NCBI RefSeq assembly: GCF_017498085.1
Contig: NZ_JAGBKM010000019.1
Coordinates: forward strand, 1-64,000
Length of the DNA stretch: 64,000 bases
Direction of reading: 5' to 3'
From: Psychrobacter coccoides
GTDB lineage: Bacteria > Pseudomonadota > Gammaproteobacteria > Pseudomonadales > Moraxellaceae
Shown here: piece after piece, positions 1 through 64,000 of the stretch
How positions within the stretch are numbered: position 1 is the stretch's first letter
Layout: the number at the start of each line of letters is the position of its first letter
The notes under the pieces: model-generated
Told to the model about the DNA's origin: nothing
What the model saw: the letters and a program-made list of their open reading frames with translations, nothing else
Databases searched by the model: none
Position numbers and translations under genes: made by a program

Positions 1-469
1 CTTGTGCCCATTTTTTCTCAATGGGGTTAAGATCAGGGCTATAGGGTGGCAGCCATAGAATGCGATGACCATGTCTGTTGAGCAGTTTTTGGATACGTCT
101 GCTTTTATGAAACCTAGCGTTATCCATAACGATCACGCATTTAGTCTTGAGACTTGGAATAAGTGTGATCTTACACCAGTCATAAAATATATTGCTATTG
201 ATATTCTGTTCAAAGTAATCAAGCGCAAACAGCATCTTGTTATAAAGAGCACCGATGACGTTAGTTCTCTTTTTTGCTTGCCAGTTGTAGCTGTCGATAC
301 AGGGTGTACCAATCGGTGCATAGCCATGAGAGCGGATGGTCTCGTGCTCAAAGCCGCTTTCATCCATATAGATAATGGGATAGCCTTGCTGCGTAAAGCG
401 ATCAAGTTTACTCTGATAAGCCACTCTTTTTATCAGGCAGGCTTTTGGATGCTCTAAGGTCTTTTTTTT
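1..469 (-). CDS. IS630-family transposase, catalytic part (orfB), cut by window start
   Basis: This is the DDE catalytic domain of an IS630-family transposase, which cuts and pastes DNA at TA targets. Reading the minus strand from the A8 run at 462-469 to base 1 gives an unbroken frame. It shows the three acidic signatures in order: MDESGFEHE (first Asp), VIVMDNARFH (second Asp) and LPPYSPDLNPIEKKW (Glu). No start codon is needed, because this frame continues the helix-turn-helix ORF at 408-761, out of phase by +1 (equivalently -2). Expression would therefore need frameshifting or transcriptional slippage at the A8 run, or the element is dead. The last few residues lie beyond the window. The plus-strand ORF across 65-457 is only its antisense shadow. 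The family call is secure; activity is not. Confidence 0.85.
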
Positions 470-761
470 GACTGATACCTAGACGTTTTAAAGCAGTGTG
501 CATGCCGGTCTTACTACAGTTGAATCGCCTAGCTCGCTCGTACAGATAATCGTCTGGATATTGTTCAACGTCTTTTAAGAGTGCTTCATTCGGTATTTTA
601 GTTGGTGATTTATCTCGAGTTTGTTTGATACTTGGGTTTCTCAGCCAGCGCTGTAATGCGGTTTTGCTAACATTATAGAAAGTACAAGCCTGACGGATAC
701 TCATGTCTTTGTTTTTGACACTTTTAATCACTTGTGCTCGAAAATCTGCTGAATAGGTCAT
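408..761 (-). CDS. IS630-family transposase N-terminal ORF (helix-turn-helix)
   Basis: This 117-residue protein is the DNA-binding part of an IS630 transposase. The N-terminus (MTYSADFRAQVIK, then SIRQACTFYNVSKTALQRWL at about 22-41) is a classic transposase helix-turn-helix. A second HTH-like stretch covers about 75-95. The frame ends at 408, after passing the A8 run at 462-469. From that run the catalytic domain continues in another phase (orfB). Two-ORF IS630 elements with a frame change between HTH and DDE parts are common. The sequence TATAGTCAGTTC (read on the minus strand, plus 814-825) lies about 50 bp upstream of the start and is a candidate terminal repeat. The right end of the insertion would then be near 825. 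Confidence 0.85.
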   Translation of the reverse strand: MTYSADFRAQVIKSVKNKDMSIRQACTFYNVSKTALQRWLRNPSIKQTRDKSPTKIPNEALLKDVEQYPDDYLYERARRFNCSKTGMHTALKRLGISQKKDLRASKSLPDKKSGLSE

Positions 762-813
762 TTGTTCTTCTGCTATTTCGCTTGCTTTAAAACGATTGTA
801 TCTTATTTAAAAA

Positions 814-825
814 GAACTGACTATA
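814..825 (-). repeat. Candidate terminal inverted repeat of the IS630 element
   Basis: The plus strand reads GAACTGACTATA here. The same 12 bases recur at 37350-37361, where they bound a small palindromic element. Its position just upstream of the transposase HTH ORF and its TA-containing end fit an IS630 terminus. The partner end lies outside the window, so this cannot be confirmed here. Confidence 0.4.
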
Positions 826-1027
826 CCTATTGTTATAGCCTAGTAAGAAAAATAAGCATATATAAAATTATTTATAAATGCAAAACAATAATTTAACTTT
901 TGAAAAAGATTATAAAGCCGTAAAACTATACCAATAAGAATTTATAGAGGGCAGCCTATTTATAAACCCTTAAACACGCCCCATATCCCATATAGAGAAT
1001 AATTCTTTGAAAAAATAAAAGAGCACT
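826..1027. other. AT-rich intergenic stretch between IS end and arfB
   Basis: No coding frame is supported. The sequence is very AT-rich and must hold the arfB promoter. A weak purine-rich ribosome site (AAAAGAG) lies just before the arfB ATG. No strong hairpin or operator was recognised. Confidence 0.4.
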
Positions 1028-1441
1028 ATGATTTTTATAAGTAATAACATTAGCCTAAGCGATAGTGATGTCGAGATTAGCGCCATCCGTGCGCAAGGGG
1101 CAGGCGGACAAAACGTCAATAAAGTTTCCTCCGCCATTCATCTGCGTTTCGATATCAAGGCTTCAAGCCTGAGTGACTCTCAAAAGCAGCGTTTATTAGA
1201 TAGCAAAGACAGCCGTATCACCAAAGACGGTATCTTTGTCCTCAAGGCACAGCAGTACCGTACGCAAGAGCGCAATAAAATTGACGCCTTTGAACGTCTA
1301 AAAGCCTTTATCGTGCAAGCCACCCAAGTTACCAAAGTTCGCAAGCCCACTAAGCCGAGCAAAAGTGCCAAGCGCAAACGTGTCGATCAAAAAACCCAGC
1401 GTGGTAAACTCAAAGCCTTACGGGGTAAAGTAGATTTTTAA
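1028..1441 (+). CDS. arfB: Alternative ribosome-rescue factor ArfB (peptidyl-tRNA hydrolase, YaeJ)
   Basis: ArfB enters the A site of ribosomes stalled at the 3' end of broken mRNA and hydrolyses the peptidyl-tRNA. At 137 aa the protein has the family's usual length. It carries the release-factor catalytic motif GGQ at residues 26-28 within AQGAGGQNVNKV. It also has the long, very basic C-terminal tail (about 100-137, rich in Lys/Arg) that probes the empty mRNA channel. The codon-recognition domains of true release factors are absent, which separates it from RF1/RF2. It stands alone between IS debris and a convergent crotonase gene. Confidence 0.93.
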   Translation: MIFISNNISLSDSDVEISAIRAQGAGGQNVNKVSSAIHLRFDIKASSLSDSQKQRLLDSKDSRITKDGIFVLKAQQYRTQERNKIDAFERLKAFIVQATQVTKVRKPTKPSKSAKRKRVDQKTQRGKLKALRGKVDF

Positions 1442-1467
1442 AGGGCTTTTAGGTTGCTTGGCAGCCT

Positions 1468-2298
1468 CTAACGTCCTGTCCATACCGCATGACGTTTTTC
1501 GATAAAGGCATCAATCCCTTCCGTCACATCGTCTGCCATCATATTGCAAGTCATGACCTTACCAGCATAGTCGTAAGCCTCTGCCAGATCCATATCCAAT
1601 TGTTTATAAAACATATCTTTGCCCGTCTTGACGGCGACCGAAGACTTGGCAGTGATCGCTTCAATTAAGGACTGTAGCGTATCATCTAACTGATTGGTGG
1701 GTGCAAGACGATTGATCAACCCTTGTTGTTGTGCTGTATGCGCATCGATAAACTCACCCGTGATGAGCATCTCAAAGGCTTGTTTGCGAGATAAGTTGCG
1801 GCTGACGGCCACGGCAGGGGTGGAGCAAAACAGCCCAACATTGATGCCAGAGGTTGCAAACTTAGCGTCATCAGAGGCCACTGCTAAGTCACACGCTGCC
1901 ACCAATTGACAGCCAGCAGCAGTAGCAATGCCTTGTACTTTGGCGATCACGACTTGCGGCATCTGATTGATGGTCAGCATCATTTGACTGCACTGTGCAA
2001 ACAGTGACTGATGAGCGGCTTCATTCATATTCGCACGCATCTCTTTTAGATTGTGACCTGCACAGAAGGCTTTACCATTGGCGGCAATGACTACCACATG
2101 GATATTATCGTCTTGCGCAATATCGTCCAGCTCTGTTTGCATGGCCGCCAGCATATCGACCGATAGCGCGTTGAATTGTTTGGGGCGATTGAGAGTAAGG
2201 GTAACGACGCCGTTGTTGTTGCTGTCTTCTCTAATAACTAAGGGTTCATCTGTGGGTTTGTTTGTCGCTGCATTGGTATTTGAATGAGACCGCGTCAT
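1468..2298 (-). CDS. Enoyl-CoA hydratase/isomerase family protein, ECHDC3-like
   Basis: This is a crotonase-fold protein of 276 aa from the ATG at 2298, which has an AAGGA ribosome site. A TTG at 2340 would extend it, but without support. The CoA-binding and oxyanion-hole features are visible: FCAGHNLKEM in the first half and a glycine-rich turn in the middle. In ordinary enoyl-CoA hydratases the middle motif reads GGGCELA and a second Glu precedes INLG. Here the corresponding segments are AAGCQLVAACD and TSGINVGLFC, so both catalytic Glu positions seem to be lost. That pattern is typical of ECHDC3-type proteins, whose reaction is uncertain. Hydratase activity should not be assumed. Confidence 0.82.
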   Translation of the reverse strand: MTRSHSNTNAATNKPTDEPLVIREDSNNNGVVTLTLNRPKQFNALSVDMLAAMQTELDDIAQDDNIHVVVIAANGKAFCAGHNLKEMRANMNEAAHQSLFAQCSQMMLTINQMPQVVIAKVQGIATAAGCQLVAACDLAVASDDAKFATSGINVGLFCSTPAVAVSRNLSRKQAFEMLITGEFIDAHTAQQQGLINRLAPTNQLDDTLQSLIEAITAKSSVAVKTGKDMFYKQLDMDLAEAYDYAGKVMTCNMMADDVTEGIDAFIEKRHAVWTGR

Positions 2299-2432
2299 TT
2301 TTATCGTCCTTGATAGTGAGGGTTTGTTTTGTAGGAGCAAGAAATGTCTTGCATGATATTTGCTAAACCGTTTGTTGTTGGCATGTCCTGCCAGTTATAT
2401 CATAAATGAGCTACAAAATGCATCCTAGTAAG

Positions 2433-3590
2433 TTACCAACATACCCACTCTTTACAATAAAGGTTACTGCCCAAACGCATCGCTGCTGCCACATTGAACG
2501 CTGTGGTTTCAACATTTTCATAGCCACTTTTTAATACCTTATCAACAGTGTCTAACTTTTGGATACTGGGCATGACAACATCAAACTGAGCGCTCTGAGC
2601 AGGGTTTAAACCGTCAACGCTACCGCAAATAGCGATGACAGGCTTACCATGGGCTTTTGCAAGTTGGCTGATGCCGCCTGCAACTTTACCCATCGCACTT
2701 TGTGCATCAAGCTTGCCTTCGCCAGTAATCACCAAGTCAGCGTGAGCAATGTGCTTATCTAGGCTGACAGCCTCAGCGACGGTATCAAATCCTGATTTAA
2801 GATTAGCGCTGCAAAAGGTCATTAAGGCAAAGCCAAGACCGCCTGCTGCTCCAGCGCCCGCTATATTTTGATAATCTTGATAGCCATGCTGATGGCACAC
2901 CGCTGCAAAGTGACTTACTGCTTTATCTAATAGCGCCACTTGTTTGGGACTGGCACCTTTTTGCGGGCCAAAAACAGCGCTGGCTCCTGATGATCCGCAT
3001 AATGGATTGGTCACATCACAGGCCACCTCAAAGACGGTGTCTAAAACCTTTGGATGGAGTCTGACAGCATCTATTCGTCTCAAGTGAGCAAGCTCGCTAC
3101 CGCCTTGGGCTAGAGCTTGGCCTTTAGCGTCATAAAAAGCCATTCCTAATGCCATGAGCATACCGAGTCCTGCATCATTGGTGGCACTGCCGCCCAGACC
3201 GATGATGATGCGTTTGACGCCTTCGCCCAAAGCATCAGCAATCAGCTCGCCAACCCCATAGCTACTGGTGATTAATGGGTGTCTTTCCTCACTCATTAAT
3301 AAATGCAGGCCGCAGGCTTGGGCGATTTCTATCACCGCTGTGTTGTCGGGCAACAGCAAGTATTTGGCGGTAATGGGTCGCATGAGTGGATCATTGACAA
3401 TCACATCCTTCCAGCGCCCGCCTAGTGCGTAAGACAATATGCTTGCTGTGCCTTCACCACCATCAGCCATGGGCAGTAGCGTGTAGTCGGCATCAGGAAG
3501 CACCTGTTCAAACCCAGATTGGATAGCGCGGCAAACCTCTAGCGCTTCTAGACTTTCTTTGAAGGCGTCGGGGGCGATTAGGATCTTCAT
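2433..3590 (-). CDS. Glycerate kinase
   Basis: It phosphorylates D-glycerate with ATP, feeding glyoxylate/tartronate-derived carbon into glycolysis. The product is 2- or 3-phosphoglycerate depending on subtype, which cannot be decided by eye. The protein (385 aa from MKILIAPDAFKES) matches the GlxK/GarK family end to end: PMADGGEGTA near residue 45, GLGGSATNDAGLGML near 130, and TGEGKLDAQ near 285. A TTG at 3611 would add seven residues, but MKILIAPD is the usual family start. It is divergent from cobT. No other glycerate-pathway gene is adjacent, so it appears to be a single-gene unit. Confidence 0.9.
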   Translation of the reverse strand: MKILIAPDAFKESLEALEVCRAIQSGFEQVLPDADYTLLPMADGGEGTASILSYALGGRWKDVIVNDPLMRPITAKYLLLPDNTAVIEIAQACGLHLLMSEERHPLITSSYGVGELIADALGEGVKRIIIGLGGSATNDAGLGMLMALGMAFYDAKGQALAQGGSELAHLRRIDAVRLHPKVLDTVFEVACDVTNPLCGSSGASAVFGPQKGASPKQVALLDKAVSHFAAVCHQHGYQDYQNIAGAGAAGGLGFALMTFCSANLKSGFDTVAEAVSLDKHIAHADLVITGEGKLDAQSAMGKVAGGISQLAKAHGKPVIAICGSVDGLNPAQSAQFDVVMPSIQKLDTVDKVLKSGYENVETTAFNVAAAMRLGSNLYCKEWVCW

Positions 3591-3704
3591 GGCTTTTCTA
3601 CAATGAGTCAAGATTAAAGGTTTAATAGACCTTAATCATATCATCATTAATCAAATAATCTGCTACCATAGCTGCTGTTTTATCTTTACGACTAGGAATA
3701 TTTC

Positions 3705-4763
3705 TTGACCACTTTTACCGCGCCAACCATTGCCAACATAGAAAATAAAGACCTACGCCAGCAGCTACAACAGATTATCGATAGCAAGACCAAGCCACTG
3801 GGTGCGCTTGGCCGTTTAGAGTCGTTAGGCTTGCAGCTGGGTATGATTCAAGGAACGACCACGCCACATATTGAGCAGCCACAGATTCGAGTGTTTGCCG
3901 CTGATCACGGCTTGACCAAGCATGGTACTTCCGCTTATCCCAGTGCGGTCACCGCACAGATGGTCTACAACTTCTTGCAGGGCGGCGCAGCGATTAACGT
4001 TCTGGCTCGTCAGCATAATATTGAGCTCAAGGTCGTCGATGCTGGAGTAAATACTGACTTTGCCAACTCTCCTTTTAAAGGGCATCCGCAATTGCTTGAT
4101 TATAAGGTCCGGCATGGTAGCCGAGATGCGTTATCAGAGTCTGCGATGACGAATGCAGAATGTCTGACTGCATTAGAGAGCGGTATGGCAGTGGTCAACA
4201 ATTTGGCAGGTAATTTGCTCATCGTCGGTGAGATGGGGATTGGCAATACTTCTGCGGCAAGCCTGCTGCTGGCCAGATTGGGTGATGTCCCGATAGCTGA
4301 TTGTATCGGTCGGGGTACGGGCCTTGATGATGTAGGGCTACAGCATAAACAGAGTGTTTTAACACAAATATTGCAGCGCCATCAAAAGGCACAAGCGCCA
4401 TTGGAAGTGCTTGCGGCATTGGGCGGCCTTGAGATTGCCATGATGGCAGGTGCCTTGATTCAGGGTGCCAGTGAGCGCCGTATTTTATTGATTGATGGCT
4501 TTATTGCCAGTAGTGCTTTGTTAGTTGCTGAGCGCTTAGCGCCAGGGGTCGCTCAATACGCTGTATTCGCCCATCATTCCGTCGAGCCAGGCCATGCACA
4601 TCTATTAAAGTTACTACAGGCTGAGCCACTACTCGACATGGACATGCGCTTGGGTGAGGGCAGTGGGGCGGCGCTTGCTTATCCACTATTGCAGTCTGCT
4701 TGCGCCATTATCAATGAGATGGCAAGCTTTAGTGATGCTGGTGTGAGTGAAAAAGACAGCTGA
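3705..4763 (+). CDS. cobT: Nicotinate-nucleotide-dimethylbenzimidazole phosphoribosyltransferase CobT
   Basis: CobT makes alpha-ribazole phosphate from nicotinate mononucleotide and dimethylbenzimidazole, activating the lower ligand of cobalamin. The 352-aa protein covers the whole family: DHGLTKHGTSAYP near residue 67, the loop GEMGIGNTSAA near 175, and the catalytic Glu in MRLGEGSGAALA near 317. The start is TTG, set by an AGGA site about eight bases upstream and by the family N-terminus. The stop overlaps the cobS ATG by one base (TGATG), so the two are translationally coupled in a cobT-cobS-cobC operon. Confidence 0.95.
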   Translation: MTTFTAPTIANIENKDLRQQLQQIIDSKTKPLGALGRLESLGLQLGMIQGTTTPHIEQPQIRVFAADHGLTKHGTSAYPSAVTAQMVYNFLQGGAAINVLARQHNIELKVVDAGVNTDFANSPFKGHPQLLDYKVRHGSRDALSESAMTNAECLTALESGMAVVNNLAGNLLIVGEMGIGNTSAASLLLARLGDVPIADCIGRGTGLDDVGLQHKQSVLTQILQRHQKAQAPLEVLAALGGLEIAMMAGALIQGASERRILLIDGFIASSALLVAERLAPGVAQYAVFAHHSVEPGHAHLLKLLQAEPLLDMDMRLGEGSGAALAYPLLQSACAIINEMASFSDAGVSEKDS

Positions 4764-5620
4764 TGCCAGACCTATCAGACCTACCAAATAAACAGCAGCA
4801 ACACGCCAGATCGATATGGAAGGCGATTAAACATGAATGGACGCTATTATTGGTCGCCATTCAGTTTTTGACCCGTCTGCCTGTGCCACGGTTTCGCCAT
4901 TATGAACCGCAATGGTTACATCAAAGCAGTCGCCATTTCCCTGCAGTCGGACTGCTCGTCGGACTGCTTTGCGCTGGTGTGTTTTGGTTGACCAGCAGCT
5001 TGTTTACGCCACTTGTGGCGGCAGTGATGAGCACCGCCTTTGGCATCAAGCTCACGGGCGCTTTTCATGAAGATGGCCTTGCCGATACGTGTGATGGGCT
5101 GGGCGGCGGTCTGACACGTGAGCGTACTTTGACCATTATGAAAGACTCGCGTTTGGGCACTTATGGCGTGTTGGGTTTGGTTTCAGCGCTATTGCTCAAG
5201 ATCAGTTTGCTCGCTGCCATGCCGCCCTCCGTCGCTATAGTTGCTTTGGTTGTTGGCCATACCGCTTCACGCCTACTTTGTATCAGTCTGATCGCCCTAT
5301 TGCCTTATGGTGGTGAGGTTGCGCATGCTAAAGCCAAGCCAATGGCGCAGCAGCTAACCCCGAAGCAAGGTATTATCGCCAGTGGTTGGTTGCTATTGAG
5401 CGTCATTTTAATGATGGCTATATCTCCTAATGCCATGCAAAAAATTAGTATCGGTCAGTGGTTGTTGGCCTTAGTATTGGCGTTAGTTGCTACTGACTAT
5501 ATGCGCCGCTTATTACGTAGACGGCTTGATGGCTATACAGGTGATGGGTTGGGAGCCACGCAGCAGCTGAGTGAAGTGGCGATTTATGCGGGACTGGCGG
5601 CCTCTATGCCTTTTTTTTAA
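4763..5620 (+). CDS. cobS: Adenosylcobinamide-GDP ribazoletransferase (cobalamin synthase) CobS
   Basis: This membrane enzyme joins adenosylcobinamide-GDP to alpha-ribazole (phosphate), the penultimate or last step to adenosylcobalamin. It is polytopic (285 aa, about six hydrophobic segments). The family's metal-binding motif HEDGLADTCDG lies at residues 102-112 and KDSRLGTYG follows shortly after. Near the C-terminus, DGYTGDGLGA is another conserved block. The N-terminal ~25 residues are hydrophilic and Gln-rich, slightly longer than in many CobS proteins. It is coupled to cobT by a one-base overlap. Confidence 0.95.
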   Translation: MPDLSDLPNKQQQHARSIWKAIKHEWTLLLVAIQFLTRLPVPRFRHYEPQWLHQSSRHFPAVGLLVGLLCAGVFWLTSSLFTPLVAAVMSTAFGIKLTGAFHEDGLADTCDGLGGGLTRERTLTIMKDSRLGTYGVLGLVSALLLKISLLAAMPPSVAIVALVVGHTASRLLCISLIALLPYGGEVAHAKAKPMAQQLTPKQGIIASGWLLLSVILMMAISPNAMQKISIGQWLLALVLALVATDYMRRLLRRRLDGYTGDGLGATQQLSEVAIYAGLAASMPFF

Positions 5621-5664
5621 AGCAATAGAAATCAAGTAGGAAAATAAATAAGGAGAGTTTTTTA

Positions 5665-6216
5665 ATGACGCTTTATATCTGGCGTCACCCCAAGCCCATG
5701 GCCACTGAGGGTATCTGTATCGGGCAAACCGATGTGGCAGTTGATAAGCGTAAATTAAAACGCCTTGCCAATCGCATTGAGCGCTTTACCCGTCTGCAGC
5801 AACTGCCCAAAGTCATTTGGGTCAGTCCCTTACAGCGCTCGCTAAAAGTGGGGCAGATACTGGCGCGGCGTGGCTTTCAGTGCCGAGTCGCGCCTGAGCT
5901 GGCAGAGATCAATTTTGGCGAATGGGATGGCCGCTCTTGGGCACAAATCGCTAAGCAAGAGATTGATGACTGGTGTGATGACTTTGCGCATTTTGCGCCT
6001 GATCATGGCGAGAGTTTGCAGCAGTTGTTTGATCGTGTTGAGATGTGGTTGGCTAAAAGGCTAGCTGAACAAGACAATCTCCCGATACTGGCTGTCGGCC
6101 ATGCTGGCTGGATTAATGCTGCTAAGATGATTGCAGCTGGGCAAAATATACCCAAGGTAGCGGCGGATTGGCCGTCTGCGGTGACTTATGGGGCGTGTAG
6201 TTGTTTGGAGATTTAA
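5665..6216 (+). CDS. cobC: Histidine phosphatase family protein, probable alpha-ribazole phosphatase CobC
   Basis: This 183-aa protein belongs to the phosphoglycerate-mutase-like histidine phosphatases. The phosphoacceptor motif is RHP at residues 7-9, where RHG or RHP is usual. The second histidine is in GHAGWI near 148, and PLQRSLKVG supplies the conserved Arg. Placed 44 bases after cobS, it most likely removes the phosphate from alpha-ribazole phosphate or cobalamin phosphate. It is shorter than CobC of enterics (about 200 aa) but complete. An AGGAGAG ribosome site precedes the ATG. Confidence 0.85.
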   Translation: MTLYIWRHPKPMATEGICIGQTDVAVDKRKLKRLANRIERFTRLQQLPKVIWVSPLQRSLKVGQILARRGFQCRVAPELAEINFGEWDGRSWAQIAKQEIDDWCDDFAHFAPDHGESLQQLFDRVEMWLAKRLAEQDNLPILAVGHAGWINAAKMIAAGQNIPKVAADWPSAVTYGACSCLEI

Positions 6217-6229
6217 CAGGCTCTAATAA

Positions 6230-6261
6230 GATTCTCGTAATTACGATATGTCACGAGAATC
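6230..6261. terminator. Hairpin after cobC
   Basis: A perfect 9-bp inverted repeat, GATTCTCGT and ACGAGAATC, is separated by 14 bases just after the cobC stop. No immediate T-run follows (a T7 run comes about 18 bases later). It is a probable mRNA 3' hairpin or weak terminator for the cob operon. Confidence 0.5.
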
Positions 6262-6288
6262 ATGGTATTAGAAAATGATTTTTTTACG

Positions 6289-6456
6289 CTAAGAAGCCGG
6301 CTGAATGTCTAGTTTAAACTTCCACGAGGTCGCCGTCGTCGCCGTGCTATCAGGATAACTGATCTTATCCAAACGCACACGCGCATAGCTGTTGCCTTCA
6401 GCAGATCTGATGAGGGCGCCTTGCGCATTATCAAGCGGTGTTATTATCTGTTTTTA
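6289..6456 (-). pseudogene. 3' remnant of a gene, possibly HmuY-like secreted protein
   Basis: On the minus strand a frame of about 54 codons runs from the edge of a repeat end (near 6456) to a TAG at 6289. It contains GALIRSAEGNSYARVRLDKI, then a Thr/Ala-rich turn, then SWKFKLDIQPA. The alternating beta-strand style looks like the C-terminus of a HmuY-type heme-binding or similar secreted beta protein. No start codon or signal peptide precedes it, and a stop lies just upstream, at the repeat boundary. I read it as the surviving tail of a gene truncated by insertion or deletion. The family identity is a guess from pattern only. Confidence 0.35.
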
Positions 6457-6472
6457 TGAGGACACGCCCTAG
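6456..6472. repeat. End fragment of the 65-bp TTAGGGCGTGTC repeat
   Basis: ATGAGGACACGCCCTA matches the right terminus of the complete copy at 35626-35690 (read on its minus strand). Only the end survives, abutting the truncated coding remnant at 6289-6456. Confidence 0.55.
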
Positions 6473-6484
6473 TAAGAGAGTGAT

Positions 6485-6515
6485 AAAAAAAGGCTGAGCC
6501 AACGCCCAACCTTTT
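6485..6515 (-). terminator. Rho-independent terminator of tyrB
   Basis: On the minus strand GGTTGGGC, a GTTG loop and GCTCAGCC form an 8-bp stem with G-U pairs, followed by T7. It lies about 35 bases after the tyrB stop. The flanking T4/A7 runs could let it work in both directions. Confidence 0.8.
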
Positions 6516-6549
6516 ATCACAGTATTTATCTAACGTATTTTTGCAACGA

Positions 6550-7746
6550 TCAGTCTTTCAAAACTTCTGCCATCGCATTGGCCACATAGTCGACGTTATT
6601 GACATTCAGGCCAGCCACACACATACGTGAGTTTGATACCATATAAATACCAAACTCATCTTTCATGCGTTCAACTTGCTCTGGCGTCAATCCGGTAAAG
6701 CTAAACATACCGTTTTGGGCAGTGAGGTAATCAAAGCTGCGCCCCGGGACTTTTGCTTCTAGCACGGATTTTAACTTCAAGCGCATGGCTTTGATACGGT
6801 CACGCATGGCATAGACCTCACCCACCCATTGCTCATGCAAGGCGTCGTCATTCATGACGATATCGACCACACGGCCACCATGTGATGGTGGGCTTGAATA
6901 GATGCGACGCACTGTGTAGGTAAGCTGACCAAAGACCCGCTCAGCCTCATCTGCTGTCGGGCAGACCACGGACAGACCGCCGACACGCTCGCCATATAAT
7001 GATAGGTTTTTGGAGAAAGAGTTACTGACAAACAATGGCAGGCCCATATCCACAGCTTTACGAATGGCATAAGCATCGCTGTCCATATCATTGCCAAAGC
7101 CTTGGTAAGCGATGTCCATAAATGGAATCAATTCACGCTGTTGAATGACTTCCAGTACTTTATCCCACTGCTCTTGTGTCAAATCTACGCCCGTTGGGTT
7201 GTGGCAGCACGGGTGCAATAGAATCACGTCGTTTTTATTAAGGGTTTCAAAAAACGCAATCATCTCATCAAACTTGATACCACCAGTTGCTTGGTCGTAG
7301 TATGGGTATTTTCCGACTTCGATATTACTACCTTCGAAGATAGCGATATGGTTGCCCCAAGTCGGGTCGCTCACATAGCACTTAGATTGCGGAAACCACT
7401 GATGGATAAAGTCAGCGCCTACTTTTAGGGCACCTGAACCACCAATGGTTGCAATGGTTGCGACAAGACCATCTTTTAAGACTTGCGCCTCTTTGCCGAA
7501 CAACAGCTCCTGACAGCCTTTACGGTGGCCCGGTAGTCCTGCCATTGGTAAATAAGGACGAGGAGAGACTGGATCTGCAATACGCTTTTCAGCAGTTTTT
7601 ACACACTCAAGCACTGGCATTTTGCCATCTTCATCATAATAAACGCCTACGCCTAAGTTCACTTTATCTGGATTGCTATCTTGTGCAAACTTGCCCATTA
7701 GCCCTAAGATTGGATCACCAGCATAGTAGTCGATACGTTCAAACAT
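6550..7746 (-). CDS. tyrB: Aromatic amino acid aminotransferase (aspartate aminotransferase family I)
   Basis: This PLP enzyme moves the amino group of tyrosine, phenylalanine or aspartate to 2-oxoglutarate. Its 398 aa match AspC/TyrB throughout: HNPTG at 182-186, the PLP-pairing Asp211 in FMDIAYQG, Lys246 in SNSFSKNLSLYGERVGG as the Schiff-base residue, and a C-terminal Arg in SRMCVAGL that binds the substrate carboxylate. AspC and TyrB cannot be separated by sequence reading alone. The neighbouring hpd-phhAB genes favour tyrosine to 4-hydroxyphenylpyruvate, the substrate of hpd. It is transcribed alone, with its own terminator. Confidence 0.88.
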   Translation of the reverse strand: MFERIDYYAGDPILGLMGKFAQDSNPDKVNLGVGVYYDEDGKMPVLECVKTAEKRIADPVSPRPYLPMAGLPGHRKGCQELLFGKEAQVLKDGLVATIATIGGSGALKVGADFIHQWFPQSKCYVSDPTWGNHIAIFEGSNIEVGKYPYYDQATGGIKFDEMIAFFETLNKNDVILLHPCCHNPTGVDLTQEQWDKVLEVIQQRELIPFMDIAYQGFGNDMDSDAYAIRKAVDMGLPLFVSNSFSKNLSLYGERVGGLSVVCPTADEAERVFGQLTYTVRRIYSSPPSHGGRVVDIVMNDDALHEQWVGEVYAMRDRIKAMRLKLKSVLEAKVPGRSFDYLTAQNGMFSFTGLTPEQVERMKDEFGIYMVSNSRMCVAGLNVNNVDYVANAMAEVLKD

Positions 7747-7884
7747 TTTTTTTCCTTACAAGAATAGAGATAAAGCCGTTAAAAAGCATAAACCAGTTTG
7801 GTGATTAACTCAACGTTAGATTCATCTTTACAGCAATTATTTGACGGTAGCAGCTTTCTTAATCATGCCGGCAACTGTCTGAGA

Positions 7885-7923
7885 CACTGATCAAAATCAG
7901 TGAGTCACTATGCCTCACTCACT
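7885..7923. repeat. Adjacent palindromes between tyrB and the LysR gene
   Basis: CACTGAT/ATCAGTG (7885-7902, 4-base loop) is directly followed by GTGAG/CTCAC around 7901-7923. It sits upstream of tyrB and just after the LysR stop. It could be an operator for tyrB or the 3' hairpin of the LysR mRNA. No T-run favours termination. Confidence 0.45.
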
Positions 7924-7928
7924 ATGTA

Positions 7929-8858
7929 TCAGTCTTTAGGTAAGTCATTAAAGTGGTTGGCAAAGTATGTCTGTAAAAACTGCTTAAAGGCGACAGTAGC
8001 TGGAGATAAAGAGCGAGAGGAGCGCTGATAAATAAAAAATCGCCGTGTTTTTACTGGCTGTAATAAAGGGCGCATCAACAGACCGTTGGCACTTACCCAA
8101 TCAATCACTTCAGGCATATATGGCAGACACAAGGTAATACCAAAACCTTGACGGGTCATCTCAAGCGCAGTCGACATAAAATTTACTTTATAGCGTGCTT
8201 GTTGGATATGAGCTGCGACAGTTTCGTCAAGCTCAGTGGTGACTTGTTCAAGAAAAGGACCCTGCAAAGTAATCAAGGGGTTGTCTATCAAATCCTGCCA
8301 AATGAGCTCGCTTTTTTTTGCCAGTACATGATTATCTGGTATCACTACACAAAACGGCAGCTCATATAATAAGTCAGCATTGATATCATCCTCAGTGTCC
8401 ATAAAACCAAGCTCGGTGCCGACACCTAGGTCCACCTCGATGTCCTGAATGTGCTCGAGGACGTTCTCTGCGGAGCAATCAAGCAATGACACACTGATAT
8501 CGGGATAGTCTTTGGCAAACTGAGCAATAACCGCAGGCATGGAAGAGGCGGCAAACTGCGATACCGCCAGTCGCACCTGGCCTTGCGCTAGGCTGGTTAG
8601 ACTGCTGGCTTCATTTTCAAATAAATGCATCTCATTGAGGACTCTGCGAGCTTGTGGCAGTAAGTGTCGCCCAACCGCAGATAAAGTCAGCTGGCGAGTG
8701 GTGCGATCAAATAACACAATGTCTAGACTAGACTCTAGCTCTTTGATCAGTCCGCTAACGGCTGATTGCGTCAAATACATCTGCTCACTGGCACGGGTAA
8801 AACTGCCATTGTCAGCAACTTTGATAAAAGCGGTCAATTGTCGAATACTGATATTCAT
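7929..8858 (-). CDS. LysR-family transcriptional regulator, next to hpd
   Basis: It is a 309-aa LysR-type regulator. The winged HTH is at residues 1-60 (RQLTAFIKVADNGSFTRASE, then LTQSAVSGLIKELE). The co-inducer domain of two alpha/beta lobes follows from about 90. It is divergent from hpd across a 156-bp AT-rich gap, the usual geometry for a LysR protein controlling its neighbour. Regulation of hpd-phhAB by an aromatic amino acid or its oxoacid is therefore likely, but is inferred from position only. Its closest relatives (CynR/CysB/GltC types) cannot be told by eye. Confidence 0.88.
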   Translation of the reverse strand: MNISIRQLTAFIKVADNGSFTRASEQMYLTQSAVSGLIKELESSLDIVLFDRTTRQLTLSAVGRHLLPQARRVLNEMHLFENEASSLTSLAQGQVRLAVSQFAASSMPAVIAQFAKDYPDISVSLLDCSAENVLEHIQDIEVDLGVGTELGFMDTEDDINADLLYELPFCVVIPDNHVLAKKSELIWQDLIDNPLITLQGPFLEQVTTELDETVAAHIQQARYKVNFMSTALEMTRQGFGITLCLPYMPEVIDWVSANGLLMRPLLQPVKTRRFFIYQRSSRSLSPATVAFKQFLQTYFANHFNDLPKD

Positions 8859-9014
8859 AAGAAAACCTGATAAATAAATAAAAAAATACGATTGGTCTTA
8901 TAAATAAAGCTAATCTAATATAAATACACCGTCAACAAGATTTGTTGCAATAACTGCAATAAACCACGTATTACACCGATTTTATACCACCAATTGAAAT
9001 TAAGGATGATGACA

Positions 9015-10115
9015 ATGGCAGATTTATTTGACAACCCAATGGGATTACAAGGGTTTGATTTTGTTGAATTCGCCTCGCCCAACCCTGAAGCCGTGGAAGC
9101 ACTATTTGAGCAGCTGGGTTTTAGTCATGTTGCCAATCACAGATCCAAAGATGTGTCTTTATACCGTCAAGGCGACATCAATCTGATTCTCAACCGTGAG
9201 CCCAAAAGCCCAGCCAGCTACTTTGTAGAAGAGCATGGTGCAGGCGCTTGTAGTATGGGCTTTCGTGTCAAAGACTCTACAAAAGCTTATGAGCTTGCAG
9301 TCGAAAACGGTGCCCAGCCAGTAGAGGTGCCGACAGGGTTTATGGAGCTGAGACTGCCTGCCATTAAAGGGATTGGCGGCTCACTGATTTATTTGGTTGA
9401 CCGTTTTAAAGACGGTGAATCTATCTATGATGTCGACTTTGAGTTCTTTCCAGAGGTGGACAGACGTCCTGTCGGCCATGGTTTCAAGGTCATCGACCAC
9501 CTTACTCATAACGTCTACCGTGGCCGTATGGCTTACTGGGCAGACTTCTATGAGCGCATCTTTAACTTCCGTGAAATCCGCTATTTCGATATCAAAGGTG
9601 AGTACACTGGGCTTACCAGTAAGGCCATGACAGCTCCTGATGGAAAAATCCGTATTCCTCTAAACGAAGAATCGAAGCAGGGCGGCGGCCAAATCGAAGA
9701 GTATTTAATGCAATTTAACGGTGAAGGCATTCAGCATATCGCCTTGGCCAGTGATGATCTGCTCGCCAGTATTGATAAGCTCAAAGCAGCCGGTATCCCG
9801 CTAATGACAGCGCCACCTGCCGCCTACTATGAGATGTTGAGCGAGCGTTTACCAAACCATGGCGAAAATGTCGATGAGCTGCAAGCTCGTGGCATCTTGT
9901 TAGATGGTACGACAGAGGGCGGAACCCCGCGTCTGCTGCTACAGATTTTCTCAGAGACCATCTTAGGCAGCCCTGTATTCTTCGAGTTTATCCAGCGTAA
10001 AGGTGATTATGCTGAGGGCTTCGGCGAGGGTAACTTTAAGGCGTTATTTGAGTCGATAGAGCGTGATCAGATGCGCCGCGGTGCTATAGATCAGCCAGAG
10101 ACTGAAGCTGAGTAA
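9015..10115 (+). CDS. hpd: 4-hydroxyphenylpyruvate dioxygenase
   Basis: This non-heme iron enzyme converts 4-hydroxyphenylpyruvate plus O2 to homogentisate and CO2, the central step of tyrosine breakdown. The protein is 366 aa from the ATG at 9015 ([16 protein letters not shown]), which TAAGGA precedes by eight bases. Upstream TTG/ATG codons in frame lie too near that site. Two vicinal-oxygen-chelate halves are visible. The iron ligands are His in [12 protein letters not shown], His in GIQHIALAS, and Glu in [12 protein letters not shown]. The usual [13 protein letters not shown] closes the protein. phhA follows 130 bases downstream. No homogentisate dioxygenase is in the window. Confidence 0.96.
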
Positions 10116-10247
10116 TATACTGGCTTTATGAATCAAGGGGCGGGGCAAAAGGAGTTTGTCTTGCCTGTACTCTAATATCACAGGTGTCAAGACAATGATG
10201 CCTTTACTGAGAGTCGTTTAGGACCACAATCTACAAGGAATACCGGC

Positions 10248-11063
10248 ATGGAACGCCAAGATAAGCAACCCTACGTGTCGCATCAACCTGATGCCAATGG
10301 TCATATTCACTATAGTGATGATGAAAATGCTATGTGGCAAGCCTTGCTCGAGCGTCAAGCCAAGCAAATACCAAACCGTGCTTGCTCGGAGTATCTAGAA
10401 GGTTTAACCAAACTCGACCTACCGACCACACGTATCCCACAACTTCACGATATTGATGACGTACTACAAGCCACCACAGGCTGGCAGACCGCTGCCGTGC
10501 CTGCGCTTATCAGTTTTGGGAAGTTTTTTAAGTTACTCTCTGAAAAGCGTTTTCCCGTCGCCACCTTTATACGTCGTCCCGATGATATGGATTATATCGA
10601 AGAGCCTGATATCTTTCATGAGATAGTCGGGCATTGTCCGCTGCTGACCCATCCTGCGTTTGCTGCTTTTAATGAGACATATGGTAGGCTTGGGCTACAT
10701 GCAAGTAAAGAAGAGAGATGGTTTTTGGCACGACTGTATTGGTTCACTATTGAGTTTGGATTGGTGGGCCATCATCGTCAAGACCGCAGGATCTACGGTG
10801 GTGGCATTTTAAGCTCACCTTCTGAAACGCTCTATGCGCTCAATAATGACGCTCAAAACCAACCCCAGCCTGAACACCGAGCATTTGATTTGCTCGATGT
10901 GCTGCGCACGCCTTATCGAATCGATCATATCCAACCGATTTATTATGTGATTGATGATTTAGATACTCTCTTTGACATCGTAGATAGCGACATCATGGCA
11001 GTGGTTAAGCAGGCCATGTCACTTGGACTGTTTGAGCCAACGTACTCCGTCGCCACCAATTGA
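10248..11063 (+). CDS. phhA: Phenylalanine 4-monooxygenase
   Basis: It hydroxylates phenylalanine to tyrosine using tetrahydrobiopterin, O2 and iron. At 271 aa it has the normal length for the short bacterial catalytic-domain form. The iron site reads PDIFHEIVGHCPLL (His-x4-His) with the third ligand Glu in WFTIEFGLV. The substrate/pterin stretch RRPDDMDYIEEPD lies just before. It sits between hpd and phhB, so the three genes form one Phe to Tyr degradation unit. A CAAGGA site precedes the ATG. Confidence 0.95.
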   Translation: MERQDKQPYVSHQPDANGHIHYSDDENAMWQALLERQAKQIPNRACSEYLEGLTKLDLPTTRIPQLHDIDDVLQATTGWQTAAVPALISFGKFFKLLSEKRFPVATFIRRPDDMDYIEEPDIFHEIVGHCPLLTHPAFAAFNETYGRLGLHASKEERWFLARLYWFTIEFGLVGHHRQDRRIYGGGILSSPSETLYALNNDAQNQPQPEHRAFDLLDVLRTPYRIDHIQPIYYVIDDLDTLFDIVDSDIMAVVKQAMSLGLFEPTYSVATN

Positions 11064-11076
11064 TATTATTCGACAT

Positions 11077-11128
11077 TTAGGGCATGTCACCAATTAGCCC
11101 ATATACATATTTGACGGTCTTAAAATAA
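11077..11128 (-). repeat. Partial copy of the 65-bp TTAGGGC(G/A)TGTC repeat
   Basis: The plus strand begins TTAGGGCATGTCAC and continues through CATATACATATTTGACGG and TCTTAAAAT. It aligns base for base with most of the minus strand of the complete copy at 35626-35690. The far terminus (GAGGACACGCCC) is missing and is replaced by the phhB leader, whose AAAGGA ribosome site begins right where homology stops. Confidence 0.7.
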
Positions 11129-11140
11129 AAGGAACTTATT

Positions 11141-11482
11141 ATGACAACATTATCACAATCTAGCTGTGAAGCTTGCCGTGTCGGCGCACCAACAGTCAGT
11201 GAAACTGAGGCACGCGAGCTACTAAAGCAAATTCCAGAGTGGTCGCTGATTGAAGTTGATGGCATCAGACAGCTACAGCGCCAGTATAAGTTTAAAAACT
11301 TTGTCACCGCAATGGCATTTGCCAACCAGCTGGCAGACATCTCTGAAGCGGAGGGGCATCATCCAGGCATTTTGGTCGAGTGGGGTAAGGCCACTGTTAC
11401 TTGGTGGTCACACAGTATTAAAGGCTTGCATCATAACGACTTTGTGATGGCTGCAAAGACTGATGATCTGCTAGGTAAGTAA
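11141..11482 (+). CDS. phhB: 4a-hydroxytetrahydrobiopterin dehydratase
   Basis: It regenerates the pterin cofactor after phenylalanine hydroxylation by dehydrating 4a-hydroxytetrahydrobiopterin. The 113-aa protein shows the PCD family core: [18 protein letters not shown] with the tandem His, then [15 protein letters not shown] with the third His. Its leader carries a repeat fragment (11077-11128), and an AAAGGAA site lies before the ATG. It is the partner of phhA immediately upstream. Confidence 0.95.
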
Positions 11483-11568
11483 TCAGAGTGGCAAAAATCA
11501 GAGCAACTCATTAAACTTGCCCCACTCACGGTTAACGCCAGCTGTACTTTCTAATATAAGGACGTGTG

Positions 11569-12978
11569 ATGCCACCAAAAATACTGACTCAATCTTCCCC
11601 TCAACTGGCTTTTATGATTTCTGCCATTGTTATCGCCATCATGGGTGTCACCATGATCGGCTTTGGCTGGGTGCCTCATCTTTCATTGATACTTGCTATC
11701 TGTGTGCTACTGGCCATCGGTCTCATCAAAGGTTTAAACTTCAATGACATGCAGGAGCAAATGGCGTCAGGCGTCATGCGTGGCATTGGGGCAATATATT
11801 TGTTCTTCTTTATCGGCTTGATGGTGGCCGCCTTGATGATGTCTGGTGCTATACCGACGCTGATGTACTTTGGTTTTCAGCTGATCTCGCCAGAGTACTA
11901 TTATATCTCTGCCTTTATATTGACCTCTATTATAGGTGTGGCATTGGGTAGTAGCTTGACGACAGCAGCGACGCTCGGTGTGGCTTTTATTGGTATGAGT
12001 CATGCCTTTGATGCCAATGTCGCTATTGCTGCGGGCGCTATAGTATCGGGGGCATTTTTTGGTGATAAGATGTCGCCACTGTCAGATACTTGTACCATCG
12101 CTTCATCTGTCGTGGGCATTGATCTGTTCGAGCATATTCGCAATATGATGTATACCACAGTACCGGCTTGGATACTGACGGTTATACTTTTTTGGTTTTT
12201 TTCTGGTACAACGGTTAGCTCTGATTTAAGTCAAGTGACGGTCTTGCAAGGTCAGCTGATTGACAGTGGACTAGTGCAGAGCTATGCGGTATTGCCCTTT
12301 ATCGTGCTCGTAGGCTTAGCCGTGTTCCGCATCAATGCTATCTATACTATCATCTGTACCATTATTGTGGCATTGATCGTCACCTATTTTCATAGCTCGC
12401 CCAGTATTGGACAATTAGGGGGTTATCTGTTTGCAGGCTATACACCTGCTGAGACTTTGGATCTGGGTGAAGTGGGCGGCATGATATCGCGTGGCGGCGT
12501 ACAAAGCATGTTCTTTACTCAAATGATTGTGGTATTGGCGCTGAGTCTTGGCGGGCTGTTGACTGCTTTAGGCATCTTGCCAGCACTATTGTCAGGCATC
12601 AAAGACACGTTGACCACTTCAGGGCGTGCCATCTTTGCTGCTGCTATGTCGGCGCTGAGTATCAACGTGCTTATTGGTGAGCAATACTTGAGTATTCTAC
12701 TGTCAGGCACCGCATTTCGTCCAACCTTTGAGCGTTTGAACTTACACCCCAAAAACCTATCACGAACGATTGAAGATGCAGGAACGGTCATCAACCCCCT
12801 TGTCCCTTGGAGTGTATGTGGTGTATTTATTAGCCAAGCGTTAGGAGTGCCCGTACTGGATTATCTGCCGTATGCCTTCTTTTGTTATCTGTCGTTGTTT
12901 TTGACATTGATATTTGGCTTTACAGGATTGACGATCAGTCGCACAGATGGGGCCAAGCCGTCAGCTGGCGAGTCTTAA
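11569..12978 (+). CDS. NhaC-family Na+/H+ antiporter-type carrier
   Basis: A polytopic inner-membrane carrier of about 469 aa with 11-12 hydrophobic segments. It has the NhaC hallmarks SGAFFGDKMSPLSDT near residue 160 and SRTIEDAGTVINPLVPWS near 400. The start is the ATG at 11569 with AAGGA seven bases upstream; a GTG three bases earlier is less likely. NhaC proteins were named for sodium/proton exchange. Several, however, were assigned to amino acid uptake by regulon studies (lysine LysW, methionine MetT). Lying 86 bases after phhB, this one may bring in phenylalanine or tyrosine. That substrate is inference. Confidence 0.85.
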   Translation: MPPKILTQSSPQLAFMISAIVIAIMGVTMIGFGWVPHLSLILAICVLLAIGLIKGLNFNDMQEQMASGVMRGIGAIYLFFFIGLMVAALMMSGAIPTLMYFGFQLISPEYYYISAFILTSIIGVALGSSLTTAATLGVAFIGMSHAFDANVAIAAGAIVSGAFFGDKMSPLSDTCTIASSVVGIDLFEHIRNMMYTTVPAWILTVILFWFFSGTTVSSDLSQVTVLQGQLIDSGLVQSYAVLPFIVLVGLAVFRINAIYTIICTIIVALIVTYFHSSPSIGQLGGYLFAGYTPAETLDLGEVGGMISRGGVQSMFFTQMIVVLALSLGGLLTALGILPALLSGIKDTLTTSGRAIFAAAMSALSINVLIGEQYLSILLSGTAFRPTFERLNLHPKNLSRTIEDAGTVINPLVPWSVCGVFISQALGVPVLDYLPYAFFCYLSLFLTLIFGFTGLTISRTDGAKPSAGES

Positions 12979-13045
12979 AACGACTTGAGCATCAACCAAA
13001 GTAATCTTTGTCGGTATAACGGCTAAAGGCTTAACCCATCCTATC

Positions 13046-13076
13046 AGAGCCGCTCTATTTTGCTAGAGGCGGCTCT
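13046..13076. terminator. Strong hairpin after the first NhaC gene
   Basis: AGAGCCGC-TCTA pairs with TAGA-GGCGGCTCT around a short loop, giving a stem of about 12 bp with one bulge. No T-run follows. It is likely the 3' end structure of the hpd-phh-nhaC transcript. Confidence 0.55.
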
Positions 13077-13117
13077 ATGCTACTTATCGACTATAATAGT
13101 AACGGCAATGGTTTGGT

Positions 13118-13134
13118 TTATACCAGTAGCACGT
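13118..13134 (+). repeat. Dispersed 16-bp motif, copy 1
   Basis: TATACCAGTAGCACGT, preceded by T. The same motif recurs at 44039-44055 (identical) and, inverted with one change, at 14428-14443. All copies lie in intergenic DNA. Confidence 0.5.
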
Positions 13135-13258
13135 TGTCAAAGCGGTGCTCTTTTTATTCAGGATTCACTACATAGCAGTATCTCAGATACTACTGCACGC
13201 ATTTTAAAAGAATTTTAGATGTGCATATCTTGGGGCCGCAGCATAATCACTAAAGCAG

Positions 13259-14107
13259 CTAGCCAACTTGATAATGCTGGACGATCGTCATAATCTGTCG
13301 AATAGTCTGTTGCTGAGTCCTCAACGGCAGCTGTTCGGTAGTACCAATCACAGTAAGGGCATATTCTAATTGTCTATCATCAGCGGCTGAGATGGTTGCC
13401 GGTGCAGTCGTCGCTTGGGGCGGTAGGATGGGGATACTAACAGCGTTGATGCCCATCAGCATATCACCGGTCACTGTCGCATAACCTTGTCTGCGGACAG
13501 CGGTTTGTAGCTCAGTAAACGCTTGCCATTTAGCTGTGAGCTCTGCATCAGTGAATCCAGTAGCAGGCTTTTTGGTCGTCTCTTTGAGACAGCTTTGCCA
13601 TTCTGCCAACATCAAAGGTTTAATCGTAGCATCGGGATGATAGCTGGCGAATAGTTTGCCTGTCGCCGAAGACGACAGTGGCATACGTGAACCTATACGA
13701 GTAATGATACTGATCGGACTGTCTGGCTCAAACGACTGGATAATGATAGGGCCTTCATTAAACCACTTAGAGATTTGTACCCCACACTTTAAGGTATCTT
13801 TGATTTCAGTCGCAGCAGTGCTCAGCCGTTGCAATAGATTGTTTTGATCAAGGCCTGTATATCCTAGCGTCTTGACTCTCGCCCCTAGACCATAACGCCC
13901 ATCATCGAGCTTGCGTGCATAGTTCTTTCGGATAAGGCTGACCAAGTAGCGATGCGCTTTTGCAGGATGCATCTTAAGAGCATGCGCAATATCCTTTAAC
14001 ATCATCGGCTCGTTATGCTCTACGAGCACATCGAGTACCGCTAACCCAATCTCAAGGGACTGGATGCCACCTTGGCTCTTGCTTATGACTTTTTCGGTTG
14101 ATGACAT
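13259..14107 (-). CDS. IclR-family transcriptional regulator
   Basis: This is an IclR-type regulator of 282 aa. The N-terminal winged HTH covers about 18-75 (GLAVLDVLVEHNEPMML, DIAHALKMHPAKAHRYLVSL). The ligand-binding domain has PLSSSATGKLFASY, a usual IclR block. The start is the ATG at 14107; a GTG directly upstream is possible. It lies downstream of, and convergent to, the NhaC gene, and is divergent from a LysR gene across 569 bp. Its target is unknown. The lysine-type operon or the NhaC carrier are the nearest candidates. Confidence 0.85.
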   Translation of the reverse strand: MSSTEKVISKSQGGIQSLEIGLAVLDVLVEHNEPMMLKDIAHALKMHPAKAHRYLVSLIRKNYARKLDDGRYGLGARVKTLGYTGLDQNNLLQRLSTAATEIKDTLKCGVQISKWFNEGPIIIQSFEPDSPISIITRIGSRMPLSSSATGKLFASYHPDATIKPLMLAEWQSCLKETTKKPATGFTDAELTAKWQAFTELQTAVRRQGYATVTGDMLMGINAVSIPILPPQATTAPATISAADDRQLEYALTVIGTTEQLPLRTQQQTIRQIMTIVQHYQVG

Positions 14108-14676
14108 CACATACTCAATTCAATAATGCTTCGTGAAGCGTGTTAATCATATTACTTATTATGTAATTATATAGGTAATGATTAATTTTTAATATAGGTA
14201 AAAGAACAAACGCTCAGCGCTCATTGTTATAGCCGATCCACTATAAAGTAGATACAGTGCCACTGAAACATTGACTTAAATACAAGTTGCGCTGCCTTTG
14301 TTGATGCCTGATAAACGAGCACTATATGTCATCAAGACCTTGCTTTTTTGATGCCCTAAAAACCATACCCAATTGGCGCAATATCAGTACATATAGTCAG
14401 CTGAATGTAAAACTGTTAAGGGTTTGAACGTACTACTGGTATACATTTTACTTGTGTGCTGTGTATCTTCGATGCTGCGCAACCTATATTTTGAACAGAA
14501 AGCATCCCAATAGCGCTATGACATTGTTAGAGTGTATCGACTATACTGTCCAACGCTGCAATATGCGATATAATCTTAAGATTGAAGTAAAGATACCGTT
14601 TGTTGCTGTTGTTGGTTTGCACACAGCGGATGGTTGTGTCTTATTGCGCTTGTACGATATGGGATAAAAGATATAA
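14108..14676. other. 569-bp intergenic region between IclR and LysR genes
   Basis: No convincing gene. Short frames at 14452-14667 (plus) and 14541-14816 (minus) lack ribosome sites and family features. The stretch is AT-rich near the IclR start and holds an inverted copy of the 16-bp dispersed motif at 14428-14443. It must carry the promoters of both divergent regulators. Confidence 0.45.
14428..14443 (-). repeat. Dispersed 16-bp motif, inverted copy
   Basis: The minus strand reads TATACCAGTAGTACGT, one base different from the copies at 13118-13134 and 44039-44055. Confidence 0.45.
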
Positions 14677-15633
14677 ATGATGAAGACTGAAGTCAATAAG
14701 CCGCTTTCTTTTAGAAGGTATCCTTCGACCACTGCATTGCAATGCTTTGAAACGGCTGCTCGGCACTTAAGTTTTACGAATGCTGCGCAAGAGATGCATA
14801 TGACGCAAAGCGCCATCAGTAAGCAGGTCGCTCAACTCGAAGAGATGCTGAATCTGTCACTTTTTTATCGCACACCGCATCGAATCTCTTTAACCCCAGC
14901 GGGGAAGACCTACTATCTTGAGGTCTTAGAGATTCTCAAACATATCGAAGCGGCGACGACCAGCTTGATGTCAAATAGTGATAACTCAGAGGTACTCAAG
15001 ATTGTCTCTCATCCCACATTTTGTTCACGTTGGCTGATGCCCGCTTTAAAGGGGTTTAGCCAAGCACAGCCTTTGATTAATTTAGATATCAAAGAGTTGG
15101 CTGGGCCGTTTTTTTCTGAAGATCAAAATGTCGATGTGGCTTTTTTATATGGGGATGGCATCTGGGGCGGGATGGAGTCAATCAAGCTGTTTGACGAATA
15201 TAGTGTCGCTGTCTGTCATCCTGACTATTTAAAAGACAAAGCACCCTGTACCAGTAATATAGACAACTGCACTTTATTACAGCTCAGCTCTCGCCCAAGC
15301 GCTTGGTATGAGTACTTTAGACAGCAGGATATCAGTATCGATGGCACTTTTGTAGGCCCACGTTTTGATACCTTCCACACCACTATTTCTGCCGCTTTAC
15401 TCGGGTATGGTATTGCATTGGTGCCGCTACGATTAGTGGCTCCAGAGCTGCGATCAGGTGCTCTAGTGACAGCTTGGCGCTATGCTGTCAAAGGCAGAGG
15501 CGCTTATTACATATCTTATCCTTTATCATTGGGGCGATCGCACAAGATAAAGGTGCTTTTAGAGTGGGTTTCAGCCTATCTGGACACCTCAAACGATCAT
15601 GAGCAAGGCTTGGATTTTTACCAGCAGTCATAG
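14677..15633 (+). CDS. LysR-family regulator (GcvA-like) before the lysine/pipecolate genes
   Basis: A LysR-type regulator of 318 aa with a GcvA-style N-terminus. The HTH is at about 18-75 (STTALQCFETAARHLSFTNA, then MTQSAISKQVAQLEE), followed by the co-inducer domain. It is codirectional with, and 205 bp upstream of, the aminotransferase-hglS-amaB-amaA group, separated by a terminator. Pseudomonas putida has a LysR gene between amaB and hglS, so a role in controlling lysine/pipecolate catabolism is plausible, by context only. Confidence 0.85.
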   Translation: MMKTEVNKPLSFRRYPSTTALQCFETAARHLSFTNAAQEMHMTQSAISKQVAQLEEMLNLSLFYRTPHRISLTPAGKTYYLEVLEILKHIEAATTSLMSNSDNSEVLKIVSHPTFCSRWLMPALKGFSQAQPLINLDIKELAGPFFSEDQNVDVAFLYGDGIWGGMESIKLFDEYSVAVCHPDYLKDKAPCTSNIDNCTLLQLSSRPSAWYEYFRQQDISIDGTFVGPRFDTFHTTISAALLGYGIALVPLRLVAPELRSGALVTAWRYAVKGRGAYYISYPLSLGRSHKIKVLLEWVSAYLDTSNDHEQGLDFYQQS

Positions 15634-15712
15634 AGTGATTTTAGCTACTGATTGTCGATATACTCAGCATGCTCAATACACTCTAATCATCCATACTTTT
15701 AAACAGACAAAA

Positions 15713-15737
15713 ATGCCGACTATATGTCGGTTTTTTG
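15713..15737 (+). terminator. Terminator of the LysR gene
   Basis: GCCGAC, a TATAT loop and GTCGG form a short GC stem directly followed by T6. It separates the regulator from the catabolic operon. Confidence 0.75.
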
Positions 15738-15838
15738 ATGATGACAAAAAGGAATGGCATCACAACTTATATTCGTTTGCCGATGACAGTAGGGTTTGCT
15801 GAAATGATGGTCTAACTCAGGGAAGATGAGAGACAGTC

Positions 15839-17119
15839 ATGGATCAGCTATACAATGTCACGGATGCTTTTACGATGGTGCATCCAGTGACACTTACCAA
15901 GGGGGATAATGCTAAAGTCTGGGACGATCAAGCGCGCTGCTACATCGATTTTGTGGGCGGGATTGGCGTATTAAACTTTGGGCATTGTCATCCTGATATC
16001 GTCAGCGCCATCACCAGTCAAGCGCAGTCACTCATTCATTATGCCTATAATGCGGCCGCTCATCAGCCGTATCAAACCTTTATGCCAAGATTGTGTGCGT
16101 TCGTTCCTATCGAAGATGAATGCTCAGGCATGCTCACCAACTGCGGCGCAGAAGCCACCGAAAACGCCATAAAAATTGCTCGTATGAAGACAGGCCGTAC
16201 CGGTGTGATTGCTTTTGATGGCGGCTTTCATGGGCGTACGCTTGCGGCGGTGAATCTCAACGGCAAGGTCGCACCTTATAAGCGTGGACTAGGCCCTTTA
16301 GCTGGCGGTGTTTATCATATTCCTTTTCCTAGTCCTGATAGCGAGGTCAGTGACCAACAGGCTATCGACGCATTAGAGCGTTTGTTTGCGGTCGAGACAG
16401 ATGTGCAAAATATCGGTGCCGTTATTGTGGAGCCAGTACAAGGAGAGGGCGGTTTTCAACTGATGTCAGCTTCATTTGCGCAGTACTTGCGAGGCTTTTG
16501 TGATGCGCATGGCATCTTGCTAATCATGGATGAGATTCAGTCTGGCTATGGCCGTACCGGGGTGCCTTTTGCCTTTACCCATTTAGGGATTGAGCCTGAT
16601 CTGCTCTTATTAGGCAAAAGTATCGCTGGCGGTTTGCCATTGGCGGCTGTGATCGGTAAAGCCAGTGTGATGAATGGCCTGCCCAAAGGAAGTTTGGGAG
16701 GTACCTATTCTGGCAACCCTGTCGCTTGTGCAGCGGCCAATGCGATTTTGGACATCATGCATGAAGATGAGGTATGGCAATCTGCCCAGTATTATGCAGA
16801 GACGATCGAAAGTACATTCACTGAGTGGCAACAAACAGGCGTCTCACCTTGGCTACACGACCTCACTGGTATAGGCGCTATGCGTGGCATAGTGCTGCGT
16901 CATCCTGTATTTGGAACGCATCCAAGTGTCATGGCTTTTGTATTAACACAAGCACGAGAGCAGGGGCTGCTTCTTATGCCAAGTGGCAAACACCGTCATA
17001 TTATTCGTTTATTACCCCCACTGACGATAGAGCCTGACACCCTAAAGGCCGGACTTGATATTTTAAAAGAAGTGCTCAGCGCCATTCCAGATGAAGCACC
17101 CCAACCACAGTTGACTTAA
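15839..17119 (+). CDS. Class III aminotransferase, probable L-2-aminoadipate transaminase
   Basis: A PLP-dependent class III (GabT-like) aminotransferase of 426 aa. DEIQSGYGRTG at 231-241 holds the cofactor Asp231. Lys260 in LLLGKSIAGGLP is the Schiff-base residue. NCGAEATENAIKIAR near 101-115 binds the phosphate. By family name it would be 4-aminobutyrate transaminase. However, only 15 bp separate it from hglS, with amaB and amaA beyond, so the likely reaction is 2-aminoadipate to 2-oxoadipate, as assigned to a GabT-annotated enzyme in P. putida. It is the first gene of the operon. GGAAGATGAGAG precedes the ATG. Confidence 0.85.
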   Translation: MDQLYNVTDAFTMVHPVTLTKGDNAKVWDDQARCYIDFVGGIGVLNFGHCHPDIVSAITSQAQSLIHYAYNAAAHQPYQTFMPRLCAFVPIEDECSGMLTNCGAEATENAIKIARMKTGRTGVIAFDGGFHGRTLAAVNLNGKVAPYKRGLGPLAGGVYHIPFPSPDSEVSDQQAIDALERLFAVETDVQNIGAVIVEPVQGEGGFQLMSASFAQYLRGFCDAHGILLIMDEIQSGYGRTGVPFAFTHLGIEPDLLLLGKSIAGGLPLAAVIGKASVMNGLPKGSLGGTYSGNPVACAAANAILDIMHEDEVWQSAQYYAETIESTFTEWQQTGVSPWLHDLTGIGAMRGIVLRHPVFGTHPSVMAFVLTQAREQGLLLMPSGKHRHIIRLLPPLTIEPDTLKAGLDILKEVLSAIPDEAPQPQLT

Positions 17120-17134
17120 AAAGGATATTTATCT

Positions 17135-18577
17135 GTGAAAAATACATTTATAAATAGTGACGATATTCGCCATGATTTTTCTGCTGCGATGTCAGAGATG
17201 TACCAAAAAGAAGTGCCTTTATATGGGGATCTTATCGACTTGGTGACTGAAGTCAATACAGCAGTACTCAGTGAGCAGCCTGAGGTGAGACAACAGCTTG
17301 AGCACACAGGAGAGCTAGACCGACTCAATATGGAACGTCACGGTGCCATCAGGCTTGGTACGGCCCATGAGCTGAGCATGATGCGCAGACTCTTTGCCGT
17401 GATGGGCATGTATCCTGTAGGCTACTATGATTTGGCGCCGGCGGGTGTGCCCGTACATTCTACGGCCTTTAGAGCCATAGATACGCAATCTCTAAATAAC
17501 AGCCCATTTCGGGTGTTTACCTCTTTGCTGCGCTTAGATCTCATCACTGATGAAGCGCTAAAACAAGAAGCGATCACCGCTTTGAATAAGCGTAATATAT
17601 TTACAGACAAGGTTATAAATTTAATCAAACGCTTTGAGACTCAAGGCGGCCTGACTGCTGATGAGGCACAGCAGTTTGTCAAAGAAGCATTAGAGACGTT
17701 TCGTTGGCACGATAAAACGCCTGTATCTAAAACACTGTATCAACGGCTGTTAGCACAGCATGGACTGATCGCTGATGTTGTGGGTTTTAAAGGCCCTCAT
17801 ATCAATCATTTGACGCCCAGAACCTTAGATATAGATGCAGTACAGGCAGGTATGCAGGCCAAGGGCATCCCGCCAAAAGCGATTATCGAGGGACCACCAA
17901 AACGAGACTGTCCTATTTTGTTAAGACAAACCAGCTTTAAGGCTTTAGAGGAGCCAGTAAGTTTTCAAACCCCAGAAGGCAGCTATGAAACAGGGCATCA
18001 TACGGCAAGGTTTGGTGAGATTGAGCAGCGTGGCGTGGCCTTAACGCCCAAAGGCCGAGAGCTATATGATCGGCTGCTTAACCAAGCTCGTAATCAGCTA
18101 CAAGCCACACCAAATGCGGACAATGCTACAGAGTACTATCAGATTTTAGAAAAATCGTTTGAAGCTTTTCCAGACGATTATCTGACATTACATAATGAAG
18201 CGTTGGCTTATTTTTATTATCAAGTGGCCGATGATGTCGCTGCAAGTGGTGATGATATTAATGCTCACACAGATGACGAAGCGCAGACAAACGCTCTGAG
18301 TGACTCTGTATCCAAGCAAACCCTCTCTGAGCTGATTGAGCAAAAGATCATTCGTCTTGAGCCTATTGTCTATGAGGATTTTTTGCCAGTGAGTGCGGCA
18401 GGTATCTTCCAGTCCAATCTGCATGACGCTGAGCAAAGCCACTATGAGGGCAGCTCAAATCAGCAAGCGTTTGAGCGTGCTTTAGGTGCTTCTGTCTACG
18501 ATGAGCTTGCGCTATATCAGACGATGCAGCACCAAAGCCTCAAGGCGTGTTTGTCAACGCTCGGCAGTGATGTTTAA
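17135..18577 (+). CDS. hglS: 2-oxoadipate dioxygenase/decarboxylase HglS (DUF1338)
   Basis: HglS is an iron(II) enzyme that turns 2-oxoadipate plus O2 into D-2-hydroxyglutarate and CO2 in bacterial lysine catabolism. The 480-aa protein fits the DUF1338 family. Candidate metal/substrate residues are visible: His69 and Arg73 in MERHGAIRLG, His222/His225 in GPHINHLTPRT, and Glu295 in RFGEIEQRG. These match the His70, Arg74, His226 and Glu294 pattern I recall for the P. putida enzyme. The start is GTG with AAAAAGGA upstream. A segment at about 355-405 is acidic and Asp/Ala-rich, perhaps a species-specific insert. It lies between the aminotransferase and amaB. Confidence 0.9.
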   Translation: MKNTFINSDDIRHDFSAAMSEMYQKEVPLYGDLIDLVTEVNTAVLSEQPEVRQQLEHTGELDRLNMERHGAIRLGTAHELSMMRRLFAVMGMYPVGYYDLAPAGVPVHSTAFRAIDTQSLNNSPFRVFTSLLRLDLITDEALKQEAITALNKRNIFTDKVINLIKRFETQGGLTADEAQQFVKEALETFRWHDKTPVSKTLYQRLLAQHGLIADVVGFKGPHINHLTPRTLDIDAVQAGMQAKGIPPKAIIEGPPKRDCPILLRQTSFKALEEPVSFQTPEGSYETGHHTARFGEIEQRGVALTPKGRELYDRLLNQARNQLQATPNADNATEYYQILEKSFEAFPDDYLTLHNEALAYFYYQVADDVAASGDDINAHTDDEAQTNALSDSVSKQTLSELIEQKIIRLEPIVYEDFLPVSAAGIFQSNLHDAEQSHYEGSSNQQAFERALGASVYDELALYQTMQHQSLKACLSTLGSDV

Positions 18578-18616
18578 AACCAGGCGTCAATAGAGGAGTG
18601 GTCAGAGGTTGACCTG

Positions 18617-18637
18617 TCATTCCAAAAAGGAATGGCA
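18617..18637. other. Hairpin between hglS and amaB
   Basis: CATTCC, AAAAA, GGAATG form a compact stem-loop about 90 bases before amaB with no T-run. It could be an mRNA processing or stabilising hairpin inside the operon. Confidence 0.4.
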
Positions 18638-18728
18638 GTAAGAAATTAATTATTTTGCAACTTAGCTTGCTACAAGGTAACGTATTAAGTCTGTCAAGGA
18701 AGTATCAATCAACATAAAAGGATGCGAT

Positions 18729-20219
18729 ATGATTAAGCAGTATATGTCCGCTATGGGTGTCAAAGAAGAACAATATCAAAATGGCGACTTTGAAATTCAT
18801 ACCCCAATAGATGGCTCTGTGATAGGTAAAATCACTTTGGATAGTGTTGAGGATGTCAACACTAAAGTTGCTAACGCCAAAAAGGCCTTCAAAGAATGGC
18901 GTACCGTGCCGGCACCAAGACGCGGTGAGCTGATTCGTTTGTTGGGTGAGGTGCTGCGTGAGCACAAAGAAGATTTGGGCATGCTGGTGTCATTTGAGGC
19001 GGGCAAGATCAAAGAAGAAGGCCTAGGTGAAGTGCAAGAGATGATCGATATCTGTGACTTCGCCGTTGGTTTGTCTCGTCAGCTGTATGGTCTGACGATC
19101 GCATCAGAGCGCCCAGGTCACCACATGCGTGAGACTTGGCATCCTCTAGGTGTCATCGGTGTTATCTCTGCCTTTAACTTCCCAGTCGCTGTATGGTCCT
19201 GGAACACAACACTGGCCATCGTCTGCGGTAACCCTGTGGTGTGGAAGCCATCAGAAAAAGCCCCTTTAGTGGCGCTGGCTTGTCAAGCCATGTTTGAAAA
19301 AGCCTTAGCTAAGTTTGGCGATGCGCCAGAGCATCTGTCGCAAGTACTACTAGGCAAGACGGATGTTGGTAATGTTTTGGTAGAAAATAAAGATGTGGCC
19401 TTGGTCAGTGCAACGGGCAGCACCCGTATGGGTCAGGAAGTAGGACCAAAAGTCGCAGAGCGCTTTGGTAAATGCTTACTTGAGCTAGGCGGTAACAATG
19501 CCATGATATTGGCGCCAACTGCCGACTTAGACTTGGCATTACGAGGTATTTTGTTTTCAGCAGTTGGGACAGCCGGCCAGCGTTGTACCACCTTACGTCG
19601 TCTGTTTGTACACGAATCCATCAAAGACGACATCTTACCCCGTATCAAGTCCGCTTATGAAACCGTCAGTATCGGTCACCCACTAGAAGGCAATCTGGTC
19701 GGTCCGCTGATCGATGAAGACAGCTTTAATAACATGCAAGAGGCCTTAAAAAAGGCCAAAGAAGCGGGCGGGACAGTCACCGGTGGCGAGCGCGTACTCG
19801 AAGACAAGTATCCGAATGCTTATTATGTCACCCCTGCCATTGTGGAGTTTGATGAGCAAAACGATGTTGCTAGAAGTGAAACCTTTGCGCCTATATTATA
19901 TGTCATGACCTATAAAGACTTTGATGAGGCGATTGAGATGCAAAACGATGTCCCTCAGGGCTTGTCATCTTGTGTGTTTACCAATGATGTGCGTGAAGCT
20001 GAAACCTTCCTCAGCGATCGCGGTAGTGATTGCGGTATTGCTAATGTCAACATTGGGACTAGCGGTGCAGAGATTGGTGGTGCCTTTGGTGGTGAAAAAG
20101 AGACAGGCGGTGGGCGTGAGTCTGGATCGGATGCATGGAAAGTTTATATGCGCCGACAGACCAATACGATTAACTATTCAACCGAGCTGCCTCTAGCGCA
20201 AGGCATCAGTTTTGGTTAG
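18729..20219 (+). CDS. amaB: L-2-aminoadipate-6-semialdehyde dehydrogenase AmaB
   Basis: An NAD(P)-dependent aldehyde dehydrogenase of the ALDH7 (antiquitin) type, 496 aa. It oxidises 2-aminoadipate semialdehyde, in equilibrium with piperideine-6-carboxylate, to 2-aminoadipate. The catalytic Cys is in TAGQRCTTLRRL near residue 293 and the general-base Glu is in LLELGGNNAMIL near 258. ISAFNFPVAVWSWNT and the C-terminal GGAFGGEKETGGGRESGSD are typical of ALDH7. With amaA, hglS and an aminotransferase around it, the pipecolate/lysine role is strong. AAAGGA precedes the ATG. Confidence 0.92.
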   Translation: MIKQYMSAMGVKEEQYQNGDFEIHTPIDGSVIGKITLDSVEDVNTKVANAKKAFKEWRTVPAPRRGELIRLLGEVLREHKEDLGMLVSFEAGKIKEEGLGEVQEMIDICDFAVGLSRQLYGLTIASERPGHHMRETWHPLGVIGVISAFNFPVAVWSWNTTLAIVCGNPVVWKPSEKAPLVALACQAMFEKALAKFGDAPEHLSQVLLGKTDVGNVLVENKDVALVSATGSTRMGQEVGPKVAERFGKCLLELGGNNAMILAPTADLDLALRGILFSAVGTAGQRCTTLRRLFVHESIKDDILPRIKSAYETVSIGHPLEGNLVGPLIDEDSFNNMQEALKKAKEAGGTVTGGERVLEDKYPNAYYVTPAIVEFDEQNDVARSETFAPILYVMTYKDFDEAIEMQNDVPQGLSSCVFTNDVREAETFLSDRGSDCGIANVNIGTSGAEIGGAFGGEKETGGGRESGSDAWKVYMRRQTNTINYSTELPLAQGISFG

Positions 20220-20290
20220 GTAAGGCGATAAGCCTCTTTTTTATAAATTTATAAAGTATTGATTGACTTGTAAGATTTGAAATATTGGCT

Positions 20291-20325
20291 GACTACTATG
20301 CATACGAAAGGTATGCTTAGTAGTC
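20291..20325. other. Near-perfect 15-bp hairpin in the amaB-carrier gap
   Basis: GACTACTATGCATAC pairs with GTATGCTTAGTAGTC around a GAAAG loop, with 14 of 15 positions matching. No T-run follows. Being inside an operon, it is likely an mRNA processing or stability element, or an operator palindrome for the carrier gene. Confidence 0.6.
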
Positions 20326-20413
20326 GCGAGTTGCTTTAAGGTCATAAAGCAATAGGCAGTTTTGGATGAAGCTGCGAACACTAAAGATGACTACTAAGGA
20401 AGGTAGAACGCTC

Positions 20414-21874
20414 ATGACTAAAGAAAAAAATCACGACCCTGATATTGATGGCTATGGGCCATCTTCTAACTTTTTACTCGATATTGCCCCGCTTGTTTTG
20501 ACTGCCATGATTCTCATGGTGCAGTTTTTCATATTTAAAGACTTTACCCCTCATATTCCTTTAGCTTGCGGCATTTTAATTACCGGCTTGTTTATGAAGA
20601 TGCGTGGCCGTGGCTGGGAAGGCATGGAAGAGCGCTTTTTAAAGGTCATCAAGATTGGTTTGCCGGCGATGATTATTTTAATGGGTGTGGGTATGCTGAT
20701 TGGGGCATGGATTATCGCAGGGACGGTCCCGACCATCTTATATTATGGTTTTAGTATATTTTCCCCTTCCACTTTTTTAGTTTCTGTTTGTGCGATTTGT
20801 GCCATTATTTCTGTGGCCACAGGTACGTCGTGGGGGACTGTCGGTACCGTCGGTCTTGCGATGATGGGTATCGGCATGGGGCTTGGCATACCAGCGCACT
20901 TTACTGGTGGTGCTATCGTCTCTGGTGCGTTTTTTGGAGACAAGATGTCGCCATTGTCAGACACCACCAACCTGACGCCGGCAGCAGCTGGTGTTGAGCT
21001 TTGGGATCACATCAAAGGCATGTTGCCGACGACTGTTCCTGCAATGCTCACTGCGTTGGCGATTTATGCTTGGATTGGCATGGGCTATGGCGATGACAGT
21101 ATTGATTTGTCCTCTATCCAAGCGCTACAGGATAACTTAGCCGCTAATTACAACCTAAGCATAATCACCTTGCTACCAGCGGTAGTCGTTGTGGCAGCCG
21201 CAGTTATGAAAATGCCAGCCATTCCGACAGTATTAAGCGGTGTGTTTGTAGGCTCCGTGATCGCTGTCTTTTTGCAGGGTGTGGGCGTTAGCGATGTTTT
21301 TAATGTGTTACAAAACGGTTTTGTCAGTGAGACAGGCTTTGAGGTGGTTGATCAGCTGCTATCAAAAGGCGGTGTGATGTCGATGACATGGGTCATTAGC
21401 TTGACTATTTTTGCATTAGGTTTTATCGGGGCATTAGAACATTACGGCACACTCAAAGCCATCATGGCAAAGATCAATCACTTTGTGAAATCTCGTCTAG
21501 GCTTGATTTTTACGACCTATGGCAGTGTACTCAGTGTCGGTACGCTTATCGGTGATGTTTATACGACTTGTGTTTTACCAGGCCGTCTACTACAAGATAA
21601 GTATAAAGAAATGGGCTATCAGCGTACGACGTTGACCCGCTCAATCGAAGATGCAGGTACGCTTTTATCACCGCTTATTCCATGGAACATGGGGGGTAGC
21701 TTTGTGGCAGCAACACTTGGCATTGCGACCTTGACTTATGCACCCTTTGCTTTTGCCTGCTGGTTATCACCCTTGTTTGGGTTGTTATGGGCGTTCCTTA
21801 ATAAGTTTATACCACGCGAAGAGCCTTCTATAGAAAATTCTGGCACGACGGCTTCGATCAGTGACGTGGGATAA
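20414..21874 (+). CDS. NhaC-family carrier in the lysine/pipecolate operon
   Basis: A polytopic membrane carrier of 486 aa from the ATG at 20414, with an AAGGAAGGTAG purine stretch upstream. An in-frame ATG at 20366 has no such site. It has about 12 hydrophobic segments with the NhaC motifs SGAFFGDKMSPLSDT and TRSIEDAGTLLSPLIPWN. It is clearly paralogous to the carrier at 11569. It lies 14 bp before amaA and inside the catabolic set. NhaC-superfamily lysine carriers (LysW) are known from regulon work, so lysine, pipecolate or aminoadipate uptake is a reasonable proposal. Sodium/proton exchange remains the literal family name. Confidence 0.85.
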   Translation: MTKEKNHDPDIDGYGPSSNFLLDIAPLVLTAMILMVQFFIFKDFTPHIPLACGILITGLFMKMRGRGWEGMEERFLKVIKIGLPAMIILMGVGMLIGAWIIAGTVPTILYYGFSIFSPSTFLVSVCAICAIISVATGTSWGTVGTVGLAMMGIGMGLGIPAHFTGGAIVSGAFFGDKMSPLSDTTNLTPAAAGVELWDHIKGMLPTTVPAMLTALAIYAWIGMGYGDDSIDLSSIQALQDNLAANYNLSIITLLPAVVVVAAAVMKMPAIPTVLSGVFVGSVIAVFLQGVGVSDVFNVLQNGFVSETGFEVVDQLLSKGGVMSMTWVISLTIFALGFIGALEHYGTLKAIMAKINHFVKSRLGLIFTTYGSVLSVGTLIGDVYTTCVLPGRLLQDKYKEMGYQRTTLTRSIEDAGTLLSPLIPWNMGGSFVAATLGIATLTYAPFAFACWLSPLFGLLWAFLNKFIPREEPSIENSGTTASISDVG

Positions 21875-21888
21875 GTAGGGAGTATGAA

Positions 21889-23175
21889 ATGTTGCAAGAG
21901 CAGTGTCTATGGGACATAACTGCGCCCCTTATTGATACCTATAGCCAAATGAATAGTGACACTCAAGCGACTGTTTGTATCATTGGCGGTGGTTATACAG
22001 GGTTGTCGGCTGCGATTCATCTGGCCGAAAAGGGCGTCAAAGTTGTGTTGTTGGAAAGTAAAGCTGTCGGCAGTGGTGGTTCAGGAAAAAGTGTCGGGCT
22101 AGTCAATGCCGGCACTTGGGCGCGTCCAGATGACTTAAATGTGGCTCTAGGCGAAGAGGCAGGGGAGCGTCTGACAGAAGCCCTTGGACAAGCGCCCAGC
22201 TTGGTGTTTGACTTGATTGAACGCTACAATATTGATGCGCAAGCGACCCGTGCGGGCAATATTCACATGGCCCATAATGCTATGGGTGAGCTCGATGTCG
22301 ATATCAGATACGAGCAGCTCAGCCGCCGTGGAGCCGATGTCGAGATATTAACTGGCAGTAAGTGCCATGAGTACTGTGGCAGTACCAGTATCAACAAAGC
22401 ATTGTTAGACCGTCGTGCAGGCACCTTAAACCCGCTTGCTTATACAAGAGGACTGGCAAAAGTTGCGACAGATCTTGGTGTGACTATTTATGAGCATTCA
22501 GCTGTTGAGTCGCTACAAAAAGTAGAGGGTTATTGGTATGCGAGGACGGCGAAGGCTCGTGTGAGATCTGAGCGTGTTATCATTGCAACCAATGCCTATA
22601 CTGAAGGTGAGTGGACAGAGATTGCCAAGACATTTTATCTGGTTTACTACTATCAGATTGCCTCTGAGCCGCTTAGTGGAGAAGTAGCAGATCGTATCTT
22701 ACCGTACGGGACGGGTGCATGGGACACACGTTTGGCATTATCTAGCTTTCGCCGTGATGACGATGGTCGTCTATTATTAGGAACTGTCGGTGGCACACAG
22801 CTCAAACCAAAGTCTTTTTATCAGTCGTGGGCCAATACGGTACAAAAAAGCTATTATCCAGATTTGCCAGCATTTAAGTGGCAATACGAGTGGTGTGGTA
22901 GCTTTGGCTTTACTCAAGATCATATCTTTCGAGTGATGGAGCCTGATGAAGGCCTGCTGACGGCAACGGCCTATAATGGCCGAGGCATTACTACAGGTAC
23001 GATGATGGGTAAGTGCTTTGCAGAGTACATCATGACAGGCAATAGAAACGCTATTCCTATACCATTCAAGACCTTAGAGGAGTCAAAAGTCTCTTTTGGT
23101 GGTCTCAAATCTGGATTTACCGAATTAGGATTGACACTGTATCATGCTGGTCAGTTTCTAAAGATAATCAGATAG
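21889..23175 (+). CDS. amaA: FAD-dependent L-pipecolate oxidase AmaA
   Basis: A DadA/glycine-oxidase-type flavoprotein of 428 aa. The N-terminal dinucleotide fold is VCIIGGGYTGLSAAIHLAEK near 29-48, ending in the adenosine-binding Glu of VVLLES. The C-terminus closes with YNGRGITTGTMMGK, another FAD-contact block. AmaA of P. putida has about this length, also neighbours amaB, and oxidises pipecolate to piperideine-6-carboxylate, which opens to the amaB substrate. Assignment to pipecolate rests on this gene pairing. Other secondary amines are possible. It is the last gene of the operon, with a terminator 56 bp downstream. Confidence 0.85.
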   Translation: MLQEQCLWDITAPLIDTYSQMNSDTQATVCIIGGGYTGLSAAIHLAEKGVKVVLLESKAVGSGGSGKSVGLVNAGTWARPDDLNVALGEEAGERLTEALGQAPSLVFDLIERYNIDAQATRAGNIHMAHNAMGELDVDIRYEQLSRRGADVEILTGSKCHEYCGSTSINKALLDRRAGTLNPLAYTRGLAKVATDLGVTIYEHSAVESLQKVEGYWYARTAKARVRSERVIIATNAYTEGEWTEIAKTFYLVYYYQIASEPLSGEVADRILPYGTGAWDTRLALSSFRRDDDGRLLLGTVGGTQLKPKSFYQSWANTVQKSYYPDLPAFKWQYEWCGSFGFTQDHIFRVMEPDEGLLTATAYNGRGITTGTMMGKCFAEYIMTGNRNAIPIPFKTLEESKVSFGGLKSGFTELGLTLYHAGQFLKIIR

Positions 23176-23230
23176 CTCAACACTTCTTGAAGACACTCTC
23201 TAAACCTATTTTATAATATAAAAGCATCGA

Positions 23231-23262
23231 AGCCAGGCAGCATTGTGTTGTCTGGCTTTTTT
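23231..23262 (+). terminator. Terminator of the lysine/pipecolate operon
   Basis: AGCCAGGCA and TGTCTGGCT form an 8-9 bp stem over a short loop, ending in T6. It lies about 55 bases after the amaA stop. Confidence 0.85.
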
Positions 23263-23364
23263 AGTGATCATTATTTCAACAGACTCTATTCTGTTCAGGC
23301 GCAATGTCTGGTAAAGTCAATAAACACTGTATGATTAAGTTTATACTTAAGGACGAAGGTGCGC

Positions 23365-24216
23365 ATGCAAACCCCTATTAATAATGACCATGATAATCTA
23401 GCCAATACTGCTCATCATAAGACTTGGCTGTTTGTGCCTGCCACAAGAATAGAACTGGTCGCCAAAGCCTTTGTCAGTGGTGCCGATGCCGTGATTGTGG
23501 ATTTGGAAGATGCAGTGGCGCAAGCGGACAAACCACAAGCCCGTGACCATCTAAAAACTTATCATGATAGTGCCGATTATCAAGCGGTGTGGGTGCGTAT
23601 CAATAAAGCAGGGAGTGATGAATTTGTCAAAGACTTGCAGCTTTGCCAGCAACTGCCTAATCTGGCAGGCGTGATACTGTCCAAAGCCGAGCAAGCTGCA
23701 GATATTGAACAAGTTTATCAGCGTACAGGGTTGCCAGTGATTGCCTTGATAGAAAGTGCCATCGGCTTATATCAAGTCGATGCCATGGCCAAGGCGTCAG
23801 GGCTGCTGACATTTAGTTATGGCTTTTTGGATTTATGCAATGATTTGCGCGTGCAAGTCGGGACGCCAGCAGCGGATATCATCGCCAATCAGATTCGCTA
23901 TCAGCTCATCCTGACGTCTAAAGTCCATGAGCTAGCGCCACCTATTGATACTGTCTATCCGGATTTTGATGATACTACAGGTCTGAATGTACGTGTGCAA
24001 TTGTGGTCGCAGATGGGGATGGCAGGCATGCTTTGTATTCATCCTAAGCAGGTCGCTGTGGTACAAAAAGCGCTTGAGCCGACAGCTGCTGAGATTGAGT
24101 TTGCCAAACGTGTGGTAGCAGAGTATGAGCGCAGCGGACAGGCGGTATTTAAGATAGACGGCGAGATGGTCGATGCGCCAGTCATTAAACGCTGCCTACA
24201 GCTATTAGCGGAGTAA
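23365..24216 (+). CDS. HpcH/HpaI aldolase, citrate lyase beta-like (CitE)
   Basis: This 283-aa TIM-barrel protein belongs to the CitE-like lyases that cleave or form acyl-CoA carbon-carbon bonds (citramalyl-CoA, malyl-CoA, beta-methylmalyl-CoA types). Visible features are LFVPATRIELVAKA at the N-terminus, the metal-binding VIVDLEDAVAQADK near 45, a Glu in IALIESAIGL near 134, and MLCIHPKQVAVV toward the end. The start may be this ATG or the GTG at 23359. No citC/D/F/G genes are present, so it is not part of a citrate lyase complex. The substrate is unknown. It has its own promoter region after the amaA terminator. Confidence 0.82.
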   Translation: MQTPINNDHDNLANTAHHKTWLFVPATRIELVAKAFVSGADAVIVDLEDAVAQADKPQARDHLKTYHDSADYQAVWVRINKAGSDEFVKDLQLCQQLPNLAGVILSKAEQAADIEQVYQRTGLPVIALIESAIGLYQVDAMAKASGLLTFSYGFLDLCNDLRVQVGTPAADIIANQIRYQLILTSKVHELAPPIDTVYPDFDDTTGLNVRVQLWSQMGMAGMLCIHPKQVAVVQKALEPTAAEIEFAKRVVAEYERSGQAVFKIDGEMVDAPVIKRCLQLLAE

Positions 24217-24271
24217 GGTGACCACACACCTTACATATATTTAAGCAGTACATTAAAAATGGAGAACCCTA

Positions 24272-25546
24272 TTGCGTGCTATCGGCTATAAATCTGTAAT
24301 CGTACTCATGCTGCTGATACTCGCTGTTGGGTTTGCGGGGTTTCGTTGGTGGCAAGGGCCGATTATGTCAGTTTATACTGCTACGTCTAAGCCATTGGTG
24401 CAGACGGTGGTAGCGACCGGTCAGGTGCTTACCGTATCACGCACGCAAGTGGGTAGCGAAGTGGCTGGCGTGGTACTTGAGCGTTTGGTGCAGGAAGGAG
24501 AGCGAGTTGCCAAGGGTGATTTACTGTTGGTATTGAGCTCAGATGATGTGGCGGCGCAAGTACGTCAAGCCCAAACGGAGCTGCAGGCGCTGACCAGTAG
24601 TACGCGGCCGCAAGCGTTAGTAGAGTTAGAAAAGGCGAAGGTACAGTTGGCACAAGCCCGCCGTGACGTTGCTCGTAGGCGTGAGCTGGCGGCGATATCG
24701 GCAATATCGGCTGAAGAGATGGAGCAAGCGGTACAGGCCGAAAACGTCGCCCGCACGACGCTTGAAGCAGCACGTCTAAGGGTACAGGCGCTAGCCGCTG
24801 GTGGGGTCGAGGAAGCCTTACTTCGTGAAAGGTTAGCGGCTTTGCAGGCGCAGCTCAATAAGACTGAAGTACGTAGCGAGGTGTCTGGGACGATATTGAC
24901 CCGTGATGTAGAGCTTGGCGACTTTGTCCAGCCTGGACGTACTTTATTCACTATTGCGCTTGACGGCAGTACCGAAATCCATGTGCCGCTTGATGAGCGT
25001 AACTTATCACGGTTGGCATTACAGCAACAAGCCGTTGCCATTGCTGACGCTTATCCCGAGCGCCCCTTTCCTGCTCGTATTAACTTTATCGCCCCGAGTA
25101 TTGACCCGCAGCGTGGTACGGTCGAAGTGAGATTGAGTGTCGATCCTGTGCCTGAGTTTTTGCGACAAGACATGACGGTTTCAGTCAATATCGAAACAGG
25201 GCGACGAGAGCGGGCGCTAGTGATTGCCAATGATGCTTTAACCAACATACAGGCAGACAAGGCAAGTGTATTACTGGTGCGAGATGGCAAAGTACAGCGC
25301 CAACAGGTCACTTTGGGCTTACGAGGACTGACCATGTCTGAGATTGTCGCAGGGTTGGGTGAAGGTGATTATGTATTGGCCGATGCCGCTTTTTCTATCG
25401 CTGATGGTAAACGAGTCCGAATAAAAGAAAAGCCCATGCCATTTGTGGATAATAGTTATGATGCAGATAATCGTGCATTAGCGACAACGGATTTAACTAA
25501 AAAGAGCCTCACTTCTTATGAGCCATCATCGGTGAATGTCTCGTGA
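24272..25546 (+). CDS. Periplasmic adaptor subunit of an ABC exporter (MacA/HlyD family)
   Basis: A membrane-fusion protein of 424 aa that links an inner-membrane ABC exporter to an outer-membrane channel. A single N-terminal transmembrane anchor (about 8-28) is followed by the split biotinyl-lipoyl domain (GSEVAGVVLERLVQEGERV; then EVSGTILTRDVELGDFV). Between them lies an Ala/Gln/Arg-rich coiled-coil hairpin at about 95-185. A beta-barrel/membrane-proximal region follows. TTG is the start, with GGAGA upstream. It overlaps the permease gene by four bases. The three genes form a DevBCA/MacAB-like exporter of unknown substrate. Confidence 0.85.
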   Translation: MRAIGYKSVIVLMLLILAVGFAGFRWWQGPIMSVYTATSKPLVQTVVATGQVLTVSRTQVGSEVAGVVLERLVQEGERVAKGDLLLVLSSDDVAAQVRQAQTELQALTSSTRPQALVELEKAKVQLAQARRDVARRRELAAISAISAEEMEQAVQAENVARTTLEAARLRVQALAAGGVEEALLRERLAALQAQLNKTEVRSEVSGTILTRDVELGDFVQPGRTLFTIALDGSTEIHVPLDERNLSRLALQQQAVAIADAYPERPFPARINFIAPSIDPQRGTVEVRLSVDPVPEFLRQDMTVSVNIETGRRERALVIANDALTNIQADKASVLLVRDGKVQRQQVTLGLRGLTMSEIVAGLGEGDYVLADAAFSIADGKRVRIKEKPMPFVDNSYDADNRALATTDLTKKSLTSYEPSSVNVS

Positions 25547-26766
25547 AAACCCTGTTTGGACGACTATGGATTGATGCCACCATTGCACTTGGGTTTTTAC
25601 GTGAGGGGCGAGTGCAATCACTGATGATCACTGTGGGCGTCGCCATCGGCGTGGCAGTGATCGTCTTTATTACGGCTTTGATCCAAGGACTACAGGCCAA
25701 TTTAATTGATAATACCCTTGGCAGCCAATCTCATATTCGCCTGGTCTCACCAGATGAAGTCAATCAAGTCGCGCCACCAGAGAGAGGTGCTGTGCAGTTG
25801 ATTCAAGAGGACAAAAGACCACAGCGTTTACGCTCAATTAATAATTGGCAGCAAGTCACCGAAACCTTGGATCAATTGCCGATACTGACAGGCGTATCCC
25901 CCATCGTATCAGGACCTGCTTTTGTACGTCGTGGTAATGCCCTAGAATCAGTGGTGCTGGTCGGCACTGAGCTTACACGTTATCAAAAAATCATACCACT
26001 CGATGAGTACCTGATAAATGGTCAATTACATGTCGGTGCTGACAATGTCATGATTGGCAGTGAGCTTGCCAAAGATCTCGGTGTGCAAGTAGGCAGTAAG
26101 CTGCGATTAGAAACCGGTCAACAGAACAGTACCGTGGTCAATGTCGCTGGTATCTTTGAGCTGGGTGTGCGTGAGCTAGATGAGCGTTATGTGTATCTCG
26201 ATCTCAAACAAGCACAATCGTTACTCAGCCTACCGGGCGGCGTCACTGTTATTGACTTGACTGTAGAAGATATCTTTGCCGCAGAAGACATCGCAGATCA
26301 AATAGGGCGCTTGACCTCATTGCAAGCGGAGAGCTGGATTAAAACCAATGCGCAACTGATGAGTGCGCTGTCCGCACAAAGCCTATCTACCAATATGATC
26401 ATTGTGTTTGTAGCAATCTCAGTAGCGTTTGGGATTGCCAGTGTACTGTCTGTCAGTGTCGTACAGCGCACTAGAGAGATTGGGATTTTACGTGCCACTG
26501 GCGCCACCCGTCAGCAAATATTACGCATATTTTTGATACAAGGGGCGGTATTTGGGCTATTTGGGTCGGTGCTGGGCAGTGCTGTCAGCTATATACTGAT
26601 ATGGGGGTTTAACACCTTTGGCCCAAACTTGTTTTATATCACCGTGTCAATAGAGCTTGTGTTGTTGGCCATGCTGCTCGCGACGCTTACAGGCGTATTG
26701 GCAGCGGCCATACCTTCACGGCGAGCAGCCGCACTAGATCCAGTAGTGGCCATTCGCTATGTCTAA
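25543..26766 (+). CDS. ABC exporter permease (MacB/FtsX type)
   Basis: This inner-membrane permease of 407 aa has four membrane segments: one near 22-45, then three in the C-terminal FtsX domain at about 285-405. Between the first and second lies a large periplasmic MacB core domain. VQRTREIGILRATGATRQQI is the cytoplasmic coupling segment characteristic of FtsX/MacB permeases. The start GTG overlaps the adaptor stop (GTGA). It ends eight bases inside the ATPase gene, so all three are translationally coupled. Unlike MacB it has no fused ATPase domain. Confidence 0.87.
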   Translation: MKTLFGRLWIDATIALGFLREGRVQSLMITVGVAIGVAVIVFITALIQGLQANLIDNTLGSQSHIRLVSPDEVNQVAPPERGAVQLIQEDKRPQRLRSINNWQQVTETLDQLPILTGVSPIVSGPAFVRRGNALESVVLVGTELTRYQKIIPLDEYLINGQLHVGADNVMIGSELAKDLGVQVGSKLRLETGQQNSTVVNVAGIFELGVRELDERYVYLDLKQAQSLLSLPGGVTVIDLTVEDIFAAEDIADQIGRLTSLQAESWIKTNAQLMSALSAQSLSTNMIIVFVAISVAFGIASVLSVSVVQRTREIGILRATGATRQQILRIFLIQGAVFGLFGSVLGSAVSYILIWGFNTFGPNLFYITVSIELVLLAMLLATLTGVLAAAIPSRRAAALDPVVAIRYV

Positions 26767-27517
26767 TCATGCGTCCACAAATGAGTTTAATCTTATGCCT
26801 GACAGACCTGATGACACTCATGAAGTACTGCGCTTAGAGGGGCTGCGCAAATCCTATAATATAGGCCAACCCAATGAGATAGAGGTACTACACGGTATCG
26901 ACTTACGTATCGATAACAGTGATTTTGCAGCGCTCATCGGTCCCTCTGGCTCTGGTAAGAGTACCCTGCTAAACGTGCTTGGACTGCTCGATAAACCAAC
27001 CAGTGGCGAGCTCTATCTGCTCGGTCAGCCGACCAGTGACATGAGTGACGCTGAACGTACTGCGCTACGTGGTAATAGCATTGGTTTTGTGTTTCAGTTT
27101 CATCATCTGATTCAAGCATTTACAGCGCTAGACAATGTGCTCATGCCGCTGATGTTGACCCAAGGTCGCCCAGATAAACACGCCATACAAAAAGCAAGAG
27201 GCTTGCTGGCAGCGGTCGGGCTTGAGAAGTTTGCCGACACCAAGCCCAATGAGCTCTCAGGTGGTCAGCAGCAGCGAGTGGCTATCGCAAGGGCGCTTAT
27301 CACCGATCCTGCATTACTACTCGCTGATGAACCAACAGGTAATCTGGACACCGTCACAGCGGCTGAGGTGTTTGAGCTGTTCCGTAAGGTCAACCGTGAG
27401 CGCGACTGTGGCGTGCTTTTGGTCACTCATGATCCACGTCTGTCAGCTTCCTGTGATCGCACTATCAATCTGGTAGATGGGCTGATTGAAAGTGATACTT
27501 TGAATGATATGCTATGA
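26759..27517 (+). CDS. ABC exporter ATPase (LolD/MacB-like)
   Basis: This 252-aa nucleotide-binding subunit has Walker A in [12 protein letters not shown] near 62, a Q-loop in [10 protein letters not shown], the signature [15 protein letters not shown], Walker B in [12 protein letters not shown], and the switch His in LLVTHDPR. The order and spacing are those of the LolD/MacB/FtsE group that energises FtsX-type permeases. It overlaps the permease 3' end by eight bases. The substrate of the exporter (a peptide, glycolipid or drug) cannot be read from the sequence. Confidence 0.9.
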
Positions 27518-27599
27518 ATTATAGTGCTCTACGAGTTTTATTCACTGGCGATATGAGGGCTGATATTTTGACTGCTTTTCTTCGACATCAGCTTTTTAC

Positions 27600-28799
27600 C
27601 TAGCCCAGTCTTTTACTCAACTCAGGAAAGCGTTTTATCATAAATAGCAACAGTAGCAGCGCCGCACTAGCGATAGTCGCACCGACATAGCCCACGCTTG
27701 ATAGTGACAAATGCGTCACCGCATAACCGCCAAAAAGCGCCCCCGTACCAATTCCTAAGTTAATAATGCCTGAAAACATCGACATCAGCATGTCTTGGGC
27801 ATTGACATCGACCATGATGACTTTGGCTTGCATAGAAATGATCAGCAGCATCAGCGCTGCGCCCCATAGCAAAGCAATTAGGCTGAGCGCCCAGATCGAG
27901 GTCACGACGAATAGTAGCACAAGCATAGACAGGAGCATTAGGAGTGTCGATATCAGCATCAGGCGTGTGTTAAATCGATCACCCCAACGACTGAATATCA
28001 CACTGCCTGCAATCCCCGCAACACCGAATAGCAGCAATACAAAAGTAGCCGAGTTTTCACTGACTGAGCCGACTTGCCGCATGAAAGGCTCAATATAAGA
28101 ATACGCAGTATAGTGGGCAGTAAAGACTAGCAAAATAAGCAAGTACAGACAGACTAATAATGGGTTTTTTAGCAGTTCTGGAATCTTTCGAAAAGAGCCT
28201 TCAAACATACTGGGCAAGGTCGGTAACAGCCTTGCTTGTAGTACAAATACCACAAAAGCAAGCACCCCAATACCGCCAAACGTCGCGCGCCAGCCAAACC
28301 ATTGACCGATCAAGCGTCCCAATGGCACGCCCATGACCATCGCCAATGAAGTACCCGTCGCAAGGACACTGAGAGCCAGTGCCTTTTTGCCTTCTGGTGC
28401 TACCCGTATGGCGATTGCGGCCGTGATGGACCAAAATATCGCATGCGATAGGGCGATCCCAACTCGACTAATGAGCAGCACATCAAAGCTCCATGCAAAT
28501 ACGGACAACACATGACTGGCAATAAATACCGCAAACAATGCCAACAGTAAACGTTTGCGCTCAAAACGACTGGTCAGTAGCATCAGTGGTAATGACATCG
28601 CAGCGACGATCCACGCATACAGCGTCAGCATCCAGCCAGTCTCTGCTGTGGTGATAGCAAAGTCTTGGGCAATATCACTGAGTAAGGCGACGGGGACAAA
28701 TTCTGTGGTATTCATGATAAAGGCACTGACACCCATCAGAAATACTTGAAAATACTGAGTCCGGCGAGCGTCTGAGCTCGCCTCAAGGTTTTTTTTCAT
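27600..28799 (-). CDS. MFS exporter (SotB/AraJ-like sugar or drug efflux)
   Basis: A major-facilitator protein of 399 aa with 12 hydrophobic segments. The first segment, AFIMNTTEFVPVALLSDIA, is characteristic of the SotB/YdhP/AraJ group of DHA1 exporters, which remove sugars, arabinose or drugs such as chloramphenicol. GVPLGRLIGQWFGWRATFG is the typical motif C/D5 region. The start is taken at the ATG at 28799. A TTG nine bases upstream lacks a ribosome site. It is convergent with the ABC exporter genes. The substrate is unknown. Confidence 0.82.
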   Translation of the reverse strand: MKKNLEASSDARRTQYFQVFLMGVSAFIMNTTEFVPVALLSDIAQDFAITTAETGWMLTLYAWIVAAMSLPLMLLTSRFERKRLLLALFAVFIASHVLSVFAWSFDVLLISRVGIALSHAIFWSITAAIAIRVAPEGKKALALSVLATGTSLAMVMGVPLGRLIGQWFGWRATFGGIGVLAFVVFVLQARLLPTLPSMFEGSFRKIPELLKNPLLVCLYLLILLVFTAHYTAYSYIEPFMRQVGSVSENSATFVLLLFGVAGIAGSVIFSRWGDRFNTRLMLISTLLMLLSMLVLLFVVTSIWALSLIALLWGAALMLLIISMQAKVIMVDVNAQDMLMSMFSGIINLGIGTGALFGGYAVTHLSLSSVGYVGATIASAALLLLLFMIKRFPELSKRLG

Positions 28800-29176
28800 A
28801 AGATCCAATATGAGAAAGGTGTTGATACAACAGCAGGGTAAGCCAAAAATGGGGGCAGAAATATTTGCTAATAAAAGCTTTTGGCAATATAAGCGTGGCG
28901 GAGCAAGATAGCAAGTCGGTCAGATTAGTTAAAGGGCTTTTTTGCTAAGGAATGTTAACTGTTTTATAAGCGTCTTGTATTACACATTAGGCCGTTTCAA
29001 GTGTATTGGCTGTAGTGTGAATATTTTAAATTAGAAAATTACAGTCTAGGCCTTCACATTAAGAAAGTATTTGTATAAAATACCGACCAGATGGTTTCTT
29101 TATTGGGATGTACAATTTCATTTAAGCCATTATTATCTCATAATGAAATTACTGTCTAATTTTATGGTGTACTCGT
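28800..29176. promoter_or_regulatory. Intergenic region before betI, with a long inverted repeat
   Basis: No gene is seen. At 29115-29122 and 29142-29149, ATTTCATT and AATGAAAT form a perfect 8-bp inverted repeat with a 19-base spacer. It ends about 28 bases before the betI start. BetI-type repressors bind palindromes in their own promoter, so this is a candidate operator. The rest is AT-rich and must also contain the MFS gene promoter. Confidence 0.4.
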
Positions 29177-29758
29177 ATGGAAACAAAAAACGCATATAAA
29201 CGTAAAAAACAGCCAGAGCTGGTGCGACGTGCCCTTCTTGATCAGGCAGCACGCATCACGTTAGAGCAAGGGTTGGCTAAGGTGACCTTCCAAGCAGTGG
29301 CGGATGCTGTTGGGGTGACCAAAGGCGGGGTGATGCATCACTTTGCCACCAAAGACGCACTCATCTTAGAGGTTTTTCATGACGCAATGGCCAAGTTTGA
29401 GGCAGAAGTCAATGCCGCCATGGCAAAGGATCCTGTCCGCTACGGCTCTTTTACTCGAGCTTATATCGATGCCACTATCAGCTTGGGCGAAAAAGGACAA
29501 GCAGAGTTCAATAGCCAAGCCACGCTATACGTATTGATGCTAGGAGATCGAAAGCTGCGCGAACTCTGGGCTGAATGGTCAAACGAGCAGCTAAAAAAAC
29601 ACGCTGATACTGATAATACCGAAACGCTATGTCTGGTGCGTCTGGTCGCTGATGGCATTTGGCTCTCTGACTTTTCGGGTATCGATATCTCAGACAAAGC
29701 CTCATTACGTGAGCGCTTGATAAACATGACGCAGCAGCACTTTGATAAACAGCCTTGA
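29177..29758 (+). CDS. betI: TetR-family regulator, probable choline-responsive repressor BetI
   Basis: A TetR-type regulator of 193 aa, the usual BetI length. The N-terminal HTH covers about 15-60 (RRALLDQAARITLEQGLAKV, then AVADAVGVTKGGVMHHFATK). The C-terminal ligand domain has no recognisable motif by eye, and the sequence is not a textbook BetI. The name rests on its position as first gene before betB-betA. If so, it would repress the cluster when choline is absent. It could equally be a general TetR regulator. Confidence 0.7.
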   Translation: METKNAYKRKKQPELVRRALLDQAARITLEQGLAKVTFQAVADAVGVTKGGVMHHFATKDALILEVFHDAMAKFEAEVNAAMAKDPVRYGSFTRAYIDATISLGEKGQAEFNSQATLYVLMLGDRKLRELWAEWSNEQLKKHADTDNTETLCLVRLVADGIWLSDFSGIDISDKASLRERLINMTQQHFDKQP

Positions 29759-29899
29759 TAACTGACTCTAATACATCACTTTGATAATCCGATAAATAGT
29801 GTCGAGAAAAATACACACAGAAAATTTAATCTTTAACCCATGACGGCATGATTTACTGAACGCTTTTTTATAAAGCTTCAGTCGCCCTAAGGAAAACTT

Positions 29900-31414
29900 A
29901 TGACAACTACTCAGACAAACGTAAATGATTTACAAGATATTATCGACTTAACACAAACGCAGACCGCTTATATCAACGGTCGCTATCTGGCTGTCGACGA
30001 GTCGCTGACTACCTTTGATGATATCAATCCAGCGACAGGTGAGGTGCTGGCGACCATTCAGCAGACCGCCACTGAGCAAATCGATGAAGCAGTAAAGGCG
30101 GCGCAACAAGGGCAAAAACTATGGGCAGCGATGACCGCAGTCGAGCGTGGCCGTATTTTGTCAAAGGCAGTAGAAATATTGCGCGCGCGCAATGACGTAC
30201 TGGCATTGCTCGAAACTAAAGACACGGGCAAAGCCTACTCTGAGACTAAGTATGTCGATATCGTCACTGGTGCTGATGTCGTTGAATATTATGCTGGGCT
30301 TGCGCCAATGATTGAGGGTCGTCAAATTCCGCTACGTGATAGCAGCTTTGTTTATACTCGCCGTGAGCCACTCGGCGTCGTCGCTGGTATCGGTGCGTGG
30401 AACTATCCGATTCAGATCGCCATGTGGAAGGCTGCGCCAGCGTTGGCCGCTGGTAATGCGATGATTTTTAAACCTTCAGAAGTCACGCCATTAACGGCGC
30501 TCAAACTGGCAGAGATCTTTACTGAGGCTGGCATGCCTGATGGCGTATTTAACGTCGTGCAAGGTGATTATAAAGTAGGCGAAGCATTAACCCAGCATCC
30601 TGATATCGCTAAAGTCTCGTTTACGGGCGGGGTACCAACGGGTAAAAAAGTCATGGCAAGCGCTGCTTCGTCATCGCTCAAAGACGTGACCTTAGAGCTG
30701 GGTGGTAAGTCGCCATTAATCATATTTGACGATGCCGATATCGATATGGCAGCCGACATCGCCATGATGGCGAACTTTTATAGCACCGGTCAGGTCTGTA
30801 CCAATGGTACACGGGTGTTTATCCCAAAAGCGCTACAAGCCAAATTTGAACAAGCGATCTTGACCCGTGTCAAACGTATCAAACTCGGCGATCCGATGGA
30901 TGAAAACACCAATATGGGACCACTGGTGAGTTTCCCGCATATGGAGCGGGTGCTGGGTTATATTGAGCAAGGTAAAGCGGGTGGTGCACGTTTATTGGCG
31001 GGCGGTGAACGAGTGACGACAGACAAGCTTGCCAATGGTGCGTTTGTTGCCCCAACGGTATTTACTGACTGTAGCGATGACATGACCATCGTGCGTGAAG
31101 AAATCTTTGGTCCTGTGATGTCGATACTGACTTATGAGACTGAAGAGGAAGTCATTCGCCGTGCTAATGATACCGAATACGGCTTGGCGGCTGGGGTGGT
31201 GACTGCTGACTTTACCCGTGCACATCGTGTCATTGGGCAGATTGAAGCGGGTATCTGCTGGTTAAATACGTGGGGTGAGTCACCTGCGCAAATGCCAGTC
31301 GGTGGTTATAAACACTCGGGTATTGGCCGCGAAAACGGCATCGAAGCCCTTGAGCACTATACGCAGACCAAGTCCATCCAAGTTGAGTTGGGCACGTTTG
31401 AATCGGTATTTTAA
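29900..31414 (+). CDS. betB: Betaine aldehyde dehydrogenase
   Basis: It oxidises betaine aldehyde to the osmoprotectant glycine betaine with NAD(P)+. The 504-aa protein has the ALDH core: [21 protein letters not shown] near 160-180, the general-base Glu in [13 protein letters not shown] near 265, and the catalytic Cys in [14 protein letters not shown] near 300. The C-terminal [16 protein letters not shown] is typical of betaine aldehyde dehydrogenases. It sits between betI and betA, in the same order as other gammaproteobacterial bet clusters. AAGGAAAAC precedes the ATG. Confidence 0.94.
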
Positions 31415-31541
31415 CCATTTGTTTTCTAACAGCATGTATAAAGGGAACGGTCATCAGTACGTGTGTTATGCAGGCGAATTTGTCTTTTTATTTCACCTTA
31501 CTGATATGACCTGACGTATTTTTATTATTATGGAGCGTTTT

Positions 31542-33242
31542 ATGACATCACCCACACCTGAGTATGACTATATCATTGTCGGTGCAGGCTCAGCAGGTAA
31601 TGTGTTGGCCACACGCTTGACTGAAGATGCCGATATTAAGGTGTTACTACTAGAGGCAGGTCGTCCCGATCATCGTCTGGATTTTCGCACACAGATGCCA
31701 GCAGCGCTTGCCATGCCGCTACAAGGCACCACGTATAACTGGGGCTACAAAACCGACCCTGAGCCACATATGAATAACCGCGTCATGGACTGTGGCCGTG
31801 GTAAAGGGCTTGGCGGCTCATCACTCATTAATGGCATGTGTTATATCCGTGGTAATGCGCTCGATTTTGACGACTGGGCAAAGATTAAAGGCTTAGAAGA
31901 TTGGACCTACTTGGACTGCTTGCCTTATTTTAAAAAGTCAGAAAACTTTGATGCAGGCGAAAACGACTATCATGGCGTTGGTGGGCCAGTAGAGATCACC
32001 ACCTCAAAACCAGGGGTGAATCCGCTGTTTGAGGCCATGATTGAAGCCGGTGTGCAAGCTGGCTATCCACGTACAGAGGATCTAAACGGCTATCAGCAAG
32101 AAGGCTTTGGCCCGATGGATCGCTTCGTCACACCCAATGGTCGCCGAGCTTCAACGGCGCGCGGCTATCTGGATCGTGCCAAACCACGCAGTAATATCAC
32201 TATTTTGACCGGCGCCTTGACCGATGTGATTTTGTTCGATGGTAAGCGAGCAGTTGGTGTCAAGGTTGAGCATCAAGGTCAGACCAAGCATTTTTATGCC
32301 GCTCGTGAGGTCATTGTTTCTTCAGGGGCGATCGCCTCACCGCAGTTGCTACAGCGCTCAGGCATCGGTCCGGGTCAATGGCTCAAAGACGTGGGTATCA
32401 ATGAAATACTTGAGCTGCCGGGCGTGGGCAATAACCTACAAGACCATTTAGAGCTTTATATGCAGTACGAGTGTAAGCTGCCGGTGTCGATTGCCCCTGC
32501 CAATAAATGGTGGAATAAGCCTGCCATCGGTGCTGAGTGGTTATTTATGGGTACAGGGCTTGGGGCGTCCAATCAATTTGAGGGTGGCGGCTTTATCCGT
32601 ACCGACGAGAAGTTTACTCATCCTAATATCCAGTATCACTTCTTGCCATTAGCGGTGCGTTATGATGGCCGCAGTGCTATCAAGTCCCATAGCTTTCAAG
32701 CACACGTCGGTTCACTGCGCTCACCAAGCCGTGGCCGTGTCAAGCTGACGTCAAAAGACCCAAATGCCCATCCAAGTATTTTATTTAACTATATGTCGCA
32801 TGAGCAAGACTGGCAAGAGTTTCGCGCGGCGATGCGTATCACTCGTGAGATTATGCATCAGCCAGCGCTTGACCCGTATCGCGGCCGCGCCATTGCGCCG
32901 ACCGATGATCTGAACACCGATGCGCAGCTCGATGAGTATGTCCGCAACCATAGCGAGACCGCTTATCATCCGTCTTGTACCTGTCCCATGGGCGAGGACA
33001 ATGACTCGGTGGTCAATGGTGAGGGGCTCGTGCATGGTATCGATGGCTTGCGTATCGTCGATGCGTCAATCATGCCCAATATCATCAGTGGCAACTTAAA
33101 CGCCACTACCATTATGTTGGCAGAAAAAATCGCCGATAAGATGCGTGGTATACAGCTGCCACGCTCGACAGCGGATTATTATGTCGCCAATGGTGCGCCG
33201 CTCAGAGCCGAGCCGATGCGTAATTATAATGCTGCTGTATAG
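31542..33242 (+). CDS. betA: Choline dehydrogenase
   Basis: A membrane-associated FAD enzyme of the GMC oxidoreductase family. It oxidises choline to betaine aldehyde, and partly on to betaine. The protein is 566 aa from the ATG at 31542, which GGAG precedes by seven bases; an upstream ATG at 31530 lacks a site. [17 protein letters not shown] is the FAD fold, [15 protein letters not shown] is GMC signature 1, [17 protein letters not shown] is signature 2, and the catalytic His lies in the C-terminal [13 protein letters not shown] region. It follows betB by about 125 bp. A strong terminator lies 60 bp downstream. Confidence 0.94.
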
Positions 33243-33302
33243 GTAAAGGTGCTCATCAGTGCCTAAGGTATTGGACAAGAAATAATATAAGGCAGTTTCA
33301 AT

Positions 33303-33332
33303 AAAAGACCTTTCACCGCAAAGGTCTTTTTT
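33303..33332 (+). terminator. Terminator after betA
   Basis: AAAAGACCTTT and AAAGGTCTTTT form an 11-bp perfect stem around a 6-base loop, running into TT. It ends the betI-betB-betA unit before betT, and the A/T flanks make it potentially bidirectional. Confidence 0.88.
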
Positions 33333-33566
33333 ATCAGTGTTGAGATGTTAATACTGGCATCAAATGGGATGACTTGCCATCTTGTTTGTGATGCCAGACT
33401 TTTAGTGGTCTTGCTAAGTGTTTTGGGAGTGGTTTAGCAAGTTTTTATTCATTGGTACTGCTTTGTGCGTCATGTGTTTGTTTGCAGATGATGTGGCGCT
33501 TATTACTCAAGCTATGACGGACAAAGCAAGATCAGATTGTGTTTCATTTACCTATTGAGGTTTTTT
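33333..33566. other. betT upstream region
   Basis: No gene is seen. It must carry a separate promoter for betT, since a terminator closes the betBA transcript. The only clear signal is TGAGG seven bases before the ATG at 33567. Confidence 0.4.
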
Positions 33567-35612
33567 ATGTACAGCTCGCCATCAGAAGATGCGACGAAAT
33601 CTCTGGCTCTAAATAAGACGGTTTTTTTGGGGTCAGCCATTGTTTCTATTTTATTGATCATCTGGACGATAGCCTTACCAGATTATAGTGAGGCATTATT
33701 AAGCGCTGGCATGGCATGGGTATCAGAGAGCTTTGGCTGGTATTACATGCTGGTGGTTGCCGCTTATAGTATATTTGCCTTGTTTGTTGGCTGCTCTAAG
33801 TATGGCGACATCAAGCTGGGGCAAGACCACGAAAAAGCCCAGTTTCCTTTTTTAGCGTGGGCGGCGATGCTGTTTTCGGCAGGTATCGGTATCGATTTAT
33901 TATTCTTCGGTGCTTCTGAGCCGTTGATGCATTATCTCACCCCGCATGCAGGGCTGGAGCCTGCCAGTGCCGCAGCCATGCGTGAAGCCCTGTCACAGAC
34001 TTTTTTGCATTGGGGTCTGCACGGCTGGGGTATTTATGCGCTTATCGGTATGGCATTGGCCTACTTTGCTTATCGTAAAAACATGCCATTGGCGCTACGC
34101 TCACCACTGACGCCTATCTTTGGCGAGCGCCTTATCAAAGGCTGGCTCGGTGATGGTATCGATACTTTTGGCGTGGTCTGTACCTTGATGGGGATTGCGA
34201 CCAGTTTGGGTATCGGCGTGTTGCAGGCCAATGCAGGCTTGACCCATGTCTTTGGTATCGAATCGAGCAAAATGGTGCAGAGCTTTATCATTTTAGGGGT
34301 GGTCATAGCTGCCGCTATCTCGGCGATGACGGGTGTGGAGCGAGGCGTACGCCGTTTATCAGAGTTCAATATGCTCTCGTCGATATTGCTATTGATCGCC
34401 ATACTGGTGATGGGCAATACGATATATTTGCTCAATACCTTTACTCAAAGTATCGGTCAGTACTTCCAGACTATCGTCTACAAGACCTTTGATGTTTATG
34501 CTTATGATGGCAGCGCTGGTGCTGATTGGAAGTCAGGTTGGACGATATTTTTCTGGGCATGGTGGGTCGCGTGGGCACCATTTGTTGGGTTGTTTATCGC
34601 CCGTATTAGCCGTGGCCGCACGTTGCGTGAGTTTGTGTTTGGGGTGATGTTTATCCCGCTTGGCTTTATTTTTGCGTGGTTTTCTATCTTTGGTAATTCA
34701 GCGATAGACTTGGTGGCCAATGGTGCGACAGAGCTTGGTGAAATCGCCCTTAATGATGCGGCGATGGGTATGTTTGCCTTGTTTGAGTACTTTCCCTTTA
34801 GTGATGTTTTATCATTTGCTGGGGTGGTTATTGGCCTTATCTTCTTTGTCACCTCAGCGGACTCCGGCGCTTTGGTACTGGCAAACTTAAGCTCAAAAGG
34901 CATGACCAATGACACCGATGCGCCGGTTTGGCTGCGTTTGTTTTGGGCAGCGGCGACCGGTCTTATCACTTTAGGTCTGCTGTTTGCCGGCGGTTTTGCC
35001 TCCTTGCAGTCTGTGTCTGTGATAGCAGGCTTGCCGTTCTCGCTGATTCTTGTGCTCTACATGATGTCGATGTGGAGATCGCTAAAAGAAGAGGGTAACA
35101 AGCGCAAAGCCAGTACGGTCGGCACGGCAAACGTACTCGATAATGGTAAAAGTTGGAAGGCGCGTCTACAACGTATCGTCAGCTTTCCCAGTCATACCCA
35201 AGTCGAGCGTTTTATACAAAACATCGTTATGCCAGCGATGAGCGAGTTTGAAAAAGAAATGCAAGCTGGCGGCCTTAACACTTCATTAGATGTGCGCAAT
35301 CTCGCCACTATTGGTGAAGATATTGATGCCAATCTCACCAGTGATAACGATCATATAGATGGTATCAAGCTGCGTGTTGGTCATGGCGATGAGGATGATT
35401 TTGTTTATGAGGTGAATCTGATTAAAGCTGAGCGACCGAATTTTACCCTCAATACGTCGACCAAGCATGCTGAGTTTTATTATCGTGCTGAGGTGTTTTT
35501 AAGTGATGGTTCACAAGAGTATGATCTGGTGGGCTATACCAAAGAGCAAATACTGGTCGATATTTTGCATCAGTATGAATGTCATTTGCAGTATCTGCAT
35601 TTAGAGCGTTAA
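33567..35612 (+). CDS. betT: BCCT-family choline/betaine transporter BetT
   Basis: A sodium- or proton-coupled transporter of 681 aa with 12 membrane segments. The BCCT aromatic signature is visible in the eighth-segment region (FFWAWWVAWAPFVGLFIARISRG). SAGIGIDLLFFGASEPLMHY is the conserved first-repeat block. A cytoplasmic C-terminal extension of about 150 residues after 530 is characteristic of BetT and is tied to osmotic sensing. The start is the ATG at 33567; an in-frame TTG at 33537 is unsupported. Next to betIBA, choline uptake is the probable task. Confidence 0.92.
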   Translation: MYSSPSEDATKSLALNKTVFLGSAIVSILLIIWTIALPDYSEALLSAGMAWVSESFGWYYMLVVAAYSIFALFVGCSKYGDIKLGQDHEKAQFPFLAWAAMLFSAGIGIDLLFFGASEPLMHYLTPHAGLEPASAAAMREALSQTFLHWGLHGWGIYALIGMALAYFAYRKNMPLALRSPLTPIFGERLIKGWLGDGIDTFGVVCTLMGIATSLGIGVLQANAGLTHVFGIESSKMVQSFIILGVVIAAAISAMTGVERGVRRLSEFNMLSSILLLIAILVMGNTIYLLNTFTQSIGQYFQTIVYKTFDVYAYDGSAGADWKSGWTIFFWAWWVAWAPFVGLFIARISRGRTLREFVFGVMFIPLGFIFAWFSIFGNSAIDLVANGATELGEIALNDAAMGMFALFEYFPFSDVLSFAGVVIGLIFFVTSADSGALVLANLSSKGMTNDTDAPVWLRLFWAAATGLITLGLLFAGGFASLQSVSVIAGLPFSLILVLYMMSMWRSLKEEGNKRKASTVGTANVLDNGKSWKARLQRIVSFPSHTQVERFIQNIVMPAMSEFEKEMQAGGLNTSLDVRNLATIGEDIDANLTSDNDHIDGIKLRVGHGDEDDFVYEVNLIKAERPNFTLNTSTKHAEFYYRAEVFLSDGSQEYDLVGYTKEQILVDILHQYECHLQYLHLER

Positions 35613-35625
35613 TGAAGGTTTTATA

Positions 35626-35690
35626 TTAGGGCGTGTCCTCATTTTAAGGCCGTCAAATACCTATATGTGCTAATTAGTGACACGCCCTAA
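35626..35690. repeat. Complete 65-bp palindromic-ended repeat (MITE-like)
   Basis: TTAGGGCGTGTC at the left end is the exact inverse of GACACGCCCTAA at the right end, with a 41-base centre. Partial copies lie at 11077-11128 and 6456-6472. Outside the ends the sequence is unique and non-coding. It may be a miniature inverted-repeat element, or the paired ends of a deleted IS. It could also form a strong hairpin after betT. Confidence 0.75.
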
Positions 35691-35713
35691 GTAACGTGAT
35701 TTTATTGTGACGG

Positions 35714-35748
35714 GCCTCATAAGTTGAATGCAGCTTATGAGGCTTTTG
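35714..35748 (+). terminator. Terminator downstream of betT
   Basis: GCCTCATAAG and CTTATGAGGC form a perfect 10-bp stem over a 10-base loop, followed by TTTTG. Confidence 0.85.
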
Positions 35749-36320
35749 ATTATATATTGTTTATCTACTTTTCATTGTCATGACTAAAAACGACACTATA
35801 TGTCGCATAGGGTATAAAAGCGCTTTATTTTTATCAATCTTTATACTATAGTTGTTGAGTCAGGCAAAAGTAATTTTAAAAACAATAACCGGATAAACAA
35901 CAACTGGACAAACAGTGAACCCTCGGGGCGCAACGCCTAACTTTTAACTGAGTTGTCTTTAATGATGCTATTTTTATTTTATCTTACCTTCCTTCGTCTG
36001 CACAAATCCAACAAACCCTTAGTTGTTAATACACATAAAACTAAAAAAACGCTCGTTAGTCTGGCAAACATGCCGACGAGACGACAATAGCGAACTGCGT
36101 CAAAAAACTCGCTTCATAAAACAACTGCTTTACCAAAGCGACTAATCTACTTTCCTTTATAAATACTAACTAATAGATAAGCGACGTCATTTAATAAAAT
36201 GGCGAACACACTCGGCTTGCCGAAAATCGGGATATCGCCAAGTGCTGCCAAACAATAAAACAAGCAATTCGACAAACTATGCAACAAGCAATGTAAAACT
36301 AAAATAATAAGGATATGACG
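35749..36320. other. 572-bp AT-rich intergenic region
   Basis: I see no coding frame with a ribosome site and no repeat shared with the rest of the window. Short imperfect palindromes occur (for example CATTTAATAAAATG near 36188). It holds the promoter of the unrecognised gene at 36321 and is otherwise unexplained. Confidence 0.4.
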
Positions 36321-37235
36321 ATGACGAAATTAACCTCTCAATTTGAGCAAAAACGCGTAGACAATATGCAATGGGTAGGTCACTCAAAACTGTCTGGGTT
36401 AACGGCATTGGCCAGTGATGAGCAGGAGCGAGTACGAAAAACGCCCTTGTTTTATCTCGAGAGGGTGTCGGTAGACAATTATGAAGATGACATTTACTTT
36501 GTGAATAATAGCGATGAGACGCTGAGCTTTGTCGCATCATTTAGGCCCTATCGAAACATAATAGAGGCAGGGGCCAAGCTCGGCGATGTCAGTGAGGAAA
36601 ATCTAAATAAAGTAAAGCTTTATAGTGATGACATGGACTGCTTATACACCGATGTACTACCCAAGCAAGGCGTGCGTATCGGTAGCAGTCATATCATTTA
36701 TGACAGTGATGCGCTGATGCAGTGGCTGATACACCTGCCTTTTAAGGGTGCTAAGACGCATTACGCCATTTGGCGCTTTAACGTGGTGGAGAAAGGCGGT
36801 ATTGGCAAATCTTATCCACTGCTATGGGAGGATTTTAGTAAACCCTTACCTATGGTCAGTAGCGATTGCCTGTTTGAAAAGTCCGAGATGCCGATAGAGG
36901 CCAGTATTTATGAGGAACGCTGTGCGCTGCTTGAGCGGCTGATTGACGCATTTGGGGTAGCCAATGCCATATTTGTCTTAGCGATTAACGATGTGCTGTA
37001 TCGTTACTGCGTGGGCTGGAGCGCGCCCTATAGCGAGTCGGATATACAGGCACAAGACATTGCGCGTAAATTAAAAGAGCAGAAGCCAAAGGATGCGCAA
37101 GCGGTAAAAGGTATCGTCCAAGCTATTTATGATTTTTGGTTTAACAAAGGATTTGCAAAAAATATCTCAATGCAAGCTTGTGAGGAGGTTTTAGCTTTAT
37201 ACCAAGCGCAGGTCGCTATAGTCGATTCTAAATAA
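36321..37235 (+). CDS. Protein of unknown function (304 aa)
   Basis: Not recognised. It is soluble in appearance: no signal peptide, no membrane segment, acidic and rich in aromatic residues. The N-terminal half seems beta-rich (YLERVSVDNYEDDIYFVNN, SFRPYRNII). The C-terminal half is helical (EERCALLERLIDAFGVANAI, then DIARKLKEQKPKDAQAVKG). The start is chosen at the second ATG, seven bases after AAGGA; the first ATG is too close. Its last few codons overlap the left end of a possible MITE at 37216-37362, so the original C-terminus may have been replaced. Codon use looks native. Confidence 0.7.
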   Translation: MTKLTSQFEQKRVDNMQWVGHSKLSGLTALASDEQERVRKTPLFYLERVSVDNYEDDIYFVNNSDETLSFVASFRPYRNIIEAGAKLGDVSEENLNKVKLYSDDMDCLYTDVLPKQGVRIGSSHIIYDSDALMQWLIHLPFKGAKTHYAIWRFNVVEKGGIGKSYPLLWEDFSKPLPMVSSDCLFEKSEMPIEASIYEERCALLERLIDAFGVANAIFVLAINDVLYRYCVGWSAPYSESDIQAQDIARKLKEQKPKDAQAVKGIVQAIYDFWFNKGFAKNISMQACEEVLALYQAQVAIVDSK

Positions 37236-37362
37236 AAGAGTCATACGTTTATTGATCAGCAAGGCCGATAAAAATTTTCTGGCGTGCTGTGCCTACGCAG
37301 ACAGAGGCTGCAAAAATTTCTATCAGCCTTGCTATAACATTTTTATAGTGAACTGACTATAG
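37216..37362. mobile_element. Possible 147-bp MITE with IS630-like ends
   Basis: CTATAGTC at the left and GACTATAG at the right are exact inverted ends. The 12 bases GAACTGACTATA at the right match the candidate IS630 end at 814-825, and the left is CTATAGTCGATTC. Inside, at 37258-37333, lies a second inverted repeat of about 22 bp (AGCAAGGC at one end, GCCTTGCT at the other; 19 of 22 match). No ORF is present. The left end would fall within the last codons of the preceding gene. It is non-autonomous if real. Confidence 0.5.
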
Positions 37363-37443
37363 CCAAAAAGCAGTTTAATCTAATTTAAATCTATAAGCCA
37401 AGCTGGTGAAAAAATTAAATAATTATTAAAAAAGGAGGACGCT

Positions 37444-38028
37444 ATGATGTTTCCTATCGAAAACAATGATACGTTTTTATTGTTTTTTCATGGTCTCGAT
37501 TCAAGCAATGAGACCAGCAAATATACCTGTATCACCCGTGAACCAAAATATTGCCAAACGGTCAATTATCGAGATAATTTTGCAGAGGTGTTTGAGATTT
37601 ACGATGCCTTGATTCGTGAAAAAATAACACAGTATCCGCGTGTGGTGCTGGCAGGGCATTCGCTTGGCGGCTGGTTTGCCAATCATTTTGCTCATCAATA
37701 CAACTTGCGAGCGCTGTTGATTGCGCCTTGTATCTATCCGAATGAGGTGTTGGCCGATCGTATTCCGGCAGTAGCAGATATGAAGCTATCGTTCCCTACT
37801 TCTAACACTGAGATGATGCGGGTCATGGTAGAGGTCGACGATGAAAGCTTGGATGTGGCGGTGGCCAGACGAACTTTGGTCAATCTGCCTGAGAGCTGGG
37901 AAGTCGATTACTTCGACGGCGGTCATCACCGTATCGCCCGCAGTAGTGATATCTGGTATCACTTGGTTCACCTATGCGAAGATCCGATCGTTTGGATAGA
38001 TGACGCAACCTACTATGGAGAGGATTAA
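37444..38028 (+). CDS. Small alpha/beta-hydrolase, YqiA/UPF0227-like esterase
   Basis: A single-domain alpha/beta hydrolase of 194 aa. The oxyanion stretch is LLFFHGLDSS near 13-22 and the nucleophile Ser is in LAGHSLGGWFANHFA near 70. A probable acid Asp lies in VEVDDESLDV, and the catalytic His in DGGHHRIAR near 160. The size and motif order resemble the YqiA/YcfP (UPF0227) esterases, which act on short acyl esters. The ribosome site AAAGGAGG is one of the strongest in the window. The substrate is unknown. Confidence 0.75.
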   Translation: MMFPIENNDTFLLFFHGLDSSNETSKYTCITREPKYCQTVNYRDNFAEVFEIYDALIREKITQYPRVVLAGHSLGGWFANHFAHQYNLRALLIAPCIYPNEVLADRIPAVADMKLSFPTSNTEMMRVMVEVDDESLDVAVARRTLVNLPESWEVDYFDGGHHRIARSSDIWYHLVHLCEDPIVWIDDATYYGED

Positions 38029-38356
38029 AGAGTGGGGGTGAGGATTAAAGGATGGACTTCATCTAAAAAAAGCAGTTATTTGAGGTTAAAATAACTATTC
38101 ACAAACAGACACACAGTTCAGTATTTATTTACGCTTATCTGATGTGCTATCATCATAAAACGATTTATCGTGGGTTTAACAGTTTTGTATTGCCAATCGC
38201 TACTGACGACGATGATGTCAGTTGAATGATGGTGTGCAACCCTTGCAACTTCCAGCACGATATAAAACAATTCTGGTAAAGCGCATGAGCCTGTACTCCG
38301 ACATCCTCATTTGTGCCTGATTTTATTATTTTTTGTCGGAGTTATAGGAATCTAAG
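38029..38356. promoter_or_regulatory. Intergenic region with a 9-bp inverted repeat at the RBS
   Basis: No gene is seen. ACTCCGACA (38295-38303) and TGTCGGAGT (38334-38342) are perfect inverted repeats with a 30-base spacer. The second arm ends two bases before the TAGGA ribosome site of the gene at 38357. It could be an operator or an mRNA hairpin near the site. Confidence 0.4.
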
Positions 38357-39004
38357 GTGTTCACCATCATGAGCCACTCATCTCATCTTTCTAAATACAC
38401 TCGTCACTATCGCCCGCAGCACCCGCTTGCTCAGTATATTATTAATCAAATCAACACGCTAGAGATGCGTGTACCAGATATCATTAGAGCCATGGGCTAT
38501 CCGTTAGGGCATACCATACCCGCTTGTGAGCGCTTGCGCCATGTCTTGTGTCATCGTCATCTTGGGCTTGATGACAGCTATATGGACAGATACTTTAGTG
38601 CTGATGCGTTTTTGGCCACGCTGTTTGAGATACTTGAGCTGCCTTATGAGCCATTTGCAGAAGATATCGCCCAGATTAAAGCTCAAGTGGCGCAACACTC
38701 TGATTCTTTGCCTCACTACTGTCTGCGAGCGCAGGTCGATTTTGCGTTTGTTGACGGAGCCAATTGGCTGTCTCGATGGGGGTCGGTGTTGGCAGCTGAG
38801 GTGCATTTGCCAAGTGGGTTTGCGACATTAGATGAGCGCGAGCGCAAGGTGACAATCAAGCAGAGTATCCGTGAGCATTATCAGCAGTTTGATGGTCATT
38901 TGCCTTACAATGGGGTGATTCAGGGCTATCAGCTGATGGTGCTGCAGCAAGATGAGGTCATCGAAAAAGTAGCCTATGGACTGCCGACCTCTAGCAGTGT
39001 ATGA
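38357..39004 (+). CDS. Protein of unknown function (215 aa), HTH-like N-terminus
   Basis: Not recognised. Residues 20-75 (YIINQINTLEMRVPDIIRAM, then ACERLRHVLCHRHLGLDD) look like a helical Cro/C1-style DNA-binding fold. The C-terminal half is mixed alpha/beta with no signature. There is no signal peptide or membrane span. The start is uncertain: GTG at 38357 is eight bases after TAGGA, while an ATG at 38369 would be too far from it. A perfect inverted repeat lies immediately upstream, which would suit autoregulation. That is speculation. Confidence 0.6.
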   Translation: MFTIMSHSSHLSKYTRHYRPQHPLAQYIINQINTLEMRVPDIIRAMGYPLGHTIPACERLRHVLCHRHLGLDDSYMDRYFSADAFLATLFEILELPYEPFAEDIAQIKAQVAQHSDSLPHYCLRAQVDFAFVDGANWLSRWGSVLAAEVHLPSGFATLDERERKVTIKQSIREHYQQFDGHLPYNGVIQGYQLMVLQQDEVIEKVAYGLPTSSSV

Positions 39005-39052
39005 GTGCACGCTTAATAATCTTTAAATATCGATCAAATAAATGGTCTGAAG

Positions 39053-39077
39053 CCTCACTAAATAGTGGGGTTTTTTT
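39053..39077 (+). terminator. Terminator after the 215-aa unknown gene
   Basis: CCTCACT, a short AAAT loop and AGTGGGG form a 7-bp stem (one G-T pair) followed by T7. It is a canonical rho-independent terminator. Confidence 0.85.
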
Positions 39078-39177
39078 GTGGCACCAATAGATTTTTGCCC
39101 AATAGTTAACAATGAGGCGTAAGAATGAGGTAGCATTAGAAATTTAAGAAGTGTACCAATAACAAGGGAGTCATAAC

Positions 39178-40497
39178 ATGAAAGGAATCACACGCTTCTC
39201 AAACAGTCTGATGGAAAAATATCTGCCAGACCCGTTTTTATTTGTCATTATTTTAACCTTGGTTATCTTTGTGATGGGTTTGGGGTTAACTGATGCCTCA
39301 CCGGTACAGATGGTGTCGTATTGGGGCGATGGGTTTTGGGCACTGCTCGCCTTTTCGATGCAAATGGTATTGGTTTTAGTCACAGGGTTTGTGCTGGCAA
39401 GCAATCCAGTATTCAAGCAGACGCTAGGGAAGCTTGCCAACTTTGCAAGCTCGCCTGGTAGCGCCATTATCCTGGTCACCTTGGTGTCGCTGGCAGCAAG
39501 CTGGATCAACTGGGGTTTTGGACTGGTTATTGGTGCCTTGTTTGCAAAAGAGCTAGCCAAACGTGTGGCAGGCGTCGATTATCGTTTGCTCATTGCTAGT
39601 GCTTACTCTGGTTTTATTATTTGGCATGGCGGTTTTTCTGGGTCGATTCCGTTATCAATTGCGACAGAGGGTCATCCGTTTGTAGATAAAATTGGGGTCT
39701 TGCCGACGAGCGCTACCATCTTTGCCAGTTACAACCTGATTATCATTGCGGCATTGGTGATTATCGTGCCTCTACTAAACCGCATGATGATGCCAAAAAA
39801 AGAAGATACGATTACGGTCGATCCAAAGCTGCTGGTGGATCCTGTCAGTGAGACGCTACCAGCTAAATCAGATATGACACCTGCTGAGCGCTTGGAAAAC
39901 AGCTGGATATTATCGATGGTGATCGGTGTGTTAGGTATTGCTTTTATTGTTTATTATTTTGTCCAAAATGGTTTTGCCTTGACGCTTAATCTGGTTAACT
40001 TTATGTTTTTGTTCCTCGGGATTATATTTCATGGCACCCCTCGTAACTACTTGATCTCTATTCAAGAAGCCGTTAAGGGGGCGGGCGGTATTATCGTTCA
40101 GTTTCCGTTTTATGCCGGTATCATGGGGATGATGACCGCATCTGGTCTGGCAGGGGTGATGTCAGAGGCTTTTGTTAGTGTTTCGACAGCACAGACGTTA
40201 CCACTTTTTGCTTTTTTAAGTGCAGGGCTCGTCAACTTTTTTGTCCCTTCAGGGGGTGGTCAGTGGGCAGTACAAGCGCCGATCATGTTAGAAGCGGCCG
40301 AGATGCTCGGCAGTGATCCATCGAGAGTGGCCATGGCGGTAGCTTGGGGTGATGCTTGGACCAATATGATTCAGCCTTTTTGGGCGTTGCCAGCACTGGC
40401 GATTGCAGGGCTAAAGGCTAAAGACATCATGGGCTTCTGTGTCATTGTTTTGGTGGTCAGTGGCATAGTGATTGCTCTAGGGTTGTTGTTTTTATAA
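39178..40497 (+). CDS. atoE: Short-chain fatty acid transporter (AtoE family)
   Basis: A polytopic membrane protein of 439 aa with about 12 segments. It matches the AtoE family proposed to import short-chain fatty acids such as acetoacetate or butyrate. Visible family features are the N-terminal EKYLPDPFLFVIILTL, ASWINWGFGLVIGALFAKEL, and the C-terminal NFFVPSGGGQWAVQAPIM. No atoDAB genes are adjacent, so the partner pathway is elsewhere. It is a single-gene unit with a terminator on each side. Confidence 0.88.
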   Translation: MKGITRFSNSLMEKYLPDPFLFVIILTLVIFVMGLGLTDASPVQMVSYWGDGFWALLAFSMQMVLVLVTGFVLASNPVFKQTLGKLANFASSPGSAIILVTLVSLAASWINWGFGLVIGALFAKELAKRVAGVDYRLLIASAYSGFIIWHGGFSGSIPLSIATEGHPFVDKIGVLPTSATIFASYNLIIIAALVIIVPLLNRMMMPKKEDTITVDPKLLVDPVSETLPAKSDMTPAERLENSWILSMVIGVLGIAFIVYYFVQNGFALTLNLVNFMFLFLGIIFHGTPRNYLISIQEAVKGAGGIIVQFPFYAGIMGMMTASGLAGVMSEAFVSVSTAQTLPLFAFLSAGLVNFFVPSGGGQWAVQAPIMLEAAEMLGSDPSRVAMAVAWGDAWTNMIQPFWALPALAIAGLKAKDIMGFCVIVLVVSGIVIALGLLFL

Positions 40498-40563
40498 ATA
40501 CAATCTATAGGATTAGGCTGACTTTTGAGATTGGTATCAGATAGTGATATGGTGCCATGGTAG

Positions 40564-40587
40564 GGCTGAGATCATATTATCTCAGCC
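40564..40587 (+). terminator. Hairpin after atoE
   Basis: GGCTGAGAT and ATCTCAGCC form a perfect 9-bp stem with a 6-base loop. The downstream TGTTGGTTTTG is only partly T-rich. Confidence 0.6.
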
Positions 40588-40618
40588 TGTTGGTTTTGAT
40601 TAAATAGTGAGACATACT

Positions 40619-41272
40619 ATGACTTCTTCTTTACCGCTTTTGTACTCTTTTCGCCGTTGTCCTTATGCGATGCGTGCTAGGCTGGGTATCTTGTTCGCTG
40701 AGCTTGAGGTGCAGCTGCGAGAGATTGTCTTAAAGCATAAACCGCCGCAGATGTTAGCGATCAGCCCAAAGGGTACCGTACCGGTATTACAGCTGACAGA
40801 TGGCGCTGTGATAGAAGAAAGCCGTGAAATCATGGAGTGGGCACTGGCGCAGCAAGACCCACAAGGACTGCTTGATACTGCCAATGTAGCGCAGGCCAAT
40901 GTGCTAATCGATAACAATGACAATGAGTTTAAGCACTGGCTGGATCGTTACAAGTATGCTGACCGTCATCCTGAGATGACTCAAGAAGCGTATCGGCAGC
41001 GTGGTGAGGCGTTTTTGCAGGTTTTGGAGGAGCTGCTAACCGATCATAATTATTTGTTAGGGGAGAGCGTAACCATTGCCGATATTGGTATTATGCCTTT
41101 CGTCCGGCAATTCGCTCATGTCGATCGTGATACTTTTTACAGCTTGCCCTATCCGAACCTGCAGCGCTGGCTGCAAGACTGGTTGGCGCATCCATTATTT
41201 GTACAAGTCATGACGAAGTATCAGCCTTGGCAGGAAGGGGACGACATAGTGGTTTTTCCAGACGATACTTAA
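40619..41272 (+). CDS. Glutathione S-transferase family protein
   Basis: A protein of 217 aa with the thioredoxin-like GST N-domain (LYSFRRCPYAMRARLGIL, CPYA motif near residue 14; GTVPVLQL with the cis-Pro near 52; then EESREIMEWAL) and an all-helical C-domain. The Cys in CPYA suggests glutaredoxin-like or omega-type chemistry rather than classic conjugation. The start is taken at the ATG at 40619; an in-frame GTG at 40607 is possible. No neighbour suggests the substrate. Confidence 0.82.
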   Translation: MTSSLPLLYSFRRCPYAMRARLGILFAELEVQLREIVLKHKPPQMLAISPKGTVPVLQLTDGAVIEESREIMEWALAQQDPQGLLDTANVAQANVLIDNNDNEFKHWLDRYKYADRHPEMTQEAYRQRGEAFLQVLEELLTDHNYLLGESVTIADIGIMPFVRQFAHVDRDTFYSLPYPNLQRWLQDWLAHPLFVQVMTKYQPWQEGDDIVVFPDDT

Positions 41273-41324
41273 CTTAGTAATGGTCATTTACTGTCGTTCA
41301 CTATCCAATCTTTTCATAATGCTT

Positions 41325-41642
41325 TTACTCTTTATCAGCCTTGTTTTTGGCAGCTTCATTTTCATTAAAGCGGGCTAATTGTTCTGGTGTGGCTTTTTTC
41401 TGATACTTCTGTTTCCACTCAGAGTAGGGCATACCGTAAACAAGCTCGCGCGCGTCTTCGTAGTCGATATCAATACCGCGCTCATCAGCGGCCGCTACAT
41501 ACCATTTGGATAGACAGTTGCGACAAAAGTCTGCAAGGTTCATTAGATCAATGTTTTGCACATCTTTACGCTCGTCTAAGTGGGCCAGTAGGCGACGAAA
41601 TGCTGCAGCTTCTAATTCGGTGTTTGATTCTAGTTTTGCCAT
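41325..41642 (-). CDS. DUF1244 family protein
   Basis: This small conserved protein of 105 aa is found across Alpha- and Gammaproteobacteria. The family core is clear: EAAAFRRLLAHLDERKDVQN, DLMNLADFCRNCLSKWY, then YEDARELVYGMPYSEWKQKY. The C-terminal tail is Lys/Glu/Asn-rich. Its function is not established. The gene is convergent with the GST gene and is followed upstream by a decayed methyltransferase remnant. The gene itself looks intact, with AGGAAAAACC before the ATG. Confidence 0.9.
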   Translation of the reverse strand: MAKLESNTELEAAAFRRLLAHLDERKDVQNIDLMNLADFCRNCLSKWYVAAADERGIDIDYEDARELVYGMPYSEWKQKYQKKATPEQLARFNENEAAKNKADKE

Positions 41643-41753
41643 AAGGTTTTTCCTAATTGTTAATGCGTATTTGGGTATGGTTGTTTGTTCTTATACTGGT
41701 ACTTTAGTGATAATGATAAGCTGTTGCTCTATTGCTTACTGGTTATCTATCTC

Positions 41754-42049
41754 CTAAAGCTCTTTGGTTTCTAACATAACATTATACCACTCTTCATTTC
41801 TATCTGCTCTTTGGTCAGTGGTGAGCCAAGTTTTACCTTTGAATTGATAATTAACTTTTTGTTTTAGAGCTTTCCAGCGTTCTGCATTCATATCGCAAAA
41901 AAAGCGACCATCTTTCATGCGCTCACTATGACCGTATTTGAATGAGGCGTAAAACACACCATCGTCTGTCAGCATGTTTAGTAACCCTTCTATCAACTCA
42001 GGAAGCTCGGTATAAGGTACATGGAGTAATGAAGCACAGGCCCAAATAG
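41754..42049 (-). pseudogene. 3' remnant of a class I SAM-dependent methyltransferase
   Basis: On the minus strand the frame from about 42049 to 41754 reads IWACASLLHVPYTELPELI, then GLLNMLTDDGVFYASFKYG. This is the typical motif IV-VI half of a class I methyltransferase. The N-terminal half with the SAM-binding glycine motif is absent. The coding match ends exactly where an IS3-like end begins (TGAACTGCCCC from 42050). The ATG at 41996 is internal to the original gene, so an 80-aa product would be inactive. I read it as a gene broken by IS insertion and deletion. Confidence 0.7.
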
Positions 42050-42390
42050 TGAACTGCCCCGAGTATATCGGAGACTTAATATTCTGAGAGAATACGACAA
42101 TGAAAAGAAAAATCTACATTCCTAAGATGAAAGAAGGCACCGTCCGCATGCTGATTGAAGCAGCGAGCGACTATCTTTCCATCTGGTCAGCCATCTCAAT
42201 CATTACTCCTAAGATTGGCTGTAGGCCTGAAACTCTGCGTTCATGGCATAAAAAGAAAAGCACATAAACCAAATCGCACTTATCTCAGTACCAAACCAAA
42301 GCCAAGAGCAGCGTATCAAAATCTTGAACATGAGAATAAAGCGCTTAAGCAAGCTAATGAGTCTATACGTAAAGCAGCTGCTTTTTAAAG
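42050..42390 (+). mobile_element. Remnant of an IS3-family element (orfA only)
   Basis: From TGAACTGCCCCGAG at 42050 begins what looks like an IS terminal repeat. An orfA-like frame starts at 42100 (MKRKIYIPKMKEGTVRM, ISIITPKIGCRPETLRSWHK) and hits a stop at 42267. The leucine-zipper part of orfA (LEHENKALKQANESIRKAAAF) continues in another frame to 42388. No orfB integrase domain follows, so the element is frameshifted and truncated. Its insertion explains the loss of the methyltransferase 5' half at 41754-42049. Confidence 0.75.
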
Positions 42391-42456
42391 AAATGTTCGT
42401 AGCGTAGTAGCATACTAATTGTAGACTTTGTTTAAGAGAGGCTGTGCAAGAAAAAC

Positions 42457-42486
42457 CCAGACAACCTAAGCTGTCTGGATTTTTTT
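42457..42486 (+). terminator. Terminator between the IS3 remnant and the LRR gene
   Basis: CCAGACA and TGTCTGG form a perfect 7-bp stem followed by ATTTTTTT. On the minus strand GGGTTTTT follows, so it may also end the LRR transcript, whose stop lies about 110 bases away. Confidence 0.75.
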
Positions 42487-42594
42487 GATGGTTAGAACTC
42501 ATCTGCTTTCTTTATCTGTTTGCCAAAAACATGCTCAAAGATATAGATACCTTAATCTGATAAAGATAATTGCAGTATTTATATACAACACCGT

Positions 42595-43458
42595 CTAAGT
42601 CACCTTACCACCAACACTACTCAAAAACTGACTGACAGTTTCTGATACATCCAAGAGCATAGGCTCACTAACATCCAGTTGTTTCAATGCTTTTAGGTTA
42701 GTAATACTCTCGGGCAGACTTTGCAGGCCATTTTGATAGAGTCCAAGACTTTTTAATTGCTTTAGGTTGCCTATTGAACTTGGCAGGGTTTTAAGATCAG
42801 AAGCACGTACTTCTAGCTTTTCAAGGTTTGTTAAATTTCCGATACTATCAGGTAAAGCCTTCAAGTCTTCATTAGCATACAGCTCAATACTAGTAAGCTT
42901 GCTGAGATTGCCAATAGCGTCTGGTAGATGCTGTACCTGCGTTCCTCTCATATCAAAATGGGTGAGCGATGATAGATTACCGAGCTCATCAGGAAACTGC
43001 TTTAAGCTTTTTGAAAAGATATTGAGTGATTTAAGGTTTTTTAGTTTACACAACACCTTTGGAAATTCAGTGAAAGAGCAGTTCATATAAACCAGCGTCT
43101 CTAAGTTATCTAGTTGAGCAATCTGTTCTGGTAATTCATTAAAACCTCTTAGTCTAAGATACTTTAGGTTTGTTAAATGGCCGATAGCAGCTGGCAATGG
43201 CTCAGTAGACTCACTTTCGCTTTGTAATACTGGTTTATTATCAATATAACTATAACTCGTCGATTTTCCATATCCCAAATCTAGTCGCTCTAACCGCCGT
43301 AACGCTTCAGGTTCACGAGGGACACTGCTGTCAGAGCTGCCATGTATATTATGGTTGTCAATCCAGTCCCATATCTCCGTCATCCAGTCTTCAACGCACG
43401 TATCTTGATTGCGAATGGTGTTGTCATCTTGGTTGGTTTTATCGCTATATACTGTCAT
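42595..43458 (-). CDS. Leucine-rich repeat protein
   Basis: A 287-aa protein built of at least seven LRRs of 22-24 residues from about 85 to 275, each of the type LPDAIGNLSKLTSIELYAN. The N-terminal ~60 residues are acidic and contain WMTEIWDWIDNHN, and a lead-in LRR (ALRRLERLDLGYG) follows. No signal peptide, membrane span or catalytic domain is seen. Such plant/SDS22-like LRR proteins in bacteria usually mediate protein binding; some are secreted effectors. The lower codon adaptation and IS debris next door suggest an accessory gene. Confidence 0.85.
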   Translation of the reverse strand: MTVYSDKTNQDDNTIRNQDTCVEDWMTEIWDWIDNHNIHGSSDSSVPREPEALRRLERLDLGYGKSTSYSYIDNKPVLQSESESTEPLPAAIGHLTNLKYLRLRGFNELPEQIAQLDNLETLVYMNCSFTEFPKVLCKLKNLKSLNIFSKSLKQFPDELGNLSSLTHFDMRGTQVQHLPDAIGNLSKLTSIELYANEDLKALPDSIGNLTNLEKLEVRASDLKTLPSSIGNLKQLKSLGLYQNGLQSLPESITNLKALKQLDVSEPMLLDVSETVSQFLSSVGGKVT

Positions 43459-43529
43459 AAGGTTACCTTTTAATAATCGTTAAATGAGGTGAATGCATTC
43501 AAATTCTTAGTGGGTTTTATCGCTATGTG

Positions 43530-43754
43530 TCAAACTTGAAAGTCGTTGGGTACAGTGATAAAACCAAGGTAAGCCATATGCTTAACAAAGCTTGGTCTAT
43601 CAGTGGTTGAGACTGATAAAGGTTTATGACGCTGGTTGGAGGGCTTGTTTAAAAAAGTAAGACAGCATAAAGCGCTCATAAGACTCAGTAGCTGAGTATG
43701 AGGAAAATGATTGAGAAGTATAAAATTTGGAATCAATTGACTGGAAGTAGTCAT
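43530..43754 (-). CDS. Possible small hypothetical protein (74 aa)
   Basis: A short frame with AGGAG eight bases before its ATG. The product (MTTSSQLIPNFILLNHFPHT..., with a hydrophobic middle LLSLMSALCCLTFL) matches nothing I recognise and could be a chance ORF. It is listed only because the ribosome site is good and the surrounding 678 bp are otherwise empty. Confidence 0.25.
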   Translation of the reverse strand: MTTSSQLIPNFILLNHFPHTQLLSLMSALCCLTFLNKPSNQRHKPLSVSTTDRPSFVKHMAYLGFITVPNDFQV

Positions 43755-44038
43755 AAAGAAATCTCCTGTTGCTCTGTCTGTGCCAAATTGAAACGACACA
43801 GTCACCTTACAGAGCGAAAAGGAGTTGTGCGTTTTACCAGTCTTTGTTTTTCATCGCGCTGGAAGTAGCCGTAAACCCACGATGTTTTTTAATCATAGCA
43901 AGCGGTTTATTCTTTGTCAAAGAAGGTTGTCGAACTCTCTCAAGATGTTAAGTCTCCGACAATACTGAGGCGGCTCTTTATGAGGTAACGAATTACTTCG
44001 GCCTTATTAGTCTTGTAGGGGCAGCAAGCAAATAAAAC

Positions 44039-44055
44039 TTATACCAGTAGCACGT
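44039..44055 (+). repeat. Dispersed 16-bp motif, copy 3
   Basis: T followed by TATACCAGTAGCACGT, identical to 13118-13134, about 80 bases before ppiC. Confidence 0.5.
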
Positions 44056-44136
44056 GGCTATTGATAATGTATCGATTTTATTTAGTATTGACTATATAAT
44101 GCCGTGATGATCGATACTTTATAAAGGGTTTATATT

Positions 44137-44415
44137 ATGGCTCGCACCGCTAGCGCATTACACATTTTAGTAAAAGACAAAGAGCTGGCGGAGGAAATTA
44201 TCGCTAAGCTGAAAAAAGGTGCCCAGTTTGATGTGTTGGCCAAGAAGCACTCCACCTGCCCATCAGGCAAAAAAGGCGGCGACTTAGGTGAGTTTAAAAA
44301 AGGTCAAATGGTAGGGCCATTTGATAAAGTCTGTTTTAACGGCGAGCTCTTTATCCCGCATTTAGTCAAAACCAAATTCGGTTGGCATGTGGTAAAAGTG
44401 CTTTATAGATCTTAA
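44137..44415 (+). CDS. ppiC: Parvulin-type peptidyl-prolyl isomerase PpiC
   Basis: This small cytoplasmic parvulin (92 aa) catalyses cis-trans isomerisation at prolyl bonds. It is a single rotamase domain and matches the E. coli PpiC length. HILVKDKELAEEI contains the first active-site His, STCPSGKKGGDLGEFKKGQM the conserved loop, and KTKFGWHVVKVL the second His and the closing strand. No signal peptide or other domain is fused. It is a single gene, followed by a hairpin. Confidence 0.94.
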   Translation: MARTASALHILVKDKELAEEIIAKLKKGAQFDVLAKKHSTCPSGKKGGDLGEFKKGQMVGPFDKVCFNGELFIPHLVKTKFGWHVVKVLYRS

Positions 44416-44494
44416 GTATTAGAGTCTAACGTAAGTGATAGAGTCTAAAGTGGCATAGAGCCTTTGAGCTGTTTTTAATAGATGCCGCACAAAA

Positions 44495-44523
44495 AAGCCA
44501 GATAGCTTAGTTTTCTGGCTTTA
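44495..44523 (+). terminator. Hairpin downstream of ppiC
   Basis: AGCCAGA and TCTGGCT form a 7-bp stem with a loop of about 12 bases, followed by TTTAAA. It is a probable ppiC terminator. Confidence 0.65.
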
Positions 44524-44558
44524 AATATTGCTACAACCCCCTAAAAATGGACAAAAAA

Positions 44559-44597
44559 AAGCCTCACTGCTCGTATAAAGAGAAGTGAGGCTTTTTA
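44559..44597. terminator. Terminator flanking tRNA-Gly
   Basis: AAAAGCCTCACT and AGTGAGGCTTTTT form a perfect stem of about 11 bp, with A8 before and T5 after. It lies just beyond the tRNA 3' end and can act for the tRNA (minus strand) and for ppiC. Confidence 0.85.
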
Positions 44598-44603
44598 AAT
44601 ATT

Positions 44604-44678
44604 TGGAGCGGGATAAGAGATTCGAACTCTCGACCCCAACCTTGGCAAGGTTGTGCTCTACCACTGAGCTAATCCCGC
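44604..44678 (-). tRNA. tRNA-Gly (anticodon GCC)
   Basis: On the minus strand the acceptor arm GCGGGAT pairs with ATCCCGC. The D-arm is GCTCAGTGGTAGAGC. The anticodon stem ACCTT/AAGGT encloses TTGCCAA with anticodon GCC. The T-arm has GAGAGTTCGAATCTC. The discriminator is T and the CCA end is encoded. The length is 75 nt including CCA. It reads GGC/GGU glycine codons and has its own flanking terminator. Confidence 0.96.
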
Positions 44679-44948
44679 TGATTCATCGTTTGATTAACTA
44701 TCATCAGATGATGAAGGCGTATTATACGCAGTTTTTTTGAGGTGTCAACACCCTTGACGAAAAAAAGTAAAAGTTAGCAAGACAGGTATGTCATCTGGCT
44801 ACAAATATATGTTATAACGGTTTCTTATAATATGCATTCCAAAAGCTTTGCATTGAATGGATAAGCTGGCATGCATTTTATAGTTCGTTCTACTGATGTT
44901 TATAATCATAAATACTTATAACTAATGACAACTGATAAGGATAAGGAA

Positions 44949-46613
44949 ATGAGTCAACAATACACCATCGCTGACTATTTGTTTGATCGCATCGCAGAAG
45001 CGGGCGCAAGTGACATATTCGGTGTGCCGGGGGACTTTAACCTCACATTTTTAGATAATGTGATTGCCTCTGATAAATTACGCTGGGTGGGTAATACCAA
45101 TGAGCTCAATGCAGGCTACGCAGCGGACGGCTACGCACGTGAGCGTGGGTTTGCAGCTATGGTGACAACTTTTGGTGTCGGTGAGCTGTCGGCGATTAAC
45201 GCCACTGCCGGATCCTTTGCTGAGTATGCACCAGTACTGCATGTCGTCGGTGCGCCAAGCACCGCATTGCAAGACTCAAAACGCCGTATCCATCATACGC
45301 TCGGTGATGGCGTGTTTAATCACTTTATAAAAATGGTTGAACCGGTCACTGTGGCACGTGCCAAAATCACGCCAGAAAATGCCGCTTCAGAGATTGACCG
45401 CGTGATTCGCTTAATCCTCAAAAAGCATCGTCCAGGCTATTTGCTACTACCACCAGATGTGGCAAAAATGCCGATTTATCCGCCGACGACCAAGCTTGAT
45501 GACAGTCAAGAAGACATCACCAGTCAAGCGGCGCTGGCAGACTTTAAACAAGCACTGGTAGAGTTTTTGCCCAATAAGACCACCACACTGATGGCAGACT
45601 TGATGGTGCATCGTTTAGGGTTACAAAACCAGCTAAAAGCGCTGATCGCTGATACCGAGATTCCTTATACCACACTGTCATGGGGTAAGACGCTGCTTGA
45701 TGAAAACAGCGAGCGCTGGGCGGGTACTTATGCCGGTGTCGCCTCACGTCCTGTGGTAAAGGATGCTGTAGAAAACTGCGAATGCCTAATAAAGGTGGGG
45801 GTGCAATACACTGATACGACGACGGCAGGCTTTAGTCAAAATATCGATCAAAAGACAGTGGTTGACTTACATTATGAGCGGGCATCTATCAGTGGTCGCA
45901 ACTTTGCCCCGATTGCGCTAAAGGACTCGTTGCAAGCATTGCATGAAGTGATGATATCAGGTATTGAAGTGGTACCCAAGCCATTTTGTAAAGAGATGAC
46001 ACCTCATGAGCAAAATGGCAAAGATGATGAGCCGATTCGCCAGGATGATCTTTGGCACATCATTGCCGATAATCTAAATCATAATAACGTGGTGTTTTCT
46101 GATCAAGGCACGGCTTACTTTGGTATCAGTGATGTGCGCCTACCAGAAGGCGTGACCTCGTACGGACAGCCGATGTGGGGATCCATTGGTTATACGCTGC
46201 CGGCAAGTCTGGGCGCTGCCATTGCTTCGCCAAATAAGCGTAGCGTGCTGCTCATTGGTGATGGTTCAGCACTGCTGACAGTACAAGAGATTGCGGTAAT
46301 GATTAAAGAGCGTATTAACCCTGTGATTGTATTGGTCAACAATGACGGTTATACCGTTGAACGTGCGATTCATGGTGAGCATCAACCTTACAATGACATC
46401 CCTAAGTGTGACTGGCAGGTGATGCCAAAAGCCTTTGGCGCTACCGAAGACAACAGCTTACTGCTCAAAGTCACCACGGCAGGTGAGCTAAAAGCTGCGC
46501 TCAAGCAAGCGGCTGCCACCACCGATAAGCTGGTGATGCTAGAGGTGATGGCTGATAAGCATGATATTCCGCCGCTATTGGCCGATATCAGTGCAGCGTT
46601 GAAGCCATCGTAA
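44949..46613 (+). CDS. Thiamine-diphosphate 2-oxoacid decarboxylase (indolepyruvate/phenylpyruvate/pyruvate type)
   Basis: It decarboxylates a 2-oxoacid to the aldehyde. The protein has 554 aa from the ATG at 44949. The PDC/IPDC group is shown by FGVPGDFNLTFLD (catalytic Asp), GNTNELNAGYAADGYAR (cofactor-activating Glu), the His pair in RRIHHTLGDG, and the ThDP/Mg site GDGSALLTVQEIAVM ending in NND. The substrate cannot be read. Aromatic oxoacids such as indolepyruvate or phenylpyruvate are plausible because the organism has aromatic transaminase genes, but pyruvate or branched oxoacids are possible. It stands alone, followed by a terminator. Confidence 0.85.
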   Translation: MSQQYTIADYLFDRIAEAGASDIFGVPGDFNLTFLDNVIASDKLRWVGNTNELNAGYAADGYARERGFAAMVTTFGVGELSAINATAGSFAEYAPVLHVVGAPSTALQDSKRRIHHTLGDGVFNHFIKMVEPVTVARAKITPENAASEIDRVIRLILKKHRPGYLLLPPDVAKMPIYPPTTKLDDSQEDITSQAALADFKQALVEFLPNKTTTLMADLMVHRLGLQNQLKALIADTEIPYTTLSWGKTLLDENSERWAGTYAGVASRPVVKDAVENCECLIKVGVQYTDTTTAGFSQNIDQKTVVDLHYERASISGRNFAPIALKDSLQALHEVMISGIEVVPKPFCKEMTPHEQNGKDDEPIRQDDLWHIIADNLNHNNVVFSDQGTAYFGISDVRLPEGVTSYGQPMWGSIGYTLPASLGAAIASPNKRSVLLIGDGSALLTVQEIAVMIKERINPVIVLVNNDGYTVERAIHGEHQPYNDIPKCDWQVMPKAFGATEDNSLLLKVTTAGELKAALKQAAATTDKLVMLEVMADKHDIPPLLADISAALKPS

Positions 46614-46654
46614 GTAGCCTAAAACGGTATTAGATCTCTGAGTTTGTACAAAAT

Positions 46655-46693
46655 AAAAGCTCTATTTGGCAGTAAGCCAGATAGAGCTTTTCT
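46655..46693 (+). terminator. Terminator after the 2-oxoacid decarboxylase
   Basis: AAAAGCTCTAT and ATAGAGCTTTT form an 11-bp perfect outer stem with an inner GGC/GCC pairing, then TCTT. It is also placed to end the convergent IclR transcript. Confidence 0.85.
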
Positions 46694-46766
46694 TATGTTT
46701 TATACTCATGATAGATGAGGTGATAAATAGGTGGTCTAAGTCTTAATCTGTGCTTAAATCTTCTAC

Positions 46767-47555
46767 TTAAACATAGTAGGTTTGGATTTGTGCTGCACAA
46801 TCCCGTAATATAGGCAAAAGTTGCTCCATTAGAGCCTCATGAGAAATACGTGAAGCGTTGGTGCTGATGTTAATGGCACCAATAAGCTCGTTATTTGCCT
46901 TATAGACGGGTAGGGCAAGCGACAATAACCCCGTATCTAGCTCTTGATCTACGACCGCATATTGGTTCTCTGCCGCTTGTTGTAGTACTTGCAATAAATG
47001 GTTGCGGTCGGTAATGCTGTGGGGTGTGTGTGATTTCAGTTCAACGTTATCGACATAGTCTTTGAGCTGTTCATCAGGTAGGTTGGCAAGAATAGCGCGC
47101 CCCATCGAAGTATACGCCGCAGGGAGGCGGGTGCCAACTGAAATGCTGATCGACAATAAGCGATGCTTAGCGGCGGAGCGGGCGATATAAACCACATCGT
47201 CGCCATCTAATACTGCAAAAGAACAAGACTCTCCTGTCTGTTCAGTCACACGCTCTAGATAAAACTGAATAATCTCATGATGATGTACGCCGCCCAAATA
47301 GCTTGCACCAATGCTCAACGTCTTTGGGGTCAAGCTGAATTGGCGCTTGTCTTTGTGTACGTAACCAAGCGCATGCAAGGTTAATAGATAGCGTCGGGCT
47401 TTTGCTCTGTCTATATTGGCACGTTCAGCGACTTCGCTTAGTGTCATGCTAGAGTGATTTTCATCAAAAGTTAGCAATACGTCTAGACCTGCTGCAAGAG
47501 AGGCCACAAAGTCTGGGCTATCGAAGGGTATTTTCTTATCTTGTTCTTTATGCAT
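46767..47555 (-). CDS. IclR-family regulator, PcaR/PcaU/PobR-like
   Basis: A 262-aa IclR-type regulator. The winged HTH is at about 15-75 (ENHSSMTLSEVAERANIDRAKARRYLLTL, in pieces) and the effector domain has the block RLPAAYTSMGRAILANLPDE near 150. PcaU, PobR and PcaR, which control protocatechuate and 4-hydroxybenzoate genes, share this layout and size. It is divergent from pcaB with only 48 bp between. GTTCG-containing blocks like PcaR-type sites occur before dctP1 and pcaF. It is the likely master regulator of this island. Repressor or activator mode is not readable. Confidence 0.85.
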   Translation of the reverse strand: MHKEQDKKIPFDSPDFVASLAAGLDVLLTFDENHSSMTLSEVAERANIDRAKARRYLLTLHALGYVHKDKRQFSLTPKTLSIGASYLGGVHHHEIIQFYLERVTEQTGESCSFAVLDGDDVVYIARSAAKHRLLSISISVGTRLPAAYTSMGRAILANLPDEQLKDYVDNVELKSHTPHSITDRNHLLQVLQQAAENQYAVVDQELDTGLLSLALPVYKANNELIGAINISTNASRISHEALMEQLLPILRDCAAQIQTYYV

Positions 47556-47603
47556 GATGTTTAATAATTACCAATAAATGATGACTAAAATTAGGGAGTT
47601 TAA

Positions 47604-48974
47604 ATGCGAATTACTCAGTTAATCAATCAGCCTTTTGTACATCCGGATATTGCCCGTGATTTCTCTGACCGTTCGTTTGTGCAAGCGATGTTAGATTTTG
47701 AATTGGCTATTATCGAAGCCAGAGAACATAATAGCCTGATTCCCAAAGGTATTCTACAGCAAACTAAGCAAGCATTAGCGATAGATTTATTTGATATTGA
47801 GGCGATCGGGTCACAAACTTATCTGGGTGGCAATGCGGCTATTCCTTTTGTCGCCCAAGCCAAATCCTTGTTACCTACAGAAATAAAGCCCTATTTTCAT
47901 AAAACAGTCACCAGTCAAGACGTGGTTGATACGGCGATGATGATGATGCTTAAGCCTGCACTAAAGCGTATCAACCAAGACTTAATTGACGTGCTGCAAG
48001 CATGTGCAGCTCTGATAGATGCTCATAGCACGACACCGATGGCGGGTAGGACCTTATTGCAACACGCTTTACCGATTACTTTTGGTGTAAAAGTCTCACA
48101 GTGGGCGGCATCTTTAATCGCTGTAATGCCAAATTTAGCACAATTAGAGCAATCAGGCTTTTATTTGCAATGGGGTGGGCCGGTAGGGGTCAGTGATCAA
48201 GACAACGAGCAGTATGAGCTACCCCAGCAAGTTGCCACACTACTTGGTTTGTCACTGCCATTACTGCCTTGGCATACCAACAGGCAACCGATTCATACGA
48301 TCGCTTCTGCATTAGATGCCTGTGCAGGTGCGATGGAAAATATCGTTGATGATATTGCATTACTGTGCCAGTCTGAATTGGGTGAGGTGGCTGAGCCTGC
48401 GATTAAAGGGATGGGCGGGTCCTCTTCAATGCCTCATAAGCGCAACCCTGTATTGTGTGGCTTAATTAAAACAGCCACCTTAAGAATGCATGGTCATCTG
48501 AGTGTGATAAGCAATACTACCGCCCAACCTTTTGAGCGTGCATTGGGTCAATGGCATGCCAGTTGGGTACCTTTAGCCGAGGGAGTGGCTTTGGTCGCAG
48601 GTGCAGCGGCTTATCTGAAGACTTTGCTACAAGGTCTGCAAGTTTATCCAGAACGCATGGCCGCCAACCTTGATTTAAATAGCGATGCTTATCTTATTGA
48701 GACTTTGCAGCGTTACTTCTTAGACAACCAAGAGCAAGTTTATCCTTTAATAGAGCAAGCCAGCCAAAAGGCGCATAGCGAGCACAACGGGTTTGTGCAG
48801 ACTCTCTTAGCTTTATTAGAAGCACAGTCTGTAGATAGCGATGCCAATAATAATAGTGCTGAGCTTAAAGTTATTCTATCGCCTTTAACCTATAGTGGTG
48901 CTGCAGGTAGCCAGTGCCAAACAATCTTACGAGCCATTGAGAAATTAATTTTGACTTTAAAAGGAGATAAATAG
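47604..48974 (+). CDS. pcaB: 3-carboxy-cis,cis-muconate cycloisomerase
   Basis: PcaB cyclises 3-carboxy-cis,cis-muconate, the protocatechuate ring-cleavage product, to 4-carboxymuconolactone. The 456-aa protein belongs to the fumarase/aspartase superfamily. The family signature GSSSMPHKRNP lies near residue 275, and HKTVTSQDVVDTAMM near 97 supplies another active-site block. MAGRTLLQHALPITFG matches PcaB proteins. It is separated from the main pca operon by more than 6 kb of transporter and accessory genes. It is divergent from the IclR regulator. GGGAG precedes the ATG. Confidence 0.92.
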   Translation: MRITQLINQPFVHPDIARDFSDRSFVQAMLDFELAIIEAREHNSLIPKGILQQTKQALAIDLFDIEAIGSQTYLGGNAAIPFVAQAKSLLPTEIKPYFHKTVTSQDVVDTAMMMMLKPALKRINQDLIDVLQACAALIDAHSTTPMAGRTLLQHALPITFGVKVSQWAASLIAVMPNLAQLEQSGFYLQWGGPVGVSDQDNEQYELPQQVATLLGLSLPLLPWHTNRQPIHTIASALDACAGAMENIVDDIALLCQSELGEVAEPAIKGMGGSSSMPHKRNPVLCGLIKTATLRMHGHLSVISNTTAQPFERALGQWHASWVPLAEGVALVAGAAAYLKTLLQGLQVYPERMAANLDLNSDAYLIETLQRYFLDNQEQVYPLIEQASQKAHSEHNGFVQTLLALLEAQSVDSDANNNSAELKVILSPLTYSGAAGSQCQTILRAIEKLILTLKGDK

Positions 48975-48997
48975 AGAGTAATAAATCAAATAACGAG

Positions 48998-49068
48998 ATT
49001 GACAGGAAGATAGAAAAGGGTTACCTTAATTCACTATACGAACAACTATTCTAATGAAGAACAAACAC
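48998..49068 (+). promoter_or_regulatory. Promoter/operator block 1, upstream of dctP1
   Basis: A -35 TTGACA (48999-49004) lies 17 bp before a -10-like TACCTT. It is followed by TTAATTCACTATACGAACAA and a second GAACAAA half-site. The whole ~71 bp is nearly identical, without gaps, to 55430-55500 before pcaF; the 20-base core is exact. Read in reverse, GTTCGTATAGTGAA resembles PcaR/PcaU-type operators. Binding by the nearby IclR protein is inference. Confidence 0.7.
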
Positions 49069-49196
49069 AGCTACCTTTTAATGGTATGGCTGTGCATTTT
49101 CTCAAAGTTGTTTTAAGATCGCCATCAAGCAAGCTGCGTCTGACTTGACACCAGAGCTTTATATTAGAACTATTTTTAATCATCAAAAAGGACTTC

Positions 49197-50255
49197 ATGA
49201 TGAAGAAGACTCTCGCACTTAGTATGGCCTTGGCCACTATGATTGGTATCGCTGGTTGCTCGCAATCAAATGATGCAGTCAGTGATGGTGCTACAGATAC
49301 TCAAGAGACCACTACCTTACGTTTTGCCCATTTTTGGCCAGCAACTTCAGCGACCCATACCGAGGTTTTTGCCCCTTGGGCGCAAAAGATTGAAGAAGAG
49401 TCAGACGGACGGTTAAAAGTTGAAATATTCCCTTCTGCAACCCTCAGTAAAGCCGACGCTGCCTATGACGCAACTTCTAAAGGTATGGTGGATATAGGCT
49501 CGCAGCTGCAAGGCTATACAGCGGGACGTTTTCCATTGACTCAAATCACAGAACTCCCAGGTCTATCTAACTCAGCGACACAAATGAACTGTATGCTACA
49601 GACCTTATATGATGATGGGGTGATATCAAGTGAGTATGAAGATACACACCTACTGTTTATGATGGGAACTGGCCCTGGCGGTATTCATACGGTTGACCAA
49701 CCTATCAACAAACCAGATGATTTGAAAGGCTTGCGCATTCGCCGTCCATCGGCCATCGCTGGTGACATCATTGAAGCGGCAGGCGGCACACCTGTCGGCT
49801 TGCCTGTCACTGATGTATATACGTCACTACAACGTGGTGTGCTTGATGGTTTGAGTCTGCCATGGGATGCCATGGGCTCATTTAAACTGATTGAGCTATC
49901 GAACACTCATACCAACATTCCGTTTTATAGCTCGGCTATCGTGGTCACTATGAACAAGGATAAATATGCAGGGCTGCCAAAGGATCTGCAGCAGGTCATT
50001 GACAATAATTCTGGCAAGATGATGGCGGCGCTTGCTGGTAAAGTGTTCGATGCCGAAGATGATAAGTTTATGGCTGAAGCCCAAGCTAATGGTGATGTGA
50101 TAATAGACATTCCTGATCCATTGAATGATCCTGCTTGGAGAGGCCCATTAGAAGCAGGGACGCAAAAATACTTAAAAGATGTTGAAGCACTTGGATTAGA
50201 TGCGCAAATGGTCTATGAAAAAGCCAAAGAAGCAAGTGCGGCTTGTAAGTCTTAA
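49197..50255 (+). CDS. TRAP transporter solute-binding lipoprotein, DctP family (paralogue 1)
   Basis: A substrate receptor of 352 aa for a tripartite ATP-independent periplasmic transporter. The signal peptide ends in the lipobox IAGC with Cys21, so it is anchored as a lipoprotein rather than free. The DctP fold shows HFWPATSATHTEVFAPWAQK, PSATLSKADAAYD, and the carboxylate-binding Arg in DLKGLRIRRPSAI near residue 180. The C-terminus ends ASAACKS. It is first in a tandem of three similar receptors and lies downstream of operator block 1. An aromatic acid is the likely ligand from context. Confidence 0.9.
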   Translation: MMKKTLALSMALATMIGIAGCSQSNDAVSDGATDTQETTTLRFAHFWPATSATHTEVFAPWAQKIEEESDGRLKVEIFPSATLSKADAAYDATSKGMVDIGSQLQGYTAGRFPLTQITELPGLSNSATQMNCMLQTLYDDGVISSEYEDTHLLFMMGTGPGGIHTVDQPINKPDDLKGLRIRRPSAIAGDIIEAAGGTPVGLPVTDVYTSLQRGVLDGLSLPWDAMGSFKLIELSNTHTNIPFYSSAIVVTMNKDKYAGLPKDLQQVIDNNSGKMMAALAGKVFDAEDDKFMAEAQANGDVIIDIPDPLNDPAWRGPLEAGTQKYLKDVEALGLDAQMVYEKAKEASAACKS

Positions 50256-50306
50256 AGTATGTATAATAAAAATTAGATACAGCTTATTTACAGGGAAGAA
50301 ATAACA

Positions 50307-51356
50307 ATGTCTAATAAATTTAAAACCAGTGCTATGTTTTTATTCGTAGCATTTGCGACGGGTCTTTCAAGTTGTTCAGGTCAGCCTGAAGGGGCGGTTA
50401 AGGAGGACGCTATAATCTTAAGGTTCTCTCATTTTTGGCCTGCTACAGCTGCACTACATAAGGATGTGTTTGAGCCTTGGGCCAGACAGATCGAAGACGA
50501 TTCAGCTGGTAGGCTCAAGGTTGAGATTTATCCTTCAGCGACCTTGAGTAAGCCCGACATCACTTATGACTCAACGGCCAAGGGTACGGTTGATATAGGT
50601 GCTCAGGTTCAAGGCTATATCAGTGGTCGTTTTCCATTGACTGAAATTACTCAGCTTCCGGGTCTGTCAAGCTCAGGCACTCAATTAAGCTGTATGCTAC
50701 AAACCTTGTATAACGATGATGTAATAGCAAGTGAGTATGATGACACGCATCCACTATTTATGATGGCGTCAGGACCTGGCGCTTTCCATACTATTGATAA
50801 GCCTATCCGCAAGCCGGAAGACTTAAAAGGCATGCGTATTCGCCGCCCGTTAGAGATAGCGGCTAATATTATCGAAGCGGCTGGTGGTACCCCTGTTGGG
50901 ATGCCAGCTTCTGATCAATATACGTCTTTGCAGCGCGGCGTCATTGATGGCGTGAGTACGCCTTGGGATGCGGCAGGCGCTTTTAGGTTAGCTGAATTAA
51001 CAAATACGCATACGACCATGCCTTTATATGGCTCGGCTTTGCTTGTGACGATGAATAAAGATAAATACGAAAGCCTGCCTGATGATCTCAAACAAGTCAT
51101 AGATAACCATTCAGGGATGGAGATGGCAAAGACTGCTGGTAATTTATTTGATAGAGAAGATACCAGAGTGATTGCTGAGGCCAAAGCTCGCGGTGATACG
51201 ATGATAGAGATTCCTGATCCATTAAGTGATCCTGCTTGGAGCGGTATACTCAAGACAGAAATCCAAAGCTATTTAGACAATCTTGAAGCTCAAGGGCTAG
51301 ACGCACAAGGTGTCTATGAAAAAGCGCAAGCAGCTAGTGCGGCTTGTAAAGTTTAA
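50307..51356 (+). CDS. TRAP transporter solute-binding lipoprotein, DctP family (paralogue 2)
   Basis: A second receptor of 349 aa, 51 bp after the first. It has its own lipobox LSSC (Cys23). It keeps HFWPATAALHKDVFEPWARQ, the Arg in DLKGMRIRRPLEI, and the ending ASAACKV. In the ligand-lining segments it differs from paralogues 1 and 3: GPGAFHTIDKPIRKP, ASDQYTSLQRGVIDGVSTPWDAAG where the others have GGI/GGL, VTD and LSLPWDAMG. A different ligand preference is therefore likely. No membrane subunit is adjacent. It probably shares the promoter at 48998. Confidence 0.88.
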   Translation: MSNKFKTSAMFLFVAFATGLSSCSGQPEGAVKEDAIILRFSHFWPATAALHKDVFEPWARQIEDDSAGRLKVEIYPSATLSKPDITYDSTAKGTVDIGAQVQGYISGRFPLTEITQLPGLSSSGTQLSCMLQTLYNDDVIASEYDDTHPLFMMASGPGAFHTIDKPIRKPEDLKGMRIRRPLEIAANIIEAAGGTPVGMPASDQYTSLQRGVIDGVSTPWDAAGAFRLAELTNTHTTMPLYGSALLVTMNKDKYESLPDDLKQVIDNHSGMEMAKTAGNLFDREDTRVIAEAKARGDTMIEIPDPLSDPAWSGILKTEIQSYLDNLEAQGLDAQGVYEKAQAASAACKV

Positions 51357-51405
51357 AGTGTAGTAGAGTCCCTAGTCAGAACAGTATTGCTTATTAGGAA
51401 GAGTG

Positions 51406-52098
51406 ATGAAGGGCATTATGGATCAGACTATGAAAGATATTTTTGCCTTAGCAGTGACGCCTGTAGATTATAGCGATGTTGAGTGGAAGGTTCGAGTAGA
51501 GTTAGCACTGTGCTATAGAATGGTTGATTATTAAGGATGGACGACTCAAGTTTATAATCATATTTCATATAGAGCTCCAAGTACAAAGCATCTATTGATT
51601 AATGCGTTTGGACTTTTGTATAGTGCAATTACCCCTTCAAATTTTGTAAAAATAGATTTTGATAGCAATACAGTTGATGACTCATCTTATGCTATTAATA
51701 AAGCTAGTAGTGTTATTCATACGGCCTTGCGTAAGGGTAGAACTGATGTTCACTGCGTCATGCATACCCACAATCCTGATGTTCAAGCAGTAAGTGCGCT
51801 CAAGTGTGGCTTTATGCCCTTATATCAAGAAACTTTTATGTTCTACGATCGTATTGGTTACCATGACTTTGAAAGCATCGTACTGGATGAAAGCGAGCAG
51901 CAAAGACTGGTAGGCTCGCTAGGCCCGACCAATTACACCTTGATGCTTAACAATCATGGAGTTGTTACCACCGGGCCTGATGTGGCTTGGGCATTTATGC
52001 GAATGTACCAAATTATACAAGGCTGTCAGGTTTAGTTAAAAGTCATGGCTTCAGGTGCTGAGGTTAGACTATCTGAGTGGCCGGCGTATTGCTTTTAG
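51406..52098 (+). pseudogene. Class II aldolase/adducin family gene with in-frame stops
   Basis: One reading frame from the ATG at 51406 carries a class II aldolase/adducin domain. A TAA at 51532 interrupts it just before the family's conserved GW. A TAG at 52033 follows, after IIQGCQV and before LKVMASGAEVRL. The metal-site motif HCVMHTHNPD and the late His in LNNHGVVTTGPD are intact. The sequence between is continuous and in phase, so decay looks recent. The family includes sugar-phosphate aldolases and decarboxylases of dihydroxyphthalate (PhtC type). The latter would yield protocatechuate, fitting the locus, but this is speculative. Confidence 0.78.
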
Positions 52099-52360
52099 TG
52101 ACGAAAAAGCTTCAGGTGTAGGTCTCTTCGGTCGCTATATTACCTTTGATGAGTTCAGCACTTACTAGTGGGTGTCGGTACAGACGTAACAACGTCCGTA
52201 TCCAGTTTAAGGAATGTTCTGACGATCTAAGAGAGTTTTAACCATATAAAGTATAAATTTATGGCTCCCATTTACTAGGATGCAATACAAGTTGTGTAAA
52301 TTAAAAGCTACGTCTAACTTTATATTTATAATATTTTACAATCACTAAAAGGAATTTGTG
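52099..52360. other. Decayed stretch before dctP3
   Basis: A further short frame (RRIAFSDEKASGVGLFGRYI, then TFDEFSTY) crosses the end of the aldolase pseudogene at about 52081-52169. It may be the tail of another lost gene that I cannot identify. The rest is AT-rich, with the AAGGA site of dctP3 at the end. Confidence 0.35.
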
Positions 52361-53407
52361 ATGAATAAAACCTTTCCATTAAGTCTAGCATTGGCTACTT
52401 TGATAGGTATGACTGGCTGCTCACAATCAGATAGCACTGCTAATCAAGACTCTCAAGAAGTGACGACATTACGTTTTTCACATTTCTGGCCTGCTAGCTC
52501 AACGACAAATACAGAGATCTTTGAACACTGGGCACAAAAAGTAGAAGAAGACTCTGAAGGCAAAATTAACGTTGAGATATACTCTTCTGCAACACTCAGT
52601 AAGCCAAATGCAACCTATGATGCCGTTGCCAATGGTGTTGTTGATATAGGAGCTACGTTACAAGGATACACCAATGGCCGCTTCCCATTGACACAAATTG
52701 CAGAATTACCAGGACTCTCAAATTCAGCAACACAATTAAATTGTATGCTACACAGTCTGTATGACAATGGGGTAATTTCAAGTGAGTATGAGGATACACA
52801 TGTTTTATTCATGATGGGTACTGGTCCTGGAGGCTTACACACTGTCGATAAACCGATTCGTAAACCAGATGACTTAAAAGGAATGCGTATTCGAGGCCCT
52901 TCAGCTATCACAGGAAATATTATTGAAGCTGCTGGTGGCACACCTGTGGGATTACCCGTGACAGATCTTTATACCTCCCTCCAACGCGGTGTGTTGGACG
53001 GTACAAGCTTACCTTGGGATGCGATGGGCTCGTTTAAGCTAACAGAAATAACAAACACCCATACAAACATACCTTTCTATAGTTCACCAATCATAGTGAC
53101 TATGAACAAGGACAAATATGAAAGTCTGCCAGATGATTTGAAAAAAGTAATTGATGATAATTCAGGTAAAGCTATGGCTGAGATTGCTGGTAAGGTATTC
53201 GATGAAGATGATGCAAGATATATGGCAGCAGCAAAAGCAAAAGGCGATACAATAATAGATATCCCAAACCCATTAAATAATCCAGATTGGAAAAAGCCTT
53301 TAGAAGAAGGTACACAAAGATACCTGCAAGATATCGCAAAGCTGGGATTGGACTCTCAAACCGCTTATCAGAAAACTAAAGAAGCGAGCGCAGCATGTCA
53401 ATCTTAG
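52361..53407 (+). CDS. TRAP transporter solute-binding lipoprotein, DctP family (paralogue 3)
   Basis: A third receptor of 348 aa with lipobox MTGC (Cys20). Residue for residue it is much closer to paralogue 1 than to paralogue 2: MGTGPGG(L/I)HTVD, GTPVGLPVTD(L/V)YTSLQRG and LPWDAMGSFKL are shared. The DNA is visibly more AT-rich than paralogue 1, with A/T-ending codons, so it is either an older duplicate that has drifted or a copy from a relative. The start is the ATG at 52361 with AAGGA upstream. It is separated from the others by the aldolase pseudogene. Confidence 0.88.
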   Translation: MNKTFPLSLALATLIGMTGCSQSDSTANQDSQEVTTLRFSHFWPASSTTNTEIFEHWAQKVEEDSEGKINVEIYSSATLSKPNATYDAVANGVVDIGATLQGYTNGRFPLTQIAELPGLSNSATQLNCMLHSLYDNGVISSEYEDTHVLFMMGTGPGGLHTVDKPIRKPDDLKGMRIRGPSAITGNIIEAAGGTPVGLPVTDLYTSLQRGVLDGTSLPWDAMGSFKLTEITNTHTNIPFYSSPIIVTMNKDKYESLPDDLKKVIDDNSGKAMAEIAGKVFDEDDARYMAAAKAKGDTIIDIPNPLNNPDWKKPLEEGTQRYLQDIAKLGLDSQTAYQKTKEASAACQS

Positions 53408-53470
53408 TAGCTATTTAACTTTTTGCTTAAGTGGTTCGCTTAGTTGGATAGTAGCGTTAATAAAGAGTTC

Positions 53471-53497
53471 ACTCTCCGTATTTTCGATATGGAGAGT
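53471..53497. terminator. Hairpin after dctP3
   Basis: ACTCTCC and GGAGAGT form a perfect 7-bp stem, extended by a GTA/TAT pairing. The loop is TTTTCGA. AATTT follows, so termination is uncertain. Confidence 0.45.
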
Positions 53498-53637
53498 AAT
53501 TTAGGTCATGCTAGTTAAGTAAATGTACTATTCATCATACTGAAATAATTGAAACGTTTTAGACTCTAACCCTTAACATAAACAGTTCTGTCTACATTAA
53601 ACTCGGCAATAAATAATTACTGACAAGGATGTTGTCT

Positions 53638-55245
53638 ATGTCTCTTATTAATCATAAAAATACCGTACAACAAATAACGTTTCGTCTGATGCGTGAACTA
53701 AATATGACTAAGGTATTTGGTAATCCTGGCTCTACTGAGCTTAACTTTTTAAATAATTTTCCTGAAGATTTTGAATATGTGTTGGCTCTACAAGAATCAT
53801 CTGCTGTGGCTATGGCAGATGGTTATGCTCAAGCGTCTGGCAATGCTGCTTTTGTTAATCTGCATTCAGCAGTAGGTGTTGGTCATGCTTTAGGAAACAT
53901 CTTCACTGCATATCGAAATCATACCCCATTAGTCATAACAGCAGGTCAGCAATCACGTAGTATATTACCATTTGCGCCTTACCTTGGAGCAGATCACGCA
54001 GCGGATTTTCCAAAGCCTTATGTTAAATGGAGTATTGAGCCCGCACGCCCCGAAGATGTCCCATTGGCAATAGCTCAAGCCTATCATATTTCTATGCAGC
54101 ATCCACGTGGGCCAACCTTTGTGTCTATACCCTCTGATGATTGGGATAAAACGACACAGATGCCTAATTACTCAAAGGTAATAGAGGGTACTACGCCAAC
54201 TGAAGATGCTATCAACCAATTATTACAAGCGTTAGAAAACAGTCAAAATTTAGCCGTAGTCGTAGGATCGGATGTGGATAGGCAAGGCGCATTTAATACA
54301 GCGGTCAAACTGGCTGAGCGGCTGCAAGCACATGTTTGGGAAGCCCCGTATTCAAGTCGAGCTAGCTTTCCGGAAAACCATCCTCAGTTTGCAGGGTTTC
54401 TTCCAGCTCTTCCTGAGCAACTGTCAAAAAAACTTGCTGATTATGATGTGATTCTTGTAGTTGGTGCACCTGTGTTTACACTGCATATTGCAGGTGAAGT
54501 GGATATATTTGACTCTGAAGTTGAAATTTATCAAATTACTGATGATCCAAAGTATGCGGCATTTTCTTCTGCCACTACCACTTTATTTGGTTCAATAAAT
54601 CACAGTCTTAACGCTGTGCTTGATAAGCTCGCTTCTTTATCTAACTCTCAGAGTGATAGTTTTGCTATACCGATTCGTCCTGCTACTCTAAAAATAACTG
54701 GAAGCACACCTATTCCAGTAGAATATGCCATTGACCTACTAGCTCATGCGAGACCATCTGATTCAGTAATAGTAGAAGAGGCGCCTTCTCACCGCTCTGT
54801 CATCCAGCGTTTTCTACCCATTACAAGGCCTAATAGTTTTTTTACTATGTCAAGTGGAGGTCTTGGGTATGCTCTACCTGCATCAGTCGGAGTAGCTCTA
54901 GCCACTGATAAACGCGTAATATGTGTCATTGGTGATGGCTCGTCTATGTATTCATTTCAAGCAGTTTGGACAGCCGCTCAGTTAAATTTACCTGTGACCT
55001 TTATCGTTCTAAATAACCTTGGATATGGCGCAATGCACTCATTTGGTAAGATTATGAATAGTCAATCTGTACCAGGTCTCGACTTACCTAATATTGATTT
55101 TGTACAGTTAGCTAATAGTATGGGATGTGATGCTGCTCGTATAAAGGAACATGAAAAACTACCGGAAGCGATTAACAAAGCGATTAATACGTCTGGTTGT
55201 TATCTATTAGAAATAATTGTTGATACTAAAGCAGGTGCTATTTGA
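53638..55245 (+). CDS. mdlC: Benzoylformate decarboxylase-like thiamine-diphosphate enzyme
   Basis: At 535 aa it is similar throughout to benzoylformate decarboxylase of the mandelate pathway. FGNPGSTELNFL near 20-31 includes the active-site Ser, LALQESSAVAMADGYAQASG contains the cofactor Glu, and NLHSAVGVGHALG contains the first catalytic His. GDGSSMYSFQAVWTAAQLN with a later NN is the ThDP site. The start is the ATG at 53638, eight bases after AAGGA; an upstream ATG is too close. The DNA is AT-rich like dctP3. Benzoylformate or a ring-hydroxylated relative would give a benzaldehyde, which needs a dehydrogenase not seen here. Confidence 0.85.
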   Translation: MSLINHKNTVQQITFRLMRELNMTKVFGNPGSTELNFLNNFPEDFEYVLALQESSAVAMADGYAQASGNAAFVNLHSAVGVGHALGNIFTAYRNHTPLVITAGQQSRSILPFAPYLGADHAADFPKPYVKWSIEPARPEDVPLAIAQAYHISMQHPRGPTFVSIPSDDWDKTTQMPNYSKVIEGTTPTEDAINQLLQALENSQNLAVVVGSDVDRQGAFNTAVKLAERLQAHVWEAPYSSRASFPENHPQFAGFLPALPEQLSKKLADYDVILVVGAPVFTLHIAGEVDIFDSEVEIYQITDDPKYAAFSSATTTLFGSINHSLNAVLDKLASLSNSQSDSFAIPIRPATLKITGSTPIPVEYAIDLLAHARPSDSVIVEEAPSHRSVIQRFLPITRPNSFFTMSSGGLGYALPASVGVALATDKRVICVIGDGSSMYSFQAVWTAAQLNLPVTFIVLNNLGYGAMHSFGKIMNSQSVPGLDLPNIDFVQLANSMGCDAARIKEHEKLPEAINKAINTSGCYLLEIIVDTKAGAI

Positions 55246-55283
55246 TAAGATTTTAGTTATTTTTAAAATTTAAATAAGAACTA

Positions 55284-55349
55284 AAAGCCTATGATTTTGA
55301 ACTAAAACCAAAATAATTCATTTGGTTGAGTTTGATTTCATAGGTTTTT
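55284..55349 (+). terminator. Long imperfect hairpin after mdlC
   Basis: AAGCCTATGA at one end pairs with TCATAGGTTT at the other, with further pairing AACTAAAACC/GGTTGAGTT inside. It ends in TTTTTA. It is a likely mdlC terminator, shielding the pcaF promoter. Confidence 0.65.
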
Positions 55350-55429
55350 ATTTTATATGCTTAGAATAATATATCTGACCATAATTTTTGTAATTAACAA
55401 AGTAAATATTAAGAAAAAAGGAATTCTAT

Positions 55430-55500
55430 ATTGACAGAAGGTTAGAAAAGGGGTAACTTAATTCACTATACGAACAATAATTCTGATATAGAACAAATCT
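55430..55500 (+). promoter_or_regulatory. Promoter/operator block 2, upstream of pcaF
   Basis: TTGACA (55431-55436), 17-bp spacing, then TAACTT as a -10-like box. The 20-base core TTAATTCACTATACGAACAA is identical to the one before dctP1, and a further AGAACAAA half-site follows. About 140 bases separate it from the pcaF start, so a long leader or additional elements are present. Control by the IclR protein at 46767 is inferred. Confidence 0.7.
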
Positions 55501-55638
55501 GGTCGTGATTGTTCTTGGTAGTAACCATCGTTAAGTCATGAGTGTTATTAAATTGTGATGATCATCGAATCGTGTAATAGTTAAGTCACGACAATGAACA
55601 ATGAACCGAACTAATATCATCTCTAGGGAGAGAGAAAC

Positions 55639-56850
55639 ATGACAACAGTTTATATTTGTCATCCAAAACGTTCAGCGGTAGCCCGCTATGGTGGTGCTTT
55701 AGCTGATATTCGTCCAGATGACCTGCTAGCGCAAGTCATTAAGTCTGTATTAGCAGAGGCCCCTAAGTTTGACCATAGTGCGATTGAAGATGTGTTTATG
55801 GGCTGTGCCAACCAAAGTGGTGAAGACAATCGCAACGTTGCTCGTATGAGCAGCCTGTTATCTGGTTTAACAGAGCAAGTACCAGCTACAACCATAAACC
55901 GTTTGTGTGGTTCTGGGTTAGATGCAGTTGGCACGGCTTTTCGTGCAATCGCCAGTGGTGAGATGGAGTTGGCTTTGGCGGGCGGTGTTGAGTCGATGAC
56001 ACGTGCGCCTTTTGTCATGGGCAAGCCAGAAAAATCCTATGATCGTAGTCAGAAGTTGCAAGACACCACCATGGGCTGGCGCTTTATTAACAAAAAGCTT
56101 GATGAGATGTATGGCACAGAAGCGATGCCACGTACCGCAGAGAATCTAGCCGAAAAATACAATATATCACGTGAAGATCAAGATGCTTTTGCCGTTTGGT
56201 CGCAACAAAAAGCTGCTCAAGCTCAAAATGACGGTCGTCTAAATGCAGAGATCACTCCTATTACTATCGAGAGGCGTAAGCAAGAGCCACTCGTCGTAGA
56301 TAAAGATGAGCACCCACGTCCGAATACTGATATGGCGGCCCTAACAAAGCTAAGGCCTATCTATGAGAATGGCACGATCACCGCAGGTAATGCTTCAGGT
56401 ATTAATGATGGTGCTGCGGCGATGTTAGTCGCTAGCGCCGCTGCAGTAAAAAAGTATGGTTTAACGCCTGTGGCAAAAATCGAAGGGATGGCAACGGCTG
56501 GGGTTTTGCCAACGATCATGGGTATCGGACCTGTACCTGCCACCCAGAAGTTATTGAAGCGGCTCAATCTTAGCTTGGATGATGTTGATATTATCGAGCT
56601 TAATGAAGCTTTTGCTGCCCAAGCATTGGCTTGCTCACGTGAGTTGGGACTTGATGATCATGACGAGCGCATTAACCCTAGAGGTGGTGCTATTGCTTTG
56701 GGTCATCCGCTTGGAGCGTCAGGTGCTCGTATCTTAATTTCTGCCATCTATGAATTACAACATAGTAAAAAGGATCGAGCGCTCTGTACCATGTGTATCG
56801 GGGTTGGGCAGGGAATTGCTTTGGTCGTTTCAAGAGTAGGAGAAGAGTAA
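55639..56850 (+). CDS. pcaF: 3-oxoadipyl-CoA thiolase
   Basis: PcaF cleaves 3-oxoadipyl-CoA into succinyl-CoA and acetyl-CoA, the last step of the beta-ketoadipate pathway. The 403 aa cover the whole thiolase fold. The nucleophile Cys is in NRLCGSGLDAV near 91, the His in GGAIALGHPLGASGAR near 355, and the second Cys in CTMCIGVGQGIALV near 388. It is the first gene of the pcaF-DC-H-G-pobA-I-J run. Its TAA shares one base with the pcaDC ATG (TAATG). Confidence 0.95.
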   Translation: MTTVYICHPKRSAVARYGGALADIRPDDLLAQVIKSVLAEAPKFDHSAIEDVFMGCANQSGEDNRNVARMSSLLSGLTEQVPATTINRLCGSGLDAVGTAFRAIASGEMELALAGGVESMTRAPFVMGKPEKSYDRSQKLQDTTMGWRFINKKLDEMYGTEAMPRTAENLAEKYNISREDQDAFAVWSQQKAAQAQNDGRLNAEITPITIERRKQEPLVVDKDEHPRPNTDMAALTKLRPIYENGTITAGNASGINDGAAAMLVASAAAVKKYGLTPVAKIEGMATAGVLPTIMGIGPVPATQKLLKRLNLSLDDVDIIELNEAFAAQALACSRELGLDDHDERINPRGGAIALGHPLGASGARILISAIYELQHSKKDRALCTMCIGVGQGIALVVSRVGEE

Positions 56851-58022
56851 TGGCATTTTTGACAACAGACGCCCATCTTATTGGGTATCAAGACAGTGGT
56901 GAAACTTATTTACCCGCTTTATTTATGGCGCATCCGTTAGGCATGAGCCGTGATGTATGGGATGAAGTCTGTGATGCGCTACATGGGCATTATCGTTGTG
57001 TGCGCTGGGATCTACCGGGACACGGTAGTAGCGGCGCTGCGGCAGAGGGACTGAACGCTGAGATATTGGCTCAGGACGTCCTTACTTTGGCTGACACTTT
57101 AGACATTGATAGCTTTCATTTTATCGGTACCTCAATCGGCGGTGTCATTGGTCAAAGCTTGTGCCAGATAGCGCCTGAGCGCCTACAGCAAGTTTGGCTG
57201 ACCAGTACCGGTGCGGTAATCGGCACCAAAGAAGCATGGGCTGAGCGTGCGGACAATGTGCGTCGCTTGGGCTTGGCTGAAATGGCGGAAGCCATTGTAC
57301 CGCGCTGGTTCTCACCAAGTTATGTCGAGCAGAATCCTGATGTATTACAAGGCTGGCAAGTACAATTGTCACGCAGCGATGATGAAAGCTATGCCAAGCT
57401 TTGTGAAGCATTAGCAGAGGTCGATAATCGCGGAAAGCTAGCGGATTATGCTAATGGTGTGGCATTGATAGCGGGTGCAGATGATGTCTCAACGCCTGTC
57501 ACTGCTTTAGAGTCACTGAAAGCTGAATTTACTGATGCCAGCTTAAGCGTCTTTGCAGGGGTAGGTCATGTGCCATCGGTTGAGGCGCCAAGCCTATTGG
57601 TTAAGCACCTTCAAGCCAATGCAGCTCGGACGGCTGTGGGTGAAACGGGTATCAGATATGAGCAAGGGTTGGTGCAGCGTAAGCGAATTTTAGGAGAGGC
57701 ACATGTTGAAAGAGCCTCTAAAAATGCGACCACATTAGACAATCCTTTTCAGCAGTTTATCACCCGTAATGCTTGGGGCGAGTTGTGGGGAGATCCAAGT
57801 CTCACGGTACAACAGCGTAGTATGATTACCACAGGCATATTAGCGGCGCTTGGGCGTGATGGAGAGCTGAGTTTGCATCTGCGTACCGCAAAGCGTCTAG
57901 GCATCAATGAAGATCAGCTGCGTCAAGTCTTAATGCATGTGGCTATTTATGCTGGTGTACCAGCAGCAAATCATGCTTTTTCTATGGCTAAAGATAATGG
58001 CTGGGGCCATGAAATTTCTTAA
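56850..58022 (+). CDS. pcaL: Fused 3-oxoadipate enol-lactonase / 4-carboxymuconolactone decarboxylase
   Basis: This bifunctional protein of 390 aa carries out two consecutive steps. Residues 1-255 are an alpha/beta hydrolase of PcaD type (MAHPLGMSRDVWDEV, nucleophile Ser in FIGTSIGGVIGQ near 93, late His in FAGVGHVPSVEAP). Residues 265-390 are a carboxymuconolactone decarboxylase of PcaC type (RYEQGLVQRKRILGEAHV, RSMITTGILAALGR, with His in LMHVAIYAGVPAANHAF). PcaD-PcaC fusions (PcaL) are known mainly from actinobacteria. Acinetobacter keeps the genes apart. The start is the ATG at 56850; a longer frame from 56793 lies inside pcaF. Confidence 0.92.
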   Translation: MAFLTTDAHLIGYQDSGETYLPALFMAHPLGMSRDVWDEVCDALHGHYRCVRWDLPGHGSSGAAAEGLNAEILAQDVLTLADTLDIDSFHFIGTSIGGVIGQSLCQIAPERLQQVWLTSTGAVIGTKEAWAERADNVRRLGLAEMAEAIVPRWFSPSYVEQNPDVLQGWQVQLSRSDDESYAKLCEALAEVDNRGKLADYANGVALIAGADDVSTPVTALESLKAEFTDASLSVFAGVGHVPSVEAPSLLVKHLQANAARTAVGETGIRYEQGLVQRKRILGEAHVERASKNATTLDNPFQQFITRNAWGELWGDPSLTVQQRSMITTGILAALGRDGELSLHLRTAKRLGINEDQLRQVLMHVAIYAGVPAANHAFSMAKDNGWGHEIS

Positions 58023-58085
58023 TATTCAAGCTATTAAGTGCACTATTTATATAAGTTATGCTTGAAAAGAATGGAGAAAATTATA

Positions 58086-58814
58086 ATGAGTCAAAAGTAT
58101 CCTTATTTTATTGCTCGTGATCGAGCATGGCAACCGGCACAATATACCCCGCGTTACAAAACCTCAGTGTCTCGTTCACCGCGCCAAGCTCTGGTCAGTA
58201 TTCAAAATGCCAGCCCTTCTGAGCGCAGCGGTCCTGTTTTTGATGGTTTAGAGCTTGGTCAATACGACAATGATTTGTTGATGAACTTTCGTACCGAAGG
58301 GTCTGCAGCAGGCATGCCTGTTGGGGAACGCATTATTATGCATGGGCGTGTGATTGATCAGTTCGGTAAGCCTGTGCCCAATACCTTAGTTGAGATGTGG
58401 CAGGCAAACGCTGGTGGTAAATACCGCCACAAAAAAGATGGCTATTTGGCTGCGTTAGACCCGAGCTTTGGTGGTGTTGGTCGTTGCATTACCGATGCAG
58501 ATGGTCGTTATCGCTTTCGCACAGTCCGCCCAGGTCCTTACCCTTGGCCTAATGACATCAATACTTGGCGCCCAGCACATATTCACGTATCGGTCATGGG
58601 GCCTTCGATCTCAACACGTTTGATCACCCAAATGTACTTTGAAGGCGATCCGCTTATTCCGCTGTGCCCTATCGTACAAGTATTAAAAGATCCAGACGCC
58701 GTTGAAACCATGATTGCACGCTTAGATATGGCCATGAGTAAACCCATGGACTGCTTAGCATATCGTTTTGATATTGTCGTTCGCGGCGCATTACAAACCT
58801 ATTTTGAGGAGTAA
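58086..58814 (+). CDS. pcaH: Protocatechuate 3,4-dioxygenase beta subunit
   Basis: This iron(III)-carrying subunit splits protocatechuate between its two hydroxyls, giving 3-carboxy-cis,cis-muconate. The protein has 242 aa from the ATG at 58086, after GGAGA. The iron ligands lie in [17 protein letters not shown] (Tyr) and [12 protein letters not shown] (two His), with a further Tyr earlier in the GGKYRHK region. The beta-subunit N-terminal segment ([19 protein letters not shown]) is present. It is three bases from pcaG, whose ribosome site GAGGAG lies in the pcaH 3' end. Confidence 0.95.
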
Positions 58815-58817
58815 AAC

Positions 58818-59441
58818 ATGTATAGCCAATACAAATTACAAGATGAAACGGGTTTATTGCGCGAAACAGCATCGCAAACGGCAGGGCCTTTTGTACATAT
58901 CGGCTTGGCGTTAGAGATTGCTGGTTTTGAATCACGAGCAGATGAGATCTGGCAGGATTTGGCCAAAGAAGGCGCCGAAGGTGAGCATATTGAGTTGGTT
59001 GGTCGGGTGTATGACGGCAATGGCGACTTGGTGCGTGATGCCTTAATTGAAATCTGGCAAGCTGATAGTCAAGGCAACTATATTGCCAACTTTGATAATA
59101 AACAACCGTTTAGTGGCTTTGGGCGTAGCGCCTGTGCAGTAGACGGTGATTTTCATTTTAATACCATCAAACCTGGGCAAGTAGATTTTGATGGTAAGCC
59201 AATGGCGCCGCATATCAATATCGCTGTGTTTGCCCGTGGTATCAATATCCATCTACAAACCAGAGCCTATTTCGATGACGAACAAGCGGCTAATGATGAC
59301 TGCCCAATCTTGAATGGTATTCCATCGGATGTACGCCGTCAGACCTTAATAGCAGTCAAAGAAGCAGGCGAGGGTAAGCCACGTTATCGTTTTGATATCT
59401 ATCTACAAGGCGAGGGCGAGACGGTATTCTTCGACTTTTAA
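58818..59441 (+). CDS. pcaG: Protocatechuate 3,4-dioxygenase alpha subunit
   Basis: This is the structural partner of PcaH; alpha and beta form the oligomeric enzyme. The 207-aa protein begins with the typical ETASQTAGPFVHIGLALEIAG. It keeps the intradiol fold (LIEIWQADSQGNY; FNTIKPGQVDF; APHINIAVFARGINIH). The Tyr/His iron ligands of the beta subunit are only partly retained, as expected for alpha subunits. It directly follows pcaH and precedes pobA by 57 bp. Confidence 0.94.
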   Translation: MYSQYKLQDETGLLRETASQTAGPFVHIGLALEIAGFESRADEIWQDLAKEGAEGEHIELVGRVYDGNGDLVRDALIEIWQADSQGNYIANFDNKQPFSGFGRSACAVDGDFHFNTIKPGQVDFDGKPMAPHINIAVFARGINIHLQTRAYFDDEQAANDDCPILNGIPSDVRRQTLIAVKEAGEGKPRYRFDIYLQGEGETVFFDF

Positions 59442-59465
59442 CATCATATATTTCATAGATACTAA

Positions 59466-60686
<1,221 letters not shown>

Positions 60687-60731
60687 GGCATTCAGACTCA
60701 GATTTTTGCTTCTTTTTTATAGGACAAGTCA

Positions 60732-61403
60732 ATGTTAAACAAAATAACAAAATCTGCGACCGAAGCCATCAGCAATATTCATGATGGTGCCACCATCTTG
60801 ATAGGTGGCTTTGGTTTGGCAGGACAGCCAGCAGAGCTGATAGATGCTCTGATTGAGCGTAATGCAAAAGACCTAACGATAGTTAATAATAATGCAGGTA
60901 ACGGTGATACTGGGCTTGCGGCACTGCTAAAAGCAGGTTGCGTGCGTAAGATCATCTGCTCTTTTCCACGTCAGCACGACTCATATATCTTTGATGATCT
61001 CTACCGAGCAGGCAAGATTGAGCTGGAAGTAGTGCCACAAGGTACTTTGGCTGCCCGTATTCAAGCAGGTGGTAGTGGCCTTGGTGCGATTTATACCCCG
61101 ACAGCTTATGGAACCTTACTTGCTGAAGGCAAAGAGACGCGCACCATTGATGGTGTCAACTATGTATTGGAATATCCTATCAAAGGCGATTTTGCGCTTA
61201 TTAAAGCACTAAAAGGCGATCGCTGGGGTAACCTGATTTATAACAAAGCTGCCCGCAACTTTGGGCCTATTATGGCCGCAGCTTCCAGTCATACCATTGC
61301 GCAAGTCAGCGAAGTGGTGGAGCTCGGTGCTTTAGATCCTGAGCATATCGTCACCCCAGGTATTTTCGTTCATGAAGTCGTTCACATTGGAGCAAAAGCA
61401 TGA
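60732..61403 (+). CDS. pcaI: 3-oxoadipate CoA-transferase subunit A
   Basis: It transfers CoA from succinyl-CoA to 3-oxoadipate together with PcaJ. The 223-aa protein has the subunit A glycine-rich loop IGGFGLAGQPAELIDAL near 22-38, VNNNAGNGDTGLA, and GGSGLGAIYTPTAYGT. It overlaps pcaJ by four bases (ATGA), so the subunits are translated together. PcaIJ and the related CatIJ or ScoAB cannot be fully separated by eye. The operon makes PcaIJ the right name. Confidence 0.93.
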   Translation: MLNKITKSATEAISNIHDGATILIGGFGLAGQPAELIDALIERNAKDLTIVNNNAGNGDTGLAALLKAGCVRKIICSFPRQHDSYIFDDLYRAGKIELEVVPQGTLAARIQAGGSGLGAIYTPTAYGTLLAEGKETRTIDGVNYVLEYPIKGDFALIKALKGDRWGNLIYNKAARNFGPIMAAASSHTIAQVSEVVELGALDPEHIVTPGIFVHEVVHIGAKA

Positions 61404-62053
61404 TAACTAACTATACACCATGGTCCGTAGATGAGATCGCCCGCCGCGTTGCAGAGGATATTGAAGAGGGTATGTACGTCAATTTAGGTATTGGCCAACC
61501 CACGAAAGTTGCTGATTTTTTGCCAGATGATAAAGATATCTTTTTGCACAGTGAGAATGGGGTCTTGGGCATGGGCCCTGAACCTGCTGAGGGTAAAGAG
61601 GACGGCGATTTAATCAATGCTGGTAAACAATATATCACCTTGCTAGAAGGTGGTAGTTATTTCCATCATGGTGATTCTTTTGCGATGATTCGCGGTGGGC
61701 ATATTGACTTATGTGTACTAGGTGCCTTTGAAGTCGCTGAAAATGGCGATATTGCCAACTGGTTTTTGGGTCGACCACAAGATATTCCCGCAGTAGGCGG
61801 GGCGATGGACTTAGCGGTTGGTGCCAAAGAAGTCTATGTGATGATGGATCATGTCAGCAAAAATGGTGAGCCTAAAATTGTTGAAAATCTTAAGCTGCCT
61901 ATCACGGGTGAAAAATGCGTCAATCGCATCTACACTGATCTGGCAGTGATTAATGTCACTGATAAAGGCTTGGCCGTACGCGAAATTATCGATGGCTTAA
62001 CTTTTGAGGAGCTGCAAGCTAAAACAGGCGCTAAATTAATCAACAACACGTAA
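61400..62053 (+). CDS. pcaJ: 3-oxoadipate CoA-transferase subunit B
   Basis: The catalytic B subunit of 217 aa. The active-site Glu lies in FLHSENGVLGMGPEP near 52, the standard SENG motif. GIGQPTKVADFLPDD and DLCVLGAFEVAENGDIANW are family blocks. It is coupled to pcaI by an ATGA overlap. It is the last catabolic gene before the TRAP membrane subunits, which begin about 220 bp downstream. Confidence 0.93.
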   Translation: MITNYTPWSVDEIARRVAEDIEEGMYVNLGIGQPTKVADFLPDDKDIFLHSENGVLGMGPEPAEGKEDGDLINAGKQYITLLEGGSYFHHGDSFAMIRGGHIDLCVLGAFEVAENGDIANWFLGRPQDIPAVGGAMDLAVGAKEVYVMMDHVSKNGEPKIVENLKLPITGEKCVNRIYTDLAVINVTDKGLAVREIIDGLTFEELQAKTGAKLINNT

Positions 62054-62087
62054 TAAAGTTCAATATCCATCAAGAAGGGATTCTACG

Positions 62088-62207
62088 ATGAAAACATATT
62101 CAAAACGTGAAGTAGCGAAAGCGACTTCACGCAACACAACTAGACTTACGATGTCTAACCTTGCTGATAGTAAAGTATCTAGCCTTAATAGTACAGGGGA
62201 GGTCTAA
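62088..62207 (+). CDS. Possible small protein (39 aa) between pcaJ and dctQ
   Basis: A short frame (MKTYSKREVAKATSRNTTRL, then ending NSTGEV) with a GAAGGG site about eight bases before its ATG. It matches nothing recognised, is basic and hydrophilic, and has no signal peptide. It may be the leftover 5' end of a gene whose body was deleted, since a dctP 3' scrap follows at once. Confidence 0.3.
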   Translation: MKTYSKREVAKATSRNTTRLTMSNLADSKVSSLNSTGEV

Positions 62208-62223
62208 GCACCTCTATTCTCAT

Positions 62224-62253
62224 ATGGCCGCCAGCGCCACCTGTAAAGTCTAA
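62224..62253 (+). pseudogene. C-terminal scrap of a lost dctP gene
   Basis: Nine codons and a stop read MAASATCKV, closely matching the ends of the three DctP receptors in this island (ASAACKS, ASAACKV, ASAACQS). It sits 18 bp before the dctQ start, exactly where dctP normally precedes dctQM. Its codons (GCC GCC AGC GCC ACC) share the C-ending style of dctQ, not of the three dctP copies. It is therefore the remnant of the original receptor of this membrane module. Confidence 0.65.
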
Positions 62254-62271
62254 CCTACAAGGCATACTCTC

Positions 62272-62799
62272 ATGATACTTTTAACCAAACTCAGCACCCT
62301 CATCTCCAGGCTGTGTCAGTTTATCGGCGGCATCAGCCTAGTGATCATCGTCCTCGTCACCATCCTTGACGTCGGCGCCCGCTACATCTTCAAACTCACC
62401 GGCGGCGACATGGGCTTCACCGTCAAAGGCAGCGTCGAGATCGTCTCCTACTTCATGCTCTTCGCCCTACTGGCCGCCTTTGCCGCCTATGTCGAGCGCT
62501 CACAAATCATCGTCGACGTCTTCACCCAAAAGATGCCCAAAGCCATCAAAGGCTACATGATGGGCATCTTCATGATGGGCTTCTTCTTTATCGGCCTCGT
62601 CTTCACCTGGGGGTTATACGAAAGCGCCCTAGACGCCATCGAATTTGGCAAAGTCACCCAAGACCTCAGACTCTCCATGATGCCCATCTACCTGATCAGC
62701 GCAGCACTCAGCCTACTACTGGCCATCCGCTCACTCATCGAATCCATCAACATCTTTAGAACAGGCGAATTCTTTGACGCCGAGGAGGCAGGCGCATGA
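62272..62799 (+). CDS. dctQ: TRAP transporter small membrane subunit DctQ
   Basis: A four-helix membrane protein of 175 aa that bridges receptor and DctM in a TRAP transporter. Hydrophobic segments are seen at about 15-37, 57-75, 95-120 and 138-155. VTILDVGARYIFKLTGG and the SVEIVSYFMLF block fit DctQ. The gene overlaps dctM by four bases (ATGA). Codon use is strikingly C-rich at third positions (ATC, GTC, GCC, CTC), unlike pcaJ just upstream, which suggests transfer from a GC-richer relative. It probably works with one or more of the three DctP lipoproteins. Confidence 0.88.
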   Translation: MILLTKLSTLISRLCQFIGGISLVIIVLVTILDVGARYIFKLTGGDMGFTVKGSVEIVSYFMLFALLAAFAAYVERSQIIVDVFTQKMPKAIKGYMMGIFMMGFFFIGLVFTWGLYESALDAIEFGKVTQDLRLSMMPIYLISAALSLLLAIRSLIESINIFRTGEFFDAEEAGA

Positions 62800-64000
62800 G
62801 CCCAGAAATAATCGGAGCCATCGGCTTACTCATCATGATCATACTGGTCGTCGTCAGAGTCCCCGTCGCCCTCGCCATGCTCGGCGTCGGCCTCGTCGGC
62901 TTTGGCGCCGTCACCAGCTCAGACGGGGCCCTACAAATGCTCAAAGACCTCCCAGTCGACGTCTTAGCCAAGTATGACTTCAGCGCCATCCCACTATTCA
63001 TTTTAATGGGCGTCTTTGCCACCCACTCAGGCATGGCCGCCAAACTCTTTGACGCCACCCGCACCATCTTTGGCGGCGTCAGAGGCAGTCTTGGCATCGC
63101 CGGCATCGGATCCTCAGGCATCTTCGCCTCCATCTCAGGCTCCTCCCTTGCCACCGCCTCCACCATGACCCGTGTCGCCTTACCGCAAATGGAGAAATAC
63201 GGCTACAAACCCGGCTTTGCCTGCGGCATCCTCGCCGCTGGTGGTACCCTTGGCATCATGATCCCGCCCAGCATCGCCTTACTGGTCTACGCCATCCTCA
63301 CCGAACAATCAGTCGGTGACATGTTTATCGCCGGCTTTCTGCCTGGCATCCTTGGCATGGTCATGTACTCCTTGACCGTCATGATCATGGTACGCTGGAA
63401 ACCGCACCTCGCCCCGCGCGGCGAGAAGACCCCCTGGAAAGACAAACTGCTGTCCCTAACCGGACTCATCCCCTTTGGCTTTATCTTTGTTCTGATCATT
63501 GCCGGTATCTTCTTTGGCCTGTTTACCCCAACCGAAGGGGCCGCTGTCGGTGCCTTTGCCTCTTGGGCGTATGCTGCTGCCAAAGGCATGCGTATGAGAG
63601 GACTGAAACAGTCACTGATTGAGACCCTAGCTCTGTCTGCTGTGGTGTTCTTTATGCTACTGGGTGCTGAAGCTTTAGGCTACTTTATCTCAGTCTCCAG
63701 ACTGTCTTATTCGTTAGCCACTTGGATTGGTGGTTTGGCCGTCAGTCCGATGATCGTTCTGCTGGCCATCTTGCTGATGTACTTCCTGCTTGGTCTGTTT
63801 ATGGATGCGCTCGCCATGTTGGTGATTACCATTCCAGTGGTGTTCCCCATCATTCTAGCCTTGGGCTTTGATCCGATCTGGTTTGGTATCATTGCGGTAC
63901 TTACGGTAGAGCTGGGTCTGATCACGCCGCCGATGGGGATGAATATCTTTGTGATTAAGGCGGTGGCACCGCATATTAAGCTGTCGGAGATGTTTAGGGG
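62796..64000 (+). CDS. dctM: TRAP transporter large membrane subunit DctM (cut by window end)
   Basis: The transport channel of the TRAP system. 401 codons are present and the frame is open at 64000; DctM proteins are usually about 425-430 aa, so little is missing. Many hydrophobic segments are seen. GIFASISGSSLATASTM, YGYKPGFACGILAAGGTLGIMIPPS and FGLFTPTEGAAVGAFA are conserved DctM blocks. It is coupled to dctQ by ATGA. Codon style changes inside the gene. Up to roughly 63500 it is C-ending and GC-rich like dctQ. After that it returns to the mixed AT-leaning style of neighbours, pointing to a recombination joint. Confidence 0.9.
   Translation, partial: MSPEIIGAIGLLIMIILVVVRVPVALAMLGVGLVGFGAVTSSDGALQMLKDLPVDVLAKYDFSAIPLFILMGVFATHSGMAAKLFDATRTIFGGVRGSLGIAGIGSSGIFASISGSSLATASTMTRVALPQMEKYGYKPGFACGILAAGGTLGIMIPPSIALLVYAILTEQSVGDMFIAGFLPGILGMVMYSLTVMIMVRWKPHLAPRGEKTPWKDKLLSLTGLIPFGFIFVLIIAGIFFGLFTPTEGAAVGAFASWAYAAAKGMRMRGLKQSLIETLALSAVVFFMLLGAEALGYFISVSRLSYSLATWIGGLAVSPMIVLLAILLMYFLLGLFMDALAMLVITIPVVFPIILALGFDPIWFGIIAVLTVELGLITPPMGMNIFVIKAVAPHIKLSEMFR

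Follow-up and report, generated by a model that had tools for sequence, protein, structure and literature searches.

Our analysis of a 64,000-nucleotide stretch of Psychrobacter coccoides DNA, referred to here as the window, identifies two similar sequence blocks that are very probably orthodox promoter-operator units of a single regulon under an IclR-family regulator of the PcaR/PcaU type, a judgement that covers the regulon and not the sign of its regulation. The element itself, its conservation, its genomic confinement and its co-occurrence with pcaH and pcaR were computed directly. PcaR/PcaU regulons are an established type; what differs here is the inclusion of TRAP receptors and a promoter geometry unlike the Acinetobacter model, and our literature search turned up no publication that deals with this regulon in Psychrobacter. 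What the analysis yields is a precisely defined and testable operator for the catabolism of aromatic acids in Psychrobacter, together with the prediction that a single regulator induces the TRAP receptors along with the ring-cleavage pathway.

Over 68 bp the two blocks (48998-49065 and 55430-55497) form a gapless alignment with 85% identity, and an exact core of 21 nt, CTTAATTCACTATACGAACAA, is common to both. An earlier note on this DNA had described a gapless alignment of about 71 bp with an exact core of 20 bases, and while the absence of gaps and the exactness of the core both hold, the two lengths required correction, as similarity stops at 68 bp. A whole-genome search of the 3.05-Mb Psychrobacter genome returned these two blocks only, the second at E = 4e-16. 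Block 1 is flanked by pcaB on one side and dctP1-dctP2 on the other. Block 2 stands ahead of pcaF, the fused pcaDC, pcaH, pcaG, pobA, pcaI, pcaJ, dctQ and dctM. The gene order that the note had given after each block is recovered here (Table 1); dctP2 is followed by a class II aldolase gene that is broken, by dctP3 and by a gene resembling benzoylformate decarboxylase. The note's reading of a TTGACA box, a 17-bp spacer and a -10-like box in each block was likewise reproduced, and its cautious label is fair, because TACCTT and TAACTT fit TATAAT at only three of six positions.

Table 1. Coordinates in the window of the predicted regulatory elements and the genes around them.
Feature	Position	Strand	Basis or remark
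pcaR, IclR-family regulator, PcaR/PcaU/PobR subfamily, 262 aa	46767..47555	-	TIGR02431; HTH_IclR, IclR_C
pcaB	47604..48974	+	divergent from pcaR; without operator copy upstream
Inferred promoter 1: TTGACA 48999-49004, 17-bp spacer, TACCTT 49022-49027	48999..49027	+	sequence; TTGACA in 49/50 copies
Operator 1 (predicted): tandem palindromes TTCACTATACGAAC 49030-49043 and TTCTAATGAAGAAC 49049-49062, centres 19 bp apart	49030..49062	+	profile 48.4 bits
dctP1, TRAP solute receptor, first gene past block 1	49197..50255	+	NF037995
dctP2, TRAP solute receptor	50307..51356	+	NF037995
Class II aldolase-family pseudogene remnant	51595..52035	+	broken gene 51407-52035; intact, 259 aa, in most relatives
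dctP3, TRAP solute receptor	52358..53407	+	NF037995; without a block of its own
Benzoylformate decarboxylase-like ThDP enzyme	53629..55245	+	NF005485 724 bits, cut-off 493
Inferred promoter 2: TTGACA 55431-55436, 17-bp spacer, TAACTT 55454-55459	55431..55459	+	sequence; TTGACA in 49/50 copies
Operator 2 (predicted): tandem palindromes TTCACTATACGAAC 55462-55475 and TTCTGATATAGAAC 55481-55494	55462..55494	+	profile 50.7 bits
pcaF-pcaDC(fused)-pcaH-pcaG-pobA-pcaI-pcaJ operon	55639..62053	+	
dctQ and dctM, TRAP membrane subunits	62272..64000	+	Pfam DctQ; TIGR00786; dctM cut by contig end

The anatomy of the block becomes sharper when 50 copies from Psychrobacter genomes are compared. Counting from the first TTC, the conserved stretch covers -32 to +35; beyond these limits it gives way abruptly to background, and the flanks are not conserved. 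TTGACA is present in all but one of the copies, and the hexamer 17 bp after it keeps its T, A and final T. The operator follows the pattern TTC-N7-GAAC, 5 bp, TTC-N7-GAAC, which amounts to two palindromes with centres 19 bp apart; its TTC and GAAC columns are near-invariant, and the further TTC and GAAC boxes at the 19-bp period, near-invariant as well, mark the presence of external half-sites. The published PcaU consensus is TTTGTTCGATWATCGMACAMA, to which a half-site must be added for binding, and tandem palindromes 18-22 bp apart have been described in 94 orthologous groups of IclR regulators (PMC8222616), so that the layout of the blocks is standard for the family. The core half-site TTGTTCG matches the PcaU consensus exactly and the spacing of GTTCG-N5-YGAAY is identical to it, with a degenerate second half (TGAAT). 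In half-site and spacing these are, by sequence, PcaU-type operators, in agreement with the resemblance to PcaR/PcaU sites that the earlier note had seen in the core. Two less specific searches contributed little: the bare three-box pattern is weak by itself, giving two forward matches against two for the reversed control, and a generic promoter scan, which found fewer promoter-like sites than in shuffles and failed to pick up either block owing to the poor match of their -10 boxes, was not counted as evidence. In the promoter spacers (49005-49021 and 55437-55453, and in relatives) an A-tract and a G are conserved at about 90% among the 50 copies, a level not usually seen in the spacers of sigma-70 promoters.

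Were transcription to start near position 0, the palindromes would become part of the 5' UTR, where the element could act as RNA, in the form of leader hairpins or a riboswitch, and not as DNA. We rejected this reading as very improbable, as no Rfam family matches the element and its paired arms, only 3-5 bp long, show no covariation; the TTC and GAA columns hardly vary, and the pattern fits known DNA operators of IclR regulators.

The distribution of the block among 105 Psychrobacter genomes ties it closely to protocatechuate catabolism genes. Some 50 copies are spread over 22 of the genomes; exactly these 22 have pcaH, all but one of them (21) also have a high-scoring PcaR, and none of the three was found in the other 83. 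Fisher values for the co-occurrence (p = 4e-23 and 3e-21) ignore relatedness and genetic linkage and are read only as a near-perfect match of distributions, and the three-way co-occurrence is itself partly due to linkage in one cluster. With an operator-only profile built from the 50 copies, all matches of at least 32.3 bits across the 105 genomes (~330 Mb) fell inside pca clusters, the best site elsewhere reaching 20.8 bits, and in the 22 genomes the next recognised gene after the block was pcaF or a dctP in all copies but one.

These results bear directly on the proposal that the blocks are a recent duplication or a dispersed repeat devoid of regulatory meaning, to which we assign almost no probability. 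In its favour, the two copies in the window are paralogs of each other and the block has undergone local duplication (L057, 6764-6921). Against it, particular columns are near-invariant while the flanks are unconserved, and corresponding blocks of the window and a related genome (G016) are 93% identical, against 85% for the two blocks inside the window. Across species, block copies pair up according to the genes around them, so their duplication predates the split of these two species. The earlier note had allowed that the blocks might be merely a dispersed repeat and had named a motif search in related genomes as a check; since every copy found sits in a pca cluster, and the genome under study holds just two, that possibility is now excluded. 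Two loci record local events of this kind. At L057 the two tandem copies are 99 bp apart and lie upstream of pcaF, and at L072 (1415-1796) an extra block precedes a dctP3-like gene beside a short pcaR remnant, a vestige of an old duplication that involved the regulatory region.

The regulator encoded divergently from pcaB is assigned from its protein sequence to the PcaR/PcaU/PobR subfamily of IclR regulators. It scores 291.8 bits on TIGR02431 (curated cut-off 284.75), contains PF09339 (HTH_IclR) and PF01614 (IclR_C), keeps the recognition-helix arginines at PobR positions 56, 60 and 61, and is about 35% identical to the Acinetobacter PcaU-type regulator. The nearest named loci that code for such a protein all belong to Psychrobacter. 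The genome encodes six TIGR02431-like proteins, which raises the alternative that one of the five weaker paralogs reads the blocks. This is highly improbable: the weaker paralogs fall below the family cut-off, and homologs with similar scores are common in pca-negative genomes, which lack the block. These candidates were rejected, as PcaR alone follows the block's distribution. The suggestion in the earlier note that this IclR protein is the partner of the blocks thus gains from its score, from its being the only such protein above the cut-off in the genome, and from its distribution, and we predict with high confidence that PcaR binds both blocks.

The geometry of the block suggests how such binding may act on transcription, a point on which the earlier note was silent. 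Downstream of a sigma-70 promoter (TTGACA, 17 bp, TAnnnT), the two tandem palindromes (TTC-N7-GAAC, 19 bp apart) would occupy about +1 to +35 and could hold two PcaR dimers or a tetramer. Most likely, PcaR seated on the start region would keep transcription off until it binds a ligand, either an aromatic acid or an intermediate of the pathway, with 4-hydroxybenzoate, protocatechuate and beta-ketoadipate as candidates. Ligand binding would then release the pcaF-pcaDC-pcaHG-pobA-pcaIJ-dctQM operon and the dctP receptor operon jointly, so that uptake and breakdown would be induced in step. The operator lies downstream of TTGACA-N17-TAnnnT, at and after the inferred start site, and not upstream as in activation of the PcaU/PobR type. 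In 14 copies the start codon, placed from protein alignments, follows only 18-34 bp past the block, so that no promoter would fit between the operator and the gene. This position suggests that PcaR represses, unlike PcaU and PobR at their upstream sites in Acinetobacter. A PcaR-type regulator bound at the operator would cover the start site, and we regard repression rather than activation as the probable mode of control, ligand-relieved repression being the simplest reading and a reasonably likely one.

The main rival keeps the same regulon but has PcaR activate transcription, or both activate and repress it, from a site that overlaps the core promoter or lies just downstream of it. PcaU and PobR, which belong to the same family, activate transcription or combine activation with repression (PMC4213383). 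The weak -10 hexamer in the window's species could suit an activator, and the unusually conserved A-tract and G of the spacer hint at protein contacts there. Guo and Houghton are said to have found in 1999 that PcaR of Pseudomonas putida, a member of the same subfamily, acts from sites on the -35 and -10 elements, with both activation and repression (cited in PMC8222616); the Psychrobacter operator instead lies past the -10 box. We nevertheless consider activation unlikely, although it is far from negligible. The -35 box matches the consensus in 49 of the 50 copies, and the operator is wholly downstream of the -10 box, whereas the PcaU sites of Acinetobacter lie ~170-200 bp before the pcaI start codon. 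One further genome (G042, locus L060) carries the best-scoring operator of all and an intact pca operon, which adjoins vanA/vanB-like (vanillate demethylase-like) and GntR genes, and no PcaR ortholog was found in its assembly; under obligate activation this operon would be silent. The locus is a natural experiment on whether PcaR represses or activates.

Comparison with characterised systems places the proposed repression by PcaR in context. The PcaU-pcaI operator of Acinetobacter baylyi ADP1 and its relatives serves a regulator of the same IclR family that controls a pca operon, and it consists of a GTTCG-N5-CGAAC palindrome with one or more further half-sites. All four half-sites are kept in Psychrobacter, at a period of 19 bp and not the 20 bp of Acinetobacter. 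The Acinetobacter-type operator is located between the divergent pcaU and pcaI genes, in contrast to the position downstream of the -10 box in Psychrobacter, and pobA there has its own PobR, whereas one Psychrobacter regulator appears to serve pca, pobA and the TRAP receptors. As pobA is inside the pca operon, this single protein appears to do the work of both PcaU and PobR. TtgV-type IclR regulators, whose tandem-palindrome operators are bound by tetramers, provide a second likeness in their two palindromes with centres 18-22 bp apart; TtgV controls efflux pumps, and the likeness is one of layout, with no relationship of operator sequence claimed.

The earlier note had proposed that uptake and breakdown form one regulon. 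As a prediction this is well supported, but it is incomplete, because pcaB, which encodes a required step, has no operator copy in any relative. In the 48-bp gap between pcaR and pcaB, none was found at either gene in 22 loci, which show only an unconserved single half-site, so the pathway does not lie wholly within the regulon as drawn. The note had also placed receptor and membrane-subunit genes at different loci; the dctP and dctQM genes belong to one cluster, ~9-13 kb apart. No terminator-like site was found between pcaJ and dctQ. DctP1, DctP2 and DctP3 are all members of the DctP family (NF037995), and the nearest solved chains are 7nsw, 7nrr, 7nr2 and 5i5p. The 7n-series structures we take to be aromatic-acid (TarP) receptors, and the three proteins are predicted to capture aromatic acids. 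The genome encodes seven TRAP receptors of this family, and no block precedes the four outside the window. In Rhodopseudomonas palustris, the TarPQM TRAP transporter has a receptor for aromatic acids that is likewise encoded beside aromatic catabolism genes (PMC3610893). Psychrobacter differs in having several predicted receptors per one dctQM and in their sharing the catabolic operator.

The membrane module itself shows an unusual pattern of evolution. We compared dctQM from the window (62272-64000) with L137, L138 and L139, and with loci L141-L155 of G016, G065 and G090. In the window's genome (G000), a 1.72-kb dctQM sequence recurs with 99.8-100% identity at the ends of contigs C4, C11 and C38 and at the start of C28, and its presence at four contig edges implies at least three copies; the end of the window, which is the end of C11, is an assembly break at this repeat. 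Copies within G016, G065 and G090 are 98.9-99.9% identical, against 74-93% between species, so that dctQM is near-identical within four of six multi-copy genomes (G000, G016, G065 and G090), while the copies of G006 and G049 are not homogenised (76% and 79%). The receptors beside second dctQM copies are mostly orthologous across species (77-97%), which indicates that the copies are old and have since been homogenised. These comparisons point to a shared TRAP membrane module that evolves in concert through gene conversion while adjacent receptors diverge, and the homogenised dctQM allows a direct test of whether one membrane unit serves several TRAP receptors.

Taken across the Moraxellaceae, we tentatively propose, at somewhat less than even probability, that PcaR/PcaU switched from an upstream activator, as in Acinetobacter with its separate PobR, to a promoter-occluding repressor in Psychrobacter, with the regulon redrawn over varying, diverging TRAP receptors that feed a dctQM module homogenised by gene conversion. 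The comparison with Acinetobacter would offer a clean case of how a regulator family may change sign by shifting its site relative to the promoter. Elsewhere in the window, a 287-aa leucine-rich-repeat protein is encoded at 42595-43458 on the reverse strand and matches LRR families only.

Follow-up and report, generated by a model that had tools for sequence, protein, structure and literature searches.

How do three TRAP receptor genes that share one pca/pob island in Psychrobacter coccoides, with no membrane-subunit genes beside them, find a permease? A first-pass annotation had placed three related DctP lipoprotein genes here, at a distance from the only dctQM pair, and had proposed that one membrane module serves several receptors with different aromatic ligands. 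In the window (the whole 64,000-nucleotide stretch analysed here), open reading frames, family profiles and lipoboxes showed the three genes to be real and correctly placed (Table 1). The dctQM pair, starting at 62272, lies 8.9-13.1 kb downstream of them.

Table 1. Features of the window discussed in the text.
Feature	Position	Strand	Remarks
IclR-type regulator, PcaR/PcaU/PobR subfamily	46767..47555	-	TIGR02431 291.8 bits, cut-off 284.75
pcaB-like cycloisomerase	47604..48974	+	best NCBIfam PRK09053, protocat_pcaB, both below curated cut-offs
Two-dyad operator-like element upstream of dctP1	49030..49063	+	within 68-bp stretch shared with 55430-55497
dctP1, TRAP receptor lipoprotein, pcaB-linked orthologous group	49197..50255	+	PF03480, NF037995
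dctP2, TRAP receptor lipoprotein	50307..51356	+	PF03480, NF037995
Class II aldolase remnant, both ends truncated, probable pseudogene	51595..52035	+	146 aa, model positions 58-202 of 256
Decayed 3' end of aldehyde dehydrogenase (vdh) gene	52084..52212	+	junction of moved dctP3-mdlC block
dctP3, TRAP receptor lipoprotein, benzoylformate-decarboxylase-linked group	52358..53407	+	PF03480, NF037995
mdlC, benzoylformate decarboxylase	53629..55245	+	NF005485 724 bits, cut-off 493
Two-dyad operator-like element upstream of pcaF...pcaJ-dctQM run	55462..55495	+	same 68-bp stretch
pcaF, pcaDC, pcaH, pcaG, pobA, pcaI, pcaJ	55639..62053	+	ORFs, which we take to be these genes; order recurs in relatives
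Relic of deleted C-type receptor gene, pcaJ-dctQ spacer (218 bp)	62054..62271	+	match to dctP_C4b
dctQ, small membrane subunit	62272..62799	+	PF04290 50.6 bits, cut-off 28.3
dctM, large membrane subunit, runs off contig end inside 1,718-nt repeat	62796..64000	+	PF06808 294.7 bits

Receptors and their catabolic setting

DctP1-3 match PF03480 at 139-160 bits (cut-off 23.4), and they score above the cut-off of the NCBIfam family TRAP_S1 (NF037995) and below that of TIGR00787. DctP1 and DctP3 form the closer pair, with 73% identity, while DctP2 is the odd one (64% to DctP1, 59% to DctP3). The lipoboxes reported earlier, IAGC, LSSC and MTGC in DctP1, DctP2 and DctP3, are present in the sequence. 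The genome holds seven receptors, four of them outside the window, and the lipobox cysteine is invariant in all seven. Across Psychrobacter, the lipobox pattern is present in 51 of 52 receptor sequences (one of the 52 being a truncated duplicate, L064), the remaining one reading LFGC. None of 12 receptor sequences from outside the genus carries the pattern.

Judged by their divergence, the receptors are paralogues that separated long ago and have stayed under purifying selection. Between receptor paralogues of this genome dS is at least 1.7, and among DctP1, DctP2 and DctP3 it is 1.9 or saturated. Orthologue dN/dS is 0.053 and 0.076 for dctP1 (two of three pairs, the third having saturated dS) and 0.10 for dctP2 (one pair). 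DctP2 groups with two other Psychrobacter proteins (support 100/100) in a tree that left out seven distant rows. In addition, dctP2 of one relative (G022) has a late start relative to the model (44-356); it may be decayed.

Enzyme neighbours differ by receptor group, comprising pcaB, mdlC with vdh, fah plus glyoxalase, or ech-fcs. Orthologues of dctP1 adjoin pcaB in relatives, and those of dctP3, 85-90% identical, stand in the order dctM-vdh-dctP3-mdlC in L081, L082 and L089. In the window, the vdh remnant is 86.8% identical over 129 nt to positions 10762-10890 of another contig of this genome (C28) and its vdh reading frame is interrupted by two stops. The dctP3-mdlC block was moved into the island. 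The aldolase frames are longer in relatives, and the DNA upstream of the aldolase remnant has stops in all frames.

These data also bear on the possibility that all three receptors redundantly bind one and the same ligand and are maintained for dosage. The similarity of DctP1 and DctP3 and the adjacency of dctP1 and dctP2, which are 51 bp apart, would fit such a reading. We nevertheless consider it improbable in view of the dS values, the orthologue dN/dS of 0.05-0.10, the old separate clades and the different enzyme neighbours.

DctP1 was the only receptor modelled (AF2, pLDDT 89.8). Its predicted fold most resembles those of aromatic-acid TRAP receptors, with 11 of the 14 structure-search matches at Z of at least 38 titled as aromatic-acid or TarP receptors. 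R182, invariant in the 52 receptors, aligns with an Arg of TarP_Csal, and its motif position suggests that it would serve as the ligand-carboxylate clamp. The aromatic ligands proposed in the first-pass annotation thus gain support, at the level of prediction, from catabolic neighbours and nearest folds. The likeliest ligands would be of the 4-hydroxybenzoate/protocatechuate type for DctP1 and DctP2 and of the benzoylformate/benzoate type for DctP3.

dctP1 and the pcaF...dctQM run also share a putative control element. The 68-bp stretch around the element upstream of dctP1 is 85% identical to its counterpart upstream of pcaF, and no further site in the genome matches at E 0.001. The element pattern was derived from both copies, which makes its shuffle control circular, whereas the searches of the genome and of relatives are independent. 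The element precedes dctP1 in 18 of 18 relatives and pcaF in all 12 whose stretch includes pcaF, with 67% to 89% identity; these counts leave out L061, which has a 56% pcaF paralogue, and take L072/L064 and L079/L125 as one genome each. It is absent at dctP3 in the window. TTGACA sits just upstream of both elements. A sigma-70 scan of 47400-56000 gave 14 sites where 21.6 were expected; it did not list the TTGACA near the elements, so we make no promoter claim. The adjacent PcaR-type regulator probably reads the two-dyad element, and would thereby control the system.

Copies of dctQM and a receptor relic

DctQ and DctM both score above their family cut-offs, so the small and the large TRAP membrane subunits are present. 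The earlier statement that this is the only dctQM holds within the 64-kb window and fails for the genome. Contigs C4, C11 (the window), C38, C28 and C7 share 1,718 identical nt of the repeat in which dctM runs off the contig, and contig C14 starts with the last 162 nt of this repeat, with 2 mismatches. C4, C11 and C38 provide left flanks and C28, C7 and C14 right flanks; three of each imply three dctQM copies, and a unique dctQM is ruled out. Further dctQM pairs matched to these three receptors would have spoken against the first-pass proposal, and this applies by half: such pairs exist, but they are copies of the same sequence and adjoin other receptors, with two receptors directly upstream of dctQM on C4 and one on C38. 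Since two receptor loci of this genome have their own adjacent dctQM, the receptor-to-dctM ratio need not mean sharing there.

Assembly collapse could inflate the identity of the copies in this genome. Six contig ends fall within the repeat or at its edge, as they might if the multiple copies were a draft-assembly artefact. That explanation is weakened by the single-contig assemblies of G029 and G002, which hold at least two and at least three near-identical copies, and we regard it as extremely improbable.

In relatives, dctQM copies within a genome are 98.2% (G022), 99.6% (G029) and 98.4-99.3% (G002) identical. The corresponding dctM dS is 0.01-0.05, compared with 0.33 between this genome and G022. 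In the tree, dctQM copies group by genome, while the receptor groups are orthologous across species. The copies evolve in concert in this genome, G022, G029, G002 and G009, their similarity in the relatives being 96-99.6%. In G077 and G090 the two copies are only 76% and 79% alike, with dctM dS of 2.9 and 1.9, so not every genome homogenises its copies.

Near-identity could also come from several recent duplications, each into one of the same two or three sites, rather than from gene conversion, and would then be uninformative on sharing. Consistent with a copied block, the A copy of dctQM in this genome and in G022 carries a C-type receptor tail. In G002, loci B and D match along 2,845 bp (89.7%), the receptor included, and their mismatches are not end-clustered, as after whole-locus duplication. 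On the other hand, all seven genomes in which both the A and B positions were read keep them, including two whose copies diverge. Mismatches cluster near the ends of dctQM in G022, G029 and both G002 pairs involving the A copy, as expected for conversion tracts. We therefore view duplication as the somewhat unlikely option, although either process would yield the same homogenised module.

The spacer between pcaJ and dctQ is, by its sequence, the remnant of a deleted receptor gene. A leader with ATGAAAA lies at 62059-62094, and the last codons plus spacer at 62227-62270. The 3' part matches the end of dctP_C4b at 43 of 44 nt and scores 83, against a maximum of 25 in 1000 shuffles that preserve base composition only; the leader scores 48 against 26, the best-matching of eight receptors being used. 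At the pca locus, dctQM is open and is adjoined by this relic and by no intact receptor.

Evidence for a proposed shared membrane module

We then considered how receptor and dctM numbers compare across relatives. Of 25 few-contig relatives, 17 have the system; together these carry 51 receptors and 23 dctM, and receptors exceed dctM in 15 of the 17. The set comprises 25 of 26 such relatives, leaving out G059 (2 contigs, 85% complete), and copies per genome in the DNA search, which scored at most 3 candidates in each, are lower bounds. The receptor family and the dctM family occur together in 18 of 26 genomes, this one included, and are both missing from the other 8; none of the 26 has the receptor family without its dctM family.

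In G041, five receptors accompany a single dctM of the family, and the pca cluster carries DctP1 and DctP2 without dctQM. A second full-length, unfused DctM in G041 shows 29% identity and stands next to a receptor of its own. Among 12 genomes searched, the 10 with the system each have one further DctM match that is fused (679-714 aa, presumably TAXI-type), and five of the 10 have a weak DctM-like match of 27-36 bits. Partnership of the orphan receptors with another TRAP permease was rejected, as further DctM proteins were only fused, weak or, in G041, receptor-paired (10 of the 17 relatives checked).

We consider it likely that these genes belong to a multi-receptor TRAP system, widespread in the genus, in which several lipid-anchored aromatic-acid receptors feed shared DctQM. 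The earlier proposal of one module for several receptors is supported by the 51:23 and 5:1 (G041) counts, the relic and the common operator-like element; docking, ligands and transport are its conjectural parts. DctP1, DctP2 and DctP3, each tethered by a lipid anchor and linker, would capture different aromatic acids. All would dock on, and deliver to, the same DctQM, the membrane module common to them. This module would move the ligand inward using an ion gradient, the form of energy coupling established for the TRAP family.

A more far-reaching version, for which we see the case as evenly balanced, makes one DctQM a hub. Held alike across loci by gene conversion, it would be the common port to which five to seven lipid-anchored receptors bring different aromatic ligands. 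Receptor genes would arise, move with catabolic genes and get lost, the port staying constant since every receptor must dock.

Alternatively, receptors without adjacent dctQM may act as sensors or periplasmic buffers, may be leftovers, or may partner other permeases, each dctQM serving the receptor at its own locus. Against sharing, the accessible text of two papers describes receptor-membrane pairs as usually unique (PMC12599236) and SiaP of V. cholerae as unable to stand in for H. influenzae SiaP (PMC5812351). The latter text also describes a highly expressed TRAP receptor of B. pertussis with seemingly non-functional membrane parts, so a receptor may persist without a working module. The fused (~700 aa) and weak DctM-like proteins in these genomes could likewise favour such roles. 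However, the window dctQM stays open with a relic as its sole receptor neighbour, the receptor family is never found without this dctM family in the 26 genomes, the pca cluster of G041 contains receptors but lacks dctQM, and the receptors are under purifying selection. We judge this alternative unlikely and favour the shared module.

Where five receptors accompany a single dctQM, natural paralogue swaps would make receptor-permease docking rules testable. The system would show a diet widened through adding receptors only. Its dctQM copies also illustrate how transporter genes can evolve in concert, and the trace of a lost receptor is still legible among them. In the open full-text literature, as far as its accessible text extends, we found neither a standing multi-receptor TRAP system nor concerted evolution of dctQM described, which leaves absence unproven.

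Relation to known transporters

TarPQM, a transporter of aromatic acids derived from lignin that is known from R. palustris and from the TarP_Csal and TarP_Sse structures, shares the receptor fold, the DctQ/DctM subunits and the aromatic catabolic setting. The DctP1 model matches liganded TarP_Csal and TarP_Sse at Z 41.0-42.5 and 31-32% identity, and TarP binds coumarate, ferulate and caffeate with nanomolar Kd (PMC3610893, accessible text). In R. palustris, however, one receptor gene goes with its own QM (RPA1782-1784), whereas Psychrobacter has three to seven lipoprotein receptors per few, often homogenised dctQM, and a receptor relic as all that remains beside the pca-locus dctQ.

In P. aeruginosa, the authors suggest, in the portion of the article available, that a non-cognate DctP works with IctQM (PMC12599236). 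IctPQM and DctPQM are two complete systems with one probable crossing, while in Psychrobacter an excess of receptors over permeases would be a standing design. B. pertussis DctP6 and DctP7 are retained TRAP receptors for pyroglutamate, one system having seemingly non-functional membrane parts, and the accessible text describes no common intact membrane module for them (PMC5812351). The same text reports many receptors and few membrane modules for the orphan Bug receptors (TTT) of Bordetella, which belong to an unrelated family (TctABC) with a far larger expansion of 76 receptor genes.

A lipid-anchored TRAP receptor likewise occurs in Treponema TatT-TatP(T)-TatQM (TPAT; PMC5812351, in part), which differs in having a single receptor with a TPR partner. 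Finally, ABC transporters with several binding proteins also combine one membrane unit with several receptors (PMC12599236, in part), but they are ATP-driven and have unrelated membrane parts.

The receptor island and the membrane genes of the genome

The proposal that three DctP-family receptor genes stand together is borne out within the window (table). Contig C11 is 64,003 nt long, and the window covers nearly all of it; the genome comprises 3.05 Mb in 85 contigs. The receptors neighbor a PcaR/PcaU/PobR-type regulator gene, a pcaB-like gene, an aldolase remnant and mdlC (benzoylformate decarboxylase). The island continues with pcaF-pcaDC-pcaHG-pobA-pcaIJ, named by reading of ORFs, and then dctQ and dctM, the membrane module genes, at the contig end. 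Near the island, 42595-43458 on the minus strand encodes, by reading only, a leucine-rich-repeat-like protein of 287 aa.

Receptor genes of the island at 49197-53407
Gene	Position	Description
dctP1	49197-50255	DctP-family gene
dctP2	50307-51356	DctP-family gene
dctP3	52358-53407	DctP-family gene

dctP1 adjoins pcaB in all 18 relatives read, and dctP2 does so in some. In three gene stretches (L081, L082 and L089), dctP3 is found in the order dctM-vdh-dctP3-mdlC. Between the aldolase remnant and dctP3-mdlC, the window has a decayed vdh 3' end (52084-52212), so the dctP3-mdlC block most likely moved in. A further receptor group adjoins class II aldolase genes in L064, L067, L074, L078 and other stretches, L064 also carrying a TauD-type dioxygenase gene; the window, with its decayed aldolase, showed no member of this group.

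The first-pass annotation also described the dctQM pair as the only one, which is true of the window but false for the genome. We identified seven DctP-family receptors and three dctQM copies, with contigs C4, C11 and C38 entering the repeat and C28, C7 and C14 leaving it. The repeat is identical over 1,718 nt in C4, C11, C38, C28 and C7, while C14 starts with its last 162 nt (2 mismatches). dctQM lies directly downstream of two receptors on C4 and of one on C38. Synteny with relative G022 (5 contigs) joins C11 to C28 and C38 to C7; the C4 to C14 join follows by elimination. Since C11 continues into C28, which carries ech, fcs, a further receptor, an acyl-CoA dehydrogenase and an aldehyde dehydrogenase, the whole island probably comprises four receptors and one dctQM. 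To the right of the third dctQM copy, on C14, lie a transposase-like ORF and a sulfatase-like gene that occupies two frames (by reading only).

A 68-bp repeat, 85% identical and with TTC-N7-GAAC twice in its core, lies before dctP1 and before pcaF, with no third place in the genome at E 0.001. It precedes dctP1 in 18/18 relatives and pcaF in all 12 whose stretch contains that gene, at 67-89% identity in both cases, and is missing before dctP3 and before the receptors on C4, C28 and C38. This common element points to a probable joint induction of receptor and permease, which lie 13 kb from each other, by the adjacent regulator, whose role we infer.

Receptor excess and divergent histories

The comparison covered the own genome together with 25 of 26 relatives assembled in at most eight contigs. 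The receptor and dctM families are both present in 18 of these 26 genomes and both absent in 8. The 17 relatives that have the system total 51 receptors versus 23 dctM; receptors are in excess in 15, and the numbers are equal in two (G036 and G081). Relative G041 has five receptors versus one family dctM, sited after the receptor of locus B, a further dctQM locus (L068); its pca cluster retains dctP1 and dctP2 and is devoid of dctQM. The other unfused DctM of G041 is 29% identical and adjoined by a more distant, lipoprotein-like receptor (27% to dctP_C4b, from C4), forming a separate TRAP set (L135, G041 C1 1242000-1256000). This comparison of genomes strengthens the idea that one module may serve several receptors.

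Of 81 sampled Moraxellaceae genomes, 13 were Psychrobacter, and 10 of these have the receptor family; among the 68 from other genera, 4 gave a match, all within a single genus and much weaker (237-251 bits). In G002 (L061), a pcaF paralogue (56%) and other genes are followed by another dctQM setting, made up of a receptor 69% identical to DctP1 together with dctQM.

Because the own-genome assembly could mask small differences between dctQM copies, our argument on their likeness rests on single-contig genomes. Identity between the dctQM copies of one genome is 99.6% in G029, 98.4-99.3% in G002, 98.2% in G022 and 95.9% in G009, and lower in G090 (79%) and G077 (76%); same-locus copies between genomes are 73-95% identical. 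The copies cluster by genome in the own genome (100/100), G002 (100/100), G029 (100/99), G009 (95/89) and G022 (88/91), and the tree shows no such clustering for G077 or G090. Gene conversion is the simplest cause of the near-identity of most pairs, and mismatches gather at the gene-pair ends in G022, G029 and both G002 pairs that include the locus A copy (after pcaJ). Repeated copying into the same sites may also have produced near-identical dctQM. No build-up of mismatches at the ends was seen in G009 or between G002 loci B and D. The likeness of loci B and D goes beyond dctQM and takes in the receptor (89.7% over 2,845 bp), as after whole-locus duplication.

In the receptor tree, the Psychrobacter sequences fall into a single clade (100/100) whose groups span several species. 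Own paralogues share 51-80% identity, with dS of at least 1.7; for orthologues, dN/dS is 0.05-0.10 wherever dS is estimable. Together with the homogenized dctQM, these values indicate receptors that diverged long ago and were retained, and membrane genes that have been made alike anew in several lineages.

Within the 218-bp pcaJ-dctQ spacer, 62059-62094 corresponds to the leader and opening codons of a receptor gene, and the 44 nt ending one base before dctQ include the final codons of one. Both parts match dctP_C4b best, the tail at 43/44 nt, and score 48 (leader) and 83 (tail) versus largest scores of 26 and 25 in 1000 shuffles. Eight such loci carry a start-region relic at this position, seven scoring above all 200 shuffles and that of G022 being reached by one of 200; the tail is found in the own genome and G022 only. 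By these remains, the window dctQM formerly had a receptor of its own, since deleted, and the membrane genes were retained.

Ligands, lipid anchor and comparison with known systems

The AlphaFold model of DctP1 has a pLDDT of 89.8, and 11 of the 14 matches at Z 38 or more are TRAP receptors titled aromatic-acid-specific or TarP. R182 is invariant in 52 receptors; the predicted ligands are assigned from gene neighbors alone. A lipobox pattern is present in 51/52 Psychrobacter sequences, the remaining one having LFGC, and in 0/12 from outside the genus. In E. coli, Ser at +2 sorts lipoproteins to the outer membrane. Ser directly follows the Cys in 49 of 51 receptors, so under this rule they would be placed in the outer membrane, which is odd for receptors needing the inner-membrane permease DctQM. 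The own-genome receptor dctP_C28 has Asp after the lipid-bearing Cys.

The system is a TRAP system by all sequence marks tested, save the TIGR00787 cut-off. TRAP receptor-membrane pairs are described as usually unique, with one suggested receptor-permease crossing in P. aeruginosa (PMC12599236); SiaP proteins from two species are not interchangeable, and B. pertussis has a TRAP receptor with seemingly broken membrane parts (PMC5812351). Among open full texts, we found no TRAP case in which receptors persistently outnumber the membrane module they share. Many receptors on few modules are recorded for the TTT family (PMC5812351), and a several-receptor design also for the ABC family (PMC12599236). 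The multi-receptor interpretation survives in stronger form, as a reading of gene content and sequence, and the architecture is the new part of this TRAP system.
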